From positions 1 through 64,000 of the forward strand of contig NZ_CABDUX010000002.1 of NCBI RefSeq assembly GCF_901411515.1: DNA of 64,000 nt. The letters are read 5' to 3'. Source of the DNA: Raoultibacter phocaeensis. GTDB lineage: Bacteria > Actinomycetota > Coriobacteriia > Coriobacteriales > Eggerthellaceae. Shown here in pieces: positions 1 through 64,000 of the stretch. The first letter of the stretch is position 1. The number at the start of each line of letters is the position of its first letter. The notes under the pieces are model-generated. The model worked only from the letters and a program-made list of their open reading frames with translations, ran no database searches and was not told the origin of the DNA. The position numbers and the translations under genes are program-made.

Positions 1-1
1 G

Positions 2-21
2 TATAATGGGTATGACCATAC
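2..21 (+). promoter_or_regulatory. Putative -10 element and small inverted repeat
   Basis: A perfect TATAAT sits at 2-7 and is followed by GTATG-AC-CATAC at 10-21, a 5-bp inverted repeat near the expected transcription start. The matching -35 would lie outside the window. It probably serves the HEAT-repeat gene that starts about 80 bases later; this is inference from position only. Confidence 0.4.
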
Positions 22-102
22 AGCATATTCAGATACGTGCCCGGATGTCGATCGGGTCTGCATGGTATCCAGGTTGGCTCGGGCAAAAGACGGAGGCGCT
101 AC

Positions 103-705
103 GTGAGCGAACAATCTCAGGAAGTACGAAAGCTAGCGGCTCATGCCCTTGAAGACGATGAGGCTCTCGGTAAGGTGGTCGAAGACCTTTCCGGATCTTC
201 CCGCAGGACACGTCAACTTGCGGCTTCGGCGCTTGCACTTGTGGTAAAAGATGCTCCCGAAAAGCTTGACGAGCATGCTGGAGCGCTTGTCGATGCGCTC
301 AACCGCCCCGAAGCCCAAACCCGTTGGGAATGCCTCGACATCCTTACGGTGTTGACCGATCGGGATTCCCGTACCTGCGAAAAAGCGATCGCCGGTGCCG
401 AGACCGCGCTGTTCGACGAGGATAGCGGACCGGTTCGTCTGGCGGCGATGCGGTTTTTATGCACCCTCGGCGCTACGACTGAAAACCGCTCGGAAAAGGT
501 ATGGCCTCTTATCGACGAAGCCATACAGTGCTATCACGGGGATATCGAGTTCCAGGACATGCTCGTTGCCGTTGTTGATTTCTCGGCAGGGAAGCTCAGC
601 TCGCAGGTGAAGCACGCGCTTGCAGAACGCATGAGGTTCGATGCCGAAAACAGCAAAGGGGCCCTTAAGCGTCGGGCGACGCAGATCATCGAAAACGTTT
701 CGTAA
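103..705 (+). CDS. HEAT-repeat-like helical protein
   Basis: About 200 residues, almost wholly alpha-helical, with repeated hydrophobic helix pairs such as TRQLAASALALVV and VRLAAMRFLCTL, which is the pattern of HEAT/armadillo repeats. Such proteins are usually binding scaffolds; no catalytic motif is visible. I chose the GTG at 103 because GGAGG lies at 92-96, a good ribosome binding site; the frame is also open from an ATG at 37, but that start has no ribosome binding site. It lies about 70 bases upstream of the isocitrate dehydrogenase gene, which has its own strong ribosome binding site, so a shared transcript is possible. No substrate or partner can be named. Confidence 0.75.
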   Translation: MSEQSQEVRKLAAHALEDDEALGKVVEDLSGSSRRTRQLAASALALVVKDAPEKLDEHAGALVDALNRPEAQTRWECLDILTVLTDRDSRTCEKAIAGAETALFDEDSGPVRLAAMRFLCTLGATTENRSEKVWPLIDEAIQCYHGDIEFQDMLVAVVDFSAGKLSSQVKHALAERMRFDAENSKGALKRRATQIIENVS

Positions 706-774
706 CGCGAGGGTGATACCATGCGTTGTGCGGCGTATGACGAGTGACGCCTGAACCTAAGGAGGAATACGGCA

Positions 775-1869
775 ATGGCAAGACATGCGGTCACCCTCAT
801 CCCCGGCGACGGCATTGGTGTAGAAACTTCTGCGGCCATGCAGCGTGTCGTCGAGGCGAGCGGAGCCGATATCGAGTGGCAGGGTGCCGAAGCGGGCGAA
901 TCGGCGATTCGGGCGCACGGAGTTCCGCTTCCTCCATCGACGATCGAATCGGTCAAGCGTACCGGGGTCGCCATCAAGGGTCCCGTTACTACGCCGGTGG
1001 GAACCGGGTTTCGAAGCGTCAACGTGGCGCTTCGGCAGGCTCTCGAACTGTACGTTTGCCTTCGGCCGGTTCACTCGATTCCCGGAGCAGGGGGTCGCTA
1101 CGACGATGTGGATCTCGTCATCGTGCGCGAAAATTCCGAGGATCTGTACGCCGGCATGGAGTTCGAGGCGGGCAGTGAAGAAGCAGCCGAGCTGATCGCC
1201 CTGTGCGAAGAGGCCGGTCTTGGAAGGATTCGTCCTGATTCGGGTATCTCCATCAAACCGATCTCGGTTACCGCAACCCGCGCCATCGTTCGCTACGCAT
1301 TCGATTATGCCCTCGCGCATCGGCGCTCGAAGGTAACGGCTGTGCATAAAGCGAACATTATGAAACATACCGACGGCCTGTTCTTATCGGTTGCACGCGA
1401 GGTGGCTGCCGAGTACGAAGGACGTGTTGCGTTCGACGATCGAATCGTCGATGCGTTCTGTATGAACATGGTCATCGACCCGTCGCAGTTCGACGTGGTC
1501 GTTTTTCCGAATCTGTACGGCGATATCGCAAGCGATCTCGGGGCTGGGCTCGTGGGGGGCCTGGGGATCGCGTCCGGGGCGAACATCGGTGAAAAGTACG
1601 CGGTGTTCGAAGCGGTTCACGGTTCGGCGCCCGATATCGCGGGAAAGAACATTGCCAACCCCACCGCGGAGATTTTATCGGCAGCGATGATGCTCGATCA
1701 CATGGGTGAGCAGGCGTGCGCCGAGCGCATCCGCGCCGCTGTACGCTCTGTGTACGCCGAGGGAGAAACGCTGACCGCCGACATCCGCAAGGCGAGCGGA
1801 TCTTCGCTTGCTGCGGCAACCTGCACCGAGTTCACCGACGCGCTTGTGCAAAAGCTCGGGTGCGGCTGA
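775..1869 (+). CDS. Isocitrate dehydrogenase, NAD-type (IDH/IPMDH family)
   Basis: Oxidative decarboxylation of isocitrate to 2-oxoglutarate in the cytoplasm. The 364-residue protein opens with the family nucleotide-binding start VTLIPGDGIG. The segment TPVGTGFRSVNVALRQ carries the Ser and Asn that bind isocitrate, which favours isocitrate over isopropylmalate as substrate. The C-terminal VHGSAPDIAGKNIANP has Asp-Ile where NADP enzymes carry basic or Tyr residues, so NAD is the likely cofactor. Ribosome binding site AAGGAGG precedes the ATG. Aconitase follows after about 70 bases, so the two enzymes that turn citrate into 2-oxoglutarate are side by side. A second, structurally different isocitrate dehydrogenase is encoded at 22196-23392. 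A homoisocitrate or tartrate dehydrogenase role is less likely given the neighbour. Confidence 0.85.
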   Translation: MARHAVTLIPGDGIGVETSAAMQRVVEASGADIEWQGAEAGESAIRAHGVPLPPSTIESVKRTGVAIKGPVTTPVGTGFRSVNVALRQALELYVCLRPVHSIPGAGGRYDDVDLVIVRENSEDLYAGMEFEAGSEEAAELIALCEEAGLGRIRPDSGISIKPISVTATRAIVRYAFDYALAHRRSKVTAVHKANIMKHTDGLFLSVAREVAAEYEGRVAFDDRIVDAFCMNMVIDPSQFDVVVFPNLYGDIASDLGAGLVGGLGIASGANIGEKYAVFEAVHGSAPDIAGKNIANPTAEILSAAMMLDHMGEQACAERIRAAVRSVYAEGETLTADIRKASGSSLAAATCTEFTDALVQKLGCG

Positions 1870-1938
1870 GCGAAACAGTAGATCAACGCGTCTTACGGCG
1901 CGCGAAGGAAATACATTGACGAGAGAGGCACGACACCT

Positions 1939-4599
1939 ATGATGCAAGACCCAGCAACCCGCAGCGCGCAACTCGTTGTCGGCGAAGAGACGTACACGTA
2001 TTATCCGGTCTCATCCGTTCCGGGCTCGGAGCGACTTCCGTATTCTTTGACCGTACTTCTGGAAAACGTACTCAGATGCGCCGAGAACGACGAAGAGGCC
2101 CACGAGTCCTGCGCGCGGATCATGGAAGCAGGTTGTTCGGGAGAAGTGGGGGAAGAGCTCTCGTACAGTCCCGCGCGCGTGCTGCTCCAAGATTTCACGG
2201 GGGTGCCGGTGTTCGTCGACTTCGCAGTTATGCGCGAGGCTATGGCTGCGCTTGGGGGAGATCCCGCGAAGGTCAACCCGCAGATTCCCTGCGATCTGGT
2301 GATCGACCATTCGGTGATCGCTGACGAGGCGGGATGCGCTTCGGCTCTCGAGAGGAACAAAGAACTCGAATTCGAGCGCAACGGCGAACGCTACACGTTT
2401 CTCAAGTGGGCCCAAAGCTCGTTCGAGAACGTGCGCATCGTACCTCCGGGGCAAGGCATCTGCCACCAGATCAACGTAGAGGAATTTTCCCAGGTTGCGA
2501 TGGTCCGCGACGGGGCCGAGGGTAAAACCGTGTACTTCGATACGGTTGTCGGAACCGATAGCCATACGACGACGGCAAACGGCATTGGCGTCTTGAGTTG
2601 GGGTGTGGGCGGCATCGAGGCCGAGGCTGCGGCGCTCGGGCAGCCCATCACCACGCTCGTGCCGCGCGTGGTGGGCATCGAGCTGACTGGAAGCCTGTCC
2701 GAGGGCGTTTCCGCCATGGACCTCGCGCTCGTGTTCACGAACATGTTGCGTGCACGCGGTGTGGTTGGTGCCTTCGTCGAGTGCTTCGGGCCCGGGCTCG
2801 AGAGCCTTACCGCAACGCAGCGCGCTTGCGTAGCGAACATGACGCCCGAATACGGATGCACCTGCACACTGTTTCCCGTCGACCGCCAGACGCTCGATTA
2901 TCTGCGTGTGACCGGGCGAAGCGACGAGCAGATAGCGCTTATCGAGGCGTATGCGAAGGCCCAGGGCTTCTGGAGCGATCCCGCGGCCGAACCTCGCGTG
3001 TATGCCGAGGTCATCAAGCTTGATCTCTCCACCGTGCGGCGCAATCTCGCCGGTCCCTCGCGGCCTCACGACCTTATCGTTGCCGCCGATGCACAAGAGG
3101 CATTTCGCTCGGTATGCGCCGATCGCGGCCTTTCCCTCGACAAGCGGGTTGCCGTTGAAGTGCGTGGCGAGCAATGCGAAATCAGCCACGGCGCGCTTGC
3201 CATCGCTGCGGTGACGAGCTGCACGACGGCAACCGATCCTGCCATGATGATCGCTTCGGGCCTCGTGGCCAAGAAAGCGGCGGATGCTGGCCTTGCTGCG
3301 AAACCGTGGGTCAAGTGCGTGCTCGCGCCCGGCAGCAGGGCAACCGAGCTTCTGCTCGAGCGAGCGGGCCTCGTAGACGGCCTGCAAAAGCTCGGGTTCT
3401 ACAACTGCGGCTTCGGCTGCATGAGCTGCATCGGCAATTCGGGCCCCATCCTGCCTGCGATGCACGATGTAGCGGGTGAGATCGAGCTTGCGAGCGTTCT
3501 TTCGGGCAACCGCAACTTCGAGGGCCGCATCTCGCCCGACGTTTCCCAAAACTACCTTGCTTCGCCTGCGATGGTCATCACGTATGCGCTCGTGGGTACG
3601 ATGGATTTTGATTTCGAGAACGAGCCGATCGGCTCGGGCGCCGAGGGCGAAGCGGTGTTTCTCGCCGACATCTGGCCGAGCGACGAGGAGATCGCCCGAG
3701 CCCTCGACGAGCAGGTGACCCGCGATCTTTACGAGAAGGGCCGCGAAGGCCTCATGGACGGCGATGAGCGCTGGCAAGCCATTTCGGTCGACCCGAGTGC
3801 GACGTTTGCTTGGAATGACGATTCGACGTACGTTCGTCGTGCTCCGTACTTCGACGGCATGGCGGCCGAGCCTGCGGCCGTAGAGCCCATCGAAGGCGCG
3901 CGCGTACTCGTGAACCTCGGCGACTTCATCACGACCGATCATATCAGTCCTGCGGGTTCGATTGCGCTCGATTCGCCCGCAGCCGCCTATCTGCGCGATC
4001 ACGGCGTTGCGGAAAGCCTCTTCAACACCTACGGTGCGCGTCGCGGCAACCACGAGGTCATGATGCGTGGCACGTTCGCCAACGTCAAGCTGCAGAACAA
4101 GCTAGCCGAGGGCAGGCGTGGCTGCTGGACCACCGATCAGCTCACGGGCGAGATGGCGAGCGTGTTCGATGCAGCCATGGATTACGAGAGCGCGCAAGTC
4201 CCGCTCGTGGTGCTTGCCGGTAAGATGTACGGCAGCGGTTCGTCGCGCGACTGGGCGGCTAAAGGCCCGATGCTGCTCGGCGTGCGCGCGGCGTTTGCGA
4301 TGAGTTTCGAACGCATCCACCGCTCGAATCTCATCGGCATGGGCATTCTGCCCCTGCAGTTTTTCGAGGGCGAAAGCGCCGAGTCGCTCGGGCTCGACGG
4401 AACGGAGACCGTGACCATCGGCGCCGTAGACTTCTCGAACGGCCTGCCCGACCCGAGCGTCGTAGCGGTGGCCGCTTCCAAAGCCGATGGAAGTACGGTG
4501 GATTTCGAGGCGATCGTCCGCGTTGATACGCCGACGGAGGGCCGCTACTTCGCCAACGGGGGCATCTTGCACTACGTGCTTCGCAATTTGGCCGAATAG
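1939..4599 (+). CDS. acnA: Aconitate hydratase A
   Basis: Interconverts citrate and isocitrate using a [4Fe-4S] cluster. The 886-residue length fits the AcnA/IRP1 type. The cluster ligands are visible: VTSCTTATDP near residue 425 and FGCMSCIGNSG near residues 492-496. The catalytic swivel domain follows, with FITTDHISPAG near 660, the active-site loop GARRGNHEVM, and GSGSSRDWAAKGP near 760. ATG at 1939 is followed at once by a second ATG; the upstream GAGAGG is a modest ribosome binding site. It probably shares a transcript with the isocitrate dehydrogenase just upstream. No frameshift or missing ligand was seen. Confidence 0.95.
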   Translation: MMQDPATRSAQLVVGEETYTYYPVSSVPGSERLPYSLTVLLENVLRCAENDEEAHESCARIMEAGCSGEVGEELSYSPARVLLQDFTGVPVFVDFAVMREAMAALGGDPAKVNPQIPCDLVIDHSVIADEAGCASALERNKELEFERNGERYTFLKWAQSSFENVRIVPPGQGICHQINVEEFSQVAMVRDGAEGKTVYFDTVVGTDSHTTTANGIGVLSWGVGGIEAEAAALGQPITTLVPRVVGIELTGSLSEGVSAMDLALVFTNMLRARGVVGAFVECFGPGLESLTATQRACVANMTPEYGCTCTLFPVDRQTLDYLRVTGRSDEQIALIEAYAKAQGFWSDPAAEPRVYAEVIKLDLSTVRRNLAGPSRPHDLIVAADAQEAFRSVCADRGLSLDKRVAVEVRGEQCEISHGALAIAAVTSCTTATDPAMMIASGLVAKKAADAGLAAKPWVKCVLAPGSRATELLLERAGLVDGLQKLGFYNCGFGCMSCIGNSGPILPAMHDVAGEIELASVLSGNRNFEGRISPDVSQNYLASPAMVITYALVGTMDFDFENEPIGSGAEGEAVFLADIWPSDEEIARALDEQVTRDLYEKGREGLMDGDERWQAISVDPSATFAWNDDSTYVRRAPYFDGMAAEPAAVEPIEGARVLVNLGDFITTDHISPAGSIALDSPAAAYLRDHGVAESLFNTYGARRGNHEVMMRGTFANVKLQNKLAEGRRGCWTTDQLTGEMASVFDAAMDYESAQVPLVVLAGKMYGSGSSRDWAAKGPMLLGVRAAFAMSFERIHRSNLIGMGILPLQFFEGESAESLGLDGTETVTIGAVDFSNGLPDPSVVAVAASKADGSTVDFEAIVRVDTPTEGRYFANGGILHYVLRNLAE

Positions 4600-4893
4600 C
4601 GCTTGGCTGTACAGCGCCTCGGTGCTGTGCGGAAAACGACGAAATGCGGCCCGGGGCGATGCGAAAGGTTGTTGCCTTGGGCCGCTTTGCCTTCGAAAGG
4701 GTTGGGCACCGTGGATCGAACTGCTCAAAGGTCGCCTCGCTTGGCCCGCTGTTCGAACCGCTATGCGCAGTCCGCGTATCACCATTCGGTAAACTTCGCG
4801 GACCAACCCGCCGTGTGCGGCCCTTTACGGTACAATGCTTAGGAAGTGAAAGCTCTATGCATTGCATTGTGCACTGAGAAGGGATGTTTATTC

Positions 4894-6888
4894 GTGAAAC
4901 AGACATCAGGTTTGGATGCCTTGTTGGAAGCCCTGCGCCAGTCGGGCGTCGATGTGGGCGGCGGCGGTAACCCATTCGGGGGCGGTGCTTCCCAAGGAGG
5001 CGACGACGAGGACGCCTCGTCGGGCGGCGGCACGCGCCCGCCGCGGGTGGAAGTATCGTTCGGCGATAAGATGGCCGCATGGGGCAAGAAGGCGATCATC
5101 ATCGCCATTATCGTAATCCTCATCATCGCGGCTGTCGCGTATTGGTGGTTCCATCCGCCCATCAACATTCACTCGACCGATACGTGGACGTTCGTTGCCA
5201 TCTTCGTTTTACTGCCCCTGTTTTTGTTCTTCTGGGCGCGCTCGATGGCGTACAAGAAGGGCACTGGCAAATACGAGTACAACGAGAAGAAGGCGAAAAC
5301 GTTCAAGATCGCCTCGTATATTCCCGTGCTCGTCATTCTCGTGGGCGTGATCGGCGCGGTAGCCTCGCTTTCGTTCTTCCCGGGCAACGCCGAAAAATAC
5401 GCGAGCATCTTGAACACCACGAACGACGAGTTCGCCGAGGACATCAAAGAGGTCGACTACACCCAGATTCCGGTCATCGACCGCGATTCCGCAGTGCTTC
5501 TGGGCAACCGCACCATGGGTTCGATTCCCGAATACGTGAGCCAGTTCGAGATATCGCCGCTCTACAGCCAGATCAACTACCAGGGAAGCCCCGTGCGCGT
5601 GAGTCCCTTGGGTTATGCCGACCTGTTCAAATGGCTCGCAAACCGCGACCAGGGCATTCCGGCCTATGCGCTCGTCAACATGACCACGCAGGATGCCGAG
5701 ATCGTGCGCTTGGGCGACAACCCGATCCGCTACTCCCAATCCGAGCCGCTCGCGCGTAACATCGATCGCCACGTGCAGCTCAAGTACCCCTTCTATATGT
5801 TCGATCAATTCGCGTTCGAGATCGACGACGACGGCAAGCCATGGTGGATCTGCCCGGTGCAGGCCCGCACGATCGGCCTGTTCGGCGGCAAGACCGTCCA
5901 GCGCGTAGTCATGTGCGATGCGACCACGGGCGAGTGCACCGATCTTGCGGTCGAGGAAGTGCCGCAGTGGGTTGATCGCGTGTACCCCGCAGACCTGTTG
6001 GTCGAGCAGTACAACTGGTATGGTGCGTACAAGGACGGCTGGATCAACTCTTGGCTCGGTCAGCAGGGTGTCGTGCAGACGACGCCGGGCACCAACGGCC
6101 AGCTCGGGTACAACTACATCGCCAAAGATGACGACGTGTGGGTATACTCGGGCGTCACGTCCGCCACAGCCGATAATTCCATCGTCGGATTCGTGCTCGT
6201 GAACCAGCGCACCGCCGAATCGCATTTCTACGAAGTTGCGGGCGCAACGGAAGACTCCGCTATGCGTTCGGCCGAGGGCCAGGTACAGCACCTCGGGTAC
6301 AACGCGACGTTCCCGCTGCTCATCAACATCAGCGGCCAGCCCACGTACTTCATGGCGCTCAAGGACAACGCCGGCCTCGTGAAGATGTTCGCGATGCTCG
6401 ACATCCAGCGCTATCAGAACGTCGCGGTGGGCAATACGGTCGAGGAAACGCAGCAGGCGTACAAGGCGCTTTTAGCCACCAACGGCGTCGAGCTCGAAGA
6501 CGAGGGCGATGCGAGCATCGTTACCGAAACGAGCGGAACGATCGAGCGGATCGTGACCGCGGTCGTAGACGGCAATTCGCATTTCTACGTGAAGCTCGTC
6601 GACGATACGAACCTCTACGATTTCGCGCTGCCGCGCTTGATGGGAATCGTTGCGTACGCCGAGGGTGACGAGATATCGTTCAGTTACCTCGATTCAGACG
6701 GAGTGTGCGTGGCTGAAGAGATCATCGGGGAGCGGGTATCGTCGCAGGCGGCCGCTGCGGCCGCGAAGGCGGCGAACCCCTCGTCGGCAGACGGTCAGGC
6801 ACAAGGCGGCGCCGAAGCTGCAGCCGGTGCGGCAGGGGAGGCCGGTGCGGAGGCCCCTGCAACGGGCGGTGCTGCGACTTCCTCGTGA
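4894..6888 (+). CDS. Large membrane-anchored protein of unknown function
   Basis: About 664 residues. The N-terminal 50 residues are Gly-rich and acidic and carry no signal peptide. Three hydrophobic segments follow (near residues 68-85, 100-120 and 145-165), then a soluble region of about 450 residues rich in aromatic and acidic residues that probably faces outward. The C-terminus is an Ala/Gly-rich low-complexity tail. I prefer GTG at 4894, preceded by GAGAAGGGA, over the ATG at 4846. A TACAAT at 4831-4836 could be its -10. The gene stands alone between aconitase and the ribosomal L10 operon. I do not recognise a characterised family; a conserved actinobacterial cell-envelope protein is the most I can say. 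Confidence 0.7.
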   Translation: MKQTSGLDALLEALRQSGVDVGGGGNPFGGGASQGGDDEDASSGGGTRPPRVEVSFGDKMAAWGKKAIIIAIIVILIIAAVAYWWFHPPINIHSTDTWTFVAIFVLLPLFLFFWARSMAYKKGTGKYEYNEKKAKTFKIASYIPVLVILVGVIGAVASLSFFPGNAEKYASILNTTNDEFAEDIKEVDYTQIPVIDRDSAVLLGNRTMGSIPEYVSQFEISPLYSQINYQGSPVRVSPLGYADLFKWLANRDQGIPAYALVNMTTQDAEIVRLGDNPIRYSQSEPLARNIDRHVQLKYPFYMFDQFAFEIDDDGKPWWICPVQARTIGLFGGKTVQRVVMCDATTGECTDLAVEEVPQWVDRVYPADLLVEQYNWYGAYKDGWINSWLGQQGVVQTTPGTNGQLGYNYIAKDDDVWVYSGVTSATADNSIVGFVLVNQRTAESHFYEVAGATEDSAMRSAEGQVQHLGYNATFPLLINISGQPTYFMALKDNAGLVKMFAMLDIQRYQNVAVGNTVEETQQAYKALLATNGVELEDEGDASIVTETSGTIERIVTAVVDGNSHFYVKLVDDTNLYDFALPRLMGIVAYAEGDEISFSYLDSDGVCVAEEIIGERVSSQAAAAAAKAANPSSADGQAQGGAEAAAGAAGEAGAEAPATGGAATSS

Positions 6889-6903
6889 ACCTCGTGAAAT
6901 CGC

Positions 6904-6931
6904 TTGACTTACGGATGGATCTCGCTAGTAT
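6904..6931 (+). promoter_or_regulatory. Promoter of the rplJ-rplL operon
   Basis: TTGACT at 6904-6909 and TAGTAT at 6926-6931 with 16 bases between them; overlapping TATATAAC just downstream gives alternative -10 choices. It lies directly upstream of the L10 leader. Confidence 0.6.
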
Positions 6932-6957
6932 ATAACGGTGCGCTTTAGCGCATGGAA

Positions 6958-7090
6958 TGAAAGATTGTTCCGCTGCCCAAGACAGCAGGTACCGAAAGGT
7001 TTAATCGCGTAAGCGGCCCGCCGAGGTGGTCTGTAAACAAACGGTTTTACGACCCCTGCTGTCATTGCGCATCAGGGGTCGTTTTCTTTT
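6958..7090 (+). ncRNA. Ribosomal protein L10 leader (autoregulatory attenuator)
   Basis: Untranslated leader ahead of rplJ, matching the known L10 leader class. GACAGCAGG at 6981-6989 can pair with CCTGCTGTC at 7055-7063 to form the long stem that carries the L10-(L7/L12) binding site. The same 3' segment is shared with a terminator: ACGACCCCTG at 7049-7058 pairs with CAGGGGTCGT at 7073-7082, followed by TTTCTTTT. The two folds exclude each other, so excess L10 complex is expected to trigger or release termination. The direction of the switch follows the established family model; the pairings are seen in the sequence. Confidence 0.88.
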
Positions 7091-7159
7091 GCATGAAGCT
7101 TAAGGATTCACCCACGAGCGGTGCGGAACCTGAGTTTGCATGGAAAAGGAGGTGTACTT

Positions 7160-7681
7160 ATGCCCAACGTACATAACGTCGAAACGCTCGGCCTTATCAA
7201 GGATGAGCTCAAGGATGTCAACGCCATGTGGGTCGTCGATTATCGCGGCCTCACGGTCAAGCAGATCCAGGAGCTTCGGACCAAGGTGCGCGAGGCCGGC
7301 GCGAGCATGAAGGTGTACAAAAACACGCTCATGCATATTGCCCTGGATGACCTCGAGCTCCCCAATATGGACTCCATCCTCGAAGGCCCGTCAGCGTTCG
7401 TGTTCGCCGGCGAAGACCCGGTTGCTTCCGCGAAGGCCCTGAAGGACTTCACGAAGGTGAGCAAGGATCTTGAGATCAAGGGCGGCATGATGGACGGCAA
7501 GTTCGTCGATGCTGGGCAGGTCGAGGCCATCGCTTCGCTGCCGTCTCGCGAGGGACTCATTGCAATGCTGCTCGGCACGATCAGCAACCCGCTGGTCCAG
7601 ACGGTGCGCGTGCTCAACGCTCCCATGGAGGCGTTCGCCCGTTGCGTCAACCAGATCGCAGAGCAGAAACCCGCAGCTTAA
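7160..7681 (+). CDS. rplJ: 50S ribosomal protein L10
   Basis: Anchors the L7/L12 stalk on the large ribosomal subunit and, with L12, represses its own operon through the upstream leader. The 173-residue length is normal. The N-terminal rRNA-binding part contains VVDYRGLTVKQIQELR and VYKNTLMHIAL, and the C-terminal helix that binds L12 dimers ends in NQIAEQKPAA. The start at 7160 follows AAAGGAGGTG; an ATG at 7121 in the same frame would add 13 residues without family match. rplL follows after about 100 bases. Confidence 0.96.
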   Translation: MPNVHNVETLGLIKDELKDVNAMWVVDYRGLTVKQIQELRTKVREAGASMKVYKNTLMHIALDDLELPNMDSILEGPSAFVFAGEDPVASAKALKDFTKVSKDLEIKGGMMDGKFVDAGQVEAIASLPSREGLIAMLLGTISNPLVQTVRVLNAPMEAFARCVNQIAEQKPAA

Positions 7682-7780
7682 GCGCTGCATGAAGCCGGCA
7701 GCCTGAACGGCTCCGGCACCTGACAAACGAAAGAATCGATCCGCTCAGAACGCGGACGAAAGAAACAAAGGAGAATCATC

Positions 7781-8161
7781 ATGGCTGTGTCCCGTGAAGA
7801 GATCGTCGAGGCGTTGAAGGAAATGCCCGCCCTGGAACTGTCCGAACTCGTGAAGGAACTCGAAGAGGTCTTCGGTGTTTCCGCTGCCGCTCCGGTTGCC
7901 GTTGCTGCCGCTCCGGCCGCTGGCGACGGTGCTGCCGCCGCTGAAGAGAAGAGCGACTTCGACGTCGTGCTCGAGGGCTTCGGCGACAACAAGATCGCTG
8001 TCATCAAGGTTGTCCGCGAGATCACCGGCCTCGGCCTCAAGGAAGCCAAGGAGCTCGTCGAGAGCGCTCCGAAGCCGATCCAGGAAGGCGTTGCAAAGGA
8101 CAAGGCCGAAGAGCTCAAGAAGCAGCTCGAGGATGCCGGCGCTGCCGTTACCCTGAAGTAG
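7781..8161 (+). CDS. rplL: 50S ribosomal protein L7/L12
   Basis: Stalk protein that recruits translation GTPases. The 126 residues show the expected layout: N-terminal dimerisation helices (residues 1-35), an Ala/Pro-rich hinge (about 36-55), and the globular C-terminal domain with [20 protein letters not shown] and the closing [13 protein letters not shown]. The ribosome binding site AAAGGAG precedes the ATG. It is the last gene of the rplJ-rplL operon and is followed by a strong terminator. Confidence 0.97.
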
Positions 8162-8250
8162 TTCACGCGGTTTTCGCCGCTTGCCGCTTTGTGCGGCGCT
8201 GCAAGGTGTTTTCGGTATCTTCATGATCCTAACGCCTTGGAAACGAAATG

Positions 8251-8283
8251 CAGGAGGGAAGCAAACGCTTCCCTCCTGTTGTG
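8251..8283 (+). terminator. Rho-independent terminator after rplL
   Basis: A 12-bp perfect stem, 8251-8262 with 8267-8278 (CAGGAGGGAAGC and its complement), closes an AAAC loop and is followed by TTGTGT. It ends the ribosomal protein operon. Confidence 0.85.
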
Positions 8284-8318
8284 TATAGTGGACCCAATTC
8301 ATGGTAGAAAGGATCCTC

Positions 8319-9248
8319 ATGCAAGCTGGTTACTTCAAGACCGCATGGAACGACGTAAAGAATTCCGAGGGATGGTTCGGCAAGGTTTTGCTCCTGGCCC
8401 TCATCGCGCTCATTCCCATTTTCGGCCCCATCGTAGTAGCGGGGTATCTCTTCGGTTGGGCGCGCGATATCGCGTGGGGAATCCACGGCCCGCTTCCCAA
8501 GCACGTATTCGGCAACGAGGACGGTAAACTCTACAGCCGCGGTTTCTTCGTGCTGGTGATCGGCTTCGTGTTCGCGCTGCTTCCGTGGGTCATTGAGCTC
8601 GTATGGGCCTTCATCATGGGATTCGGATCTCTTACGTTCGGGCATGGCGGCATGGGCAACTGGGGCGGCATGTTCATGTTCGGAGGCTTACTGACACTCG
8701 TGTTCACGGCGCTCACCGTGGCATCCGCCTTCATCGCCATGATGTTCCAATGGGTCGGCGCAATGCGTATGAGCATTTACGGCCGGCTTTCCGCGGGGTT
8801 TCAATTCAGTAAGATGTGGGCGATGATGAGGCGCGATTTCGGCGGGCTCATTCGCATATTCGGCATGAGTATCCTGCTGTCGCTTATCCTTTCCCTCATC
8901 CTGTACGCCGTGTTCTTCATCCTGATCTTCGCGATCGTGTTCATCGGCATCTTCGCGACGGGCGGCAACCTACGCGCCGATCACCTCGACGGCAACGTGT
9001 TCGGCTGGATCCTCGCGTTCGGCGGACTATCGGTGGTGGGCATGCTTCTCGTGAGCTACGTTCTGGTAGCTGCAGTGATTTGGATCGAGATGCTCGTGGT
9101 TCGCGCGCTCGGGTACTGGACGCGTCAGTTCGACGTGCCGGCATGGCGCGGACAGGACGATCCGATGCCTTTCGAGTTGCACGAGGCGGCGGCGCGGCAA
9201 GCCCAACAACCCTATCATCATCCCGGGCCGCCCCCAAGCGGTCACTAG
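8319..9248 (+). CDS. DUF4013-type multi-pass membrane protein
   Basis: About 309 residues with a helical N-terminal segment (YFKTAWNDVKNSEGWFGKVL) and roughly six hydrophobic membrane spans, some Gly/Met-rich, matching the DUF4013 family of prokaryotic membrane proteins. The C-terminus is short, polar and Pro/His-rich, likely cytoplasmic. The start at 8319 is chosen because GAAAGGA lies 5 bases upstream; the ATG at 8301 has no ribosome binding site. TATAGT at 8284-8289 may be its -10, right after the rplL terminator. A hairpin terminator follows. No function is established for the family as far as I know. Confidence 0.78.
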   Translation: MQAGYFKTAWNDVKNSEGWFGKVLLLALIALIPIFGPIVVAGYLFGWARDIAWGIHGPLPKHVFGNEDGKLYSRGFFVLVIGFVFALLPWVIELVWAFIMGFGSLTFGHGGMGNWGGMFMFGGLLTLVFTALTVASAFIAMMFQWVGAMRMSIYGRLSAGFQFSKMWAMMRRDFGGLIRIFGMSILLSLILSLILYAVFFILIFAIVFIGIFATGGNLRADHLDGNVFGWILAFGGLSVVGMLLVSYVLVAAVIWIEMLVVRALGYWTRQFDVPAWRGQDDPMPFELHEAAARQAQQPYHHPGPPPSGH

Positions 9249-9280
9249 TTCCTCGCTTCGAAAACCATCGCGTCTTACAG

Positions 9281-9312
9281 AAAGCGGCTCCGATATTCGG
9301 GGCCGCTTTTTC
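9281..9312 (+). terminator. Rho-independent terminator
   Basis: AAAGCGGC at 9281-9288 pairs with GCCGCTTT at 9302-9309 and is followed by a T run. It ends the DUF4013 gene. Confidence 0.8.
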
Positions 9313-9464
9313 CGTTCGCGGGCGATTCTTTGCCAGTCGTAGGCAAAAATCGGCGTCGTTCGTTGACCTTGTAATCGTTGCAACCCCCATGATTGGCCCA
9401 CAGCACGAAACGGTTCCCTACGTCTACGTAAAGGACGAACGCATGTAAGAAAAGGAGGCACGTC

Positions 9465-10136
9465 ATGAAAGCGACGAAACAGGAAATGGCTCTGAGGAAG
9501 TACCCGACCGCTTCTGAGAGAATCGATGTAGCCGCCATCAACGCCAAGCGCCCGAAGGCTACGGCGCCCATCAGCAACCTGCACGGCGAGATGCTCTGGT
9601 CGGTGGTCAAGAAGCTTCGCGAGCCCGAATTGCTTGCCTTCCTTGCAAACCCCGAAGAGCGCCGCGCCGCGAAGATCGCCGCCGTGGCCGCACTCGAAGA
9701 TATCGATCTTCTGATTGCCGTGGCAACGGCCGCCGTTCCCCTGTTCGCCCGCAAGGATGCGCTCGTGCGCATCGACGAGCTGTGCGACGGAAAGCCCTTG
9801 GAAGTATCCGACGCTTTGCGTCTGGTTCCCTGTCTCAACGATAAAGACCTGCTCGCCTTCACTGTTTCGCTTATGGACATGAGCGATTTCGATTGGTGCG
9901 CGTACTCTACCGAACGTACCGTGGATGCGCTCTGCGCCGCCATGTACGAATGCCAGAGCATGTACGAATCGGTTCTTCTCGAAGACTCGTTCGCGCATCT
10001 CAGTCATTCGCGCCCGGATCTCGCAAAGAACCTGCGCGCCTGCAGCCCCGAGAAGTTCCTCACGGAAGACACGTTTGCTCCCGTGACCCCCACTGTGATG
10101 TACCTCGACCGCTATCCCGTTGACAACGTTGCCTAG
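9465..10136 (+). CDS. Conserved hypothetical protein
   Basis: 223 residues, soluble, mostly helical, with no signal peptide and no motif I recognise. The sequence has Ala/Glu-rich helices (EERRAAKIAAVAALEDIDLLIAVA) reminiscent of HEAT-like packing. The start has a clear AAAGGAGG 9 bases upstream. Acetyl-CoA synthetase begins 37 bases after its stop, so the two are likely co-transcribed. A regulatory or scaffold role linked to the synthetase is possible but unsupported. Confidence 0.65.
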   Translation: MKATKQEMALRKYPTASERIDVAAINAKRPKATAPISNLHGEMLWSVVKKLREPELLAFLANPEERRAAKIAAVAALEDIDLLIAVATAAVPLFARKDALVRIDELCDGKPLEVSDALRLVPCLNDKDLLAFTVSLMDMSDFDWCAYSTERTVDALCAAMYECQSMYESVLLEDSFAHLSHSRPDLAKNLRACSPEKFLTEDTFAPVTPTVMYLDRYPVDNVA

Positions 10137-10173
10137 CCGATCCTTGCAGACGAAGAGTAGAAGGGAACCCCTC

Positions 10174-12165
10174 ATGAAGAAAAGCACCCGTACCGCATTC
10201 ATCAGACACATGCTCGAAAACGAGCGATCCATCGAGCCTTCCCCCGAGTTCAGCTACAAAGCGCTCATCAAGAGCAGGCAGGACTACGACAGCATGTACG
10301 AGCGTTCGATCAACGACTCGGAAGCGTTTTGGGCTGAGATGGCCGAACAGGAGCTTGAGTGGTTCAAGCCATGGGATGCGGTCGAGGAGTACGACTTCTC
10401 ATCCGAAACCCCGTATGCGCGCTACTTCCGCGGCGGCGAGCTCAACGTATCGTACAACTGCCTCGACCGCCACCTCGAAGGTCCTCGCAGGAACAAGGCG
10501 GCTCTCATCTGGCAGGGCGAGCCGAATGAAGATGTCGAGATCTTCACCTACCAGCGCCTCCATCGCGAAGTCTGCAAGGCGGCCAACATGCTCAAAGCGC
10601 TCGGCGTGAAACGCGGCGATCGCGTGGTCCTCTACCTTCCGATGGTTCCCCAGCTCGCCATCAGCATGCTTGCGTGCGCCCGCATCGGTGCCATCCACTG
10701 CGTCGTGTTCAGCGGCCTTTCGGCCGAGGCCCTCAAGGACCGTATTGAGGATTCGGGTGCGAAGGTGGTCATCACATCGAACTACGGGTACCGCTCCGGC
10801 AAGATACTGCACCTGAAAGATATCTGCGACAAGGCGCTCGACATGTGCCCGCAGGTCGAAGCCTGCGTCGTGGTGAGGCGCATTGAAAAGCGCACCGACA
10901 TGAAGGTCGATCGCGATGTGTGGTGGGACGATTCGATGGCCAGCATGTCGCCGCATTGCGAGCCCGAGAGCATGGAAGCGACCGATCCGTTGTTCATCCT
11001 GTATACGAGCGGCTCGACCGCAAAACCCAAGGGCATCCTCCACGGTACCGGCGGCTACCTCTTGTATGCGACGCTTACCATGAAGTACGTCTTCGACCTC
11101 AAGGAAACCGACATCTACTGGTGCACGGCCGATGCGGGCTGGATCACCGGGCACTCGTATTTGGTGTACGGACCGCTGTCGAACGGCGTGACCTCGCTCA
11201 TGTTCGAGGGCGTGCCGAACTACCCGCATCCCGACCGCTTCTGGGATGTCGTTGAGAAGTTCGGCGTGAACATCCTCTACACCGCTCCGACTGCCGTCCG
11301 TTCGATGATGAAAGACGGCGAGCAGTGGATCAACAAGCACGACATCTCAACGCTGCGCTTGCTCGGCTCGGTGGGCGAGCCGATCACCTCGAAAGCGTGG
11401 TTGTGGTATTACTCCGCCATCGGCCAGGGCCATTGCCCCATCGCCGATACGTGGTGGCAGACCGAGACCGGCGGCGTCATGATCACGACGATACCCGGTG
11501 CGGTCGACATGAAGCCCGGATCGGCAGCGTTGCCCTTCTTCGGCATCCAGCCCAAGGTCGTGCGGCCCGACGGCACCGAGGCGTCGGCCAACGAAGGCGG
11601 CAGCCTTGTCGTATCCCATCCCTGGCCCGGCATGATGCTCGGGGTGTACAACAATGAGGAAGCGTTCAAGAACGTGTACTTCCCGAATCCCGGCTGCTAT
11701 CTCACCGGCGACGGCGCGTATCGCGACGAGGACGGGTACTTCTGGATCACGGGCCGCATCGACGACGTTATGAACGTCTCGGGTCATCGCATCGGTACCG
11801 CCGAGGTCGAGAGCGCGCTCGTATCCTACCTGCAGGTTGCCGAGGCAGCGGTTGTGGGGTATCCGCATCCGGTCAAGGGCGAAGGCATCTACGCCTACGT
11901 GACCGTCAAAGAAGGTTCGGTTATCAACGACGATCTGAAGCAGGCGCTTCGCCAGCACGTGCGTTCGAGCATCGGACCCATCGCGACTCCTGACGTGATC
12001 CATTTCGCCCGCGCACTGCCGAAAACGCGAAGCGGCAAGATCATGCGGCGCATCCTGCGCAAGATCGCGGCCCAGGATACCGAGAACCTGTGCGACACCT
12101 CGACGCTTTCCGAGCCTTCGGTCGTTGACGAGCTGATCGAAGAGACGAAGCGCTTGAGCGCTTAG
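10174..12165 (+). CDS. acsA: Acetyl-coenzyme A synthetase
   Basis: Converts acetate, ATP and CoA to acetyl-CoA, AMP and pyrophosphate in the cytoplasm. The 663-residue protein carries the adenylate-forming signature YTSGSTAKPKGIL near residue 275, LGSVGEPI near 395, DTWWQTETGG near 425, and the hinge region TGDGAYRDEDGYFWITGR with the motif GRIDDVMNVSGHRIG. PKTRSGKIMRR near the C-terminus holds the lysine that is acetylated in the bacterial enzymes. ATG at 10174 follows AGAAGGGAA; an upstream in-frame ATG at 10120 would overlap the preceding gene. A propionyl-CoA synthetase role cannot be excluded from sequence alone. Confidence 0.92.
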   Translation: MKKSTRTAFIRHMLENERSIEPSPEFSYKALIKSRQDYDSMYERSINDSEAFWAEMAEQELEWFKPWDAVEEYDFSSETPYARYFRGGELNVSYNCLDRHLEGPRRNKAALIWQGEPNEDVEIFTYQRLHREVCKAANMLKALGVKRGDRVVLYLPMVPQLAISMLACARIGAIHCVVFSGLSAEALKDRIEDSGAKVVITSNYGYRSGKILHLKDICDKALDMCPQVEACVVVRRIEKRTDMKVDRDVWWDDSMASMSPHCEPESMEATDPLFILYTSGSTAKPKGILHGTGGYLLYATLTMKYVFDLKETDIYWCTADAGWITGHSYLVYGPLSNGVTSLMFEGVPNYPHPDRFWDVVEKFGVNILYTAPTAVRSMMKDGEQWINKHDISTLRLLGSVGEPITSKAWLWYYSAIGQGHCPIADTWWQTETGGVMITTIPGAVDMKPGSAALPFFGIQPKVVRPDGTEASANEGGSLVVSHPWPGMMLGVYNNEEAFKNVYFPNPGCYLTGDGAYRDEDGYFWITGRIDDVMNVSGHRIGTAEVESALVSYLQVAEAAVVGYPHPVKGEGIYAYVTVKEGSVINDDLKQALRQHVRSSIGPIATPDVIHFARALPKTRSGKIMRRILRKIAAQDTENLCDTSTLSEPSVVDELIEETKRLSA

Positions 12166-12213
12166 AGGCTATCGGCCTGAATCTGATCGGGCCGGGCGCT
12201 TCAAACCTGTTGA

Positions 12214-12251
12214 TATCGCCCGTGGCACGCGAAACGCTGTCACGGGCGATA
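12214..12251. terminator. Bidirectional terminator-like hairpin
   Basis: TATCGCCCGTG at 12214-12224 is perfectly complementary to 12241-12251, with a 16-base loop. It lies between the converging acetyl-CoA synthetase and MerR genes. No long T run is present on either side. Confidence 0.5.
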
Positions 12252-12310
12252 GCCGTTTCGGGCCTTGCGGTGGGCAAGGTGGGATCGACGGATCGATGCG
12301 GTGCGTGCGG

Positions 12311-13141
12311 CTACGCGTCGACCAAGACCGATATGTGGATCAGGTAGTCTTCCGACGAATCGGACATGATGTAGGAGTTCATGTCGAGCTCGTACAGGGG
12401 GCTGAGCATCTCGAAGCCCTCTTTCTTTATGAAGTGAAAGAGCTTCTCGTAGGAGCGTGCGATGGTGCTCGTTCCGCCCTGGTGGAGGATGACCGCATAG
12501 TTGCCGCGCGCCTTTTTCTCGAGGCGTTCGCCGAAGCGCCGACGGTTTTCGGGAGGAGCAATCCATGTGACCAGTTTGGTGTAGAAATATTCATCGGGCT
12601 TATCCGTATCGGGGATGTCGACGATGCGTCCGAGCGGAAACTTCGAGACGCCGGCGGCTGAGCGGCAGAAATCCGAATGCTCGCTCATGGCCTCGGCATA
12701 CGCCTTTTGCGTGCGCTCGCGCTCGACCTCGGTCGTGATGAACCATATCTCGTCCCAATACGCGAGGCGCGCTTTGCCCTTTGGGAACAGCAACGCGCGC
12801 TGGGTGATGTAGCGCATCTTCTCCATCATCGAGATGCGGGCATCGATGATGTCGCGCTGCTTTTCCATCTCGTAGATGCAGTTCTGGGCGTTTTCGAGGA
12901 ACAGTTCGGTGGATCGGTTGTCGAGGTATTCCTTGATCTCTTTCATCGACATGCCGGTGTCGAGGAAGAAGCGGATGACGTCGAAGAGGTAGAGCTGCTT
13001 GAGGGAATAGTACCGGTACCCGTTTTCGCGCACTTCCTTGGGTTTGAGCAGGCCTATTTTGTCGTAGTGAATGAGCAGTTCCCTGCTGACATTGCACATC
13101 TGGGCGAACTCACCCGAGGAAAGCAGCAGCGAATTCTCCAT
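12311..13141 (-). CDS. MerR-family regulator with GyrI-like effector domain
   Basis: 276 residues. The N-terminal winged helix-turn-helix (residues 8-75) reads FAQMCNVSRELLIHYDKIGL and GYRYYSLKQLYLFDVIRFF, and is followed by a coiled dimerisation helix (about 80-120). The C-terminal 150 residues resemble the GyrI-like/BmrR-type ligand pocket, so a multidrug or metabolite sensor is likely. It is transcribed toward acetyl-CoA synthetase and away from the nucleoid-associated gene. A short inverted repeat CCAGCCG/CGGCTGG (13160-13166, 13172-13178) upstream of its start is a candidate operator. No efflux pump is adjacent, so its target is unknown. Confidence 0.85.
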   Translation of the reverse strand: MENSLLLSSGEFAQMCNVSRELLIHYDKIGLLKPKEVRENGYRYYSLKQLYLFDVIRFFLDTGMSMKEIKEYLDNRSTELFLENAQNCIYEMEKQRDIIDARISMMEKMRYITQRALLFPKGKARLAYWDEIWFITTEVERERTQKAYAEAMSEHSDFCRSAAGVSKFPLGRIVDIPDTDKPDEYFYTKLVTWIAPPENRRRFGERLEKKARGNYAVILHQGGTSTIARSYEKLFHFIKKEGFEMLSPLYELDMNSYIMSDSSEDYLIHISVLVDA

Positions 13142-13454
13142 GTATAAGCCCCCTTACGTCCAGCCGTCTGGCGGCTGGGCCAGAACTCGGCGAAAGCGCG
13201 CATTGAGCGACCGTTCGCGAGCATTAGCCTCTCACATATGAACCTACCGAAATTCTACCATCGGGGGCCTTCGGGTTCGCGCTACAAAGCGGGCAGCGAT
13301 GCGTATTGGCCCGCCAATGCCCGCTTGTCCGCCGATGGGATGCGTCGCATCGGCGCTTGGTGATTCCTCGAATGTCCGGACGGGCGGGGCCGTTCTCTGG
13401 TATCCTGATCGTTCACACCTTTATCGATACGAATCAAGCTAGAATGCGGGTACC
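13142..13454. promoter_or_regulatory. Divergent intergenic region
   Basis: About 310 bases between the MerR gene (minus) and the nucleoid-associated gene (plus). It holds the inverted repeat at 13160-13178, a nested stem formed by AAGCGGGCA at 13287-13295 with TGCCCGCTT at 13318-13326 (with TTGG/CCAA inside), and TAGAAT at 13440-13445, only 9 bases before the plus-strand ATG. No gene is seen here. Confidence 0.45.
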
Positions 13455-14516
13455 ATGAAGATCAACCACGCGGTTTTGCACGTCTTCGACTTCGTCTCGT
13501 GCGTCAACGTGTTCGCGCACGACGAGCTCGACCTTTCAGCGAAGAACACCAAGCGCTACGTAGCCGGACACGCCAAGCGCGCACTCGGGAACCTGGATAA
13601 CAAACGCGGCTCGTTTGCCGAGGACAGCCTGTTCGCACCCGAGTTGAAACGGTATTTTCGCGGGGAGCGCGATTTCGTGGATCTTTCCGTGCAGATTGCC
13701 GAGTACCTTGTCCAAGAGCTCGGGCGCATGGAGAAAACGGAATCGACCGATTTGCTCGTCATCGATTTCGAGGATGAGGCGAGTGCGGTTGTGGGCGATA
13801 TGAGCGACGAGGAACTTGCCCGGGCCTACGAAGCCAAGGGCAAGCGGTACTTCGCGCTTTTGCTGCTCGAAGCGCGGCAAGCGTACATGCACGAGGTGGG
13901 TACTGGCGAGGACGGGGCTACCGCAACCGGCATCGCGCGGCATCACGCCATCCTGCCGAACCCCTCGCAGAAGGTGCAGTCCTATGCCGTCATCGAATCG
14001 GGATCGCTCGCCGTGGCGTTTTGCGACAAGGCGCGCACGATAGCGGGCGAGGAGCGCTGGCTCATCCCTGACGGCCTGCTGCACTGTTCGATGGAAGCTT
14101 CGGGCAAGGAGACGTTCGGTACAGTAGCACGCATCGTCGAGGAGGTTGCCCAGGAATACGGCGCCAACACCGCCGTGGCGCTGTCGAAAGCGAAAGCGTA
14201 CGTTTCCGAACATGCGGAGGAATCCGACGAGGTGTACCCCGAAGAGCTCGGCCGCGAAGTGTTCGCCGACGACGCGGCGCTGCAGAAGCGCTTCGAGGAG
14301 GCGGTAGCCGAAGAGGCGCTTCCCGAAAAAGTGGTAGTCGAGAAGGCCGTCGCCCAGCGCGTAGCCAAGAACCACAAGATCAGAACCGATACCGGCATCG
14401 AGATCACCTTTCCTGCCGAGTACGGCGAGAACCCCGACTTCATCGAGTTCGTGAGCGCTCCGAACGGCCTCATTTCCATCGAGCTTAAAAACATCGGGCA
14501 TATCGAGAACAAGTAG
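13455..14516 (+). CDS. Nucleoid-associated protein, YejK/NdpA family
   Basis: Family of DNA-associated proteins found on the bacterial nucleoid. The 353-residue protein matches the family over its length: the start MKINHAVLHVFDFVSC, then KRYVAGHAKRAL, LLLLEARQAYMHEV, and the late segment ITFPAEYGENPDFIEFV. Because the family match begins at this methionine, the start at 13455 is well supported, yet no Shine-Dalgarno is visible and TAGAAT lies 9 bases before it, which suggests a leaderless transcript. The helicase gene follows after 32 bases and may share the transcript. Confidence 0.85.
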   Translation: MKINHAVLHVFDFVSCVNVFAHDELDLSAKNTKRYVAGHAKRALGNLDNKRGSFAEDSLFAPELKRYFRGERDFVDLSVQIAEYLVQELGRMEKTESTDLLVIDFEDEASAVVGDMSDEELARAYEAKGKRYFALLLLEARQAYMHEVGTGEDGATATGIARHHAILPNPSQKVQSYAVIESGSLAVAFCDKARTIAGEERWLIPDGLLHCSMEASGKETFGTVARIVEEVAQEYGANTAVALSKAKAYVSEHAEESDEVYPEELGREVFADDAALQKRFEEAVAEEALPEKVVVEKAVAQRVAKNHKIRTDTGIEITFPAEYGENPDFIEFVSAPNGLISIELKNIGHIENK

Positions 14517-14548
14517 ACGCGCCTGCGGGCGAAGATGCGGGAGACGCG

Positions 14549-17284
14549 ATGGCTGAACATGCAGCAGACGGGCAAGGGGCACATCTTACGGGCGACACGT
14601 CCGAGGGGGCTGTCTCTCGGGTTTCCTCCGAGGTCGAAAGCGGTTTCGCTGCGGATGCGGCGGATGGACCCGCTGCTGACCCTACCTGTATTGCGGATAC
14701 GGTGGCTGGATCCGATGCAAGCCCTTCTTTCGCCGCGGGTTCGCTCGGGCGGCTTGCGCCCTCATGGTGGGAGCCTGAGGACGGAGAGGCGCAGCCCGAG
14801 CCGTGGCTTTCCCCCGACGAAGCGCTCGACCGGTTTCTCGACTGGACGGTAGGGCGGGGTATCGAGCTGTGGCCCCATCAGGAAGAGGCGCTCATGGCGC
14901 TTATGGTGGGCGACCATGTGATTTTGGGAACGCCCACAGGTTCGGGCAAGTCGCTCGTGGCGCTCGGGATGAGCTTCATGGCGCTTGCCTCGGGGCGCCG
15001 CGCGTACTACACGGCACCCATCAAGGCGCTCGTAAGCGAGAAATTCTTCGATCTCGTGGAGGTGTTCGGGCGCGAGAACGTGGGCATGATCACGGGCGAT
15101 ACGCACATCAACACCAGCGCTCCCATCATCTGCTGCACGGCAGAGATTTTGGCGAACCTCGCATTGCGCGAAGGCGAGGAAGCCGACGTGGGCTGCGTGG
15201 CGATGGACGAGTTCCATTTCTACGGAGACGCCGATCGCGGGTGGGCATGGCAGGTGCCGCTGCTCACGCTGCCGAAGACGCAGTTTCTGCTCATGAGCGC
15301 CACGCTCGGCGATGTGAGCGCTTTGGCGGAATCGCTTACCGCCCAAACGGGGACCGATGTGGATGTGATCGCCGATGCGCCGCGGCCTGTGCCGCTTGCC
15401 TACGAATACGTTGAGATGCCGCTTGAGGGTACGGTGGAGCTTGCGCTGCGTAAGGGCGAGGCACCGCTGTACCTCGTGCACTTCTCGCAAGATGCTGCAC
15501 TTGCGACTGCGCAATCGCTTTCCAGCTTCGGCGTCGCCACGAAAGAACAGCGCGCGGTCATCAAAGAGGCCGTTTCCGGCACTCGTTTCACCACGGCGTT
15601 CGGACAGGTGCTCAAGCGGCTTTTGGCAAGTGGCGTTGGCGTGCATCATGCAGGAATGCTTCCGCGCTACAGGCTGCTCGTCGAAAAGCTCGCCCAGCAG
15701 GGGCTTTTGCCGGTGATCTGCGGGACCGACACGCTCGGCGTAGGCATCAACGTGCCCATCCACACGGTGGTGCTGACGGCGCTTGCCAAGTTCGACGGTC
15801 ACCGCATGCGCAGGCTGCGAGCCCGCGAGTTCCATCAGATCGTCGGGCGGGCAGGACGGTCGGGATTCGACACCGAGGGCATGGTGATTGCCGAGGCTCC
15901 CGAGCACGAGATCGAAAACGCCCGCCTGGTTTTAAAGGCGGGAGGCGATCCGAAGAAGATCCGCAAGATCAAGAAGAAGCAAGCGCCCGAAGGCTTCGTC
16001 ACCTGGAACAAGCAGACGTTCGACCGCCTCATCGAAGCGGTGCCCGAAACGCTCAAACCGCGCATGCGCATCACGCACTCGATGGTGCTTTCCGAAGTGG
16101 TGCAGGGAGGCGATGCCTACGGCCGCGTACGCAAGCTCATCGACGATTCTGCGCAGACCGACGAAGAGAAGGCAGCGCTTGTCGTGCGAGCCGACGAGAT
16201 ATTCGAAACGCTGATAAACGCAGGTGTGGTTGAACGGGTTTCGGGCGAGGATGGTGCGGTCGAATACGTGACCACCGTGGATTTGCCGGAGGACTTCGCG
16301 CTCGACCAGCCGCTCTCTCCGTTTCTGCTTGCGGCGCTCGAGCTGTTGGATCCCGAGGACGAGACCTATGCGCTCGATGTCATATCGCTTGCCGAGGCGA
16401 CGCTTGAGAACCCGCGCCAGGTGCTGCGCGCCCAAGAGCGGCATGCCCGAGATAAAGCCATGGCCGAGATGAAGGCCGAGGGCATCGAGTACGAGGAGCG
16501 TTTGGAGAAGATCGCCGATGTCACGTATCCGAAACCGCTTGAGGATCTGCTGGAGGCCGCGTTCGATCGGTACTGTCAGGAAGTTCCGTGGGCGCGCGAC
16601 TTCGAACTGGCTCCCAAATCGGTGCTGCGCGATATGATCGAGACCGCATCCGACTTCAAGGGTTACGTGGGCCGATACGGCATCGCCCGTTCGGAGGGCA
16701 CGCTTTTGCGCTACCTGACCGATGCCTACCGCGTGCTCGACCGCACCGTGCCAGCCGAACGGCGCGACGTGCGGCTCGACGATATCGTGGCATGGCTCGG
16801 CTTCGTGGTGCGTTCGGTCGATTCGAGTTTGGTGGACGAGTGGGAGAGCGCCGGGTCAATGCTGGATGCGGCTCCCCCCGCGCCCTCGGACGAGGTGGTG
16901 CACGACCGCAGGGGGCTTACCGTACTCGTGCGCAACGCGCTCTTTTTGCGAGTGCGGCTTGCATCGCAGGGCCGTTCCGGCGAACTGGGCAAACTCGATC
17001 AGGGTTGGGGCTGCGGCGAGCCGCGCTGGCAACGGGCGCTCGATGCGTTTTTCGAGGTGCATGAGGATATTCTCATCGATGCGGATGCGCGCTCGATGGC
17101 GTACCTTTCGATCGACGAGGGCGATGAGAAGGGCGAGCATGTGTGGCATGTGCACCAGATATTTAGCGATTCGGACGGCGACCGCGATTTCGGCATAGCC
17201 GCCGATGTGGATTTGGATGCGACCCAAGAAGGCAGCGAGGCCGTATTCAAAAACTACAGGGTTGGGTTCTTCGAAGAGCTGTAG
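14549..17284 (+). CDS. Ski2-like DEAD/DEAH helicase with DUF3516-type C-terminus
   Basis: ATP-dependent RNA (or DNA) helicase of superfamily 2, 911 residues. After a low-complexity N-terminus of about 75 residues come the Walker A motif GTPTGSGKS near 127, motif II MDEFHFYGDADRGWAWQ near 220, motif III MSATLG near 250, and motifs V/VI in TDTLGVGINVPIHTVV and FHQIVGRAGRSGFDTEG. The long C-terminal region fits DUF3516, typical of actinobacterial Ski2-like helicases. The low-complexity start may be over-called; the conserved part starts near PSWWEPEDGE. It lies between the YejK-like gene and an ABC exporter. RNA turnover is the likely process, by family. Confidence 0.88.
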   Translation: MAEHAADGQGAHLTGDTSEGAVSRVSSEVESGFAADAADGPAADPTCIADTVAGSDASPSFAAGSLGRLAPSWWEPEDGEAQPEPWLSPDEALDRFLDWTVGRGIELWPHQEEALMALMVGDHVILGTPTGSGKSLVALGMSFMALASGRRAYYTAPIKALVSEKFFDLVEVFGRENVGMITGDTHINTSAPIICCTAEILANLALREGEEADVGCVAMDEFHFYGDADRGWAWQVPLLTLPKTQFLLMSATLGDVSALAESLTAQTGTDVDVIADAPRPVPLAYEYVEMPLEGTVELALRKGEAPLYLVHFSQDAALATAQSLSSFGVATKEQRAVIKEAVSGTRFTTAFGQVLKRLLASGVGVHHAGMLPRYRLLVEKLAQQGLLPVICGTDTLGVGINVPIHTVVLTALAKFDGHRMRRLRAREFHQIVGRAGRSGFDTEGMVIAEAPEHEIENARLVLKAGGDPKKIRKIKKKQAPEGFVTWNKQTFDRLIEAVPETLKPRMRITHSMVLSEVVQGGDAYGRVRKLIDDSAQTDEEKAALVVRADEIFETLINAGVVERVSGEDGAVEYVTTVDLPEDFALDQPLSPFLLAALELLDPEDETYALDVISLAEATLENPRQVLRAQERHARDKAMAEMKAEGIEYEERLEKIADVTYPKPLEDLLEAAFDRYCQEVPWARDFELAPKSVLRDMIETASDFKGYVGRYGIARSEGTLLRYLTDAYRVLDRTVPAERRDVRLDDIVAWLGFVVRSVDSSLVDEWESAGSMLDAAPPAPSDEVVHDRRGLTVLVRNALFLRVRLASQGRSGELGKLDQGWGCGEPRWQRALDAFFEVHEDILIDADARSMAYLSIDEGDEKGEHVWHVHQIFSDSDGDRDFGIAADVDLDATQEGSEAVFKNYRVGFFEEL

Positions 17285-17339
17285 GGCCTTGTCCCTGATT
17301 GGTTTTCGATGTCGTGTCGAGGGGCATGCAAGGGGCCCA

Positions 17340-17390
17340 GCGCAGGATGGACTCTGCGCCTGAGGGATGGGCTTGGAGTCCATCCTGCGC
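17340..17390. terminator. Perfect 15-bp inverted repeat, probable terminator
   Basis: 17340-17354 (GCGCAGGATGGACTC) is perfectly complementary to 17376-17390, with a 21-base loop. It follows the helicase gene by 55 bases and is not followed by a T run, so it may act with Rho or as an mRNA-stabilising hairpin. Confidence 0.5.
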
Positions 17391-17518
17391 TTGCGGGCGA
17401 AGTATTGTAGTGTCTTGTGGGAGCCGGCATGCAGCGAATGCACATTCTTGTTAGAACTTCTGTTCGCATTCCGTTCTCTGTGTCATAATCTAAGGGAACA
17501 AACAGAAGGGAATCCAGC

Positions 17519-19306
17519 ATGGCACAGACGAGCGCTCCGTCGACGACGCGACGCACACTTCACTATTTTTGGCTTGTAACGCGCAGACACGGCGGGCTGT
17601 TTGCGGCGCTCATGATTGCGACGATCGCATTCGTAGCGCTGCTTTCGTACGGCAACCCCTACGTCATGAGCCTCGTGGTCGACCGCGTGAGCGAAGGCAC
17701 GGTTGCCCCCGATGAGGTGTTTACGGTGTTCGGCCCGTATATCGCCGCGCTCATCGGCATCAACGTGGTGGGCCAGGTGGCAAGCAAGCTGCAGGACTAC
17801 ACCATGTACCGGCTGCAGATTGCCGCAGCGTACGATCTGGCGACGATGTCGTTCGATGCGCTTTCCAACCAATCCATGTCGTTTCACTCGAACCGTTTCG
17901 GCGGCACGCTTGTGAGTCAAACCACGAAGTTCATGAGCGCCTACCAGCTCTTGCTGGAAACCATCACGTTTCCGTTTTTGCCCGTGATCTGCTCGGTTGT
18001 GTTCACGTGCGCCATTCTGGCACCACGCGTGCCGGTGTACGTGGCCATCCTCATGGTGCTTCTTCTCGTATACGCGTGTGTGTCGTATTACATGTACAAG
18101 CGCATCCTCTCGCTCAACGAGAAGGCGGCGAGCGCGCAAAACCAGCTTTCCGGCGAGCTTTCCGATTCGGTCGCCAACATCCTTGCCGTGAAAACCTACG
18201 GGCGCGAGGATTACGAGCGGGGCTTGTTCGACGAAGCGAACCGCGAAGTGGTAGCACGCGATTCGAAGCGCATGTGGGCATCGCTCACGCGCGGCATCGT
18301 GACCGCATGCATCACCATCGTCATCATGGCGGTGGTTGCGATATTCATCGCGGGCGGAAACGCTTGGTACGGTATTACGCCCGGCACGCTCGTGGTCATG
18401 TTCACCTATACCTACACCGTGACGAACCAATTCAACTTCATCAACAACGGCCTCCAGCGCTTCAACCGGGCCTTCGGCGATGCGAGCGGCATGACCACGA
18501 TCCTCGACGAGCCGCGCCTTGTGGCCGACAAGCCCGATGCTTTGCCGCTCGTCGTGCGCGAAGGGGCCATCGATTTTGAAGACATCGATTTCTGGTACAC
18601 CGACGGCGAGGCGCGCACGCAGGTATTCGATGCGTTCGACCTGCATATTCCCGCAGGTCAGCGTGTGGGGCTTGTGGGTATGAGCGGGGCGGGAAAGACA
18701 ACGCTCACGAAGCTTTTACTGCGGCTTTCCGATATCCAGGAGGGTCGCATCCTCGTTGACGGGCAGAACATCGCCGATACCACGCAGCAATCGCTGCGCC
18801 GCCAGATCGCCTACGTGCCGCAAGAGGCGCTGCTATTCCATCGCACCATTGCGGAGAACATCGCATACGGACGACCCGAGGCAACCATGGAGGAGATTCG
18901 GGAAGCTGCCCGCCAGGCGAACGCGCTCGAATTCATCGAACGGTTGCCGCAGGGGTTCGAGACGGTGACGGGTGAGCGCGGCGTGAAGCTTTCGGGTGGA
19001 CAGCGCCAGCGCATCGCCATCGCCCGAGCGCTTCTGGCCGATTGCCCGGTCCTCGTACTTGACGAGGCGACGAGCGCGCTCGACTCTGAAAGCGAGCTTC
19101 TCGTTCAGGATGCGCTTGCCACGCTCATGAGCGGCCGTACGTCCATCGTGGTAGCGCATCGCCTTTCGACCGTTGCGAGCCTTGACCGCATCGTCGTGCT
19201 CAAAGACGGTAAGGTGGTAGAGGACGGCCCGCACGTCCAGCTTATCGAAGCAGGCGGGGAGTACGCGTACTTATGGAGCTGCCAGACGGGCGCGTATTTG
19301 GAATAG
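17519..19306 (+). CDS. ABC exporter, fused permease and ATPase
   Basis: 595-residue half-transporter expected to work as a dimer in the inner membrane. Six membrane spans lie between residues 20 and 320 (for example HGGLFAALMIATIAFVALLSYG). The ATPase domain has Walker A GMSGAGKTTL near 387, the Q-loop in AYVPQEALLFH, the signature KLSGGQRQRIAIARALL near 490, Walker B LVLDEATSALD near 512 and the H-loop VAHRLST. Start ATG at 17519 follows AGAAGGGAA. Substrate cannot be inferred; multidrug or lipid export are common for this class. It stands alone in the plus direction. Confidence 0.9.
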   Translation: MAQTSAPSTTRRTLHYFWLVTRRHGGLFAALMIATIAFVALLSYGNPYVMSLVVDRVSEGTVAPDEVFTVFGPYIAALIGINVVGQVASKLQDYTMYRLQIAAAYDLATMSFDALSNQSMSFHSNRFGGTLVSQTTKFMSAYQLLLETITFPFLPVICSVVFTCAILAPRVPVYVAILMVLLLVYACVSYYMYKRILSLNEKAASAQNQLSGELSDSVANILAVKTYGREDYERGLFDEANREVVARDSKRMWASLTRGIVTACITIVIMAVVAIFIAGGNAWYGITPGTLVVMFTYTYTVTNQFNFINNGLQRFNRAFGDASGMTTILDEPRLVADKPDALPLVVREGAIDFEDIDFWYTDGEARTQVFDAFDLHIPAGQRVGLVGMSGAGKTTLTKLLLRLSDIQEGRILVDGQNIADTTQQSLRRQIAYVPQEALLFHRTIAENIAYGRPEATMEEIREAARQANALEFIERLPQGFETVTGERGVKLSGGQRQRIAIARALLADCPVLVLDEATSALDSESELLVQDALATLMSGRTSIVVAHRLSTVASLDRIVVLKDGKVVEDGPHVQLIEAGGEYAYLWSCQTGAYLE

Positions 19307-19309
19307 AAA

Positions 19310-19405
19310 GTTCAATAAGTTCATTTTTCTGCCGTTGAGTTCAATTTTTGGAGAAATTCCTGCTTGCATGACGTATACTCAGTGAACGATTTCACGAAAT
19401 TGAAC
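19310..19405 (+). promoter_or_regulatory. Putative operator array and promoter for the XRE-aminotransferase gene
   Basis: GTTCAAT occurs at 19310-19316 and 19339-19345, a partial copy GTTCAT at 19319-19324, and the inverse ATTGAAC at 19399-19405. TATACT at 19374-19379 is a good -10. The half-sites flank this -10, as expected for repression by an XRE protein; the gene just downstream encodes such a domain. Confidence 0.5.
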
Positions 19406-19423
19406 CTTAGGAGTGCTGATCGC

Positions 19424-20944
19424 ATGCGGGAGCAAACGTTTGCCGAACGTCTCAACGAAACCATGACGGCACGAAGCCTCAAGCAGGCCGATCTTATCCG
19501 CATTGCGGGCGAGCGTGGTACAAAGCTCGGAAAAAGCCAGGTCAGCCAATATGCTAACGGAAAAACCGTGCCGCGAAGCGATGTGCTGCGCATCTTGTCC
19601 GATATCCTCGAGGTGAGGGCCGAGTGGCTTATCGATGGAACGGAGCCTGTTTCCGAAGAGCGCGAAATTGAACCGCCACTGCACCGTGAAAAAGAAGGAC
19701 ATGCCGAAAACCGGGAAAAGGATGGCGCTATGGGAGCGATCAGGAAGTCAACCAAGCTCGACAACGTGCTCTACGACGTGCGGGGTCCGGTTGTGGAGGA
19801 GGCCGAGCGCATGGAGCAAGCCGGGGCCACCATCCTCAAGCTCAACATCGGCAATCCTGCTCCGTTCGATTTTCGCGCACCCGACGAAATGATATACGAC
19901 ATGGGTCGCCAGCTTGCGGATTGCGAAGGCTACTCGTCGGCGAAAGGGTTGTTCTCGGCCCGCAAGGCCATCATGCAGTATGCGCAGCTCAAGCATATCG
20001 AGGGCGTGACTATCGAAGACGTGTATACGGGCAACGGCGTAAGCGAGCTCATCAACCTGAGCCTGCTTGCCCTGCTCGACAACGGCGACGAAGTGCTCGT
20101 TCCCTCGCCCGATTATCCTCTGTGGACCGCGTGCGTGACGCTTGCGGGAGGTACGCCCGTTCACTACGTGAGCGATGAGCAGGCGGAATGGTACCCCGAC
20201 ATGGATGATATCCGCAAGAAGATCACGAGCCGCACGAAAGCGCTCGTCGTCATCAACCCGAACAATCCTACCGGTTCGCTTTACCCCCCTGCGGTGCTGC
20301 AGGAGCTTATCGACATCGCGCGCGAGCACGACCTCATCATCTTCTCAGATGAAATATACGATCGGGTTGTCATGGACGGGCTCGAGCATGTGTCCATCGC
20401 CTCGATGGCACCCGATTTGTTCTGCGTGACGTTCAGCGGACTCTCCAAATCGCACATGGTCGCGGGCTACCGTATCGGATGGATGATCCTTTCGGGGAAC
20501 AAGGCGAAGGCGCACGACTACATCTTGGGGATCAACATGCTCTGCAACATGCGCATGTGCTCCAACGTACCCGCGCAGTCAATCGTGCAGACGGCGCTTG
20601 GCGGCCATCAAAGCGTGCAGGGTTACGTGGTGCCGGGGGGACGCGTGTACGAGCAGCGTGAATTCGTGTACAAGGCGCTCAACGACATTCCCGGCGTGAC
20701 GGCTGTGAAACCGAAGGCGGGCTTCTACATCTTCCCCAAACTCGATGTGAAGAAGTTCAACATCACCGACGACGAGCAGTTCGCCCTCGATCTGCTCCAT
20801 GAGAAGAAGATTCTCGTCGTGCACGGGGGCGGGTTCAACTGGAAAAAGCCCGACCACTTCCGCGTGGTGTTCTTGCCACGAATCGAAGTGCTCGGCGAAG
20901 CCATGGAATCGCTTGCGGATTTTCTGGCGCATTACCGGCAGTAA
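19424..20944 (+). CDS. XRE-type DNA-binding domain fused to alanine aminotransferase (AlaA-like)
   Basis: 506 residues in two parts. Residues about 5-70 form an XRE/Cro helix-turn-helix (FAERLNETMTARSLKQADL, KSQVSQYANGKTVPRSDVL). From residue 103 the sequence is a fold-type I PLP aminotransferase close to AlaA: KSTKLDNVLYDVRGPV, LKLNIGNPAPF, NPNNPTG, and SGLSKSHMVAGYRIGW with the PLP lysine. AlaA makes alanine from pyruvate and glutamate. The ATG at 19424 follows TAGGAG. An internal ATG at 19730, in frame and preceded by GGGAAAAGGA, would give a normal stand-alone AlaA, so two products are possible. The DNA-binding part suggests that the enzyme controls its own gene; this is inference. Confidence 0.85.
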   Translation: MREQTFAERLNETMTARSLKQADLIRIAGERGTKLGKSQVSQYANGKTVPRSDVLRILSDILEVRAEWLIDGTEPVSEEREIEPPLHREKEGHAENREKDGAMGAIRKSTKLDNVLYDVRGPVVEEAERMEQAGATILKLNIGNPAPFDFRAPDEMIYDMGRQLADCEGYSSAKGLFSARKAIMQYAQLKHIEGVTIEDVYTGNGVSELINLSLLALLDNGDEVLVPSPDYPLWTACVTLAGGTPVHYVSDEQAEWYPDMDDIRKKITSRTKALVVINPNNPTGSLYPPAVLQELIDIAREHDLIIFSDEIYDRVVMDGLEHVSIASMAPDLFCVTFSGLSKSHMVAGYRIGWMILSGNKAKAHDYILGINMLCNMRMCSNVPAQSIVQTALGGHQSVQGYVVPGGRVYEQREFVYKALNDIPGVTAVKPKAGFYIFPKLDVKKFNITDDEQFALDLLHEKKILVVHGGGFNWKKPDHFRVVFLPRIEVLGEAMESLADFLAHYRQ

Positions 20945-21099
20945 ACGCACGAGCGCACGACGGCCGATTCGGGTGTCTTCGGGCGAAAGGCGGAAGATGT
21001 GCTTGTCGGTGCTCGTGCATCGAGCAAACCCATGCAATCGCTTTGCTCTTGCTGTAGTTGGCTTGCGCCGAGGGTGGCTTGTTTTTCGGATCGGGGACC

Positions 21100-21462
21100 C
21101 TAGCGTGCGCCTTCACGTGTGGGATTGACGGCGTTGCGCTCACCCCAGGCACACATGGCCTCCATCAGGGGGTAGAGCGAGCGGCCTTTTTCTGACAGGC
21201 TGTATTCCACCTTCGGGGGAATCTGCGGGTATTCGGTGCGCACGATAAGCCCGTCCGCTTCCATGTCTTTCAGCTGCGAGCTGAGCGTCTTATCGGTGAT
21301 ACGGCCGATTTTGCGTTTGAGCTCGTTGAATCGCACGGTTTCGCACTCCACGAGCCAATACAGGATGACCATCCGCCATTTGCCTCCGATCATCGAGAGC
21401 GTGTAGCCGAACGGCGTGTCGGTAAGGGAGGAAAGGTTCCCCTCAAAAGGCTCCATGCTCAT
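21100..21462 (-). CDS. HxlR-family transcriptional regulator
   Basis: 120 residues with the HxlR/MarR-like winged helix fold: TLSMIGGKWRMVILYWL, VRFNELKRKIGRITDKTLSSQLKDM, and IPPKVEYSLSEKGRSLYPLM. Start at 21462 follows AAAGGAAG. These small dimeric regulators often control an adjacent divergent gene in response to aldehydes, thiol stress or redox-active compounds. Its divergent neighbour is the TIGR04076-like gene at 21616, and AGTAC (21484-21488) with GTACT (21504-21508) between them is a candidate operator. Confidence 0.9.
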   Translation of the reverse strand: MSMEPFEGNLSSLTDTPFGYTLSMIGGKWRMVILYWLVECETVRFNELKRKIGRITDKTLSSQLKDMEADGLIVRTEYPQIPPKVEYSLSEKGRSLYPLMEAMCAWGERNAVNPTREGAR

Positions 21463-21615
21463 CGCTTTGCTTCCTTTCAGAAAAGTACCCATCAAAAAAG
21501 ACAGTACTATACCGTTGCTTCGATGTGCAGTATACCTGAGTTCGAGCGTGTTGTCTGCGTGATCGAACTGCGTGCAGCGCCACGCCTGAAAGCAAGCGAC
21601 CGATGAGGAGCAGAT

Positions 21616-21954
21616 ATGAGCATGAACCAGGTGAGAATTACCGTGTTGAAGACAACGTTCGATGAAAAGCTGGCGCAGGAATACGGAGTCGAGGGTTTGA
21701 AGGCCTGTCCTTTTCTCAAAGAAGGGCAGGTGTTCTACGCCGATTACGCCAAACCCGAGGGTTTTTGCGACGAGGCGTGGAAGGCGGTCTACCAGTATGT
21801 GTTCGCGCTTGCGCACGGTGGCGCCAAAAGCAGCGCGTTTTATTTCGATGACTGGATGAAGGAACCCGGGATAGCTATAGCGAGCTGCAACGACGGTCTG
21901 CGTCCGGTCATCCTGAAGATCGAGGCGACCGACATGCCCGCCAAGCTCGGGTAG
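21616..21954 (+). CDS. TIGR04076-family small protein
   Basis: 112 residues, cytoplasmic. The layout VRITVLKTTFDEKLAQEY, then ACPFLKEGQVF and a late CNDGLRPVILKIEA fits the TIGR04076 family, which is widespread in anaerobes and has a conserved cysteine pair. Function is not known to me; the metal- or thiol-binding look is inference. Start follows GAGGAG. It is divergent from the HxlR gene, which probably regulates it. Confidence 0.75.
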   Translation: MSMNQVRITVLKTTFDEKLAQEYGVEGLKACPFLKEGQVFYADYAKPEGFCDEAWKAVYQYVFALAHGGAKSSAFYFDDWMKEPGIAIASCNDGLRPVILKIEATDMPAKLG

Positions 21955-22195
21955 GATCCAGCGAACGTCGCAGGTGCGGTCTGCGGTCGGCGGCGGCAAG
22001 ATTAGCGGCACACGCTTTGGCGGGCGATGTCGGCATAGTGCGGGTGCCGTTTCCTCATCCATTGTCGACTTGTTTCGGATTCGGCGGCGTTAAGGCCCGA
22101 GCCAGTGGGTGCTGGGGTATCATAGTCGAAGACACATAGCACGGCATTGCGCTGCGCCAACGGGGGCGTACGCCTACGGATTCGAAAGGTTGAGC

Positions 22196-23392
22196 ATGAC
22201 GAAAATAGCGATGACCACGCCGCTTGTTGAAATGGACGGCGACGAGATGACGCGCATCATCTGGCAGATGATCAAAGACGAGCTCTTGCTTCCGCACATC
22301 GATCTCAAAACCGAGTACTACGATTTGGGACTTGAACATCGCAACGCCACCGACGATCAGGTGACGATCGATTCGGCCGATGCCACCAAACGTTTGGGCG
22401 TGGCAGTGAAGTGCGCCACCATCACTCCGAACGCCGCACGTATGGACGAGTACGATCTCAAGAGCATGTGGAAGAGCCCGAACGGCACGATCCGCGCCAT
22501 GCTCGACGGCACGGTGTTTCGCACCCCTATTACTGTCAAGGGCATCGAGCCGTGCGTGCGCACCTGGGTCAAGCCCATCACGATCGCCCGTCATGCGTAC
22601 GGCGACGTTTACAAAAATGCCGAGATGATCGTTCCCGGCCCCGGTACGGTAGAACTCGTGTATACGGCAGCCGACGGAACCGAAACGCGCGAACTCGTCC
22701 ACGAGTTCGACGGCCCCGGAGTGGCCCAGGGCATGCACAACCTCGACGCGTCCATCGAGAGCTTCGCGCGCAGCTGCTTCGAGTACGCGCTTGATCTGGG
22801 ACAGGATATCTGGTTTGCTACCAAGGACACGATTTCCAAAAAGTACGACCACCGCTTCAAGGACATCTTCCAGGAAATCTACGACGCCAAGTACGCAGCG
22901 CGCTTCGAAGAGGCCGGCATCGAGTACTTCTACACGCTCATCGACGATGCCGTGGCGCGCGTGATGAAAGCAGACGGCGGCTTTATCTGGGCCTGCAAGA
23001 ACTACGACGGCGATGTGATGAGCGACATGGTGTCGAGTGCGTTCGGATCGCTTGCGATGATGACCTCGGTGCTCGTGAGCCCGCAGGGCTACTATGAGTA
23101 CGAGGCCGCGCACGGCACCGTGCAGCGCCACTACTACAAGCACCTCAAAGGTGAGGAAACATCCACGAACTCGGTTGCCACCATCTTCGCGTGGTCGGGA
23201 GCGCTGCGCAAGCGCGGCGAGCTCGACGGCCTGGCTGATCTGGTCGACTTCGCCGATCGCTTGGAAAAAGCCACGCTCGATACCATCGAGGCTGGCGAGA
23301 TGACGGGAGATTTGGCGCGCATCACGACGCTCGAGAATCCGAAAACGCTCAGCACGCGCGACTTCATTCTGGCGGTTGCCGGGAGGCTGTAA
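22196..23392 (+). CDS. icd: NADP-dependent isocitrate dehydrogenase, eukaryotic-type
   Basis: 398 residues, close to the homodimeric NADP enzyme of mitochondria and cytosol (IDH1/2 subfamily) rather than to the enzyme at 775. Features: the start [20 protein letters not shown], the isocitrate-binding [38 protein letters not shown] with the metal ligand Asp, and [16 protein letters not shown] with the Arg-His pair that contacts the NADP phosphate. ATG at 22196 follows GAAAGG and matches the family start. It supplies NADPH and 2-oxoglutarate. It has no TCA-cycle neighbour and is followed by degraded DNA. Confidence 0.93.
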
Positions 23393-23418
23393 CGTTTCAC
23401 CTCATCTTGTTGCCCTGC

Positions 23419-23670
23419 TTAGCGATTGCCGGGTTGCTCTAAGAACCATTTCCATGCAGGAATCTGGACGATGCTCTTTCCCCTCTTGTTCGAAAAGGGC
23501 ATCGTCGCCTTTTCCGACAATGAGGGTTGCGCTTTTGACTTTACGCTCGTCCATCGCCTCCCAAAGCGCCCTCGTTTCGCGGGCGAGTGTTCCGGCGTCG
23601 TCGATGCGAGCTGCAACTTGGTACAGTTCGCAGGTTTCGTCGAAAAGCGCATCTCCCGTAACGAAATCAA
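23419..23670 (-). pseudogene. C-terminal remnant of an AAA ATPase (DUF4143-like)
   Basis: Reading the minus strand, one frame gives IDFVTGDALFDETCELYQVA, TLARETRALWEAMDER and ATLIVGKGDDALFEQEG, then the match moves to the next frame: KSIVQIPAWKWFLEQPGNR and a stop. The closing pattern resembles the C-terminus of the AAA/DUF4143 ATPases common in gut bacteria. A TGA lies just upstream of the homologous part, and the ATPase core is gone. So this is a 5'-truncated and frameshifted remnant. The family call is from memory of the pattern and is moderate. Confidence 0.5.
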
Positions 23671-23702
23671 TGTTTCAAGAATTATCGTATTCATTATTCT
23701 CT

Positions 23703-23761
23703 AAACTGGCTAGATAACTTTACCAATATTTCAAAAACTGGAAAGGTTATCTAGCCAGTTT
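23703..23761. repeat. 16-bp perfect inverted repeat with A+T-rich loop
   Basis: AAACTGGCTAGATAAC at 23703-23718 is perfectly complementary to 23746-23761. The 27-base loop contains partly matching TTTACC/GGAAAG arms. It sits at the truncated end of the ATPase remnant and could be its old operator or the end of a small mobile element. From here to 23880 I see only a fragmentary reading frame ending in HDTATVHRSLFG, of unknown origin. Confidence 0.6.
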
Positions 23762-23880
23762 GGGAACAAAGTGATTCGTGGCGGTTCGACTACGAAGCGA
23801 ACGACCACGACACGGCGACGGTGCATCGCTCCCTGTTCGGGTAGGGCTTCGGCTACGGGCAGGTCGATTCTCCCGCACCT

Positions 23881-26421
<2,541 letters not shown>

Positions 26422-26611
26422 AGTGTTTGCCTCGGGTGCTTGTGCGGTTTACCTGTGTCTCGGTGCTCGTGCGGGATTCCATAGTAAAACGCTGCATGGC
26501 GCAAAGGGGCATCGACTTGGTAACAGAATTGGGCTAGCGGGCTTGCCGAGGCTTGTTTCGGTAACCGTTCAGGCGGCTTGTGGCGCCTAGTTGCTCGTGA
26601 CTTTTGTGTTC

Positions 26612-26645
26612 GGCGGAAGGTCGTCTGTGAGGGCGGCCTTCCGCC
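26612..26645. terminator. Hairpin between UvrA-like and permease genes
   Basis: GGCGGAAGG at 26612-26620 pairs perfectly with 26637-26645. It lies just past the stop of the minus-strand permease gene and has no T run. Confidence 0.45.
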
Positions 26646-26652
26646 TGTGCCG

Positions 26653-27939
26653 TTATCGAATTGGCGGATCGGTGTTTACGGCTTTACCCGTAGAGTGCGC
26701 AACTAGAGGTGCAACGCACAGGGCTATGGCCCCGACGAACCCTGCGCCGATGAGGCCTCCCGCCGCCGGGTTCGCGGCAGTCGCTCCCGTGTAGAATATC
26801 TGACGGATGCCGTCGCCGATGAAGTGCTGGGGTACCCAGGGGTAGAGCCAATCTTGATAGAGGGTCGGAAGAAGTTCGTACGGCAGGTTTCCGCACGCCA
26901 TTCCGCACGCGAAGCATCCGAGGATGACTACCGCACCGAGCGGCGTTGCGATATCGAGGCATCCGACAAACAGGAGCATGAGGCAGAAACTTGCGAGCCA
27001 GAGGAAAAGGCCGGTGTCGAGAGAGGGTATCGAAAGGCCGCTTGTCTCGACTAGTGCGGTTGTACCGAATCCGATGAGCCATGAAAGCACGAGGATGAAC
27101 ATAGCTTGCATGCCGATCGTTTTGAATCGCTGCGAGCGGGTTGCGTCTTTCGCCGGCTTCGTTGCGACGAAGAGCGCTACCGAGCAGATCATCGACATGA
27201 TGAAGACGGGCAATACGGTGAACTGCTGGGCCATGTTGAGCGTTCCGCCGCCGATGTCGGCTTCGTCGACGATCTCGAGGGTATAGGCGAGCCCCTGTTC
27301 GGCAAGCATGCTGGTGAGCATCGTTTTCACCGTCGAGGCGGCCAGGGGATTCTTGCCTTCGTCGATGATGACGGCAAGGGGGCTGATCTTCGGTATCTCG
27401 CTGTCTGCCGATCCGGCTGCGGCGTTGGGGATGCTGCTCTGGGCTCCGCTTGAAAGATCGCCTTGCGGTGTTGTGCCGTTCGGGCTCGAGGCTCCCTCGG
27501 TTTCGCTTGCTTCGGCAGATGCTCGGGCTGCAGCCACTTTTGCCGCCTGTTCGGTTTGCGCGGCCGCCGCTATCGCCTCTGCCGTTTTTGCGTCGACCTG
27601 CGATTGCGAGAAGTCCGAGGGAATTACGATCGCCGCGTACAGCTCTTCGTTTTCAATCGCTTCGTCAAGGGCTTCCTGCGAGTCGTATTCGGTCCACGTG
27701 ACCGCGTGCGTTTCTTCTTCATCCTGCGATTCGAGAATCTGCTCGACGATTGTCTCGCCTGCATTCAGTGCGCCTTGCGGCGATTGTGCGCCCTCGTCTA
27801 GCGAGAGGATGCCGAGGGGAAGTCCTTTGGGTTCAGCGGTGACCATAGGGTAGACCACAAGCGACATGACGCATGCCACCACGAGGAAGGCGGCGAACGG
27901 CAGCACATAACGCTTCTTTCCCAGTTTTTCCACCATCAT
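26653..27939 (-). CDS. YhgE/Pip-like ABC-2 type membrane protein
   Basis: About 428 residues. One N-terminal membrane span (RYVLPFAAFLVVACVMSLVVYP) is followed by an exported region of about 200 residues holding LPLGILSLDEGAQSPQG and ELYAAIVIPSDFSQSQVD, typical of the YhgE/Pip and ABC-2 permease group, plus a low-complexity Ala-rich stretch. The C-terminal half has about five or six membrane spans. Either of two adjacent ATGs (27939 or 27936) could start it, after CAGGAGGAAA. It is divergent from the TetR gene, with a shared palindrome between them, so it is probably the regulated target. A degraded copy of its N-terminus lies at 31289-31411. Export of a toxic compound is a guess. Confidence 0.8.
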   Translation of the reverse strand: MMVEKLGKKRYVLPFAAFLVVACVMSLVVYPMVTAEPKGLPLGILSLDEGAQSPQGALNAGETIVEQILESQDEEETHAVTWTEYDSQEALDEAIENEELYAAIVIPSDFSQSQVDAKTAEAIAAAAQTEQAAKVAAARASAEASETEGASSPNGTTPQGDLSSGAQSSIPNAAAGSADSEIPKISPLAVIIDEGKNPLAASTVKTMLTSMLAEQGLAYTLEIVDEADIGGGTLNMAQQFTVLPVFIMSMICSVALFVATKPAKDATRSQRFKTIGMQAMFILVLSWLIGFGTTALVETSGLSIPSLDTGLFLWLASFCLMLLFVGCLDIATPLGAVVILGCFACGMACGNLPYELLPTLYQDWLYPWVPQHFIGDGIRQIFYTGATAANPAAGGLIGAGFVGAIALCVAPLVAHSTGKAVNTDPPIR

Positions 27940-27966
27940 GTTTCCTCCTGTTCGAATGCCTGTTGA

Positions 27967-27988
27967 TATTCCAACACCTGTTGGAATA
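27967..27988. promoter_or_regulatory. TetR-type operator palindrome
   Basis: TATTCCAACA (27967-27976), CC, TGTTGGAATA (27979-27988): perfect 10-bp arms. It lies in the 111-base gap between the divergent permease and TetR genes, as expected for the binding site of that regulator. Confidence 0.75.
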
Positions 27989-28050
27989 TAGTATGCACAT
28001 CGCCAAGCTGGCAAAAAACCAGCAATCGGAACTCGAGTGTTGGGAAAGGT

Positions 28051-28641
28051 ATGGGAAGACCGACGAAAAGCAGCGAGGGAATGCCCGTTCGCTCTCTTAT
28101 GGAGGAAACATTCTGGAATCTGTTGCGTGAGAAGAGCTTCAACCAGATCAGCGTGAGCGAAATCGTGCGAAGAGTTGGGTGCAACCGCACGACGTTCTAC
28201 TACTATTTCGACAACATCGAGGATATGACGAAGCGGGTGATCGAAGAGGCGGTTCCCGCTGACATCCCCGCCCTCGCCGAGGCTTGCTTCGAAGGAGCAC
28301 TCTCGTTCGTGGAGCTTGACGACCGGTCGCGCACGTCGATCGAGCGGTTGTGCCTCGTGATTGGAAAAGGCGGAACGCCGGAGCTGATCGATCAGGTGAA
28401 GCGTGCGCTCAAAGCCGCCTGGATCGAGAAGTTCGATCTCGATTGCCGACAGCTCGACGTTTCGTGCGTGCTCGAGTTCATGGCGGGCGGCGTGGTGGGG
28501 ATCTTGGGCCACGTGGGAAGCGGCGCCGACGATCGGTCGCTCGATCAGTGCATGCGTGCGGTTTCCTCGGTTTTCTCCAAACCAGCCGTTGCCTTCGCTC
28601 GGGAAAAGCGGGTGGGTGCTATTTCCCCTTCACCATGGTGA
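28051..28641 (+). CDS. TetR-family transcriptional regulator
   Basis: 196 residues. N-terminal helix-turn-helix at about 12-60: FWNLLREKSFNQISVSEIV and VGCNRTTFYYYFDNIEDM, typical of TetR. The C-terminal domain is helical and presumably binds a ligand. Start at 28051 follows GGGAAAGG. It is divergent from the YhgE/Pip-like permease and the intervening palindrome fits autoregulation plus control of the permease. Its 3' end overlaps the end of the converging tex gene by 23 bases. Confidence 0.9.
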   Translation: MGRPTKSSEGMPVRSLMEETFWNLLREKSFNQISVSEIVRRVGCNRTTFYYYFDNIEDMTKRVIEEAVPADIPALAEACFEGALSFVELDDRSRTSIERLCLVIGKGGTPELIDQVKRALKAAWIEKFDLDCRQLDVSCVLEFMAGGVVGILGHVGSGADDRSLDQCMRAVSSVFSKPAVAFAREKRVGAISPSPW

Positions 28642-30766
28642 GCGAAATCTTGCCGCGGTCCTTGTCGATGCCGGTAACCCAAACGGTTACCGTATCTCCT
28701 ACGGAAACGACCTCGCTCGGGTGCTTGACAAAGCGGTCGGCCATCTTCGAGATGTGCACGAGTCCGTCTTGCTTCACGCCGATGTCGACGAATGCCCCGA
28801 AATCCACGACGTTGCGGACGGTTCCCGTAAGCTCCATTCCCACCGTGAGGTCGTCGAAAGAGCGGACCCCCTTGCTGAACACCACTTCCGGAGCGTCGTC
28901 GCGCGGATCGCGCCCCGGCTTTTCCAGCTCGGCGATGATGTCGCGCAAGGTTGGGAGACCGACGCCGAGTTCGGCGGCCAAGGCCGACGGGTCGCCTAAG
29001 CGTTCGGCAATGTGCGGGATTCCTTGCTCGATGTCGGCGAGCTTCACGCCTGCCCGCTTGAGCACTTCCGTTGCCACGGGGTAGCTTTCGGGGTGGACGC
29101 TCGTGGCATCGAGGGGGTTCTTGCCTTCTGCTATGCGTAAGAATCCGGCGGCGTTCTCGAACGCCTTGGGTCCGAGCTTGGGAATCTTTTTGAGTTCGCG
29201 CCGGTCGGCGAACCTGCCGTGCTCTTCGCGATAGGCGACGACGTTCTTCGCCACAGCGGCGCTGATGCCCGCGACATAGCCCAAAAGGCTTGCGCTTGTC
29301 GTGTTGAGGTCGACTCCCACGCGGTTCACGACGTTTTCCACCACGCCCGTAAGCGCGCGCTCGAGGGCCGCTTGGTTGAGATCGTGCTGGTATTGGCCGA
29401 CGCCGATCGATTGGGGTGGGATCTTCACGAGCTCGGCTAGCGGATCCTGCAGGCGGCGGCCGAGGCTCATGGCTCCGCGCGTGGTTACATCGAGATCGGG
29501 GTATTCTTCGCTTGCGAGCTTCGAAGCCGAGTAGACCGAAGCTCCGGCCTCGTTTACGATGGTGTAGCGAAGCGGTACATCGCTGTGCGCGATCAGGTCG
29601 GCGACGACCTCCTCGGTTTCGCTGCTTCCCGTTCCGTTTCCGATGACGATGGTGTTGATGCGGTAGCGTTTCACGTACTGGGCAAGCTTGGCTTGCGTCT
29701 TTTCGACTTCGGAGCGCGGCGGGGTGGGGTAGACCGTCGTGTAGTCCAGGAGTTTTCCGTATTCGTCAAGCACGGCGACCTTGCAGCCCGTGCGGTATCC
29801 CGGGTCTATGGCGATAACCCGCGCGCCCCTCACGGGGCGTTGTTGCAGAAGGTTCTCTGTGTTCTTGGCGAAAACCCGTATGGCATCGGTTTCGGCGCGC
29901 TCGGTGAGCTCGGCGCGCATCTCGCGTTCGAGCGAGGGTGCGATCAGGCGCTTGTAACTGTCGGCCAAACATGTTTTCAGAATGTCGGTGAATATGCTTG
30001 CTTGCCGAATCACCCGTCGTTCTAGCTGTTCGATCGCATAAGCGTCATCGGTTCGTACTTTGACCTTGAGCTTCCCTTCCTTTTCGCCGCGATTGATCGC
30101 AAGTACGCGGTGATTGGGTATTTTTCGGATCGGCTCGGAGAACTCGTAATACACGTCGTAAACGGTTTGTTCGGTTGCGTCGGTAGCCTCGGTTGCAAGG
30201 GCACCGTTTCTTCTGGTGAGATCGCGCAAGACTGCAGTGTTCTCCGCATCGTCGGCAACGTGCTCGGCAATGATGTCGAGTGCGCCCTGCAGGGCAGTTT
30301 CGGGCGTGTTGAACTCGCTGTTTGCGTTCACGTGGCGGGCGGCGAGCACCAGGGGATTCCCGCTTGCGAGCTGTTGAGCCATGATGAGGTTCGCCAACGG
30401 CTCGAGTCCCGCAGCGCGCGCCTTCGAGGCGCGGGTGACACGCTTTTTCTTGAAAGGCTTGTACAGGTCTTCAACGCGCTGCATAATCGTTGCGGCTTCG
30501 ATGCTCTCCCGCAGTTCGGGCGTGAGCTTGCCCTGTTCGTCGATGGAGGCAAGGACTTCTGCTTTGCGTGCTTCGAGGCTCTTGAGGTACGTGAGCCTCT
30601 CATCGAAGTCGCGCAGCGTCACATCGTCGATGCCCCCGGTGGCCTCTTTTCGGTAGCGTGCGATGAACGGGATGGTATTGCCGTCGTCGATAAGGTCGAT
30701 GACGGCTTCTACTTGGGCGAGCGTGAGGTTGAACTGCTTGGCGAGCGAGGTGGAAATGGTTGGCAT
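28619..30766 (-). CDS. tex: Tex-like RNA-binding transcription accessory protein
   Basis: 715 residues. Tex proteins bind RNA and affect transcription. Domains in order: N-terminal helical Tex domain (LAKQFNLTLAQVEAVIDLI, GNTIPFIARYRKEATGGIDD), the YqgF/RNase H-like domain (ARVIAIDPGYRTGCKVAVLD near 330), helix-hairpin-helix repeats (RRELKKIPKLGPKAFENAAGFL near 510) and a C-terminal S1 domain (GTVRNVVDFGAFVDIGVKQ). I place the start at 30766; the longer frame upstream lacks family match. The ribosome binding site is weak (AAGGAAAACGAGAAG). The 3' end overlaps the TetR gene. Confidence 0.93.
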   Translation of the reverse strand: MPTISTSLAKQFNLTLAQVEAVIDLIDDGNTIPFIARYRKEATGGIDDVTLRDFDERLTYLKSLEARKAEVLASIDEQGKLTPELRESIEAATIMQRVEDLYKPFKKKRVTRASKARAAGLEPLANLIMAQQLASGNPLVLAARHVNANSEFNTPETALQGALDIIAEHVADDAENTAVLRDLTRRNGALATEATDATEQTVYDVYYEFSEPIRKIPNHRVLAINRGEKEGKLKVKVRTDDAYAIEQLERRVIRQASIFTDILKTCLADSYKRLIAPSLEREMRAELTERAETDAIRVFAKNTENLLQQRPVRGARVIAIDPGYRTGCKVAVLDEYGKLLDYTTVYPTPPRSEVEKTQAKLAQYVKRYRINTIVIGNGTGSSETEEVVADLIAHSDVPLRYTIVNEAGASVYSASKLASEEYPDLDVTTRGAMSLGRRLQDPLAELVKIPPQSIGVGQYQHDLNQAALERALTGVVENVVNRVGVDLNTTSASLLGYVAGISAAVAKNVVAYREEHGRFADRRELKKIPKLGPKAFENAAGFLRIAEGKNPLDATSVHPESYPVATEVLKRAGVKLADIEQGIPHIAERLGDPSALAAELGVGLPTLRDIIAELEKPGRDPRDDAPEVVFSKGVRSFDDLTVGMELTGTVRNVVDFGAFVDIGVKQDGLVHISKMADRFVKHPSEVVSVGDTVTVWVTGIDKDRGKISLTMVKGK

Positions 30767-30861
30767 GGTTTGCTTCTCGTTTTCCTTTGGTTTGTGCGGC
30801 GAACGCTCCGCCGCTTCCGACGAGGCGTGCCGACCGATGCGGGCGGGCTGGGCTGTTCGCT

Positions 30862-31098
30862 TTACAAAAACTTTCGAGTCAGGTACTCGATGACGGCATC
30901 GTTTCCGTTGACGAGCTGCCCATCGTCGTAAAGATAGGGAATCAAATCGGCATTGCCTCCCAGCTCGAGAAGCTCTTGATAGGGTTCTTCCTGTTCGACG
31001 TCGCGCTTGTCGAGTTCTATATCGTGTTCGTTGGCGAAGTTGACGACGACGGAGCACGTTTCGCACGGTGCCCAGTAGTAAAGTATCGGCTTGTCCAT
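30862..31098 (-). CDS. Glutaredoxin-like small thiol protein
   Basis: 78 residues with a thioredoxin-fold start: PILYYWAPCETCSVVVNFA, containing a CxxC redox pair, followed by ELDKRDVEQEEPYQELLELGG, then LIPYLYDDGQLVNGNDAVIEYL, the glutaredoxin-type cis-Pro and glutathione-site region. Start at 31098 follows AAAGGA. It lies upstream of tex in the same direction and could share its transcript. A role in disulfide exchange in the cytoplasm is likely; the exact partner is unknown. Confidence 0.8.
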   Translation of the reverse strand: MDKPILYYWAPCETCSVVVNFANEHDIELDKRDVEQEEPYQELLELGGNADLIPYLYDDGQLVNGNDAVIEYLTRKFL

Positions 31099-31288
31099 GG
31101 AAGAGATCCTTTCTCGCTGCGATGACTGCACAATCCTGCCGACTGCCGGCTTTTCGGATTCTGCCCGTATGCATATTGTCGGTCAAAACGGCGCATAAGG
31201 GAATGCGGAGTATGCGAACGGCTTTAACGGCGCCTGCGGAAGCTCATGATCTGATCGCTGCCTTCGCGCATCGCGGACCGTTGCGTTT

Positions 31289-31411
31289 ATGCTCGAAAAG
31301 CTTGGAAGAAAAAAGTATGCAGTGCCTTTTGTGGCGGCTGTCGTGATCACGTGCGCGATGTCGCTCGGGTTCTATCCGATAATAAGGTATTCCTCGGGGG
31401 CCCTACCGTAA
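31289..31411 (+). pseudogene. N-terminal fragment of a YhgE/Pip-like permease
   Basis: Forty codons, MLEKLGRKKYAVPFVAAVV and onward to LGFYPII, match the first 33 residues of the intact permease at 26653-27939 (MVEKLGKKRYVLPFAAFLVV). After IIRYSSGALP comes TAA and the similarity is lost. It is on the opposite strand and about 3.3 kb away, so it is a truncated paralogue, not a continuation. No ribosome binding site is evident. Confidence 0.65.
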
Positions 31412-31796
31412 GCGACATGGACATCTATTGGCTCTTCGCTGATTATGGGCTCACTCGGCGGGAACCGAAGAGTCATATCGTCGATCGCCTTGCGCCCGCT
31501 TTTCTCCATGCATTCCCGCTCGAATGCGATCTGGCCTTGGCGTGGGTGATGCTTGGGCTCACCTCCTGCCGGCTTTACTGCTTGTCAGAATCGCGAGGGA
31601 AGACGGCGGACCTTGCGCGCGTTGCCCGCATGGCAGCTGGTGTATAATATATCTTGAGAGGTCGGCGAGGTATCCCAGAGGGTCTTTCGCCGTTCGTCCC
31701 GATCCCGCAAAGCATCGGTACGAACCGTTGCGGTAAGGTTGCCGGGGCGGGCGCTGACGCGCTGCAAGATGTCTGGGGGATACTAGGGGGTAGCAT
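31412..31796. other. Intergenic region, no gene recognised
   Basis: About 385 bases between the permease remnant and the small cysteine-rich ORF. An open frame of 98 codons (31351-31647) runs through it without family match or ribosome binding site and overlaps the remnant in another frame; I treat it as chance or decayed coding DNA. TATAAT at 31643-31648 is a strong -10 match and probably starts the transcript that covers the small ORF and the LysR gene. Confidence 0.5.
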
Positions 31797-32000
31797 ATGC
31801 CAAGCCAATGCGGTGCTTTCTGTTCATTTTGCGGAAGATGCGGCAGGGCCGTTACGAAGGAGCTGAAAGTCGAGAAGCCCCTCGACGTTGCTCCTCCGGG
31901 AGTGATTCGCGCGACGGGGGGCGTTGCCGAAAGGGGCGCATCAGCGGCGGCTTCGGGCTCCCGGATTTCCGCCGGGATGCCGGACAAGGAATACCGGTAG
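31797..32000 (+). CDS. Small cysteine-rich protein
   Basis: 67 residues. The N-terminus MPSQCGAFCSFCGRCG has four cysteines in a tight pattern that could bind zinc or an iron-sulfur cluster; the rest is short, Ala/Gly-rich and featureless. The GGGGG at 31786-31790 is a usable ribosome binding site. It ends 12 bases before the LysR gene and so is likely co-transcribed with it, ahead of the molybdoenzyme locus. No function known. Confidence 0.5.
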   Translation: MPSQCGAFCSFCGRCGRAVTKELKVEKPLDVAPPGVIRATGGVAERGASAAASGSRISAGMPDKEYR

Positions 32001-32012
32001 AGCCGAAAAGCC

Positions 32013-32888
32013 ATGGAAATCCAGCAATTACGGTACTTTCTTTTGGCTGCTAACAGCTCGAGCTTCTCGCAAGCCGCGAAGCGGTGCTTCACATCCCGCC
32101 AGAATATCGCGCATTCAATAGGTGCTTTGGAACGGGAGCTCAATGTCGCGCTCTTCGAACGCAAGGGGAACGGCGTAGAGTTAACTTCCGCGGGATTGCA
32201 GGTCGCCTGTTTGGCCGACGATATCCTGAACCGCGTGGACTCGCTGCAGTCCTTATTCGGCCCGTCTCCTTCGCACGAAGAGGGTTTGAACATCGCGGTC
32301 TCGTACGGGTTCTTGGGGCGCATTCCCGAAAGGGCTGAATCGTTCATCTTCGGATTTGAGCAGCGCATCAGCTTGTTTGAGATGGGATGCGAGGACTGCT
32401 ACCGTGCTGTCTTATCCGGGGAAGAGGACATCGGTCTAATCCTGTGCATGAAGCGGGATTTCCCAGACTGCAATTCGGACGAAGTGGGCCGATTGAAGGC
32501 GTACGCCATAGTGAACGAGAGTTCTCCGCTCGCCCAGAAGCGCCAACTATCCGTTTTCGACCTGAAGACGCAGAAGCTCCAGATCATGTCCGATTCGGCG
32601 TTCCAGCACGAGCCGCTTTTCTCTGAGTTGAACTCTCTTGGATATGACTTCTCCGACATATCGGTCGCTGCCTCCGCCTCGGCGCTGTACGGGATAAAGC
32701 GGAACGAGGCGATAGGAATCGCCACAAGCAAATTCGCTGACAGCGTCCCTGAGGGAATGCGCGCCATCCCCCTCGACGATCCTCGGTACGACTGGCGCAT
32801 CTACGCGCTGCACTCTCGGCAGCCGAAGCACTGGATGGCCATAGCTCGCTTCATCCAGGGGTTCAGAAAGAGCTACTCCTCTTCGTGA
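32013..32888 (+). CDS. LysR-type transcriptional regulator
   Basis: 291 residues. The N-terminal winged helix-turn-helix is clear: MEIQQLRYFLLAANSSSFSQ, AAKRCFTSRQNIAHSIGALE, LFERKGNGVELTSAG. The C-terminal effector domain (about 95-285) has the periplasmic-binding-protein-like pattern. It lies immediately upstream of, and in the same direction as, the cytoplasmic molybdopterin enzyme; by analogy with substrate-induced loci it is probably the local activator responding to the enzyme's substrate. A perfect palindrome CAGATATCTG at 33017-33026 in the following gap is a candidate binding site. Confidence 0.88.
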   Translation: MEIQQLRYFLLAANSSSFSQAAKRCFTSRQNIAHSIGALERELNVALFERKGNGVELTSAGLQVACLADDILNRVDSLQSLFGPSPSHEEGLNIAVSYGFLGRIPERAESFIFGFEQRISLFEMGCEDCYRAVLSGEEDIGLILCMKRDFPDCNSDEVGRLKAYAIVNESSPLAQKRQLSVFDLKTQKLQIMSDSAFQHEPLFSELNSLGYDFSDISVAASASALYGIKRNEAIGIATSKFADSVPEGMRAIPLDDPRYDWRIYALHSRQPKHWMAIARFIQGFRKSYSSS

Positions 32889-33016
32889 CGCACCGGGGTC
32901 GCCTCGTGCGCAGCGGAGACACGGCGGCCTTCGCAGGTCGGAGGAGGCGAATCCACAGAAGCGCGAGGTGGGTGACAAATCCTATTTGACACTCGGTGCC
33001 GAACCAGGGCTTTCGG

Positions 33017-33026
33017 CAGATATCTG
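33017..33026. promoter_or_regulatory. Candidate LysR binding palindrome
   Basis: CAGATATCTG, a perfect 10-base palindrome 92 bases before the molybdoenzyme start, in the 229-base gap after the LysR gene. A TTGACA at 32986-32991 precedes it. The assignment rests on position only. Confidence 0.4.
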
Positions 33027-33117
33027 ACATCTTCTGCTCCCGCCATCTGCGCAGGCATACTTGTCGTTGGGCGCGAACATCGTAGGCGTCCGTGAAGACG
33101 AGTGTAAGGAGACAGCT

Positions 33118-35544
33118 ATGAGCGAATGGAAACGTCAAGAAGATGACGAGATCATCTTCCGAACTTGCGCTTGGTCGCCTCCGGGATGCCATCCGGTGGG
33201 ATGCGGCCTTCAGGTGCATGTGAAAAACGGCGTGGTGACGGAGGTCGAGGGGGATCCCGAGCACCCTATTACAAAAGGATCCCTGTGTCCGCGCTGCCTT
33301 GCGTTGACCGAGTACATCTACCATCCGGATCGGATCATCCACCCCATGAAGCGAGCGAAGGAGGATCGCGGTCTCGATACATGGGAGCGCTGTTCATGGG
33401 ATGAAGCGAGCGACCTCGTGGCGAATGCGGCCAACGAGATCATCGAGAAGTACGGGGCCGAGACCATTGCGGTGTTCGGCGGCACCGGGCGCGAGGCGAA
33501 CTACTGGTACACCCAGTGGGCGAACCTGGTGTTCGGTTCTCCCAATGCCGTGTACGCCCAAGCCGGATGGTCGTGCTACGGTCCGCGCATCTCCAATACC
33601 GCATTCATGCTTGGCGGCGGCTACCCCGAGATAGATTACGCCCAGAAGTTCGCCGACCGCTACGAGCATGAGGGCTTCGTGCCTCCCGAGGTCGTTGTGC
33701 TGTGGGGCAAGGAGCCCCTCCGCTCCAATCCCGACGGCATGTACGGCCATGCCGTCATCGAGATGATGCGTCAGTTCGGCACGAAGCTCATCTGCGTCGA
33801 CCCCCGCATGACCTGGCTGGGGACCCGTTCCGAGATCGTCCTTCAAGTCAAGCCGGGTACCGACACCGCCATGGCCATGGCCTGGATCTACGTCATTGAC
33901 CACGAGGGCCTGGCCGATCGCGAGTGGATCGACGCATGGACCTACGGGTACGACGAGCTCGTCGAGCGTTGCAAGGAGATGCCCCCTTCACGGGCGGCTG
34001 AGATATGCGGCGTCGACGAGGACCTTATCTGGAAAGCCGCCCGCATGTACGGCGAAGCCAGCCCGTCTTCGCTGGCATGGGGTCTCGCTGTGGACGAGAA
34101 CCCGAACGGCACCCAGCTCGGCCAGTGCCTGATCGCGCTCATGACGATCACTGGCTTCATCGACGCCCCCGGCGGAACTACCCTGGGCATGAACGACGAC
34201 GGTGGCAACCGCGTCGACGGCGGCAAGGCGAGGGATGCGAGCAAGAAGGTCGAAGACAAGAAGGACTCCACACTCGCCGTCGCGCTCAAGAACGGCCTCA
34301 TGACCGAGGAGATGTGGGAGACCAAGCGGATCGGCGTCGACAAGTACCCCGCCGTGGGCGCCGTTATGTGGACCGCCCATCCCGACGAGTTCCTCAAGGC
34401 TCTCGAGACCGAGAAGCCCTACAAGGTGCACATGGCCGGCTACGTCTCTTCCAACCCCGTGGGCACCGCCATATCCGCAGAGCCCCAGCGATGGTACGAA
34501 GCCCTCAGGAAGCTCGACTTCAACTTCGCGTGCGACTGCTTCATGAACCCCACCATTATGGGTGTGTGCGACGTCGTTTTCCCGGTGGCGTCCACCATCG
34601 AGCACGACGGCATGGTGGCTACCCACTACGCCTCTAACGCCTCCTTCTATGGTGCGCAGAACAAATGCGTACAGGTGGGTGAATGTAAAAGCGACATCGA
34701 GATTATGATGATGGTCGGAAAGAAGATTCATCCCGAATTCTGGAACCGGTTCGAAACCCAGGAGGACTACGATAACTTTCATGTCATGCGCAGTTGGCTT
34801 CCCTTCAAGGAGCTTCGGGAAAAGGTCGTTGTCATGTCGGAGGAGCCCTACTACAAGTACAAGATCGGCAAGCTCCGCCCCGACGGGCAGCCCGGGTTCC
34901 CAACCACCACCGGCCGCGTGGAGTTATATTCCCTGATGTACAAGAACTGGGGCGAAGACCCGCTGCCCTATTATGAGCCGCCCGTGTACGGTCCCGACAG
35001 CTTGCCCGATCTGAGCAAGGACTACCCGTTCATGATGATCACCGGCGCGCGCGAGCAGAACTACTTCCATTCCGAGCACAAGCAGGTGCCCTCGCTTCGC
35101 AAGATCACGCCCTGGCCGATGATCGATATCAATTCGGAGGACGCAGCTGCCTGCGGTATCGAAGAGGGCGACTGGGTGGAGATACATTCGCCTTACGGCC
35201 ATATTCGCCAAAAGGCCCGCGTCACCCCTACCATGAAGAAGGGCGTCGTCCACTGCATGCACGGCTTTTGGTATCCCGAGCAGGAAGCAGACGCCCCCAA
35301 CCTTTACGGGAACTGGAAGTCCAACGTCAACATGCTCATGCCGAACAGCGTGAACGGCAAGCTCGGGTTTGGCAACACCTTCAAGCAGATGATGGTGAGC
35401 ATCAGAAAGGTCGACGATCTGGGTGGCCCGAACGACCCCGGATCCACGGGCATCATCTTGGAACCGAGCCGTCAGGCCGAGTTCTCTATCCAGCAGAAGT
35501 GGCGTCCAGCCGACGAGCCCACCGATAAGTACCTGAAGAGATAG
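33118..35544 (+). CDS. Cytoplasmic molybdopterin-dependent oxidoreductase, catechol-dehydroxylase/acetylene-hydratase-like
   Basis: 808 residues of the DMSO-reductase superfamily with no Tat signal, so the enzyme should act in the cytoplasm. The N-terminal [4Fe-4S] site is C17-x6-C24-x4-C29-x27-C57 (CAWSPPGCHPVGC and SLCPRC); the long first spacing is what I recall for the gut catechol-dehydroxylase clade. Cofactor segments include VVLWGKEPLRSNPDG, ICVDPRMTWLGTRSEIVLQV, PGTDTAMAMAWIYVI and, at the C-terminus, ITGAREQNYFHSEHKQ. A cysteine near residue 153 (AGWSCYGPR) is a candidate metal ligand. ATG at 33118 follows AAGGAGAC. The partner 4Fe-4S gene and an anion transporter follow, and a LysR gene precedes. 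The substrate is unknown; an aromatic or small organic acid is plausible. Confidence 0.82.
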   Translation: MSEWKRQEDDEIIFRTCAWSPPGCHPVGCGLQVHVKNGVVTEVEGDPEHPITKGSLCPRCLALTEYIYHPDRIIHPMKRAKEDRGLDTWERCSWDEASDLVANAANEIIEKYGAETIAVFGGTGREANYWYTQWANLVFGSPNAVYAQAGWSCYGPRISNTAFMLGGGYPEIDYAQKFADRYEHEGFVPPEVVVLWGKEPLRSNPDGMYGHAVIEMMRQFGTKLICVDPRMTWLGTRSEIVLQVKPGTDTAMAMAWIYVIDHEGLADREWIDAWTYGYDELVERCKEMPPSRAAEICGVDEDLIWKAARMYGEASPSSLAWGLAVDENPNGTQLGQCLIALMTITGFIDAPGGTTLGMNDDGGNRVDGGKARDASKKVEDKKDSTLAVALKNGLMTEEMWETKRIGVDKYPAVGAVMWTAHPDEFLKALETEKPYKVHMAGYVSSNPVGTAISAEPQRWYEALRKLDFNFACDCFMNPTIMGVCDVVFPVASTIEHDGMVATHYASNASFYGAQNKCVQVGECKSDIEIMMMVGKKIHPEFWNRFETQEDYDNFHVMRSWLPFKELREKVVVMSEEPYYKYKIGKLRPDGQPGFPTTTGRVELYSLMYKNWGEDPLPYYEPPVYGPDSLPDLSKDYPFMMITGAREQNYFHSEHKQVPSLRKITPWPMIDINSEDAAACGIEEGDWVEIHSPYGHIRQKARVTPTMKKGVVHCMHGFWYPEQEADAPNLYGNWKSNVNMLMPNSVNGKLGFGNTFKQMMVSIRKVDDLGGPNDPGSTGIILEPSRQAEFSIQQKWRPADEPTDKYLKR

Positions 35545-35557
35545 AGGGGAGAAGACC

Positions 35558-35893
35558 ATGTTGCAAGGTGCTCTTTACATTGACTTCGAATTTTGCTCGG
35601 GTTGCCACAGCTGCGAGGTTGCATGTCGCACGCATCTCGGGCTACCCAGTACCGAAGACGGGATCAAAGTGCTGGAGGATCGCCCCCATCAGCATGAAGA
35701 CGGTTCTTGGCATTGGGACTACCTGGCCTATCCGACGGAGCTCTGCGATCTTTGCGAGGGCCGCGTCGCGGAGGGTAAGCTGCCTTCGTGCGTGCAGTGC
35801 TGCCAAGCCAAAGTGCTCGAGTACGGCACAATCGAGGAATGCACCGCCAAGCTCCTTGGAAAGCCTAGGAAGGCGGCGGTGTTCGTCCCGTAG
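35558..35893 (+). CDS. Short [4Fe-4S] electron-transfer subunit
   Basis: 111 residues. One ferredoxin-type motif near the start, FCSGCHSCEVAC (C-x2-C-x2-C-x3-C), and a second set in LCDLCEGR...PSCVQCCQA. This can hold about two clusters, whereas DmsB-like subunits are usually 180-220 residues with four. It begins 13 bases after the molybdoenzyme stop with GGGGAGAAG as ribosome binding site, so it is its electron partner. No membrane anchor gene follows, which suggests that electrons come from a soluble donor or another complex. Confidence 0.85.
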   Translation: MLQGALYIDFEFCSGCHSCEVACRTHLGLPSTEDGIKVLEDRPHQHEDGSWHWDYLAYPTELCDLCEGRVAEGKLPSCVQCCQAKVLEYGTIEECTAKLLGKPRKAAVFVP

Positions 35894-35905
35894 CGGACGT
35901 ATTTC

Positions 35906-35956
35906 CGTCGAGGCTGCGGGAGTGCCGGCGTAAGCCGGGACCCCGCACCCTCGACG
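35906..35956. repeat. Long imperfect hairpin, REP-like or terminator
   Basis: CGTCGAGG (35906-35913) pairs with CCTCGACG (35949-35956); inside, GCGGG/CCCGC and CCGGC-GTAA-GCCGG continue the stem. It follows the 4Fe-4S gene directly. The remaining bases to 36158 hold no gene that I can see. Confidence 0.55.
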
Positions 35957-36158
35957 CGGATCAAGGGGCGGAACTGGAGTCTCGGGCAACCAGGGTTTCG
36001 GCTCCGCTTAGGAGAGCGACTTCCGGCCCGTCGCGAAGCGCCCTTCCAGCCAAACGAGTGGATCTTTCAGCGCAGGAAAAGCGCGCTCGCATCGGCCGGA
36101 GGCAGGCGCTTGCGGCATGCGGCTTGGAAACGCAACGAGATAAAGATAGGGGAGAAGA

Positions 36159-37673
36159 ATGGCTCGCATCGAAGCTGCTGCCTCTGGTCGAGAAACCTGC
36201 ATGAAAGGCCGGCCGGCAGATACAAAATCTCGAAAGCAGGTGCTTTCTATCGTCGTTGCTGCTGCCGTGTTCCTGTTCTTTCAGTTTGCATGTCCCGTAC
36301 CGGAGGGCCTTTCGCGTTCAGCTATGTCGGCGGTCGGCATTCTTCTATGCTGCATCATATTATGGGTGACCGAGGCATTCCCGTTCATCGTCACCGTCGT
36401 CCTCGTCTACATCCTGCTTCCCGTTACCGGTGTTTTACCGTATGCCACGACCACGCTTGCGGACGGGACGGTGGTGCAGTCGGTATTCAACCAGTCTAGC
36501 TTGATGGTTCCCATTTACTGTCTGTTCATCTTCGCCGTGACTGCCGCGGTCATGGCCACGCCCATCCCGTACCGCATCGCCAACGTCGTTCTGAAATGGT
36601 CCCGGGGCGACAGCAGGAAGATGGTCGTCGGCCTCATGATGGCCACGGGGGTGTTCTCTATGTTTATCGCCGACCTCGCGGCATGCGCCATCTTCGTCGG
36701 CATCAGCCTAGCCATCGTCGAGGCCAACGGCGGGATCAAGAGGCAGTCCGGTCTCGGGAAGGCGCTTGTGATCGGCATTCCCGTCGCCGCCCTCGTCGGG
36801 GGCATCGGCACTCCTTTGGGGAATTCGTCGAACATGCTGTGCATAGGCCTGCTCGAAGCGGCCATGCCTATCCGGGTGACGTTCCTGGGATGGTGCATCG
36901 TCAACGTTCCTTTGGCGCTGGCCGTTACATTCCTTTCCGCCCTGTACATCTCCAGGGCGTTCAAGCTCGAGGACATCAAAACGGAGGCTTCCGCCAGCGT
37001 GGACGCCAAGCTGAGGGGGATAGGGGGGATCACAAAGAAAGAGTTCAAGCTTCTGGTCTGGTACATCGTCGCTTTTGGCTTAATGATTGCGAGTACGTGG
37101 GTTCCCCAGATCAATTCGATACTCGTCGCCTTGGCGTTTACCGTGATCGCGTTCCTGCCCGGGGTAAGGCTTCTGACCAAGGAAGAGTTCTACAAGAACA
37201 TACCTTGGGAAGTCATCATGATGGTCATCGGCATCCAAGTGCTCGCATCCGGCCTTATGGGAACCGGTGTTGTCGAATGGCTGGTTGGTACGGTCTTCGT
37301 GGGGGTCGAAGGATGGCCCGTTCTGCTGATCGTATTCGCCATGTGCCTCGTCACGCTGGTGTTACATATGTTTATCCCCATCGGGCCCCCGGTCATCTCT
37401 GTCGTCGTGCCCCTCATGGTCGCTGTGGTATCCGCCGTCAATGCGAGCGCTGGCGGCGTAGCCATCAATCCGGCGATAATCGCCTGCATAGGCGGTGGTT
37501 TGGGCGTCGTCTCGACGTTTTTCCCTTTGGACTCCATCGTCCTGATCGGCTACGACAAAGGTTGGGTTTCAATGAGGGAATGGCTCGTCAGAGGATGGGG
37601 TCCCACGCTTATTTTGTTCGTAGCGAGCGTTCTGTGGCTTCCCTTCGCCTGCGGTTTCGCGTTCCCCGTCTAG
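36159..37673 (+). CDS. DASS/SLC13-type anion transporter
   Basis: 504 residues with about 11-12 hydrophobic spans, matching the divalent anion:sodium symporter family that carries dicarboxylates, sulfate or related organic anions. Typical segments: GILLCCIILWVTEAFPFIVT, PYRIANVVLKWSRGD, GIPVAALVGGIGTPLGNSSN (the first substrate-binding hairpin, with the SNT-like motif as SSN) and FIPIGPPVISVVVP with the second hairpin further on. Start follows GGGGAGAAG. Placed after the molybdoenzyme pair, it probably imports the substrate or exports the product. Confidence 0.87.
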   Translation: MARIEAAASGRETCMKGRPADTKSRKQVLSIVVAAAVFLFFQFACPVPEGLSRSAMSAVGILLCCIILWVTEAFPFIVTVVLVYILLPVTGVLPYATTTLADGTVVQSVFNQSSLMVPIYCLFIFAVTAAVMATPIPYRIANVVLKWSRGDSRKMVVGLMMATGVFSMFIADLAACAIFVGISLAIVEANGGIKRQSGLGKALVIGIPVAALVGGIGTPLGNSSNMLCIGLLEAAMPIRVTFLGWCIVNVPLALAVTFLSALYISRAFKLEDIKTEASASVDAKLRGIGGITKKEFKLLVWYIVAFGLMIASTWVPQINSILVALAFTVIAFLPGVRLLTKEEFYKNIPWEVIMMVIGIQVLASGLMGTGVVEWLVGTVFVGVEGWPVLLIVFAMCLVTLVLHMFIPIGPPVISVVVPLMVAVVSAVNASAGGVAINPAIIACIGGGLGVVSTFFPLDSIVLIGYDKGWVSMREWLVRGWGPTLILFVASVLWLPFACGFAFPV

Positions 37674-37760
37674 GAACCTTGCTGTCGGTAGGTGACTTCG
37701 TTAACGGCGTTGCTGGGGGCGATGATCACCCAGCCATTGTAGCAAATGGAGGATCTCACC

Positions 37761-37928
37761 ATGGAATCGATGCCTTTCGATGGGGTAGCCCTCGTTTTGA
37801 CGGGCGCTGCGATCGTGGCTCTCGGCGCAGAGGCGGCGCAGGCGAGGGCGGGAGGAAGCGGCTGGAAGCGGCTATGCGAAAAATACTTTGCCGAGTACGT
37901 CGAGCGTATGCGGCAGTACAGGAAGTGA
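37761..37928 (+). CDS. Small protein with one hydrophobic segment
   Basis: 55 residues: a hydrophobic stretch FDGVALVLTGAAIVALGAEA, then a basic C-terminal helix ending CEKYFAEYVERMRQYRK. The ATG at 37761 follows GGAGG with an 8-base gap. It lies between the transporter and the zinc-ribbon gene in the same direction. No family recognised; a small membrane-associated accessory protein is possible. Confidence 0.5.
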   Translation: MESMPFDGVALVLTGAAIVALGAEAAQARAGGSGWKRLCEKYFAEYVERMRQYRK

Positions 37929-37980
37929 TGCGGATTGCCTCTCGAAGGGAGGCGGCTCCGCATCGTGAAAGGATGACGTT

Positions 37981-38256
37981 ATGTGTTTTAGACCGTCGAG
38001 CGTTGAAATGAAATGTCCTGAATGCGGCGCGTCCGTAGGCGCGTTCGATCAAACATGCGCCGAATGCGGAGCCGAATTGAGCGGTGGGGCGCCGAGGATG
38101 CCCATCGGAGCACCCGGAGCACCCGGAGCACCGGCGGTAGCCCCAGGCGCTCCAGCAGCCCCGAGCGCCCCGGCAGCCCCGGGCGCCCCGGCAGCCCCGG
38201 GCGTGCCCGGCGCTATACCGGCAGACGGTTCGAGCGCTATGCGCAAGTTGCTTTGA
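37981..38256 (+). CDS. Zinc-ribbon protein with collagen-like GAP repeats
   Basis: 91 residues in three parts: a short lead MCFRPSSVEM, a zinc ribbon CPECGASVGAFDQTCAECG (two CxxC pairs), and a Pro/Ala/Gly repeat tail (GAPGAPGAPAVAPGAPAAP and so on) of about 40 residues. ATG follows GAAAGGA. It is probably the last gene of the molybdoenzyme-transporter locus. I recall small proteins with the same MCFRP start beside transporters and redox enzymes in gut anaerobes, but cannot verify this. No function known. Confidence 0.6.
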   Translation: MCFRPSSVEMKCPECGASVGAFDQTCAECGAELSGGAPRMPIGAPGAPGAPAVAPGAPAAPSAPAAPGAPAAPGVPGAIPADGSSAMRKLL

Positions 38257-38702
38257 CGATCTCGGAAAGAAGCGGGTCAGGGGACTTGTCGTAACGAGCC
38301 AGCTCCCAAGCGCAGAGAACACCGTAACCAGAACGGAAAACAAAGCGAATCAAGAAGACCGGCCGAGTCCGGACTCGGCCGGGTACTTCGATACCGCCCC
38401 ATCGCGTTCATGGCGACGCTTAAAAGTTCGGGCCATTCGGTCGACGCCGAGGGTGTCTCCGGAGACGAAAGAAAAAAGCCGTTTTGGAATCGGAATGAGG
38501 GGCATCTGCCGTCATCGAGCGGCGCAGCGGGCTCGCTATCTGGGCCGTAAGCGGAGGCCGCGTGGCAGATCCCCGTCGAATTCACCGGTTCACGTCCTTC
38601 CGGCGCAAGCGCGCATCGGTACCAATGGGAAGAACGGGTTTGCCGGAACGACGTGCCCCTCAGAATGGATTTCGCCGTAAACGCGCAAGCAAGGAGAATG
38701 TC
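38257..38702. other. Intergenic region with a 24-base perfect palindrome
   Basis: About 445 bases between the zinc-ribbon gene and the arylamine acetyltransferase. 38359-38382 is a perfect 24-base palindrome (12-base half CCGGCCGAGTCC). It could act as a terminator stem or a protein binding site. The remainder has no coding signal I can support; the frame leading into the acetyltransferase from 38562 has no ribosome binding site. Confidence 0.55.
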
Positions 38703-39548
38703 ATGTTTGAAGAGCTCTACGAGCCGCTGCCCGACTCCGCGCGCTATTGGAACCGTCTGGGAATCGATCGTTGCAGGCTCTCGCTCGATCGGGAAAGCCT
38801 CGACCGCATCGTCTGCGCCCACCAATGCGCCATCCCGTTCGAGAATCTCGATGCGTGCGACTATCGCACACCTATCTCGCTCGGCATCGGCGATTTGTTC
38901 GAAAAGATCATCCTCGGCAGACGGGGCGGCTACTGCTTCGAACTCAACGCGCTGTTTGCTGCACTGCTCGCCGATACGGGCTTCACCGTTGTGCCGTGTT
39001 TCGCTCGCAGCCTCAAAAACAAGGGATATATCCAACCCGTCGCCCACCGCGGTACCATTGTTGCGCTCGGGGAAGAACGGGTGTTCTGCGATGTCGGATA
39101 CGGCGGCCCTATGTCCGCCTGCGCTCTGCCACTCGAGGACGGTGCCGAAATCTCGTCGTGCGGGCAGACTTTCCTCGTCGAGCGCATGGAAGACCCTTGG
39201 TGGCGCATTCTTTACTGCGGGCGCGCATCCTTGGACGGGGTAATCGCAAGCGGATCATCGGCCGAGCTGGGGCCCGAGCCCGTGCTCGCCTTTATGGATG
39301 CGGCGCAGCACGAAGTTGATTTCGTCGCCCTCTCGCTGTACTGTTCGACGCACCCTAGCTCGATCTTCACCCAGCAGCGCATGATCAACCGGAGAACCGA
39401 AGAAGGCAGCGCATCCATAATTGCCGACCGATTCGTGCGAACAGCGCAAGGCGCCAAAGAGCAGCGGATTATCGGATCGGAAGACGAGTTTCATGCGTTG
39501 CTTGAGCAGCACTTTGGCATCGTCGCACCGAGAAAATCCTGGTCATGA
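38703..39548 (+). CDS. nat: Arylamine N-acetyltransferase
   Basis: 281 residues. Transfers acetyl from acetyl-CoA to arylamines and arylhydrazines. The Cys-His-Asp catalytic triad is visible: Cys in GRRGGYCFELNALFAALL near 78, His in VAHRGTIVAL near 116, and Asp in FCDVGYGG near 131. The N-terminal FENLDACDYRTPISLG is also typical. ATG follows AAGGAG. In gut anaerobes this enzyme acetylates drugs such as 5-aminosalicylate; the physiological substrate is unknown. It follows the molybdoenzyme locus but has its own gap and probably its own promoter. Confidence 0.92.
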   Translation: MFEELYEPLPDSARYWNRLGIDRCRLSLDRESLDRIVCAHQCAIPFENLDACDYRTPISLGIGDLFEKIILGRRGGYCFELNALFAALLADTGFTVVPCFARSLKNKGYIQPVAHRGTIVALGEERVFCDVGYGGPMSACALPLEDGAEISSCGQTFLVERMEDPWWRILYCGRASLDGVIASGSSAELGPEPVLAFMDAAQHEVDFVALSLYCSTHPSSIFTQQRMINRRTEEGSASIIADRFVRTAQGAKEQRIIGSEDEFHALLEQHFGIVAPRKSWS

Positions 39549-39569
39549 GGCTTCTTGAGGATACGGCCA

Positions 39570-40037
39570 TGCGGCAAGGTATGTTGGGCGCTTTGCTTTC
39601 CGTAGTCGCGCTGGCTGCATCATTGTTGTTCTCGTCTTACTTCTGGACCTTGCTTCGAGTACGGAGTCGATGTGGTCAGGCAGGACACGCCTGACTCCTC
39701 GTACGGGTTCTTGGATACGAAAGCGCTGCATTGCGGCAATCGCCATATCGATTGCGGCGCGGGCTCAACAAAAGAGGGAACCGCAAAAGAGGGAGTTGGT
39801 CGTAGATGGAGAAAAGCATTGCTGTTCATGCAGAAAGGGGAAAGCCGGGGCTTGTCTGCCCGTGAATGTGAAACAGCCCTGCAGTATGCTCAAGGGAAGA
39901 AGCGTCCGCCCCATATCAGCGAACAATGCTTCGTCTCTGCCATCACCGCGAAAACCCACCTCAAGACGGTTTATGCGAAAACTGGATATCATAGCAAACA
40001 GGAGTTGATCGACGTGGTCAATTCGACCAAATCTTAG
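39570..40037 (+). pseudogene. Remnant of a membrane-bound LuxR-family regulator
   Basis: The first frame (39570-39695) encodes one membrane span, LGALLSVVALAASLLFSSYF, and stops. In another frame, 39672-40037 encodes a LuxR helix-turn-helix: GLSARECETALQYAQGKKRP, then CFVSAITAKTHLKTVYAKTG and SKQELIDVV. Together they look like the last span and DNA-binding end of the multi-span LuxR regulators common in Eggerthellaceae, with the rest deleted and a frameshift between. Its stop overlaps that of the converging glycerate kinase gene. Confidence 0.7.
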
Positions 40038-41176
40038 ATAGCGCCTTTTCGACAGGCTGCGGAACGCTTTCGAAGGGAGTCTGCGACCCTCGAGGTCGCC
40101 TCTCGAAGGTGCCGCTCGGGATACTGCAGGCTTTCTTCGACGGTGCTTCCCTCGCTGGCCTCGAAGACGGTGAGGCCGTGTTCGCGGAGCACGTGCTTTT
40201 CGCATGTGCACGTTCCGCATATCGATACCACGGGTACGGCCCCCGCTTCCGCTGCGCGCAGAACGCCTGAAAGCACTTTGCCCGAGAAGCTTTGGGCGTC
40301 GAGCTTTCCTTCCCCGGTGACGACGAGATCCGCATCGGCGATCCGGTGCCGAAAGTCGTACAGATCCAAAACGGCATCGATGCCGCGCACGAGCCGGGCG
40401 CCCAGCATGGTTGCGCAGCCGAACCCGAGTCCGCCACCGGCTCCCGAGCCGGGAACGTGCGCGCAATCGATTCCCGATGCCCGGAGCATCACGCCGCCAA
40501 GATGGCGAAGGCCGTCATCGAGGGTGCGGACCTGTTCGGCGTCGGCGCCTTTCTGGGGTCCGTAAACGAAGGCTGCTCCCGTCGGTCCGTACAGGGGGTT
40601 GTCGACATCGCAGAACACCATGAACGAGCTCTGGCGTACGCGCGCATCGACGCCGCTCATGTTGACGCGCGCGATGTCGCCCAACGTTGCGCCGTTGGGT
40701 ACGAAGCCTTTGTTTTCGCTGTCGGAAAACTCAGCTCCGAGGGCGGCTGCCATGCCGCAGCCTCCGTCGGTTGTTGCGGTGCCGCCGAGGCACAGGATGA
40801 AATCGCGCAGACCCCGATCGAGTGCCTGCAAGATGAGCTGTCCGAACCCGTAGGTGTTCGAATCCATCGGATGAAGCCCGATCTGCCTGGTGATGCCGCA
40901 GCTTTGCGCTGCTTCCAAAACCGCTTTCCCTCCGGCGGTTACTCCGAATTGGGCTGTGATCTGCCTTTTGTCGGGCGATAGGACGCTCGCCTGCTCGATG
41001 CGCCCGCCGAGAACGGCGAGGATGGCTTCGAGACTTCCTTCGCCGCCATCGGCTAGCGGTATCTCTACGATCTCGCAGGCGGGGATGCGGGCGGCGAGTC
41101 CGCCTCTCACGATGGCGGCAACCTGCTGCGCGCTCAGCGAGCCCTTGAAGCTGTCGGGCGCAACGACGATCTTCAT
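40034..41176 (-). CDS. Glycerate kinase
   Basis: 380 residues of the GarK/GlxK family, phosphorylating D-glycerate. Motifs: the start MKIVVAPDSFKGSLSAQQVA, IPLADGGEGSLEAIL, ILCLGGTATTDGGCGMAAALG, PGSGAGGGLGFG and VVTGEGKLDAQSFSGKV. The start at 41176 follows GGAAGGAG. The family comes in two types (2- or 3-phosphoglycerate product) which I cannot separate here. It lies 50 bases downstream of the C69 peptidase gene in the same direction. The stop overlaps the LuxR remnant. Confidence 0.93.
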   Translation of the reverse strand: MKIVVAPDSFKGSLSAQQVAAIVRGGLAARIPACEIVEIPLADGGEGSLEAILAVLGGRIEQASVLSPDKRQITAQFGVTAGGKAVLEAAQSCGITRQIGLHPMDSNTYGFGQLILQALDRGLRDFILCLGGTATTDGGCGMAAALGAEFSDSENKGFVPNGATLGDIARVNMSGVDARVRQSSFMVFCDVDNPLYGPTGAAFVYGPQKGADAEQVRTLDDGLRHLGGVMLRASGIDCAHVPGSGAGGGLGFGCATMLGARLVRGIDAVLDLYDFRHRIADADLVVTGEGKLDAQSFSGKVLSGVLRAAEAGAVPVVSICGTCTCEKHVLREHGLTVFEASEGSTVEESLQYPERHLREATSRVADSLRKRSAACRKGAI

Positions 41177-41223
41177 CGGAGCTCCTTCCGATCTGCGGCG
41201 CGGCGCGTTTCGCTTGGATGCCA

Positions 41224-42486
41224 TCACGGCCGCTCGAGGCCGAGCGCTTCGTTCTTGCGCTGCCAGTAGCGATTGAAGCTGTTCTTCCCGGGCATGGTCT
41301 GCCAATCGGCTCGGTAGAATTCGTCGACGAGAGCCTGCTCTTCTCTGCCGGCTTCGGCGGACAATGCGGCGAGGGCCGCTGTGTCGACGACGTCGGCGCT
41401 CATCAGGCTCGCTTCCTCATCGATCCAGCGTCTTTCGAGAACCCTGATTCGTTCGCGGTATGCGGTGGCATCGATTTTGCCAGCCAAAATCGCCCGATGT
41501 ATATGCTCGCGCTTCATCCAGTATGCGAGGCTCGCTGCGGAGTCGGCGAAGAGCGGGGGAGCGTCCGAGTTCCAGAACACCGGCTTGAAGGCAGCGATGC
41601 AGGGCGTCGAGCAACCGGTGATCCAGAGCGTGGTGGGTTTTCTCGCGCGCAGCGTTGCAACGAGGGATCCGGTGGTGTGGTCGCCGATCATGCCGCCTGC
41701 GTGCATGCACACGCTGCCGACGCTGCCCTGTGAGAATTCCCTCCCGCCTGCTCCGGGGGCGTGCGTTCTGAGGATGCCCATGAGGCCTTCGGCTTCGAGA
41801 TCGGGTGCGAGCTTCTGTTCGACCAGGCAGCGCCGTTGCTTTGCTTGGGAGAAGTGCGAGCGAACGGGTTCGGTGAAGCGTTTCGAGAAGTCCTCGCCCG
41901 GCGCAGCGCCTGCGCGCGCAACGTGGTCTGCGCCGATGCCCAAGCGGTTGGACAGGGCGTACGCGTTTACGGCCTTCACGAGGGCGTAGTTCTTGCCGGA
42001 GGTTTCCAGCACGTAGCCCTCGTCGGCGTCGCAGACAAGGAAGCTGTTGTCGTAGTGAAACTCCTTATCGAACCCGCAATTGCCGCCTTGCCCGTAGGTT
42101 TCGAGCAGACCGATGAGCACCTCGACCGCCTCGGTTGCCGTTGCCGCGCGTTCGAGCGCAAGGCGCAGAAGGTCCATGCCGATCAGGGACGGCTCGCCTC
42201 TCTTGGCCTTGGTGAACACCGCTTCGTTGCCGATCGCCACGCCTGCGTCGTTGACCCCCATCTCTGCGCCCCAGATCCACGAGGGTTTGCACAGTATCAT
42301 CTCGCGGGTGCGCTCGACTTGGGGAACGTCGATGTAAGTGCAGCGCACGGTCTCGCCCGGCTCATGGTGCGCGGCGGGGATGCGCAGGGTCAGAAGAGGT
42401 TCGTTGGGGCTTCGGTCGCTGTTCTTCGCAAAACGGCTCCAACCGTCAAAGCTGTAGTGTGGAGCGAGGTACATGGTGTCGCACAT
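41224..42486 (-). CDS. C69-family dipeptidase (Ntn hydrolase)
   Basis: 420 residues. The protein starts MCDTMYLAPH, so Cys2 becomes the N-terminal nucleophile after methionine removal, as in the C69 peptidase/secernin group. Other family segments: FAKNSDRSPNEP, KPSWIWGAEMGVNDAGVAIGNEAV, and GGMIGDHTTGSLVATL near 290. The start at 42486 follows GGGAGGACAG. No signal peptide, so it is cytoplasmic. Substrate specificity within the family varies (dipeptides, acyl-amides). It precedes glycerate kinase, possibly in one transcript. Confidence 0.85.
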   Translation of the reverse strand: MCDTMYLAPHYSFDGWSRFAKNSDRSPNEPLLTLRIPAAHHEPGETVRCTYIDVPQVERTREMILCKPSWIWGAEMGVNDAGVAIGNEAVFTKAKRGEPSLIGMDLLRLALERAATATEAVEVLIGLLETYGQGGNCGFDKEFHYDNSFLVCDADEGYVLETSGKNYALVKAVNAYALSNRLGIGADHVARAGAAPGEDFSKRFTEPVRSHFSQAKQRRCLVEQKLAPDLEAEGLMGILRTHAPGAGGREFSQGSVGSVCMHAGGMIGDHTTGSLVATLRARKPTTLWITGCSTPCIAAFKPVFWNSDAPPLFADSAASLAYWMKREHIHRAILAGKIDATAYRERIRVLERRWIDEEASLMSADVVDTAALAALSAEAGREEQALVDEFYRADWQTMPGKNSFNRYWQRKNEALGLERP

Positions 42487-42628
42487 GGCTGTCCTCCCGC
42501 GATTGCACGGATAGCTTTCCCGTAGTATACATCGGTTGCGCGGAAGGCGTGAGGCCGCTCGCTTTTGGTTCCGAATGATAGTAGAGTGCGTAGTCGTTGT
42601 GGACGTGCGGACGGGAAACGGGAGTGCG

Positions 42629-42970
42629 ATGAACATCCAAGTATTCGGAACCAAGAAGAGCTTCGATACCAAGAAAGCCCAGCGCTACTTCAAGGAGCGG
42701 CGCGTGAAGTTCCAGTTCATCGATCTGAAGGAAAAAGGCATGAGCAAAGACGAGCTCGAATCGGTCTGCCGCGCGGTCGGGGGCATCGATAAGGTGATCG
42801 ATCCCAAGGCGAAAGACGGAGATACGGTGGCTCTGCTTACCTATTTGGCTCCCGAGCAAAAGTTCGATAAAGTCCTAGAGAACCAGCACGTCATTGTCGA
42901 GCCTGTGGTACGCAACGGCAAGCAGGCCACCGTGGGCTATGCCCCCGAAGTATGGAAGACGTGGGAGTAG
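42629..42970 (+). CDS. ArsC/Spx-family thioredoxin-fold protein
   Basis: 113 residues: NIQVFGTKKSFDTKKAQRYF, KFQFIDLKEKGMSKDEL, and TYLAPEQKFDKVLENQHVIVEP fit the ArsC family. The usual catalytic Cys of arsenate reductase (CxxxxxK) is replaced: the matching place reads GTKKSFDTKKA without cysteine. So it is unlikely to reduce arsenate and may be one of the Cys-less family members of unknown role. ATG at 42629 follows GGGAG. Divergent from the peptidase gene. Confidence 0.8.
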   Translation: MNIQVFGTKKSFDTKKAQRYFKERRVKFQFIDLKEKGMSKDELESVCRAVGGIDKVIDPKAKDGDTVALLTYLAPEQKFDKVLENQHVIVEPVVRNGKQATVGYAPEVWKTWE

Positions 42971-43049
42971 GGTCTGGCTCGCATCTTTCGGTGAAGAGGT
43001 GTCGCTGGATTCAGCTGAGGCTGTTTCGGCAGCGTCCGTGCGAACGCGC

Positions 43050-43595
43050 CTATCGTGCATCCAGTTCTAAAACATATTCTCGGCTATCGAAGAACCGAAT
43101 ACCGTCAACGTGGGGCGTGATGCCGTCGTGGTCGTATACGAATCCAAGTTTTTCGATCACCTTTGCCGACGCATGGTTTTCTTTGGCGTGACCGCCGGCT
43201 ACCTTCCGTATCCCAAGGTCGACTGCTGCAAAGTCGAGAATAGCCCTCATTGCTTCGGTCGTATATCCGCGATTCCAGTGGGTTTTGTTGATGTTGTAGC
43301 CGACCTGAAACAGACCGTAGCTCTCTTCCCAAATCAGTCCACCCGAGCCGAACAATTCACCTGTCTCTTTGAGAACGAAGCCCCAGATGTAGTTGTCCTG
43401 CAAACGCGGTGAGCCTTCGCAGTCGTGCTTCCATTCGACTTCTTTCAGCCACTCTATCGTATCGTCGATGGAATGATGCGGAAGCCAGCTGACGTATTGC
43501 GCAACCTCTTCGTCTCCGGTCCAACCGTGGTAAGCCGTTTCGGCATCGGCAAGGGTGAGCGGTCTGAGAATGAGGCGATCCGTTTGCAGAATCAT
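43050..43595 (-). CDS. GNAT-family N-acetyltransferase (RimJ/RimL-like)
   Basis: 181 residues with the RimJ/RimL-type start ILQTDRLILRPLTLADAE, the core GELFGSGGLIWEESYGLFQVGYNIN, THWNRGYTTEAMRAILDFA (acetyl-CoA loop) and NHASAKVIEKLGFVYD. It acetylates an amino group; the substrate could be a protein N-terminus, amino acid or antibiotic. Its start codon overlaps the stop of the DUF808 gene by 4 bases (ATGA), so the two are translationally coupled. Confidence 0.88.
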   Translation of the reverse strand: MILQTDRLILRPLTLADAETAYHGWTGDEEVAQYVSWLPHHSIDDTIEWLKEVEWKHDCEGSPRLQDNYIWGFVLKETGELFGSGGLIWEESYGLFQVGYNINKTHWNRGYTTEAMRAILDFAAVDLGIRKVAGGHAKENHASAKVIEKLGFVYDHDGITPHVDGIRFFDSREYVLELDAR

Positions 43596-44548
43596 ATGCT
43601 CCCAGAGCCCTCTTCGCCTTCGTTTCTTGCTCTCTTGACGAGCATAACGATGCCTGCAAGCACTGCGCCGACGACGATCCCGAAGCAGGCCGACAGCAGG
43701 GTGTCGGCGCACCAAAGAAGAAAACCGTTGCTGATCTGGCTCGTCAGGTCGTGCACGATAGTTGCGAACAGGGGCAGGCCGACTTGTGCCAGGTTTACGA
43801 TGAGAAGGTGCCCTCCCACCCACAGCATTGCGGCGACGCCCACCACGGTTAGAAGTGCGAATACCTTCGGCATGAGCTTGACCAAGCCGACTCCGAATGC
43901 CTGCAGAAACGAGCTCGCCTTTTCGGCGCCCCGCTCTGCGAGCCAGCGGCCGGCATCGTCGACTTTGATGAGAAGGCCTACCGATCCGTACACCAAAAGC
44001 GTCATCAGCACGGCGACGACGATGAGCATGATGAGCCTCATCCACCAATCGCCCGACTCCAGTGCATCAACCGAAATGAGCATGATCTCGGCTGAGAGCA
44101 CGAAGTCGGTGGTTGCTGCTCCTTGGATGATCGACTTCTCGTCTTTGGGCGAGCGGTCGACGATTTCTTGTGCGGCATCGGCTTTGCTGCCGTGTTGAAC
44201 ACGGTGGATGATTTTCTCAGCGCCCTCATAGGCAAGATAGCATCCTCCAACGATGAGCGCCCAGGGAAAAATCCAGGGTGCGATGGCCGAGAGGATCATG
44301 ATCGCAACGATGATAATGCCTTTGTTGATGAGCGAGCGTTTTGCTATGGCGGCAACGACAGGCAATTCTCGTGCGGGGGAGATGCCCTGAACGTACTGGG
44401 GCGTTACCGCTGCGTCGTCGATGACGACCGCCGCGCACTTGGAGGCGGCTTTGCCTGCACCTGCAGCAATGTCGTCAACGCTTGCTGCCGCCGCTTTGGC
44501 GAGCACGGCGATATCGTCGAGAAATGCGAAAAACGAACTCACGGGCAT
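43592..44548 (-). CDS. DUF808 (YedI-like) inner-membrane protein
   Basis: 318 residues. The start SSFFAFLDDIAVLAKAAAAS, then ASKCAAVVIDDAAVTPQYVQG and LPVVAAIAKRSLINKGIII fit DUF808. About six to seven membrane spans follow, including a cluster of hydrophobic segments at the C-terminus. The start at 44548 is weakly supported (GAAGATAGG upstream) but agrees with the family. It overlaps the GNAT gene by 4 bases. Function unknown in the family. Confidence 0.88.
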   Translation of the reverse strand: MPVSSFFAFLDDIAVLAKAAAASVDDIAAGAGKAASKCAAVVIDDAAVTPQYVQGISPARELPVVAAIAKRSLINKGIIIVAIMILSAIAPWIFPWALIVGGCYLAYEGAEKIIHRVQHGSKADAAQEIVDRSPKDEKSIIQGAATTDFVLSAEIMLISVDALESGDWWMRLIMLIVVAVLMTLLVYGSVGLLIKVDDAGRWLAERGAEKASSFLQAFGVGLVKLMPKVFALLTVVGVAAMLWVGGHLLIVNLAQVGLPLFATIVHDLTSQISNGFLLWCADTLLSACFGIVVGAVLAGIVMLVKRARNEGEEGSGSI

Positions 44549-45216
44549 CCTATCTTCAGGTTCGCAGCGCCCCCGCGCTTCCAGCGGGGGCACACCGACC
44601 AAGTGCATCAAAGCGAAGGGTACGTACGGCAAGAAGTATAGCAGGGGTGCGTGGCGGCGAGGGGCACGTGCCCTTCGCTACGATTTGGACACAAGCCGAC
44701 GAGTGTTGCGTGCGGCGCTCGATGCCACCTGCGGCCTTGCCCTCGACGGATCCACGCTGCGCGCATTAAGCAGCGAGAGGGCGCCCCGAGTTCTTCTGCG
44801 TCTGCGGGCCTTTGCGGGTTCGAGGTTTTGTCGAAACGTCGCCCCGAAATGGCGGCGAACCGTCGCTTTGCGAAACGGAAGCACCCCACTGGGCCCATAT
44901 CGCCTATCTCTTGTTAGCCACGCCGAACCGCGGTCAGGTGTTTTGCGGGGCGGAAACGTACTCGGACGCCCTCGAAGTTCGTAACGCTTTCGCAAAGCTC
45001 GCCTTCGCCGCCATCGGAAGGCCGTTTTCGCGCGGAAACACATTATCGATAAACTGCCTTAGTTGCTTGACGGCGGGCGCAATTGGGCGTTCGGCTTATG
45101 TCGGCCTCATGTCGGCGAAAGGCCTCTTCGCCATGAAGCATGCCGCAAGTTGATCGCAGTGCAATCCTGTATGATGGGGATACAATCCCAGCGTTGCGTG
45201 AGAGGTGAGGTTCACC
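44549..45216. other. Intergenic region, no gene recognised
   Basis: About 670 G+C-rich bases. GCCCCCGC/GCGGGGGC arms lie at 44569-44590, and GCTTTGCGAAA (44865-44875) is perfectly complementary to 44988-44998 across a 112-base loop. No family match was found in any open frame. A structured RNA is possible but nothing matches RNase P, tmRNA, SRP or 6S RNA that I can recognise. TATGAT at 45170-45175 or TACAAT at 45181-45186 may serve the next gene. Confidence 0.4.
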
Positions 45217-45819
45217 ATGGAAGAACAACCCCGATGCTCATGGCCAGGCGATATTCCGATATACGTCGACTACCACGACAACGAGTGGGGCAGGCCCTCC
45301 CACGACGACCGCGAACTGTTCGAACTCTTGATTCTCGAGGGTGCGCAGGCGGGCCTTTCGTGGATCACGATCCTGAAAAAGCGGGAGGCGTATCGCAAGG
45401 CTTTCGATGATTTCGATCCTGTGAAGGTGTCTCGCTACGATGAGAAAAAAGTTGAAGAGCTCATGGAAAACGAGGGGATCATCCGCAACCGCCTCAAGAT
45501 CAACGCGGCCATCGCCAACGCGAAGTTGTTTTTGGACATAGTCGAAGAGTTCGGAAGTTTCGACGCGTTCCTATGGGGTTACGTGGATGGCGCGCCTATC
45601 GTGAACCGATGGGAAAGTGAGGATGAGATTCCAGCGAGCACACCGCTTTCCGACCGCATCAGCAAGGATCTGAAGAAGCGCGGTTTCAAATTCGTCGGCT
45701 CCACCATCATGTACGCCTATATGCAATCCATCGGCATGGTGAACGACCATGTAACCGGGTGCTTCGTGTATAGGGAGCTGGCGGGCGGTCCCGCTGTGTC
45801 CGATGTGCGATCCAGCTAA
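45217..45819 (+). CDS. tag: DNA-3-methyladenine glycosylase I
   Basis: 200 residues. Removes 3-methyladenine from DNA in base excision repair. Family features: RCSWPGD, YVDYHDNEWGRPSHDDRELF, EGAQAGLSWITILKKREAYR, FDDFDPVKVSRY, IIRNRLKINAAIANA and KRGFKFVGSTIMYAYMQSIG. Zinc ligands would be the early Cys, the two His and the C-terminal Cys in MVNDHVTGCF. ATG at 45217 follows GAGGTGAGG. A close paralogue is at 59476-60051. The stop overlaps that of the converging ArsR-type gene. Confidence 0.93.
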   Translation: MEEQPRCSWPGDIPIYVDYHDNEWGRPSHDDRELFELLILEGAQAGLSWITILKKREAYRKAFDDFDPVKVSRYDEKKVEELMENEGIIRNRLKINAAIANAKLFLDIVEEFGSFDAFLWGYVDGAPIVNRWESEDEIPASTPLSDRISKDLKKRGFKFVGSTIMYAYMQSIGMVNDHVTGCFVYRELAGGPAVSDVRSS

Positions 45820-46802
45820 AGGAAACTCTTCTCCACCCAATCCCGATACCGCTTGATGCCTTCGGGGCATAGGCGATAGTATGCTTTGCCGTCTTTGAGC
45901 GAACACTCGACGAAAGCGGCGGAGAGCAGGGCATTCATATGATGCGAGGTGGTTGCGGGGGTGAGATCGAGCATGCGGGCGATTTCCAGATTGTACAGCT
46001 CCTCGGTTTTGAGAGCTTCCAGGATTTCCAGCCTGTTCGCATCGCTGAGCGCTTTTGCGGCAAGGATGGCCTCGGTTTTGCCGTACCCCTCGTTCTGTCC
46101 TGCGAAAACCCTCGTGACAAGCAGGCCGAACACGCAGAAGGTATCGTAGAGGATAACCGCCAAAGCGGCAGCAAGCGATGGCACGATGATCGTGTTCGGG
46201 TTCGATGCGAGCACCTGGCTCACTACGTCGGGAAGTTCGTTTTTGCTCACACAATCTTCGAGGAGCTCGAGGAGCGGCCGTATTTCTGCTTCGTGTTTCG
46301 CGTACGCGTAGTCGAAAGCGGGCAGGTTCGCGTTAATCGCATCGATAACCAGCATAAGCCTTTGCTTGGGCTGCTGGAGCAGGGCGGCTATCTGCCATTT
46401 CGCCTTATCCGGAAACCCGCTTGTTTGAAGAGCGTCGACGACGCTGCCGTCGCTCTCCAGAAGATCGCTGAATAGGTCATCGACGGCAATGCGCACTTCT
46501 TCTTCGGAGATATCGTTGAAGCCGTCAAGCCAGTTGGGGTTCTTGATGATAAGCGGGATCAGCGACAAAGCGAGCTCGTCGGCCATGTTTTCGATGAACG
46601 CGGTGCCTTCGGTTTCCACTCTGCGGCTATCGAAATCGGCGAAGAACTTTTCCAAAAGGGGGTAGTTCGCCGCATAAAAGGCGGTGCCGTTGATGCCGAA
46701 GTCATCGAGCGCCTTGATCGCTTTCTTTTTCTGCTGTTTGCCCCAATGAGAAACCGTCAAGAGGGAAAGCGTCTCAATCGCCGGGTGTAGAAGGTATTTC
46801 AT
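45816..46802 (-). CDS. ArsR-type regulator with long N-terminal domain
   Basis: 328 residues, much longer than the usual ~100 of ArsR. The winged helix-turn-helix is at the C-terminus (about 245-325): AKALSDANRLEILEALKTEE, MLDLTPATTSHHMNALLSAA, KDGKAYYRLCPEGIKRY. The first ~240 residues are helical, with one hydrophobic stretch near 205-235 (VPSLAAALAVILYDTFCVFG), and match nothing I recognise. It overlaps the ABC exporter gene upstream by 29 bases, so both are one operon. The palindrome at 48557-48588 is its likely operator. The N-terminal part may sense the exported compound. Confidence 0.8.
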   Translation of the reverse strand: MKYLLHPAIETLSLLTVSHWGKQQKKKAIKALDDFGINGTAFYAANYPLLEKFFADFDSRRVETEGTAFIENMADELALSLIPLIIKNPNWLDGFNDISEEEVRIAVDDLFSDLLESDGSVVDALQTSGFPDKAKWQIAALLQQPKQRLMLVIDAINANLPAFDYAYAKHEAEIRPLLELLEDCVSKNELPDVVSQVLASNPNTIIVPSLAAALAVILYDTFCVFGLLVTRVFAGQNEGYGKTEAILAAKALSDANRLEILEALKTEELYNLEIARMLDLTPATTSHHMNALLSAAFVECSLKDGKAYYRLCPEGIKRYRDWVEKSFL

Positions 46803-48525
46803 GCTGCTGGACCTCAACCTCTTTCGAAATAGCTTGATCGCCGCAATCAAGGCGCTGGAACTGCGCAAACGCGCCGTGCCGTTCGACGAGCGAATCGTAG
46901 GTTCCTGTTTCTTGGATACGTCCCTGGTGCATAAAGAGTATAGCATCGTAGCGGTTCAAAAGTTCGGGTCTCAGGTTGTGGGTGATGGTTATCATGGTCA
47001 GATCTTCGAGTTCCAAAAGCGCGTTTTCGATGTCGTAGGCGGTTTGGATGTCTACCGCGCTCGTGCCCTCGTCGAGGATGAGCAAAGGCTTCTGCTCGAT
47101 CAGCGCCCGCGCAACGGCGATTCGCTGACGCTGGCCTCCTGAAAGCTTGGAGCCCATCTCGCCTGCGCGGGTGGCGAGCCCGCTTTCGGTTTGATCGAGG
47201 AATTTTGCGACGCCGCTCGTATCCAGCGCTTTGCGCCATTCGGCTTTCGAATACGTGCGGCCAAGGCCGATGTTGTACTCGATGGTTTCGTCGAATAAGT
47301 AGACGCCCTGGTGGATGGTCGACATGATGCTGAGCAGCTCGTCGATATCGAGATCGCGGAGCTCGGTTCCGTCTACCCGAATCGCACCGGAATACGTGCT
47401 GTGTTCTGCTCCCAAAAGACCCATAAGCGTGCTTTTTCCGCAACCGCTTTCGCCCACAAGCGCGTACTTCTTGCCTTTTTCGAGCGTCAGATCAAGCTCG
47501 GAAAGAACCGGCTGGCCTTCCGAGTAGGCAAAGCCGAGCTCTTCGAACCGAATATCCTTTTCGAAGGCCGGTTTGGTTGTTCCGCGGAACGCGGACGGCT
47601 CGGGAGTGCTCAGCTCTTCGAGCCTGCCGAGTACGGGCAGCGCTCCTTGGATTCGGGGGATGCTTTGCATGATAACCGCAACCGGTTGCACGAAAGCGCC
47701 TGAGAGCTGCAGGATAGCCAGAAGCGCTCCGGCAGTCATCTGTCCGTTCAGAACCAGAAAACCTGCTACCAGCATGGTGCCGATTTGGGATCCTGCACCC
47801 ACGACAGCGGCGATGCTTTCGCTGACTGATAAGAGCTTATCGACGGCGTATTTTCTGGTTGCAAGAGTTCGGTTCTGATCGGAGAAGTCTTCCCTAACCC
47901 GATCGGCCAGCCTGTACGAACGGATGACGTCATAGCCCGAGAACTGATCCTTCACTTTCATGGTGAAGAGGGAAAGACCCGCTGAATACGCTTCTTGCCG
48001 CTTGCCTATGGGCTTGCCCAAGCTGGCAGGAAGAAGGTACATGAGGACGAGGCTCGCTACCATGATCCCGCCGATGAGGGGACTGTAGAAAAAGAGGGCG
48101 ACGGCGGCCATCACGAAAATGATCGCGTATTGGATCGTGTTGAGAAACGGCACGATGACGTTCTCCTCGATAATCGTCATGTCGTTGGTGAGTGCGGAGA
48201 GGTAATCGGCGGTGTTTGTTGTGCGGTACTGTTCGGTGTCGCGGGACAGTATGCCCTTCTGAACACGAGACCGAAGATCTCGGATGGCGTTGACGACGAG
48301 CTTCTTCTCGGCAAGCGTAGCGCCGAGCGCCACGACGAGCAGGATGACAATGTAGCCGACTACGACCCAAATCATAGTGGTGAAGAGCTCCCAGTTTCCG
48401 TCAACTACCGCGTTGAGGATGTTTTCCAAGATGACTGCTGCCGCAATCGTAAGCGCCGCGCTCATGATGCTCAGGATCATGGTGAGGACGAAGAGGGCTT
48501 TGTGGTTACGGAAAAGCTTGAGCAT
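46774..48525 (-). CDS. ABC exporter, fused permease and ATPase
   Basis: 583-residue half-transporter. Six membrane spans in residues 10-300 (LFVLTMILSIMSAALTIAAA and so on). ATPase: Walker A VGESGCGKSTLMGLL near 370, signature KLSGGQRQRIAVARALI near 470, Walker B LLILDEGTSAVD (Glu then Gly-Thr-Ser rather than the usual Ala-Thr-Ser) and the H-loop TITHNLRPELL. Start at 48525 follows AAGGAG. It is not closely similar to the exporter at 17519. The coupled ArsR-type gene probably regulates it. Substrate unknown; peptide or drug export is typical. Confidence 0.9.
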   Translation of the reverse strand: MLKLFRNHKALFVLTMILSIMSAALTIAAAVILENILNAVVDGNWELFTTMIWVVVGYIVILLVVALGATLAEKKLVVNAIRDLRSRVQKGILSRDTEQYRTTNTADYLSALTNDMTIIEENVIVPFLNTIQYAIIFVMAAVALFFYSPLIGGIMVASLVLMYLLPASLGKPIGKRQEAYSAGLSLFTMKVKDQFSGYDVIRSYRLADRVREDFSDQNRTLATRKYAVDKLLSVSESIAAVVGAGSQIGTMLVAGFLVLNGQMTAGALLAILQLSGAFVQPVAVIMQSIPRIQGALPVLGRLEELSTPEPSAFRGTTKPAFEKDIRFEELGFAYSEGQPVLSELDLTLEKGKKYALVGESGCGKSTLMGLLGAEHSTYSGAIRVDGTELRDLDIDELLSIMSTIHQGVYLFDETIEYNIGLGRTYSKAEWRKALDTSGVAKFLDQTESGLATRAGEMGSKLSGGQRQRIAVARALIEQKPLLILDEGTSAVDIQTAYDIENALLELEDLTMITITHNLRPELLNRYDAILFMHQGRIQETGTYDSLVERHGAFAQFQRLDCGDQAISKEVEVQQHEIPSTPGD

Positions 48526-48556
48526 GAGGTGCTCCTTTTTCGGATGGTCTGACGAT

Positions 48557-48588
48557 GACTCATATTAGATGAATGTCTAATACGAGTC
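48557..48588. promoter_or_regulatory. Operator palindrome upstream of ABC-ArsR operon
   Basis: GACTCATATTAGA (48557-48569) and TCTAATACGAGTC (48576-48588) form a 13-bp inverted repeat with one mismatch around a 6-base centre. It lies about 30 bases ahead of the minus-strand ABC start and suits the ArsR-type protein encoded by that operon. Confidence 0.65.
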
Positions 48589-48707
48589 AATATGAATATT
48601 ATCGAACTTTTAAGGAGTTGCTACCGAGCGTTTGGGACCTCGACAAAGCGATTATCGGTTGAGCACGTTATCCGGTGTCGTCCGTCATGACTAGACTCCG
48701 CTGCATG

Positions 48708-48749
48708 CAAGAAGCCGCTCGTCGAATCCAATCGACGAGCGGCTTCTTG
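48708..48749. terminator. Strong terminator hairpin
   Basis: A perfect 18-bp stem, 48708-48725 with 48732-48749, around the loop ATCCAA. The arms begin with A and end with T runs (CAAGAAG/CTTCTTG). It lies downstream of the minus-strand gene at 48793 and separates it from the ABC-ArsR operon. Confidence 0.8.
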
Positions 48750-48792
48750 TGCCATCCGTTTGCTCGGGCTCGAAACAAGAGCCCGCTAAACG

Positions 48793-49284
48793 TTAGCAGC
48801 GCGTTGCGTAGAGGTCTACGTTGATGTGCCACGTGCCGTCATCTGCAACAGTGACGTTCTGCCAATGGAAGGCGTTGTCTTCAATGCTCGCGAAAACCCA
48901 CTTCTGCCGCTCGTCCGCGATGTTCGTCAGCACTATCATGCCGTCCTGTTTCCTCGCCTCGAGCCGTATGATCTTTCCCGTAAAGCAATAGGCGATGTCC
49001 CAGGCGTGCGTACCGGGGTTGTAAATGCGAAGCGTCGTCCCGTACTCTTCGTCGGGGTGGGGCGTTGCGGTTCTCGTGTCGCGCGAGGGTAGGATGATCA
49101 CGTCCTGTATCGCCATGCCTTCGAGAATACGTGCGAAATGCCACTCGCCCTTGACCGTGCGCAACGTGTTGTGGTCGATATAGTCGAAACTCCAGCTGCC
49201 GACGAGTGCACCAAAGTAGTCGTACTCTTCGGGCAACTCGTCGCTTTTGGCTTCACTTGTCAGGGTTTCTATGAAATTTTGCAT
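48793..49284 (-). CDS. Conserved hypothetical protein (DUF1579-like)
   Basis: 163 residues, soluble. The central pattern LVGSWSFDYIDHN, KGEWHFARILEGMAIQDVI and DEEYGTTLRIYNPGTHAWD resembles the beta-barrel DUF1579-type proteins, in which a Gly-x-Trp start opens the barrel; the match is by pattern only. Start at 49284 follows GGAGGA. It is a single-gene unit followed by a strong terminator. Function unknown; small-molecule binding is plausible for the fold. Confidence 0.6.
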   Translation of the reverse strand: MQNFIETLTSEAKSDELPEEYDYFGALVGSWSFDYIDHNTLRTVKGEWHFARILEGMAIQDVIILPSRDTRTATPHPDEEYGTTLRIYNPGTHAWDIAYCFTGKIIRLEARKQDGMIVLTNIADERQKWVFASIEDNAFHWQNVTVADDGTWHINVDLYATRC

Positions 49285-49423
49285 GCGATCATCCTCCGCT
49301 AACCAGTTTCTTTCGATGCGTGCATTGTACCTTTTGGAGACTGGTATCCATGGGCTTACGGCTGGATCATGGGTTTTCCTTAAGCGTGCAGCAGCATGCA
49401 CCTCTGTTTACGGTAAAGGCAGA

Positions 49424-50065
49424 TCAGCGCTCGTTGCTCGTCGTTGGCAACGTTTGCATGAGGGCGAAGAAATGCTCGGAATTCCCGCTGTTGAAGTATT
49501 CGTACCAGTGCTCCAGCGTATCCGATCGAAACACGTCGAGGCGCTCGATGATGTGCTTGGTCCACGGTAAAGCGCCTGTGGAACCTGCGGTGATGAGATG
49601 ATCATCCGCCACCGACGGCTCATCCCGGTACAATTGCTGTCCTTTGTAGCCGGGGGAGACCATCTCGAGGAAACCAGGCCCGTTGCTGGTATGCGGGCGC
49701 GCGTCTAGAAGGCCGGCGTCGGCAAGCGCAGCGGTGGCTCCGCAGATTGCGCACACCGTGGCATCCGAAGCGAGGAACTCGCTTGCTTTTTCGATAATGG
49801 CAGCATGGTTCGGGTCGTTCCAGGTGTTGGCACCTGGCAGCAAGAGCATGCTTGTCTTACTTGCGACGATATCGTCGACCAGGCAATCGGGCGTTATCGT
49901 CACTCCGCCCATGGTGTTGATCGGCTCTTTCGAGTAGCTTACCGTCTTGATCGCTAGGTGGGGTGCGTCTTTTTTGAAGAACCGTCTGGAATTGAGCTCC
50001 GCACTAACGTATCCCAACTCCCAATCGGCCAGCGTATCAAGGATGTAGATATAGATTGTGTACAT
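49424..50065 (-). CDS. DJ-1/PfpI-family protein
   Basis: 213 residues of the class I glutamine-amidotransferase-like fold. The nucleophile elbow is VCAICGATAALADAGLLD, with Cys near residue 108, and the preceding segment MLLLPGANTWND is the usual glutamate-strand region. Members act as deglycases, hydratases or regulators; the role here is unknown. Start at 50065 follows AGGAAAATGT. It shares orientation with the WYL regulator gene just upstream, which may control it. Confidence 0.85.
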   Translation of the reverse strand: MYTIYIYILDTLADWELGYVSAELNSRRFFKKDAPHLAIKTVSYSKEPINTMGGVTITPDCLVDDIVASKTSMLLLPGANTWNDPNHAAIIEKASEFLASDATVCAICGATAALADAGLLDARPHTSNGPGFLEMVSPGYKGQQLYRDEPSVADDHLITAGSTGALPWTKHIIERLDVFRSDTLEHWYEYFNSGNSEHFFALMQTLPTTSNER

Positions 50066-50185
50066 ACATTTTCCTGTTCTCGTTACGGTTTCTATCCGCG
50101 TTCAAGAAAAGCGGATAGAGCGGTCGGCTCCATGCGACATCCTAACAAAGAGAACATGACATCAGTATGTCTTGTTTATCGTACT

Positions 50186-51094
50186 TTATCGATAGTTCGA
50201 TACAATATTCTCTGCGGTGGTTTTCAGATCGTCCACAATGAAACGAGGCTCCACTACGTGCACCTTATCGCCAAAGCCGAGCAGCCAGGTAAGAATATAG
50301 TCGCGCTTCGTAAACGAGATCTCAAACCGCAAACCCGTGTCTGTTTCTTCGTAGCAATAGGGCCCGTACGCGTCGATTAGCCGATGCTTCTCGGACGGGT
50401 CGAACAGGGCGACGAGCGTATGCTCCCTATCTTCGGTAACCCAAGCCTCGAAGTCCTGCTTTTCCGGTGGAACAGCGCGCGGTGAAAACGTTTCATCGCA
50501 CACCTGCAGATTCCAGAGGCGCTGGAGTTTGAACAGCCGAAAATCCGATTGATCCAAGCAAAATCCGAACACATACCACGCTGTCCATTGGAACACAACG
50601 AAATGAGGCTCGATACGGCGATGCGATTCGCCTTTTTCGTAGATGTAGTCGAACTCGATGAGCCGGTTGCTAAGCACGGCGCTTTTTATGAGTTCGATTT
50701 TTTCCGAATGATGATCTCCGCCATGCGAAGCGAGATCGATGACCACGGGTTCGCGCATTGAGACGACCGCGTCGCTCTTGGCGTGGAACTTATCGAGAAC
50801 ACGTTCGATGCTTGACTGCTCGGATACGCTGCCGAGCCCTTTCAACGCAGCGATGATGCTCGCCAGCTCATCTGCGGTTAAGACGCTTTTATCCAGCTTG
50901 AACCCTTCGACAATCGAGATACCGCCGCCGCTTCCTTGCTGGGTCACGAGGGGAATCCCCGCCCTGCACATCGCGTCGATATCGCGCCCGATCGTGCGAC
51001 GACTGACCTCGAACCTTTCAGCCAGTTCGGGCGCAGTCACGCGATCCTTCTGGAGGAGTATGGTCAGTATGCCAAGCATTCGATCGAGTTTCAT
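50186..51094 (-). CDS. WYL-domain transcriptional regulator (YafY-like)
   Basis: 302 residues. N-terminal DeoR-type helix-turn-helix (RMLGILTILLQKDRVTAPEL, AERFEVSRRTIGRDIDAM), then a WYL domain from about 140: LIEFDYIYEKGESHRRIEPH and WTAWYVFGFCLDQSDFRLFK, and the C-terminal extension LLGFGDKVHVVEPRFIVDDL. WYL domains bind nucleic acids or small ligands. The DJ-1 gene lies 120 bases downstream and is the likely target. Start ATG at 51094. Confidence 0.9.
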   Translation of the reverse strand: MKLDRMLGILTILLQKDRVTAPELAERFEVSRRTIGRDIDAMCRAGIPLVTQQGSGGGISIVEGFKLDKSVLTADELASIIAALKGLGSVSEQSSIERVLDKFHAKSDAVVSMREPVVIDLASHGGDHHSEKIELIKSAVLSNRLIEFDYIYEKGESHRRIEPHFVVFQWTAWYVFGFCLDQSDFRLFKLQRLWNLQVCDETFSPRAVPPEKQDFEAWVTEDREHTLVALFDPSEKHRLIDAYGPYCYEETDTGLRFEISFTKRDYILTWLLGFGDKVHVVEPRFIVDDLKTTAENIVSNYR

Positions 51095-51240
51095 AGTTCA
51101 TCACCGATTGCAGCATAGCGCAAAACACGACGATGGGTGACGTGTTCTGTTCAAGCCATAGCAATTGGAATGTGGGTCAGAGGCAGGGCATGGCTGTTGC
51201 CGCACTGCGTCTTAATGTAGAGCCGGCTGAACGCAAGCTA

Positions 51241-51283
51241 TTGTTCTACGACACCAAAATGATCTATCATTCTATCCTAGGAT
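51241..51283 (+). promoter_or_regulatory. Promoter with ATCCTAGGAT operator ahead of the NrfD-GntR-SPFH operon
   Basis: TTGTTC at 51241-51246 and TATCAT at 51265-51270, 18 bases apart. The 10-base palindrome ATCCTAGGAT follows at 51274-51283, where transcription should start. Close relatives of this palindrome occur at 53776-53790 and 53795-53810. Confidence 0.65.
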
Positions 51284-51323
51284 TGAAGGGGTGCATTTTG
51301 GACGCGAGAGCGGGAGGTCGGTC

Positions 51324-52250
51324 ATGTTCGGCATTTTGATCGTGTGCTACCTGTTCTTGGGCGGACTTGGCGGGGGGTTGTGCTTGGTGCTTTCGCTTAC
51401 GGGGCTTGCCGTTCCGCACGAAAGGCTCAGCCAGAGGTTGTCCCCATCGTATCGAAGCTTCTTTCGGTACGGATATACCGCATCGGCCTGCGTGCTCATT
51501 GCAGCCGCATTGTGTTTGCTTGTTGATTCGGGAAACCATGGAGCATTGACCTACTTGTTTTTCTCGGGGCGCATCACGTATCTTTCGGTGGGGTCGTATA
51601 TGCTCGTGGGTGCGGTAGCGCTCAGCGCGCTCTTGGCGTATCTTTGGGTGGTTCGAACTTCCGTGCAAAGGGTGGGGGTTTTCAGGGCGCTTCTGATTGT
51701 CGCCGCGCTTATCGGACTTGCGGTTGCTTTGTATACAGGGCTTTTTCTGGCGAGTATGCAAGCGGTTCCGTTTTGGAACACACCCTGGCTTCCGATGCTC
51801 TTTCTGCTCTCTTCTGTCTCTTGCGGGTTAGTTGCCGCTTTGATAGTTGGGCACATGAGCGGGGTGTCCTTGCAGTTCGAACAGTATTTCTCTCGCATGG
51901 CGGCCGTCGATGCGGCGGTTCTCGTTCTCGAGGCCGTGTGCCTGATCGGTCTTATTCTGAGTTCGCTGTTCGCGGGTGATTCCAATTCTGCCTCTGCTGC
52001 GGCACGCCTCTCGGCGAATGCTCTTATTTTCGGTGAATACGCTTGGATTTTCTGGTCAACATCGGTGTCGATCGGGCTTGTTGCCGCGTTTGTTGTCGAT
52101 GTGGCTGTTGCGAAATCCGGGCAGGTTTTGCTAGGCCGTCCCTTTTACTCCCTTGTGCCAGGGGTATGCGTGTTTGCAGGTGCTTTTACCTTGAGGTTCT
52201 GCATAGTGATGGCAGGAGAACACCCTGTCGCTAGTCTTTTAGGAGCGTGA
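51324..52250 (+). CDS. NrfD/DmsC-like membrane anchor subunit
   Basis: 308 residues with about eight membrane spans (ILIVCYLFLGGLGGGLCLVL, ALLIVAALIGLAVALYTGLFL, and so on), the pattern of NrfD/PsrC/DmsC quinol-binding anchors of molybdoenzyme complexes. Start at 51324 follows GGGAGG. It is the first gene of an operon with the GntR and SPFH genes, and the complex it would anchor (Mo subunit and 4Fe-4S subunit) is encoded by the next operon at 53965-58650. That second operon has no NrfD gene of its own, which supports the pairing. Confidence 0.8.
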   Translation: MFGILIVCYLFLGGLGGGLCLVLSLTGLAVPHERLSQRLSPSYRSFFRYGYTASACVLIAAALCLLVDSGNHGALTYLFFSGRITYLSVGSYMLVGAVALSALLAYLWVVRTSVQRVGVFRALLIVAALIGLAVALYTGLFLASMQAVPFWNTPWLPMLFLLSSVSCGLVAALIVGHMSGVSLQFEQYFSRMAAVDAAVLVLEAVCLIGLILSSLFAGDSNSASAAARLSANALIFGEYAWIFWSTSVSIGLVAAFVVDVAVAKSGQVLLGRPFYSLVPGVCVFAGAFTLRFCIVMAGEHPVASLLGA

Positions 52251-52254
52251 TCGC

Positions 52255-52737
52255 ATGGCAACCATCTCAGCCGACGGCTTTCCTTTCGAGGCTGATTCGG
52301 ATTCGACTTCCCCCTTGTGGGTCCAATTGCGAAAACGCATCGTTTTTCTGATAGGCTCCGGCTACTTGAAACCAGGCGATCAGCTGCCCAAGATACGCGA
52401 ACTCGCGGCGGCTTTGTCGATAAACTTCAATACGGTGAACAAATCGTATCTAAGCTTGTCTTCCGACGGCTATGTGGAATCGATTCGAGGGAAGGGCGTG
52501 TTCGTCTGCAACGTAGCGAAATCGGTAGACGAAGCAGAGCAAGGGGAGCTGGAGGCCCTGCTGGACGATTGCCTTCAAGCTTGCAAAAACCTTGGCTTAA
52601 GCTACGACGAGACGGTGGCGCAGATGACGCTTTACGTTCGGAGGCTGAAGATGAGGGAAGCCCAAGCGCATGTTGAGCCGGGAAGCAATGTGATCGAGCT
52701 CAAAACGCCCAATGTTTCTACGAAGAGGGAGGCGTAA
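52255..52737 (+). CDS. GntR-family regulator, YtrA type
   Basis: 160 residues. N-terminal winged helix: PLWVQLRKRIVFLIGSGYLK, PGDQLPKIRELAAALSINFN, TVNKSYLSLSSDGYVESIRG. The short C-terminal helical region (about 80-140) is typical of the YtrA group, whose members dimerise without a large ligand domain and usually control neighbouring membrane-protein genes. It starts 4 bases after the NrfD stop and ends 5 bases before the SPFH gene. The ATCCTAGGAT palindromes in front of this operon and the next are the probable targets. Confidence 0.9.
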   Translation: MATISADGFPFEADSDSTSPLWVQLRKRIVFLIGSGYLKPGDQLPKIRELAAALSINFNTVNKSYLSLSSDGYVESIRGKGVFVCNVAKSVDEAEQGELEALLDDCLQACKNLGLSYDETVAQMTLYVRRLKMREAQAHVEPGSNVIELKTPNVSTKREA

Positions 52738-52742
52738 CGATC

Positions 52743-53735
52743 ATGGCCAAAGATAAAAGCGGGGTAGCGCCACGCTCTTCGAAGGAGGAACCGGGTCGCG
52801 CCGAAAGACTCGGTGCCTATCAGTTCGTTCCCAAGGACAATGCTCAGCCTCCCGGGGAGCGCACTACGGGGGCGGGCATCATTTTGTTTTCGCTGTTCGT
52901 GTTCTGCATCGTGTTCATTGCAGTGTTCGCGCTCGGCTTCACGTTGTTCGGTCGCGCATTGCCGCTCGTGACGTTGTTCTCGTTCGTAGCCGCCATGCTC
53001 GCGTCGATGTCGATCCATATTGCTCAGCAGTGGGAGCGTGTGGTCGTACTCCGCTTGGGAGGCTTCAACCGCGTATCGGGGCCGGGTTTGTTCTGGACCA
53101 TTCCGTTCTTCGAGCAGAACGCCATGCGCGTCGATTGCCGCGTGCGCGCTACCACCCTCGATGCAAAGGAGACGCTCACGGCCGATCTGGTACCCTTAGA
53201 CGTGAATGCGGTCTTGCTGTGGATGGTTTACGATGCCAAGGCGGCCTGCACCGAATGCAGCGATTTCAGTCGCACGGTTGAGCTGAGTGCGCAGGCGGCT
53301 CTGCGCGATGCTATCGGACGCTTAACCGCGGCGGAAGTGGCAATTCGAAGGGAGCAGTTGGATATCGATATCAAGGAGGCTTTGGAGGCGGAGGCAGAGC
53401 AATGGGGTCTTTCGGTTCTTTCGGTAAAGGTCCGCGATATCCTGCTTCCCTTCGAGCTGCAGGGCGTGATGAGCATGGAGGCCCAGGCGGAGCAGCGCCG
53501 CAAAGCCCGCGTGATCCTCATGGAGGCCGAAGAGGACATAGCCACCATGGTGAGCGCAGTGAGCGAAGTTTACGGTGGGGAAGACGCCGCCTTGAAGCTG
53601 CGATCAATGCATTTACTGAACGAAAGCGTGCGCGAGGCAGGCAGCACGTTGGTGGTTCCCAGCAGCTTTAGCGAGGGGTTTGGCGACGTGTTGCCTGATG
53701 AAGCCAAGAAAACCATTGCGAAGAAGTTAAAATAG
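52743..53735 (+). CDS. SPFH/band-7 (stomatin-like) membrane protein
   Basis: 330 residues. A polar N-terminus of about 40 residues, two adjacent membrane spans (IILFSLFVFCIVFIAVFALG, LVTLFSFVAAMLASMSI), then the SPFH domain: QQWERVVVLRLGGFNRVSGP, GLFWTIPFFEQNAMRVDCRV, TTLDAKETLTADLVPLDVNA, and ILLPFELQGVMSMEAQAEQR. Stomatin-like proteins form oligomeric membrane scaffolds. Its place between the NrfD anchor and the molybdoenzyme operon, and co-transcription with the GntR regulator, suggest a role in assembling or shielding that respiratory complex. This is inference. Confidence 0.9.
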   Translation: MAKDKSGVAPRSSKEEPGRAERLGAYQFVPKDNAQPPGERTTGAGIILFSLFVFCIVFIAVFALGFTLFGRALPLVTLFSFVAAMLASMSIHIAQQWERVVVLRLGGFNRVSGPGLFWTIPFFEQNAMRVDCRVRATTLDAKETLTADLVPLDVNAVLLWMVYDAKAACTECSDFSRTVELSAQAALRDAIGRLTAAEVAIRREQLDIDIKEALEAEAEQWGLSVLSVKVRDILLPFELQGVMSMEAQAEQRRKARVILMEAEEDIATMVSAVSEVYGGEDAALKLRSMHLLNESVREAGSTLVVPSSFSEGFGDVLPDEAKKTIAKKLK

Positions 53736-53775
53736 CTCAACTCCCTGAAGCAATTATCCTCAAAGAAGTATCGAG

Positions 53776-53821
53776 CAATCCTAAGATTAGTATAGCAATC
53801 CTAGGATTGCCGTGCTATGAT
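53776..53821 (+). promoter_or_regulatory. Tandem palindromic operators and promoter of the Mo-reductase operon
   Basis: CAATCCTAAGATTAG at 53776-53790 is an imperfect palindrome, and GCAATCCTAGGATTGC at 53795-53810 is a perfect 16-base one; their starts are about 20 bases (two helical turns) apart. TATGAT at 53816-53821 is a good -10, so the second site covers the -35 zone. The same core as at 51274-51283 implies a shared regulator, most simply the GntR protein at 52255. Confidence 0.7.
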
Positions 53822-53964
53822 TTTGAAAAATCGATCGGTTTTCAGAAACAAGCAAGAAGACGTGAAAACGCTTTATTGTTGCGTGGGATACGGGGCGCCG
53901 ATGATTTCGCTGTGCGGTTTGCTGCAAAACTCGCGGCGTCCTCCGTTCGATAGGGGGAGGATAC

Positions 53965-56478
53965 ATGGACAAATCCAGTAAAAAACTAACAAGAAGGTCG
54001 TTCTTGGCTACGACAGCTTTGGCTGCCGGCGCGCTCGCAACGGCAACGGCAGCAGGCTGCAGCAGTGTAGACGAATCGGGAACCGGCGCAGCGAACGTCG
54101 ATTCCGGTACGGCCGCTCCTGAAGAGTCGTACTTTGTCGGCACATGCCATGGCAACTGCGGTGGACGCTGTGCTCTGAAGGCAACGGTACGCGACGGCAA
54201 AATCGTAAGCACGCTACCGATGGACTACACCAAGGAGAACGAAGGGCTGCGTGTTGGATGCGTCAAAGGCGTATCCAATCCGTTGCGCATCTACGGCCCT
54301 TCGCGCCTTATGTATCCCATGAAGCGCGCCGGCGAACGTGGCAGTGGAGAATGGGAGCAGATTTCCTGGGACGAAGCTATCGAACTATTCGCCAACCAGC
54401 TGAAGACCACTATGGAGACGTACGGTGGACAGTCCAATATGTGGCAGGGCGGTGCCGGCAATATGAACGGCATTCTCAACGGCACGCCGACGGGCATCAT
54501 CAACAGCGCTCTGTTGCCGTCTGGCGAAATCAAGCCGCTCGATAGTTTCAGCAAGGGATATGCCAACTCGCGTCTCATCCAAAAGACCGGAGGCACGGTT
54601 CTGTCGGTCGGTCACGACATGGCGGGCATCGTGTTCGCCTTTGTGCACTTGACTCAGCCGCGGAGTGCGGTAGAGGATCTCGCAAACGCCAAGACCATAG
54701 TTTCTTGGGGCGCAAATCCCGCCGAGGCTTCCTTCTGTCGAGCTGCATGGAACTGGGTCTGCAAAGGCAGGGAGAACGGAGCGAAGCTCATCACCATCGA
54801 TCCTTTGTTCACGTCGACTGCGGCCCATTCCGACGAATGGCTTCCCGTTCGCACCGGCACCGATGCGGCGCTCATGTGCGGCATGATCCACTACATTGTG
54901 GACAACGATCTCGCTGACTGGGAGTACGTAAAGAACGGCTCAGTCGCCCCGTTTCTCATTGATGAGACGGGGGCCTATGTCCGACTCTCGAACTTCGGTA
55001 AGGCCGAAGCCGGTACCGACGAGGACGTTCCAGTTGTATGGGACGAGGATGCGGGGGAGTTTGTTGCTCATACAGAAGCCGCTAACCCAGCAATTCACGG
55101 TACGTTCGATGCCGAGGGAGCAAGCGTACGCACGGTATTCGATGCCGCTATGGATAACATCGCGCCCTTTACCGTTGCATTCGCAGCTGAGGAATGCGGT
55201 ATCTCCGTCGAGCAGATAGAGAATCTCGCCCGTATCTGCGCAACGGAAGGTCCGACGAGCTTCTATATCAATTACGGACTTGAACATACGTACGAATCGT
55301 GGCGCATCTACTTCCTTATCGGGCTGCTTGCCTCCCTGACTCACAGCGTGGGTATTCCCGGCGGATCGCATGTGGGCAGCATCGGCCTCGGCCACGAATC
55401 CGCCACAACGATTAAGCAGCCGAAAACGTTCAATGCGGAAAGCTTCATCGTCGAAGACGCCGTTCCGGGCAACCATTTTACGGGCGACTGGATCGTTCAG
55501 ATTGCGGAGACGGGGCAGTGGGCAGGTAAGGATTTCCATATGGGCACGCTTGTCAATATGTGCGCCAATCCGCTCGACAACTTCTCCGGATCGTCCGCTC
55601 TTCTGAAAGCGTACGACAAGATCGATTACATCATCACCATAGACAGCATCATGACCACCACGGCCCATTACTCCGATCTGGTTCTTCCCACCTGTATGCC
55701 TTGGGAAACCTACGAGTACATCGACGGGGGAATCTTCGAGCAAAAGGCCATCGAGCCGGTTGGTGATGCGAAGTCGGATTTCGATATCATCAAATCCGTT
55801 GCAGTAAAAATGGGCTACGATGATTTGATCGAAGGGGAGGGTCTCGATTTCTTACGATCGTATCTTGATACGCCTGAAAACATCGAGGCGGGCGTCGGCT
55901 TCGATGCGTTGTCTGAAAATGGTGTCGTGATCGGCGATTACACAATGCCTGCCACCGTCGTGCCGGAATACAACCCCTACGGCCGCACCCAATTCTACAT
56001 GGAATACCTGATGCCGCGCGACGCTTGGGGACAGGTGTTCGGTCTGCAGGATCGCTTGCCGTTCTACAAGCCGTCCATCGAAGCCTATGCGGACAATCCG
56101 GATCGTGAGAAATACCCCCTCTACGGCTTCAGCAACCACGACCTCTACCATGGGCAGACGCTCTGGATCCACAACGAGTGGCTCGACACCTTCAGAACCC
56201 TTGAAGGAAAACCGTTCTGCCGTATGCATCCCGAAGTGGCCGAAGCGCGCGGTATCAAAACGGGGGATACGGTGCGGGTGTTCAACGACCATGGTTCATG
56301 TGTCTTAAACGCCCTTGTTACCGAGGGAATCCGTAACGATTCGCTCTGGCTGCCGCATGGCTTTACGTGGGACGAGTTCGAAGAAGGCTACGCTCAATCG
56401 CTCACGCGTTGGTGCCCCGATGATGTAACGAGCAATAACAATTTCAATGACTGGATCTGTCAGGTCGAGAAGGTATAA
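53965..56478 (+). CDS. Tat-exported molybdopterin oxidoreductase catalytic subunit, DMSO-reductase family
   Basis: 837 residues. The twin-arginine signal is LTRRSFLATTALAAGALATA, with Cys32 in AAGCSS that could serve as a lipid attachment site. The [4Fe-4S] motif is C61-x3-C65-x3-C69 (TCHGNCGGRC) with a later Cys in VGCVKG. Cofactor segments: SRLMYPMKRAGERG, TIVSWGANPAEASF, GAKLITIDPLFTSTAAHSDE, GTDAALMCGMIHYI and, near the C-terminus, GIKTGDTVRVFNDHGSCVLN. It should reduce an external electron acceptor such as an S- or N-oxide; the acceptor is unknown. Start follows GGGGGAGG. It heads an operon with the 4Fe-4S subunit and the TorD chaperone. Confidence 0.9.
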   Translation: MDKSSKKLTRRSFLATTALAAGALATATAAGCSSVDESGTGAANVDSGTAAPEESYFVGTCHGNCGGRCALKATVRDGKIVSTLPMDYTKENEGLRVGCVKGVSNPLRIYGPSRLMYPMKRAGERGSGEWEQISWDEAIELFANQLKTTMETYGGQSNMWQGGAGNMNGILNGTPTGIINSALLPSGEIKPLDSFSKGYANSRLIQKTGGTVLSVGHDMAGIVFAFVHLTQPRSAVEDLANAKTIVSWGANPAEASFCRAAWNWVCKGRENGAKLITIDPLFTSTAAHSDEWLPVRTGTDAALMCGMIHYIVDNDLADWEYVKNGSVAPFLIDETGAYVRLSNFGKAEAGTDEDVPVVWDEDAGEFVAHTEAANPAIHGTFDAEGASVRTVFDAAMDNIAPFTVAFAAEECGISVEQIENLARICATEGPTSFYINYGLEHTYESWRIYFLIGLLASLTHSVGIPGGSHVGSIGLGHESATTIKQPKTFNAESFIVEDAVPGNHFTGDWIVQIAETGQWAGKDFHMGTLVNMCANPLDNFSGSSALLKAYDKIDYIITIDSIMTTTAHYSDLVLPTCMPWETYEYIDGGIFEQKAIEPVGDAKSDFDIIKSVAVKMGYDDLIEGEGLDFLRSYLDTPENIEAGVGFDALSENGVVIGDYTMPATVVPEYNPYGRTQFYMEYLMPRDAWGQVFGLQDRLPFYKPSIEAYADNPDREKYPLYGFSNHDLYHGQTLWIHNEWLDTFRTLEGKPFCRMHPEVAEARGIKTGDTVRVFNDHGSCVLNALVTEGIRNDSLWLPHGFTWDEFEEGYAQSLTRWCPDDVTSNNNFNDWICQVEKV

Positions 56479-56491
56479 GGGGGCATCGATA

Positions 56492-57118
56492 ATGACTAAG
56501 TATGGAATGGCGATAGATACGAACCGCTGCACGGGCTGCAATATGTGCTCGATGTCTTGCAGGGTGGATCACAACTTGCCGAACGACGTGCTTTACAGTA
56601 CGGCTGTCACCGACGGGAGCGAATATTTCCGCGTGCCGACGGGGACGTATCCGAATGATCTGACGATGACGTTCTACACGATGTCGTGTCAGCACTGCGA
56701 CAACCCTTCGTGCGTTGAGGTGTGCCCCACCGGTGCTGCGTATAAGCGTGAAGAAGACGGCATCGTTTTGGTTGACAACGAAAAGTGCATCGGATGCAAG
56801 AGCTGTGTCGCCGCATGCCCGTACGAAGGCGTACGCACTCTGCTATCGTCCGAGCCGACGTATCCCCTCGATTTCCAGATCGGTGACTATAGGGCTCAAG
56901 AGCATAAGCCGAACACCATGGAAAAATGTACCTTCTGCGTCGAGCGGATAGACGCAGGCGAGCGGCCTCTGTGCATCGACTTGTGTCCTGCCGTTGCTCG
57001 GTATTTCGGTGATTTGGACGATCCCGAATCAGAGGTATCGAAGGTTTTGCAACAGCGCGAGTACGAGCAGCTGTTGACCGATCAGGGTACCGGTCCCAAC
57101 GTGTACTTCCTGCGGTAA
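56492..57118 (+). CDS. DmsB-like [4Fe-4S] electron-transfer subunit
   Basis: 208 residues with four ferredoxin-type cysteine clusters: RCTGCNMCSMSC, MSCQHCDNPSCVEVCP, KCIGCKSCVAACP and KCTFCVERIDAGERPLCIDLCP. It carries electrons between the membrane anchor and the catalytic subunit and is exported with the latter through Tat by piggy-back, as in DmsAB. Start at 56492 (MTKYGMAIDTNRC) follows AAGGGGG; the longer frame from 56447 overlaps the upstream gene. It lies 13 bases after the catalytic subunit gene. Confidence 0.93.
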   Translation: MTKYGMAIDTNRCTGCNMCSMSCRVDHNLPNDVLYSTAVTDGSEYFRVPTGTYPNDLTMTFYTMSCQHCDNPSCVEVCPTGAAYKREEDGIVLVDNEKCIGCKSCVAACPYEGVRTLLSSEPTYPLDFQIGDYRAQEHKPNTMEKCTFCVERIDAGERPLCIDLCPAVARYFGDLDDPESEVSKVLQQREYEQLLTDQGTGPNVYFLR

Positions 57119-57149
57119 AGGTTTTTGCGCTTCAAGCGCACATGATGTG

Positions 57150-57185
57150 CGACGGGATCGGAGTGCTATGCTTCCGATCCCGTCG
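57150..57185 (+). terminator. Intercistronic hairpin
   Basis: CGACGGGATCGGA at 57150-57162 pairs perfectly with 57173-57185 around a 10-base loop, followed by A-rich rather than T-rich sequence. It lies between the 4Fe-4S and TorD genes and may lower or stabilise expression of part of the transcript. Confidence 0.5.
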
Positions 57186-57209
57186 AGAAAAATGAGAGGG
57201 GGAATCGGG

Positions 57210-57893
57210 ATGGGGGATGGCAAAGCACCCGATGAGTGGATGTACGGGGCGACGGCATTCGAGCTCTTGTCTTTGGCTTTTCTGCTGCCCACGAAAGATA
57301 CGGCGGAAGCTTTGGTTGCGGGCGAGTTCGCGGATGCATGCGAAGAGGTTTTGGTTGCACTCGAATGCGAATCGGCCGCCAGGGACGAGATCACATCCTT
57401 TTTGTCGGGGTATGGCGGGAAAGATGCCGAAGAGGTGTTTCATGTCCTGCGCACAGAATACACGTACCTGTTCGTGGGCGAGCGCGAGCCGCGGGTTACT
57501 CCTTTCATCGGCGTTTGGGCTGCGCACGAGCGCGGGCAGAAGGGCTTGCTTTTCGTGAACAAGGAGTCGGTTGAAATCGAGCACTTCATGCGCGATCGGG
57601 GAGTTACGAAAAACCTCGCGGCCGGTCAGGTAAACGACCCGGTGGACCATATCGGAACGGTTTTCGAGTTTGTGAAGTATCTTTGCCTGGTGAACGCGAA
57701 AGCGATACAGGCGCCGGAAAACGTGGCCATCGAAGAAGGCGACTACGAGACGTTCGTTTGTGAGTACGTTTCGTTCTATGCCCGCTGGTTTGCCGATCAG
57801 GTTTTCGAACAGGCGCGATGTCCGTTTTATAAGGCGATGGCTTTGTTCCTCGGGCAGGTGCTCGAGCTTTTCGCTCCGAAGCGAAGCGCGTAG
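57210..57893 (+). CDS. TorD/DmsD-family redox enzyme maturation chaperone
   Basis: 227 residues, all-helical. TorD-type patterns: AFELLSLAFLLPTKDTAEAL, HVLRTEYTYLFVGEREPRVTPF (the conserved YxxLF and P region), FEFVKYLCLVNA and ARWFADQVFEQARCPFYKAM. It binds the Tat signal of the catalytic subunit and helps cofactor insertion before export. I prefer ATG at 57210 after GAGAGGGGG over an upstream ATG at 57147 that lies inside the hairpin region. Third gene of the Mo-reductase operon. Confidence 0.88.
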   Translation: MGDGKAPDEWMYGATAFELLSLAFLLPTKDTAEALVAGEFADACEEVLVALECESAARDEITSFLSGYGGKDAEEVFHVLRTEYTYLFVGEREPRVTPFIGVWAAHERGQKGLLFVNKESVEIEHFMRDRGVTKNLAAGQVNDPVDHIGTVFEFVKYLCLVNAKAIQAPENVAIEEGDYETFVCEYVSFYARWFADQVFEQARCPFYKAMALFLGQVLELFAPKRSA

Positions 57894-57933
57894 GCTTTCA
57901 TCTGGCTGAAATGCATAAGGAGGTGGTTAAGAC

Positions 57934-58650
57934 GTGAGCTTTGCTCTGGTCTTTATTGTCGCATGCGGGGTCGTCATCGCGTTGGCGGGCTTCATAAAGA
58001 GATTGCCGTTGCTGTTTTACGCGTTCGCTGTTTTGGCGGTTGTACTGCTGTTCGCGGGCACGGAAGGCTATATCGACGGCGGTTGGTGGAAGCCGCTCAT
58101 TCTGTTGGTGAAGCGCTGTATGTTGGCGCTTTCGCTCTTTACGATCGTCATGTTCACGGGGGCGCTGTCGAGGGAGTCGTGGCTCGGTATTCGGCTTCGC
58201 TCGATTCGATCCGAACTCTCTATTGTTGCGTGCATCCTCTGTGCGGGGCACGTATGCCAGTACCTTGTTGCGTACGTTTCGCGTGCTGTTGCGGGGTCGC
58301 TCGATCTAGAGACGGGGGCGTCCATCTTCATCGCTTTGGTTTTGTTCGTGCTCTTGATCGTTCTCGGGGTTACATCGGGCAACGCCATGAAGAAGCGGAT
58401 GAGGGGCGTTAGCTGGAAGCGCATCCAATGGTTCGCCTACCCGTTTTTCCTTCTTACGTACGTTCATCTGATGCTGATGATTGCGCCTGCGGCCTTCCTC
58501 GGCAGCGAGCAGGCAATGGTGAACGCGCTAGTGTATTCGGTTGTATTCGCGGCATACGTGATCATGCGCCTCTATCGGTATGCGAAGGATAAAGGCGCCA
58601 AGGCGTCTGTTGAAGCATGCAAAGATACCGGGGGCTTGGGGGAGGGGTAG
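57934..58650 (+). CDS. Seven-span membrane protein, possibly ferric-reductase/MsrQ-like heme protein
   Basis: 238 residues with about seven hydrophobic spans. Two histidines sit inside spans (LCAGHVCQYLVAY, LTYVHLMLM), which could ligate heme b as in the ferric-reductase-like/MsrQ group; the match is by topology and not certain. GTG at 57934 follows AAGGAGG. It lies 40 bases after the TorD gene and is the last gene of the operon. It may offer a second route for electrons from quinol, or an accessory role. The C-terminus is short and charged. Confidence 0.7.
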   Translation: MSFALVFIVACGVVIALAGFIKRLPLLFYAFAVLAVVLLFAGTEGYIDGGWWKPLILLVKRCMLALSLFTIVMFTGALSRESWLGIRLRSIRSELSIVACILCAGHVCQYLVAYVSRAVAGSLDLETGASIFIALVLFVLLIVLGVTSGNAMKKRMRGVSWKRIQWFAYPFFLLTYVHLMLMIAPAAFLGSEQAMVNALVYSVVFAAYVIMRLYRYAKDKGAKASVEACKDTGGLGEG

Positions 58651-58689
58651 GGTTTGCGGTTTTACGACTGCAGGGATATGCTCGGTCAT

Positions 58690-59449
58690 ATATTGGGCAA
58701 GGGCGTGGAGCTGCAAAGCGTCGTGCGCGATGGGATTGAGCGCATGTGATGCGGCGACCCGGCCGTGGGGGCGGCGTGCGCGGCTGCTGTTCCCGTTGAT
58801 CGGGCGCTTGTGCGACGGGTGGTGAGCGCACGAGGGCAAGCGTGAGGAGGCGCCGATGCACGGGTTCTGCCGCGACCGCATGTCGCGGCCGAGCGGGTGT
58901 CGGGCACGCATGCGCGTTTCGAGACGGCCTCCGACGCGGGGACGCGGGCGGTGTATCTCTTCGACTTCCGCCCGCGCGCGGACTTCTCGCTCGAGGGCGC
59001 GACCATCGTGAAGACGCATACCGTGGAGAACACGGGCGAGGCGTCGATGCCGTTTGAGCTGGGTGGCATCGAAACGTACGCGACGCGCCTGCTGCCGAGC
59101 GAGCATGGGACGACTACTTCGTGCGCTTCGAGTGGGTGGACGCTTTGAAGATGTTCGGCATGGACGGGGGCATCCTCGCGCTGCCGAAGATCGAGGTGCC
59201 GCTCGAGGACAGCCACCTGGCGAAAACACCCGAGCAGCTGGGTGTCGACACCATTGTGCTGGAGAACGTGCCCGGCAGCAAGGTCGTGCTCGCGAGCACC
59301 GCGAACCCGCACGAGGTGGAGGCGGAGTCCCCGGACTTCCCCTCCCGGGCATCTGGACGAAGGCCGGCCAAGACGACGCCCGCTACCTCTGCCTCGAGCC
59401 GTGGTCGGCGCTGCCCGACGCACAATTCTCCCCGCGCACGCTTGCGTAA
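58690..59449 (+). pseudogene. Degraded aldose 1-epimerase (LacX/GalM-like)
   Basis: Successive frames together rebuild an aldose 1-epimerase: GVELQSVVRDGIERM then stop; ATRPWGRRARLLFPLIGRLC then stop; EAPMHGFCRDR; AVYLFDFRPRADFSLEGATI; DYFVRFEWVDALKMFGMDGG; VVLASTANPHEVEAESPDF; FPGIWTKAGQDDARYLCLEP and ALPDAQFSP. At least four frame changes or stops break it. G+C is high, unlike the sequence after 60.1 kb. It directly precedes the second glycosylase gene and marks the edge of a rearranged region. Confidence 0.75.
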
Positions 59450-59475
59450 CGGATGACGTTTCGCTAGTGGGTTCT

Positions 59476-60051
59476 GTGGAGGAGAAGACCAGGTGCGCGT
59501 GGGCGGACACGCCGATCTACGTGGACTACCCTGACAACGAGTGGGGGAGGCCCACCCACGATGACTGCGAGCTGTTCGAGCTGCTGGTCTTGGAGGGTGC
59601 GCAGGCAGGCTTGTCGTGGCTCACCATCCTCAAGAAGCGCGAGGCGTACCGCGAGGCCTTCGACGGCTTCGATCCCGCCAAGGTGGCGCGCTACGACGAG
59701 GCCAAGGTCGAGGAGCTCATGGCGAACGCGGGCATCGTCCGCAACCGCCGCAAGGTCGAGGCGGCCGTGACCAACGCGCAGCTGTTCCTGGACGTGGTCG
59801 AGGGGTTCGGCAGCTTCTATGCGTTCATCTGGTGGTACGTGGACGGCGAGCCCATCGTGAACCGTTGGGAAACCCAAGCGGATATGCCGGCCACCACGCC
59901 GCTGTCCGACCGCATCAGCAAGGACCTCAAGAAGCGCGGCTTCAAGTTCGTCGGCTCTACCATCGTCTACGCCTATATGCAGTCCATCGGCATGGCGAAC
60001 GACCACGTGGTGGATTGTTTCGTGCGAGAGGAGATGGTCGAGGAGCTATAA
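59476..60051 (+). CDS. tag: DNA-3-methyladenine glycosylase I, second copy
   Basis: About 191 residues, very similar throughout to the gene at 45217: CAWADTPIYVDYPDNEWGRP, EGAQAGLSWLTILKKREAYR, GFDPAKVARYDEAKVEELMA, SDRISKDLKKRGFKFVGSTI and the C-terminal DHVVDCFVREE. All family zinc-ligand positions look present. The start is probably GTG at 59476, aligned with the first copy's ATG; no strong ribosome binding site is visible. It follows the epimerase remnant by 26 bases. It looks intact, but expression is uncertain. Confidence 0.85.
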   Translation: MEEKTRCAWADTPIYVDYPDNEWGRPTHDDCELFELLVLEGAQAGLSWLTILKKREAYREAFDGFDPAKVARYDEAKVEELMANAGIVRNRRKVEAAVTNAQLFLDVVEGFGSFYAFIWWYVDGEPIVNRWETQADMPATTPLSDRISKDLKKRGFKFVGSTIVYAYMQSIGMANDHVVDCFVREEMVEEL

Positions 60052-60085
60052 GCAGTCCTTGGCACGAAGTTTGCGCAAAGCTTTG

Positions 60086-61735
60086 TCAATACAATTGACC
60101 GGGATCATCTTCGACCTCCTTTTGCAAGGTTCGATATTTTCTGCCCACGAGTACTGATGGGTGAATGCCGCCAGCAATAGCATTGAGGTCGTCTCCATTG
60201 ATCAAGAGCATGCTCTTTCCTTGGCATGCAAGTCTTGTCGACTGTTCGGTAGCCACCTTGCTAAATCCAGACATTGAAACGATCAGGCCGGTTCTGCTTC
60301 CTTTCGCATCCATGACAAAAGATAAATTACGCACAACGGAAACTCCCGTGATCTCGACCCTGTTCTTGCATTCGACAAGCAATATGGTTCCCATGTCCCA
60401 GGCATTCTGATTCAGCGACGCGTTTACATAGCACAGATCTATCTCGCAATCGTCTGCTTTGACTCTTCGGCCCGCTAATAGCCACCCTTCAACGGCACTT
60501 AGCATATATGCGACCAGATTCTCAAGGGCTATGCCTTTATCCGAGGTGGCTGAGGCTTTGCAGTTTGCGAGCAATTCGCAGAATCGTTCGCAACTGAAGG
60601 CCTGTGACTCAAGAGGTAATGTCATCGCGTCAGGAAGGTTCTTACGCAAAATCGGCATTATGGCGTTTAGCTGATAGACCCTATACGGCATTTCAAGAGC
60701 GAAACGCCTTGTCAATGAAGATTCTTCTATGCCTCTCAATGACTTAGCAGCATGTTCAGCGGACATGAGAAACGATTTGAGAAAAATGTCTTCATCAACG
60801 ATTGCTTCACTTGTCTCATAAGGGAGTCTCGCTTTCAGCGTCTCCAGGAAATCTCGATAGATGCTTCGCGCTTCATTTAAACTCCATTTGCGAATATAAA
60901 ACGAAATGGCGCAGCAGTATAAGAGCGCACTGATCCACTCGTCCGCAATATGATAGGGCAAGATATGTATTCCGTAGCCGTAAGCTGGTGTCATCAGAAT
61001 TTGCTCGATATCGACTTCTGTCCATCGGCCGACTATAGACGAGTCTGTTTGCCGACCGATAAGAGGGCCTTCACCGCTTAGGTTGATTCTCCTGGCACCT
61101 TCAAGAAGCAGTTCCCATTCGTGTTCACGGGGATTGAAGAATGGCGCTATGATTCTTTTGCCCCTCGTGGAATTGAGCAGAAATGAGGTTGTGATTATCT
61201 GGTGCTTGAAAAGAGCGGGTTCTTCCTGCTCGATCCAAGCTTCTGCAAATTGTTGAAGAGAAAGTAGGCATTCGTTTTTCCCAGGGTAAGTTTCTCCCGC
61301 CGTCATTATAAGCAATGCGAATTCCTCTTCATCGTCGTACATTTGAAGATAACTTGCTTTCGACCACGGCGTTACGATACTCGCTATCGGCGCGCACAAA
61401 TCAAGAAACTCTTCGAAGCTTTTGCCATAAAGAACCTCAAGAGTCGTTGGCTCAAATAACGAGCCATCGTCAGGATCGCCGCAGATTACCGAGTTCATCG
61501 AGAAGCCATAAGACCTTTCGAGAAGAACATTCCTGAACACATCAACGTCTTTTTCATGCCCGAAGAATCCGTATACCTCGGAAAAACTGACACCCTCTTT
61601 CGTTGCAATTGAAGACTGCTCGTCGCGCAGTTCGGCGATGCGTTCAATAAAATTTAATGGGTGCTGCATAGTATCTTTCGAGACAAACTGGAACTTCTCT
61701 CCGTCGTCAAGTACTGCAAGGTATAAAAATTCCAC
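60086..61735 (-). CDS. PD-(D/E)XK nuclease-like protein
   Basis: 549 residues. The C-terminal part (about 410-545) has a restriction-endonuclease-like core: GIALENLVAYMLSAVEGWLL with Glu, RVKADDCEIDLCYVN with Asp, and ILLVECKNRVEITGVSVVR with Glu-x-Lys, then RTGLIVSMSGFS. The first ~400 residues are acidic, helical and unrecognised. A GTG start at 61735 is likely. G+C is lower than in the rest of the window. It is divergent from the small ORF and PHP-ATPase at 62334-64000. A defence nuclease (Mrr-like) is the best guess; no methyltransferase is beside it in the window. Confidence 0.65.
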   Translation of the reverse strand: MEFLYLAVLDDGEKFQFVSKDTMQHPLNFIERIAELRDEQSSIATKEGVSFSEVYGFFGHEKDVDVFRNVLLERSYGFSMNSVICGDPDDGSLFEPTTLEVLYGKSFEEFLDLCAPIASIVTPWSKASYLQMYDDEEEFALLIMTAGETYPGKNECLLSLQQFAEAWIEQEEPALFKHQIITTSFLLNSTRGKRIIAPFFNPREHEWELLLEGARRINLSGEGPLIGRQTDSSIVGRWTEVDIEQILMTPAYGYGIHILPYHIADEWISALLYCCAISFYIRKWSLNEARSIYRDFLETLKARLPYETSEAIVDEDIFLKSFLMSAEHAAKSLRGIEESSLTRRFALEMPYRVYQLNAIMPILRKNLPDAMTLPLESQAFSCERFCELLANCKASATSDKGIALENLVAYMLSAVEGWLLAGRRVKADDCEIDLCYVNASLNQNAWDMGTILLVECKNRVEITGVSVVRNLSFVMDAKGSRTGLIVSMSGFSKVATEQSTRLACQGKSMLLINGDDLNAIAGGIHPSVLVGRKYRTLQKEVEDDPGQLY

Positions 61736-62333
61736 GATGATCCCATCTCGAAATAGTAACGCTTTGTCAATTTCTCTAATAAATCTAGCAAAAGGGTGCC
61801 TAAATCATATTGTCCGTATTGATAATAGTTATCTTTTTCAATATGCGAAAGACTAGCAAGCTATCTACGCTTTTGCAGCTTCCTCCTCGTCCAACAGCTG
61901 GCGCGCGAAAGCTATGGCGTCGTCGATGTTCACGCAGAAGTGGTCCTCGCCCACGAGGTCCACGACGTCGAGCGTTGTTGCCGCGGCGCTTGAAATGCTG
62001 GGTCGGCCCTCGGAAAGTTCCTTTTCCAGTAGCCTGTTCGGGTAGGTCTTGACCGATAGTGGGATCGACCTTTCAGACGCAGTAGCGCTCGAAAGGTCGA
62101 TCTTCAGCGGAACCGTCCGTTGCAAAATGCGCTACTGCGGCGTGGGCCACTCCCGGCGGAAGGACGGATGCGAGCGCAACCATGTCGAGCTCTGCAAACT
62201 CCTCCCCAAGAGCCATGTCTCCTTCGGTCAGCCTTTTATTGGGGGTAAGGCTGCGACTAACCTATCTTTGTTATTTGATAGAATGCAAAAGGTCATATAA
62301 GCGCTTCAGTCTTTGTTTGGTTAGGATGGATAC
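61736..62333. other. Gap with nested inverted repeats and short minus-strand reading frames
   Basis: The first 120 bases are A+T-rich and probably hold the nuclease promoter. Between 61865 and 62216 the DNA is G+C-rich and contains two overlapping minus-strand frames: one of 47 residues (62073-62216, ending DGSAEDRPFERYCV) and one of up to 86 (61865-62125, ending DDAIAFARQLLDEEEAAKA). They read like protein, but match nothing I know and may be remnants. TAGAAT at 62279-62284 may be the -10 for the next ORF. Confidence 0.4.
62063..62139. repeat. Two interleaved perfect inverted repeats
   Basis: GATCGACCTTTC at 62063-62074 is complementary to 62091-62102, and CGCAGTAGCGC at 62078-62088 is complementary to 62129-62139. 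The second pair starts inside the loop of the first, so the two stems form a pseudoknot-like or switch-like arrangement. Confidence 0.6.
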
Positions 62334-62495
62334 ATGGAGTATGTTGAAATACTTGATTCCGATGCGTCTTTAGCGGGCTATTCAGCCATGTCTCATCTAT
62401 TCAGGACTGTATCGCAACTATTAATTTCGGAATGCGTTGTATCTGGGATATGCAGGCACGGGGCGAAGTGTTGGGCAAATAGGATAAAGCTATGA
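62334..62495 (+). CDS. Small ORF coupled to the PHP-ATPase
   Basis: 53 residues beginning MEYVEILDSDASLAGYSAMS and ending CRHGAKCWANRIKL, with three cysteines in the second half. TTAGGATGG lies upstream of the ATG. Its TGA overlaps the ATG of the PHP-ATPase gene (ATGA), a typical sign of translational coupling. No family is recognised. It may be a real small partner, or a leader peptide that controls the ATPase. Confidence 0.45.
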   Translation: MEYVEILDSDASLAGYSAMSHLFRTVSQLLISECVVSGICRHGAKCWANRIKL

Positions 62496-64000
62496 TTTCA
62501 ACTAAGAAGATCGTCAATACACCTGTTAAAGTCGACTTCCATATCCATTCCGCCGCTTCCGCCCACAAGGACGGAGAAAAGGTCAAAGACGGAACGGCGG
62601 ATAATACTAGTGTTCTTTTTAGCATGCTTGAAGAGAATCAAGTGAATATGGCCGCTATAACTGACCACGATATTTTCGACTACTCAGTATACAAGGCTTT
62701 GCGGGCTAAAACAAAAAATGCTGTCCATCTGCACCGAGTTCTGCCAGGCGTCGAGTTTACTGTTTCCTTCAAAACTGACAGAGGCGATAGGCCTGTCCAT
62801 ATTGTCACCTTGTTTGACGATACGAAGCAGGAACTTGTGCAATCCATCGCTAATGCGATTCCGCTCAAAAACGGAAAACCTGACTATGATATGAGCAATG
62901 CTTTCAGCGAAGACAAGTACTGGGGCATCATTCGCGCAATCGGTCTCGACATCGTTGCGATTGCCCACCAGAAAGCATCCCCTGGTTCGGACCGGAAAAG
63001 AAAAAACGATGCAAATAGCGTTGGTGACGCGCTCTTCAACGAGTTCCTCTTTGTTGAGTACTTCGAGGCTTACGAATACAAAAACCGTCGGAATGAGCTA
63101 TTCAACAAAAATTACGCCTACTCGACAGACCAGCTTGAACAGCTACGATTCATTACGGGATCCGATTGTCACACTTGGAGTTCATACCCTGCATATGATG
63201 CCAGCTCTGACCCAGATCTTCCCTACTCCTACCTCAAGTGTTTGCCAACCTTCAAGGGCCTCGCTATGGCCGTGACAGACGTTTCTCGCATCAGGACTGT
63301 TCCGAGTTTCTTTAGCGGCTCTACAACAACGCTCGATGCAATTGAGCTGACCTTGAATGGTGCGGACGTAAGCATACCTTTATCGCCCGGAATAAACGCA
63401 ATCATTGGCGACAACTCGATAGGCAAGTCTTCTCTGTTGAATGCCATAAATGGCTATCGAGAAATTGGGGCCACAGTTCAGAAAGGGCAGTCAAGGTACC
63501 TTGAGGAGTCGGGTCTTGTCCTGAAAACCACCATTCCGGAAGATTACCTTTTGCAGTTCGACGGGCAGGATGCTATCAGGAAGAGTTTTGAGGGCTTGAG
63601 TGTGGGCAAGGCTAAAAAGCAGCTCGAAAAGCATTTCCCGGATCCCGTGAACCCGGATTCGTTCAAGAGTTTTGCAATGAACCAGTTTAAGAAGTTTCAT
63701 GCAGCCCTGAGAAAGTCGTGTAAGTACCAGGAGTCACTTGCAGCCCTAGGTGTATTCAAACTTCCTGAGCAACCGCCGTTGGGTGCACCTCAGAGTATAA
63801 CCTTTGATAAAAGCGTCAAACTAGACGATGTCTCATGTCATAATGGGCTCGTCAATGATGTCAAGAATGCTCGTATCCAGCTTGGAGGTGTCATCGAGCT
63901 TCATGAAGAGGCCATCCTGAAAGAAGATGAGCCGGACTTTGAAGCTGCGATAGCCGCTCTGGATCGTATCGTAAAACGCCATCAAACCATCGTTGATGAA
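62492..64000 (+). CDS. PHP-domain AAA/SMC-like ATPase (3' end outside the window)
   Basis: 503 codons are open to the window edge. Residues 12-235 form a PHP metallo-hydrolase domain with all motifs: DFHIHSAAS (HxH), MAAITDHD, LPGVEFTV, IVAIAHQK and TGSDCHT. After about residue 285 an SMC/Rad50-like ATPase starts, with Walker A IGDNSIGKSSLLNAINGY near 312; a helical, probably coiled-coil region follows, and the Walker B part must lie beyond 64000. PHP plus ATPase fusions (a family I believe is named TrlF-like in current annotation) are often found in defence islands. Codon use and G+C are lower than in the core genes. ATG at 62492 follows AGGA. Confidence 0.8.
   Translation, partial: MISTKKIVNTPVKVDFHIHSAASAHKDGEKVKDGTADNTSVLFSMLEENQVNMAAITDHDIFDYSVYKALRAKTKNAVHLHRVLPGVEFTVSFKTDRGDRPVHIVTLFDDTKQELVQSIANAIPLKNGKPDYDMSNAFSEDKYWGIIRAIGLDIVAIAHQKASPGSDRKRKNDANSVGDALFNEFLFVEYFEAYEYKNRRNELFNKNYAYSTDQLEQLRFITGSDCHTWSSYPAYDASSDPDLPYSYLKCLPTFKGLAMAVTDVSRIRTVPSFFSGSTTTLDAIELTLNGADVSIPLSPGINAIIGDNSIGKSSLLNAINGYREIGATVQKGQSRYLEESGLVLKTTIPEDYLLQFDGQDAIRKSFEGLSVGKAKKQLEKHFPDPVNPDSFKSFAMNQFKKFHAALRKSCKYQESLAALGVFKLPEQPPLGAPQSITFDKSVKLDDVSCHNGLVNDVKNARIQLGGVIELHEEAILKEDEPDFEAAIAALDRIVKRHQTIVDE

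Follow-up and report, generated by a model that had tools for sequence, protein, structure and literature searches.

Does an aminotransferase that carries a repressor-type DNA-binding domain control its own gene? The question is raised by positions 19310–20944 of a 64,000-nucleotide stretch of Raoultibacter phocaeensis DNA (contig NZ_CABDUX010000002.1, positions 1 to 64,000; called the window here), where a single frame of 506 amino acids plus stop encodes an XRE domain, a linker and a complete alanine aminotransferase, AlaA (stop codon at 20942–20944, from the reading of the window's open reading frames). The start codon of this long form is likely the ATG at 19424, which is preceded by AGGAG at 19409–19413. 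The features of the locus are as follows.

19310–19316, plus strand: distal half-site GTTCAAT, exact word, the top 7-mer upstream of 89 fusions
19318–19324, plus strand: near half-site AGTTCAT, agreeing with the TP901-1 AGTTCAY; found by eye, outside the statistics
19339–19345, plus strand: half-site GTTCAAT, exact word
19374–19379, plus strand: candidate -10 element TATACT, by eye only
19382–19387, minus strand: near half-site GTTCAC (GTGAAC on the plus strand); by eye, outside the statistics
19399–19405, minus strand: half-site GTTCAAT, exact word, directly 5' of the Shine-Dalgarno sequence
19409–19413, plus strand: Shine-Dalgarno sequence AGGAG of the long form, read from the sequence
19424–20944, plus strand: long form, XRE-AlaA fusion, 506 amino acids plus stop (frame and domain searches)
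19439–19636, plus strand: phage-CI-type XRE/HTH domain, residues 6–71 (profile, structure model, Foldseek)
19649–19729, plus strand: disordered linker, residues 76–102, pLDDT below 50 (full-length structure model)
19667–19673, minus strand: linker half-site, exact word, within a 12-bp exact copy (CGAAATTGAACC) of 19395–19406 (repeat search)
19718–19722, plus strand: internal Shine-Dalgarno sequence AAGGA, 7 nt before ATG 19730, as read; conserved across loci
19730–20944, plus strand: predicted short form, AlaA from Met103, 404 amino acids plus stop (alignment with Met1 of 4cvq; conserved start)

Architecture and spread of the fusion

The DNA-binding domain scores 25.0 against HTH_3 when searched in isolation (cut-off 23) versus 20.4 in the context of the whole protein, and HTH_3 was found in all 20 fusion proteins checked; a Pfam search of the fusion protein gave no GntR match, the domain being of the HTH_3/CI type. 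Residues 6–71, predicted alone, were modelled as a five-helix HTH with a mean pLDDT of 86.5, and the full-length predicted structure has a mean pLDDT of 74.8, with values below 50 at residues 76–102. From residue 103 onward the protein is AlaA, which aligns without gaps to the E. coli enzyme (4cvq, 554 bits) with Met1 of the latter on residue 103; the aminotransferase-like C-terminal domain matches PF00155 at 166.6 bits, and the AlaA part matches NCBIfam NF006230 at 370 bits, under that family's cut-off of 534. (A Pfam ADK match fell under its cut-off and was discarded.) The frame, the HTH_3 match and the 4cvq alignment thus bear out the initial annotation, which had proposed that one uninterrupted frame joins a DNA-binding domain to an AlaA-like enzyme.

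The PLP lysine, the substrate arginine and the plug residues are all present (Y15, R18, G41, Y68, N179, D207, Y210, K240, R248 and R378, where D207 is a position that we take to belong to the active site), and the protein equals E. coli AlaA at the active-site positions except for V in place of I17 and M in place of I276. These residues are kept in 82–89 of 89 fusion loci at fixed register, the remainder being shifted, cut or different rows, and judged by them the AlaA part looks catalytically intact. The positions other than D207 are those given for E. coli AlaA in a part of PMC4094517, where the enzyme is described as a dimer whose N-terminal arm shapes the active site and the dimer interface and closes over the active site.

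The best domain-wide PDB sequence match of the HTH is the N-terminal domain of TP901-1 CI (profile search, 9e-17), and TP901-1 CI structures (5a7l, 8qao, 3zhi and 3zhm, which include a complex with an operator half-site) take Foldseek ranks 1–4. Matches to BurrH in the PDB searches were set aside as sums of many weak repeat matches. Relatives of the HTH are encoded in 79 phage records, several of them annotated as repressor. The domain had been called Cro-like; its XRE nature stands, and its type is refined here to that of TP901-1 CI.

An XRE version of such a protein had been thought unusual, MocR regulators using a GntR domain; the domain is indeed XRE and not GntR, but the survey that had been suggested found the fusion to be widespread. 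With the HTH profile (A1), 144 of 296 Coriobacteriia genomes match at E <= 1e-6, and subtraction of two weak matches on 166-aa frames (G100 and G245) leaves 142. AlaA is found in 153 of the 296 (E <= 1e-120), and comparison of the two lists by eye gives 142 fused and 11 unfused enzymes. A phylum-wide draw gave 16 matching genomes of 296, 14 with Coriobacteriia fusions and two weak. Thirty of 81 Bifidobacteriaceae genomes match the HTH profile, as do 10 of 148 genomes of the family to which the genome of locus L087 belongs, four of these with fusion-length frames, and the best 80 of 421 related contig stretches come from Coriobacteriia, Lachnospiraceae and other Bacillota, and one Bifidobacterium. 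One Candidatus Eisenbergiella genome (G587) has two fusion copies, L065 and L137. Six HTH relatives (L239–L244, two of which, L240 and L241, the motif failed to parse) lie on frames of 168–251 aa, under fusion length, and are possibly prophage repressors.

Half-sites at fused and unfused alaA genes

The exact word GTTCAAT occurs in the window on the plus strand at 19310 and 19339 and on the minus strand at 19399 and 19667, which are four of its six copies in 64 kb; the total is no higher than chance (6 versus 6.8 expected), and it is the clustering that is notable. A scan of the upstream region with the sigma-70 consensus returned no promoter. The strict inverted pair of half-sites is absent from the source genome and present in 12 of 20 genomes.

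The comparison with other fusions rests on 140 loci, 130 of them with the HTH motif, of which 89 were kept after near-copies and loci with less than 150 bp upstream were dropped. Two loci are outside all fusion counts (L022, which has an in-frame stop, and L023, whose divergent HTH the motif missed), L205 (G111) was unused since N covers part of its HTH region, and the start assigned to L120 is probably too late. Within 150 bp upstream of the 89 non-redundant fusions there are 364 copies of GTTCAA/TTGAAC, versus 14.0 on average and never more than 25 across 500 first-order Markov resamplings; all 89 have at least one half-site in this interval and 87 have at least two. The final 100 bp hold 31.5 half-sites per kb, the flanks 0.38–0.39 per kb, and in an unsupervised ranking of all 7-mers upstream of the 89, ATTGAAC/GTTCAAT comes first and AGTTCAA fourth. 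Fusions collected after the motif had been fixed carry 3–7 half-sites in 24 of 24 cases, 22 of them new (L229 and L235 repeat L121 and L087); the same search found no half-sites at four HTH-only relatives. The initial annotation had placed GTTCAAT/ATTGAAC half-sites around the promoter and had named their absence upstream of orthologous fusions as grounds for giving up the idea; they are there in the window, at all 89 orthologous loci and at the 22 further ones.

The half-sites vary greatly among the 89 loci in number, orientation and spacing. In 66 of 89 the half-site closest to the start reads TTGAAC; the median distance from the closest half-site to the start is 24 nt, and neighbouring pairs are direct in 149 cases and inverted in 126. 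In 42 of the 49 loci where a TATAAT-like element was found (89 scanned), half-sites flank it. Spacings between neighbours cluster near 11–12, 19–21, 31–33 and 41–43 bp (R of 0.40–0.42 at periods of 10.5–11 bp, n=255, from loci that are not fully independent), and phasing at about one helical turn would suit a protein that sits on one face of the DNA.

The half-site word itself may connect the sites with the HTH. The consensus half-site of TP901-1-type CI proteins is given in part of PMC8516035 as AGTTCAYR, a change of the central C there going with low affinity in phage 13. The core AGTTCA, as a sequence match only, is common to this consensus and to the conserved upstream word; that the closest solved relative of the HTH reads AGTTCAYR suggests that HTH and word belong together. 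The left operator OL of TP901-1 is reported, in the part of PMC4941734 used here, as AGTTCATGAAACGTGAACT; half-site spacing in the fusions is wider and more variable, which would suit HTH domains on long flexible linkers.

The alaA genes without an HTH serve as natural controls. Eight unfused loci were read (L021 and L198–L204) from the 11 genomes, G070, G078 and G083 being left out, and none of the eight has a half-site cluster. Within 400 nt of the anchor at seven of them, exact half-sites number one at L021 (-146), one at L199 (in codons), one at L202 (-343) and none at the rest; at L204 no half-site lies in the 200 nt examined. A tree of 93 rows (L074, too short, was left out) contains at least four switches between fused and unfused, each of them required by branches with good support. 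Fused clades enclose L021 and L202, while the four-member group L198–L201 is placed less surely, and L203 and L204 stand at the drawn root. We read this as an HTH absent ancestrally, followed by what would be two or three losses, the operators apparently vanishing each time.

Half-sites are also found inside the fusion genes. In the window the operator element next to the promoter recurs as the exact 12-bp copy at 19663–19674, in the linker, and 18 of the 89 loci have linker half-sites, 25 in all, versus 3.2 under codon permutation (0 of 500 permutations as high). These may act as an internal operator or a roadblock, and we note them as a lead only.

The strict 7-mer inverted pair occurs at 16 places in the 20 genomes, 10 of them at alaA, and among the six others no convincing second target was found; as six of 16 lie elsewhere, there may be further targets. 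Of the six, one in G011 precedes a transporter-like ORF by about 300 bp and one in G040 stands directly before a nucleotidyltransferase-like ORF (both ORFs named by reading); two are long perfect inverted repeats and two were judged coding by eye. Searches for a wider regulon with paired half-sites in six genomes gave scattered matches, in several genomes at or below the reversed control, and together with the six places they make no convincing regulon. The long repeats (L209, 1001–1037, and L211, 1001–1032) have GTTCAAT in their arms and lie off alaA, in two genomes of one genus.

The internal start

The in-frame ATG at 19730, with a ribosome-binding site of its own, had been said to fit the exact start of a normal AlaA, and this fit holds: AAGGA precedes it, Met1 of 4cvq aligns with it, and it is conserved above chance. 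The codon aligned with AlaA Met1 is ATG or GTG in 77 of 89 loci (the other 12 are without), and a Shine-Dalgarno sequence of at least four letters precedes it in 74 of these 77, of at least five in 59 and of at least six in 44; at the other ATGs of the AlaA part (n=1161) the frequencies are 23.6% for at least four letters and 0.3% for at least six. Permutation of linker codons, a test which picked the best start within 15 codons and not, as in the 77-locus count, the aligned codon, gave a mean of 14.1 loci with a Shine-Dalgarno sequence versus 73 of 76 observed. This sequence is spread over the three frame classes (33, 32 and 18) through different residues, so it is kept at the level of the RNA. 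In the unfused alaA genes the most evident start and Shine-Dalgarno sequence are the homologue of the fusions' internal start. Together these observations suggest that a shorter AlaA without the HTH is often also made.

Two forms are not to be expected in every lineage. Among 20 Bifidobacteriaceae fusions, 13 have Met at the Met1 position and seven have Arg or Lys, so that these seven are without the internal start; a Shine-Dalgarno sequence is found in 12 of the 13 and in none of the seven. These seven loci (L215, L217, L218, L219, L231, L233 and L234) have lost both the internal Met and the Shine-Dalgarno sequence and have kept 4–6 upstream half-sites.

Proposed autoregulation, its rivals and known systems

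From architecture, operators, internal start and active-site residues, all taken from the sequence, we infer how binding, repression, mixed dimers and an effector would fit together. AlaA dimers would carry two HTH domains on flexible linkers, and these would bind several AGTTCAAT half-sites, phased at about one helical turn, that lie around the promoter and ribosome-binding site of the gene which encodes them, thereby repressing its transcription. Negative autoregulation is the best reading of sites that surround a promoter and leader and seem to serve one gene only, when the product of that gene itself carries an HTH. In most lineages the internal ribosome-binding site at AlaA Met1 would give plain AlaA as well, and repression would be weaker with mixed dimers of long and short forms, which have a single HTH. 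Active-site occupancy (PLP/PMP, alanine, 2-oxoglutarate), relayed by the N-terminal arm, would be the likely signal. The HTH hangs on the arm that closes over the active site; a ligand-driven change of the arm would be the simplest sensing route. The account as a whole, a catalytically intact AlaA with a CI-type HTH that represses its own gene through the half-sites and has a short form from the internal start, we hold to be probable. A bolder version, in which a fully active transaminase is a "missing link" between enzyme and regulator, its arm reading its own active site, mixed dimers tuning repression and the linker half-sites serving as a second operator, is put forward tentatively and is more doubtful than not in our judgement.

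The half-sites might instead belong to another conserved regulator, the HTH having a different target or being a mere appendage. Six of 16 strict pairs lying away from alaA would fit this, but sites accompany the HTH at 89 of 89 loci, clusters are missing at all eight HTH-less loci read and the nearest characterised relative of the HTH recognises AGTTCAYR, which makes the idea very unlikely. Activation of the gene by its own product, or activation together with repression as with lambda CI, is unlikely: sites do lie on both sides of the TATAAT-like element in 42 of 49 loci, but the nearest, beside the Shine-Dalgarno sequence, is in a repressing position.

We give almost no credence to an element that works in the mRNA as a hairpin or leader. 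The proximal TTGAAC abuts the Shine-Dalgarno sequence and inverted repeats exist, but direct neighbour pairs outnumber inverted ones, the half-sites are spaced in phase with the DNA helix, the Rfam search returned nothing above chance level and clusters are absent at the eight HTH-less loci read. The internal Met and Shine-Dalgarno sequence, finally, could be relics of a standalone ancestor, with the long form alone being made, as their homology to the standalone start and their loss in some bifidobacteria would allow; against this, the surrounding linker differs between loci yet the Shine-Dalgarno sequence is kept in all three frames, and in the 20 Bifidobacteriaceae it goes with the Met. This we consider quite unlikely, and we retain autoregulation by the long form, tuned by a short one, as the preferred reading.

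In automatic annotation by NCBI the architecture is called "bifunctional HTH-domain containing protein/aminotransferase" (PRK13355); we know of no work on the function, operators or second start of PRK13355 proteins, and no study of an XRE-AlaA fusion was found in the open-access literature, subscription journals being mostly uncovered. The kind, an enzyme with a DNA-binding domain, is known; the combination of an active-looking AlaA, a CI-type HTH, an operator cluster and a second start is unreported in the literature searched. NadR, PutA and BirA are single polypeptides that are both enzyme and repressor of the genes of their pathway, but they are of other enzyme families with other DNA-binding folds, and to our knowledge none has a conserved internal start of this kind. 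The DNA-binding domain of BzdR is also of XRE type. As described in part of PMC3602430, BzdR resembles the fusion in that a metabolic enzyme fold, shikimate-kinase-like, recruited a DNA-binding domain, but loss of enzyme activity was essential to its evolution and it controls another pathway, whereas the active site of the fusion looks intact. MocR/GabR regulators share with the fusion the order of N-terminal DNA-binding domain, linker and fold-type I PLP domain (described in part of PMC5320631); unlike them, the fusion has a CI-type XRE domain in place of GntR, keeps the AlaA active-site residues checked, has its own gene as the only convincing target found and has a conserved internal start.

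TP901-1 CI is like the fusion in the sequence and fold of its HTH and in the half-site core AGTTCA, but CI forms dimers by means of a helical region and multimers at phage operators, whereas the fusion would dimerise through AlaA and its site spacing differs. E. coli AlaA (4cvq) matches the whole enzyme without gaps, including the active-site residues and the N-terminal arm, and is itself without a DNA-binding domain. That regulators arose from enzymes by recruitment of DNA-binding domains is a widely held view to which there are few experimental approaches, according to part of PMC3602430. The fusion family provides hundreds of natural copies with an intact-looking enzyme, domain-less relatives as controls and a ready-made second form. 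It predicts control of alanine/glutamate pools in gut Coriobacteriia, bifidobacteria and Lachnospiraceae, and offers a concrete operator sequence.

Other genes in the window include an HxlR-type regulator at 21100–22062 (minus strand), with an adjoining small ORF at 21616–21954 (plus strand) that has no Pfam match, and a DEAD-box helicase with DUF3516 at 14549–17284.

Follow-up and report, generated by a model that had tools for sequence, protein, structure and literature searches.

The PHP-ATPases, represented by TrlF, Ppl and the PADLOC candidate PDC-M49, are common, poorly understood defence-type ATPases. Ppl has been reported to be an NTP-inhibited ssDNA 3'-5' exonuclease, in which the ATPase senses DNA and licenses the PHP domain to degrade nucleic acid (PMC12904381). 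The gene name trlF comes from a temperature-restriction operon of Photorhabdus (PMC7554251). The TrlF_fam_ATP family (NF045780) was presumably named after this gene. Integrases are known to target the 3' ends of guaA genes (PMC9376610, PMC4701971), and a guaA-flanked defence island has been reported in Stenotrophomonas (PMC11680222).

The window analysed here, the first 64,000 nucleotides of contig NZ_CABDUX010000002.1 of Raoultibacter phocaeensis, ends inside an islet that the evidence supports as acquired, foreign-looking DNA with defence-type genes at an integration hotspot. The 7.2-kb islet lies at 58638-65797 in contig numbering (58638-64000 within the window). It is bordered by a membrane-protein gene on one side and, from contig position 65798, by the 3' end of guaA on the other, and it has taken the place of a spacer of 180 bp. 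The empty site is preserved in a genome of the same genus, G087 (L046), where blastn aligns positions 48800-58637 and 65798-67896 just 180 bp apart. The islet has a G+C content of 46-48%, against 55-65% in the flanks, and the drop spans 60050-65700. The first-pass annotation had proposed a candidate defence island here, with a restriction-like nuclease and a divergent PHP-domain SMC-like ATPase in DNA of low G+C content, and the analysis bears out all of these elements.

In the Eggerthellaceae, defence-type genes have landed repeatedly at the guaA 3' end. The ATPase occurs on the guaA 3' side, at most 20 kb from guaA, in 10 of the 16 ATPase-bearing genomes of the family, and the nuclease lies downstream of guaA within 9.1 kb in all four genomes that carry it (G000, G056, G067 and G006). 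The expectation for such proximity is about 1% per locus. The landing site is common to the islet and to the integrative elements found at guaA 3' ends, GIsul2 and the Streptococcus ICEs, and the guaA end beside the islet has the GAGTGGGA core, as in guaA-type integrative elements (PMC9376610). Unlike these elements, the islet has no integrase ORF, judged by the absence of a spare long ORF, and no second att copy. There is no GAGTGGGA copy downstream and no 10-mer repeat at the islet boundaries, and classical att repeats were not found. The islet looks like a decayed or fixed remnant. A tRNA-linked insertion was ruled out, as there is no tRNA in 35 kb of sequence.

At its left end, the islet carries a broken aldose-epimerase-like gene (58701-59445, plus strand), whose DNA matches L031 2761-3517 at 82%. 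The gene is an intact 290-aa ORF in L031, whereas the islet copy is represented only by short ORFs in shifted frames. It is followed by a gene (59485-60051, plus strand) which, by sequence recognition, we take to be a tag-like DNA-3-methyladenine glycosylase I, a second genome copy that is 77% identical to the one at 45229-45780.

The nuclease, of 549 aa, is encoded on the minus strand at 60086-61735. It matches the Pfam domain Mrr_cat (PF04471) with an E-value of 8e-7 and 29.6 bits, above the gathering cut-off of 21 bits, and its PD-(D/E)XK residues, D433...E455-x-K457, are invariant in all four homologues. It thereby has the C-terminal catalytic domain and the PD-(D/E)XK residues in common with Mrr-type restriction endonucleases, from which it differs by an extra N-terminal part of unassigned fold and by its narrow distribution. 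This N-terminal part, about 400 aa long, has no Pfam or PDB match, and the protein has no significant solved-structure relative by sequence. The nuclease was found in 4 of 140 Eggerthellaceae genomes and in only 2 of 397 genomes of the phylum, and it was absent from the viral contigs and plasmids searched.

Between the nuclease and the ATPase lies the C-terminal end of what is presumably, again by sequence recognition, a SulP/STAS-like permease (61865-61965, minus strand). Its DNA matches the same segment adjoining tag in relatives at 85-89%, and in L047 the matching segment closes a permease reading frame. The remnant forms the conserved end of an 86-aa minus-strand ORF (61865-62125), which rules out this ORF as an antitoxin. 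Because the remnant sits between the two genes, separate insertions of nuclease and ATPase are suggested. The islet carries two independent units: the Mrr-type nuclease on its own, and a two-gene operon in which the ATPase gene is followed by that of its partner.

The ATPase gene starts at 62492 on the plus strand, and the window covers it up to 64000. As the first-pass annotation had suggested, the sequence was extended beyond this point, which revealed the end of the gene at contig position 64873 and a second gene behind it. The 793-aa product was identified by its motifs, the TrlF_fam_ATP model and a fold model, and it has intact PHP and ABC motifs in one chain. The PHP motifs are HxH (17, 19), TDH (57-59), E88, H159 and DxH (225-227); the ABC motifs comprise Walker A GDNSIGKS (306-313), LSxG, Walker B VDQPED and the H-loop H728. 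Both sets are fully or almost fully conserved across 24 homologues. The predicted model combines an RNase AM-like PHP domain with an SMC/RecN head; in structure comparisons, the PHP domain led to RNase AM and the head to SMC, RecN, Wadjet and AriA, the last of which is the best sequence match of the head among PDB chains. Relatives of the ATPase adjoin HsdR, HsdM, Eco57I, GmrSD and RloB genes, in line with the defence-island character. Two viral contigs contain members of the clade, and the matches in plasmids and phages were distant only (below 60% identity and never over 80% of the query). Synonymous sites were saturated in the dN/dS comparison.

The second gene (contig 64857-65156, or L002 9858-10157, plus strand) encodes a protein of 99 aa and overlaps the 3' end of the ATPase gene, within which its Shine-Dalgarno sequence AGGAGG is located. 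All 24 homologues examined have a partner ORF at this position downstream of the ATPase. The partner model A4 matches exactly those genomes of the family that have a close ATPase, and no orphan copies occur in the 140 Eggerthellaceae genomes. The partner has no confident match in Pfam, NCBIfam, PADLOC or PDB, and a comparison with solved folds gave nothing significant (best E 0.28). Its structure prediction is of moderate quality (pLDDT 76.5), with a beta-rich N-terminal half and C-terminal helices. A fusion of the partner with a LexA-type S24 domain occurs in three relatives, out of about 24 loci, and all three fusions keep the Ala-Gly self-cleavage site and the Ser/Lys dyad at equal spacing. 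More distant PHP-ATPases also have a gene for about 100 aa that overlaps or abuts the 3' end of the ATPase gene. The partner profile matched the small genes of one such group with P 4e-4 and a probability of 34% and gave nothing for two others; since the comparison is suggestive for one group only, a single common partner family is not claimed outside the 793-aa clade. A literature search, with subscription journals largely outside its scope, found no paper on the operon.

The preferred reading, to which a probability of roughly 60% is assigned, is that of a two-unit defence islet at guaA, in which a Ppl-like ATPase gates a PHP nuclease and the small partner has a regulatory role, most likely that of a brake. 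We infer that each of the two units defends the cell against phages or plasmids. By analogy, Ppl is a plausible guide to the mechanism of the ATPase (PMC12904381). The SMC/RecN-like heads and the coiled coil may sense abnormal DNA, such as ends or single strands arising from phage replication, and this sensing would allow the PHP domain at the N terminus to start degrading nucleic acid, as reported for Ppl. The partner is translated from inside the ATPase gene and would therefore be made in step with the ATPase, acting as its regulatory subunit and probably as a brake. The putative brake role is read from the three S24 fusions among about 24 loci. In these relatives, the putative brake is joined to a self-cleaving domain of the LexA type, so that its removal would depend on DNA damage, through the RecA filament.

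The partner may, with a distinctly lower probability, instead be an obligatory activating or targeting subunit that binds, for example, DNA ends or a phage trigger, with the S24 fold reused for partner binding. Its constant position behind the ATPase and its absence as a lone gene from the genomes searched agree with this proposal, and the predicted beta-rich half and C-terminal helices would fit an interaction module. However, a self-cleavage site and dyad retained at fixed spacing would be superfluous in a plain binding module.

Somewhat less probable still is a toxin-antitoxin-like abortive-infection unit, in which the PHP domain attacks host RNA and is restrained by the ATPase and the partner, as AriA holds AriB in PARIS. 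The closest PHP structure, RNase AM, is an exoribonuclease, the head has AriA as its best PDB sequence match, and RloB-type and restriction neighbours occur; yet Ppl, the best-described relative, is reported to act on ssDNA as a 3'-5' exonuclease (PMC12904381).

The first-pass annotation had also treated the nuclease, a 53-residue ORF and the ATPase as one new three-part system, with the small ORF coupled to the ATPase start. The genes are adjacent and have low G+C content in common, but this arrangement is very improbable: the ATPase is present in 16 of 140 family genomes and the nuclease in four, and the two meet in R. phocaeensis only, with no co-occurrence in the 139 others and with the permease remnant between them. 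Lack of co-occurrence in related genomes was the outcome that the first-pass annotation had itself named as refuting, and for this family it refutes the three-part system. The 53-aa ORF (62334-62495, plus strand) does overlap the ATPase start as ATGA, but it has no homologue in related loci; tblastn in 18 homologous loci returned only a chance match (15 aa, E=0.9). Among the three closest relatives, the DNA preceding the ATPase gene cannot be aligned, and the upstream neighbour varies from locus to locus. The ORF is thus ruled out as the ATPase partner, a role that falls to the overlapping downstream gene outside the window, and, judged by conservation, it is most likely no gene. That the ATPase is a housekeeping protein of repair or RNA processing with a fixed chromosomal position, as the resemblance to SMC/RecN and RNase AM might suggest, is just as improbable, given its patchy occurrence, the empty site in the same genus, and differing positions and neighbours.

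The ATPase-partner pair is widespread, and its small member is nameless in the family libraries searched. A conserved partner that these libraries missed, together with its fusion to a self-cleaving SOS-type domain in some relatives, offers a handle on how PHP-ATPase nucleases are silenced and switched on. A bolder generalisation, offered tentatively, is a widespread, unnamed two-gene family of gut Actinomycetota and Bacillota, in which a PHP-SMC nuclease-ATPase would be kept inactive by a co-translated protein of about 100 aa, and in which, in some lineages, a LexA-type domain would let RecA-activated DNA damage release the nuclease directly. The guaA 3' side, in turn, provides a fixed address in the Eggerthellaceae for seeking more defence genes.

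Among the described systems, the ATPase is distantly related to TrlF and Ppl. For PDC-M49, the PDC-M49A models match its PHP and ATPase ends partially, with 43.5 bits, and no PDC-M49 model in PADLOC matches the small partner. With TrlF, the ATPase has in common the N-terminal PHP domain and the split ABC/SMC ATPase, and the likeness extends to plasmid carriage and to the type I restriction genes that sometimes adjoin. However, it scores 163.4 bits against NF045780, below the curated cut-off of 350, and is shorter, at 793 aa, than the TrlF examples read (846-913 aa). The overlapping partner is absent from the four TrlF examples examined. The trlR-trlF-trlG arrangement also differs from that of the islet, where the neighbours are the 99-aa gene and guaA, with no TrlG-like gene. 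Ppl resembles the ATPase in combining a PHP domain and a P-loop ATPase in one chain, although the score against the Ppl model NF042955 is 58.2 bits, below the curated cut-off of 1000. Because the Ppl and TrlF examples lack an overlapping partner, the mechanism they use may not apply here: whereas Ppl is a single-gene system, the islet ATPase has a conserved overlapping second gene.

Judged from alignment with a same-genus genome (G087), 58638-65797 is an insertion, since the collinear segments on either side (48800-58637 and 65798-67896) lie only 180 bp apart there; on the right it is bounded by the guaA stop region. The window covers the beginning of a 1.9-Mb contig (C2) in a 3.86-Mb genome (G000). 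Besides the nuclease, the ATPase and a 99-aa gene, the islet carries a disrupted epimerase gene, an extra copy of tag and a remnant of a SulP/STAS-like permease. The first-pass annotation had correctly placed the reading frames of the 549-aa Mrr-type PD-(D/E)XK nuclease (60086-61735, minus strand) and the PHP-SMC/ABC ATPase (from 62492, plus strand; 793 aa, ending outside the window at 64873), and the lower G+C that it reported is borne out (46-48% in the DNA that carries them versus 55-65% around it).

Several smaller features were also recorded. The aldose-epimerase-like pseudogene (58701-59445) has shifted frames, and a copy at another locus (L031, 2718-3590) is intact. The two tag-like glycosylase genes (45229-45780 and, inside the islet, 59485-60051) are 77% identical, 14 kb apart and in the same orientation. 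An inverted repeat with perfectly matching 12-bp arms, GATCGACCTTTC/GAAAGGTCGATC, and a 16-nt spacer occupies 62063-62102, some 390 bp before the ATPase; it may be an operator, a terminator or a scar. Genes for a TetR regulator and a 4Fe-4S membrane protein (contig 67896-69899; 12897-14900 of the extracted locus L002) occur in G000 and G067 and are missing between the same flanks in G087.

The defence-type islet proposed earlier is real, but the wrong pieces had been grouped together. The trio of nuclease, 53-aa ORF (62334-62495, plus strand) and ATPase is rejected: of 140 genomes of the family Eggerthellaceae, 16 have the ATPase and four the nuclease, with both only in G000, and no homologous locus has an equivalent of the 53-aa ORF. 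The DNA upstream of the ATPase is unalignable even across the three closest relatives. The nuclease, which has no constant neighbour except the guaA/tag surroundings, is a rare stand-alone Mrr-type gene. In G021 the permease remnant adjoins tag; here it separates nuclease and ATPase, which suggests that the two defence-like units arrived separately.

The ATPase and the small gene at its 3' end (64857-65156, plus strand) make up a conserved unit of two genes. The libraries used lack its small member: no family in Pfam, NCBIfam or PADLOC names it, and one homologue gave a sub-threshold Ykof match. The coding sequence of this gene, starting at ATG, shares 17 nt with the end of the ATPase gene, and its AGGAGG Shine-Dalgarno sequence, within the ATPase coding end, is kept in the two closest relatives. 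At all 24 loci with a readable ATPase 3' end (one genome per species), a gene of this kind stands in the same place; the loci come from Actinomycetota, Bacillota and genomes of the Mollicutes type. When 21 of these proteins were made into a profile that left out the G000 copy, this profile recovered the G000 copy at 2.7e-14; among the 140 family genomes it matches exactly the four with a close ATPase, at the ATPase 3' end, and in the order 7 of 251. The AlphaFold model (beta-beta-beta-alpha-beta plus C-terminal helices, pLDDT 76.5) has no significant fold match. A gene of ~95-115 aa abuts or overlaps the 3' end of more distantly related PHP-ATPases in the family too, but homology of those small proteins to the partner could not be established.

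At three loci (L054, L056 and L061) a Peptidase_S24 domain (E-values from 2e-18 to 5e-21) follows the partner in the same chain. All three proteins have a Cys-Ala-Gly ahead of this domain, the serine of a GDSMEP/GESMEP motif and the lysine of a CKR motif, with the same spacing each time (C106/S139/K175, C121/S154/K190 and C110/S143/K179). LexA self-cleavage involves A84-G85, S119 and K156. The geometry of the fusions is close to this LexA/UmuD type and, judging from the three sequences, suggests that the N-terminal partner domain could be cut loose when RecA is activated, which would be the natural layout for a damage-released brake.

Homologous operons keep the usual company of defence genes: an Eco57I-type methylase and GmrSD (L050), HsdR-N/N6_Mtase (L054), HsdR (L058), GmrSD (L061), RloB (L065) and a phage integrase (L066). 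Two genomes have the same pair, a DNA-adenine-methylase-like gene plus a 672-aa gene (L028, 852-4753; L045), close to PHP-ATPases that belong to different subfamilies.

Integrases are documented to target the guaA 3' end, with the core GAGTGGGA (PMC9376610; PMC4701971), and guaA is reported to border a defence island in Stenotrophomonas maltophilia (PMC11680222). The guaA end at this islet has the core; as the islet showed neither a second GAGTGGGA copy nor an integrase, the element is probably a remnant or was mobilised through flank-to-flank recombination. Each of the family's four nuclease genes is found no more than 9.1 kb from a guaA gene, on its 3' side and in its orientation, two beginning about 90-190 bp past the stop. 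In 10 of the 16 PHP-ATPase-bearing genomes (G000, G001, G008, G021, G026, G030, G046, G076, G078 and G090), the ATPase sits 3' of a guaA paralogue and no more than 20 kb from it, against an expectation of about 1.2% per genome, the genomes being related and not fully independent; the others are mostly on contigs without guaA, and the G064 copy is 85 kb from it.

Both guaA paralogues serve as hotspot anchors in the family; the islet-adjoining gene (contig 65801-66781; L002 10802-11782) aligns to the synthetase part alone, and the second (C2:222110) is longer and about 55% identical. At the guaA 3' end, G021 holds another low-GC pair (L047, 3027-5680), whose members are an SMC-like ATPase of 559 aa and a protein of 347 aa; it is possibly an ABC-three-component-type defence pair, for which Pfam gave no support. 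In G006, an AbiEii toxin gene and an adjoining AbiEi-like gene (L033, 14049-15478) lie at the guaA end, directly past a nuclease homologue.

Across 24 homologues, there is little or no variation in the PHP metal ligands of the ATPase (H17, H19, D58, H59, E88, H159, D225 and H227) or in its Walker A, LSxG signature, Walker B and H-loop. In its model (pLDDT 83.6), the PHP domain matches RNase AM and the ATPase part the heads of SMC, RecN, Wadjet JetABC and AriA. By profile score, it is related to TrlF (163 bits, cut-off 350), Spaf_1101 (63, cut-off 475) and Ppl (58, cut-off 1000) and is a member of none; none of six plasmid-borne TrlF/Ppl examples has such a small gene. Ppl is reported to be a 3'-5' exonuclease on ssDNA that NTPs inhibit and that depletion of nucleotides and 3'-OH ends license (PMC12904381), and this mechanism is the best available guide to how the ATPase may work.
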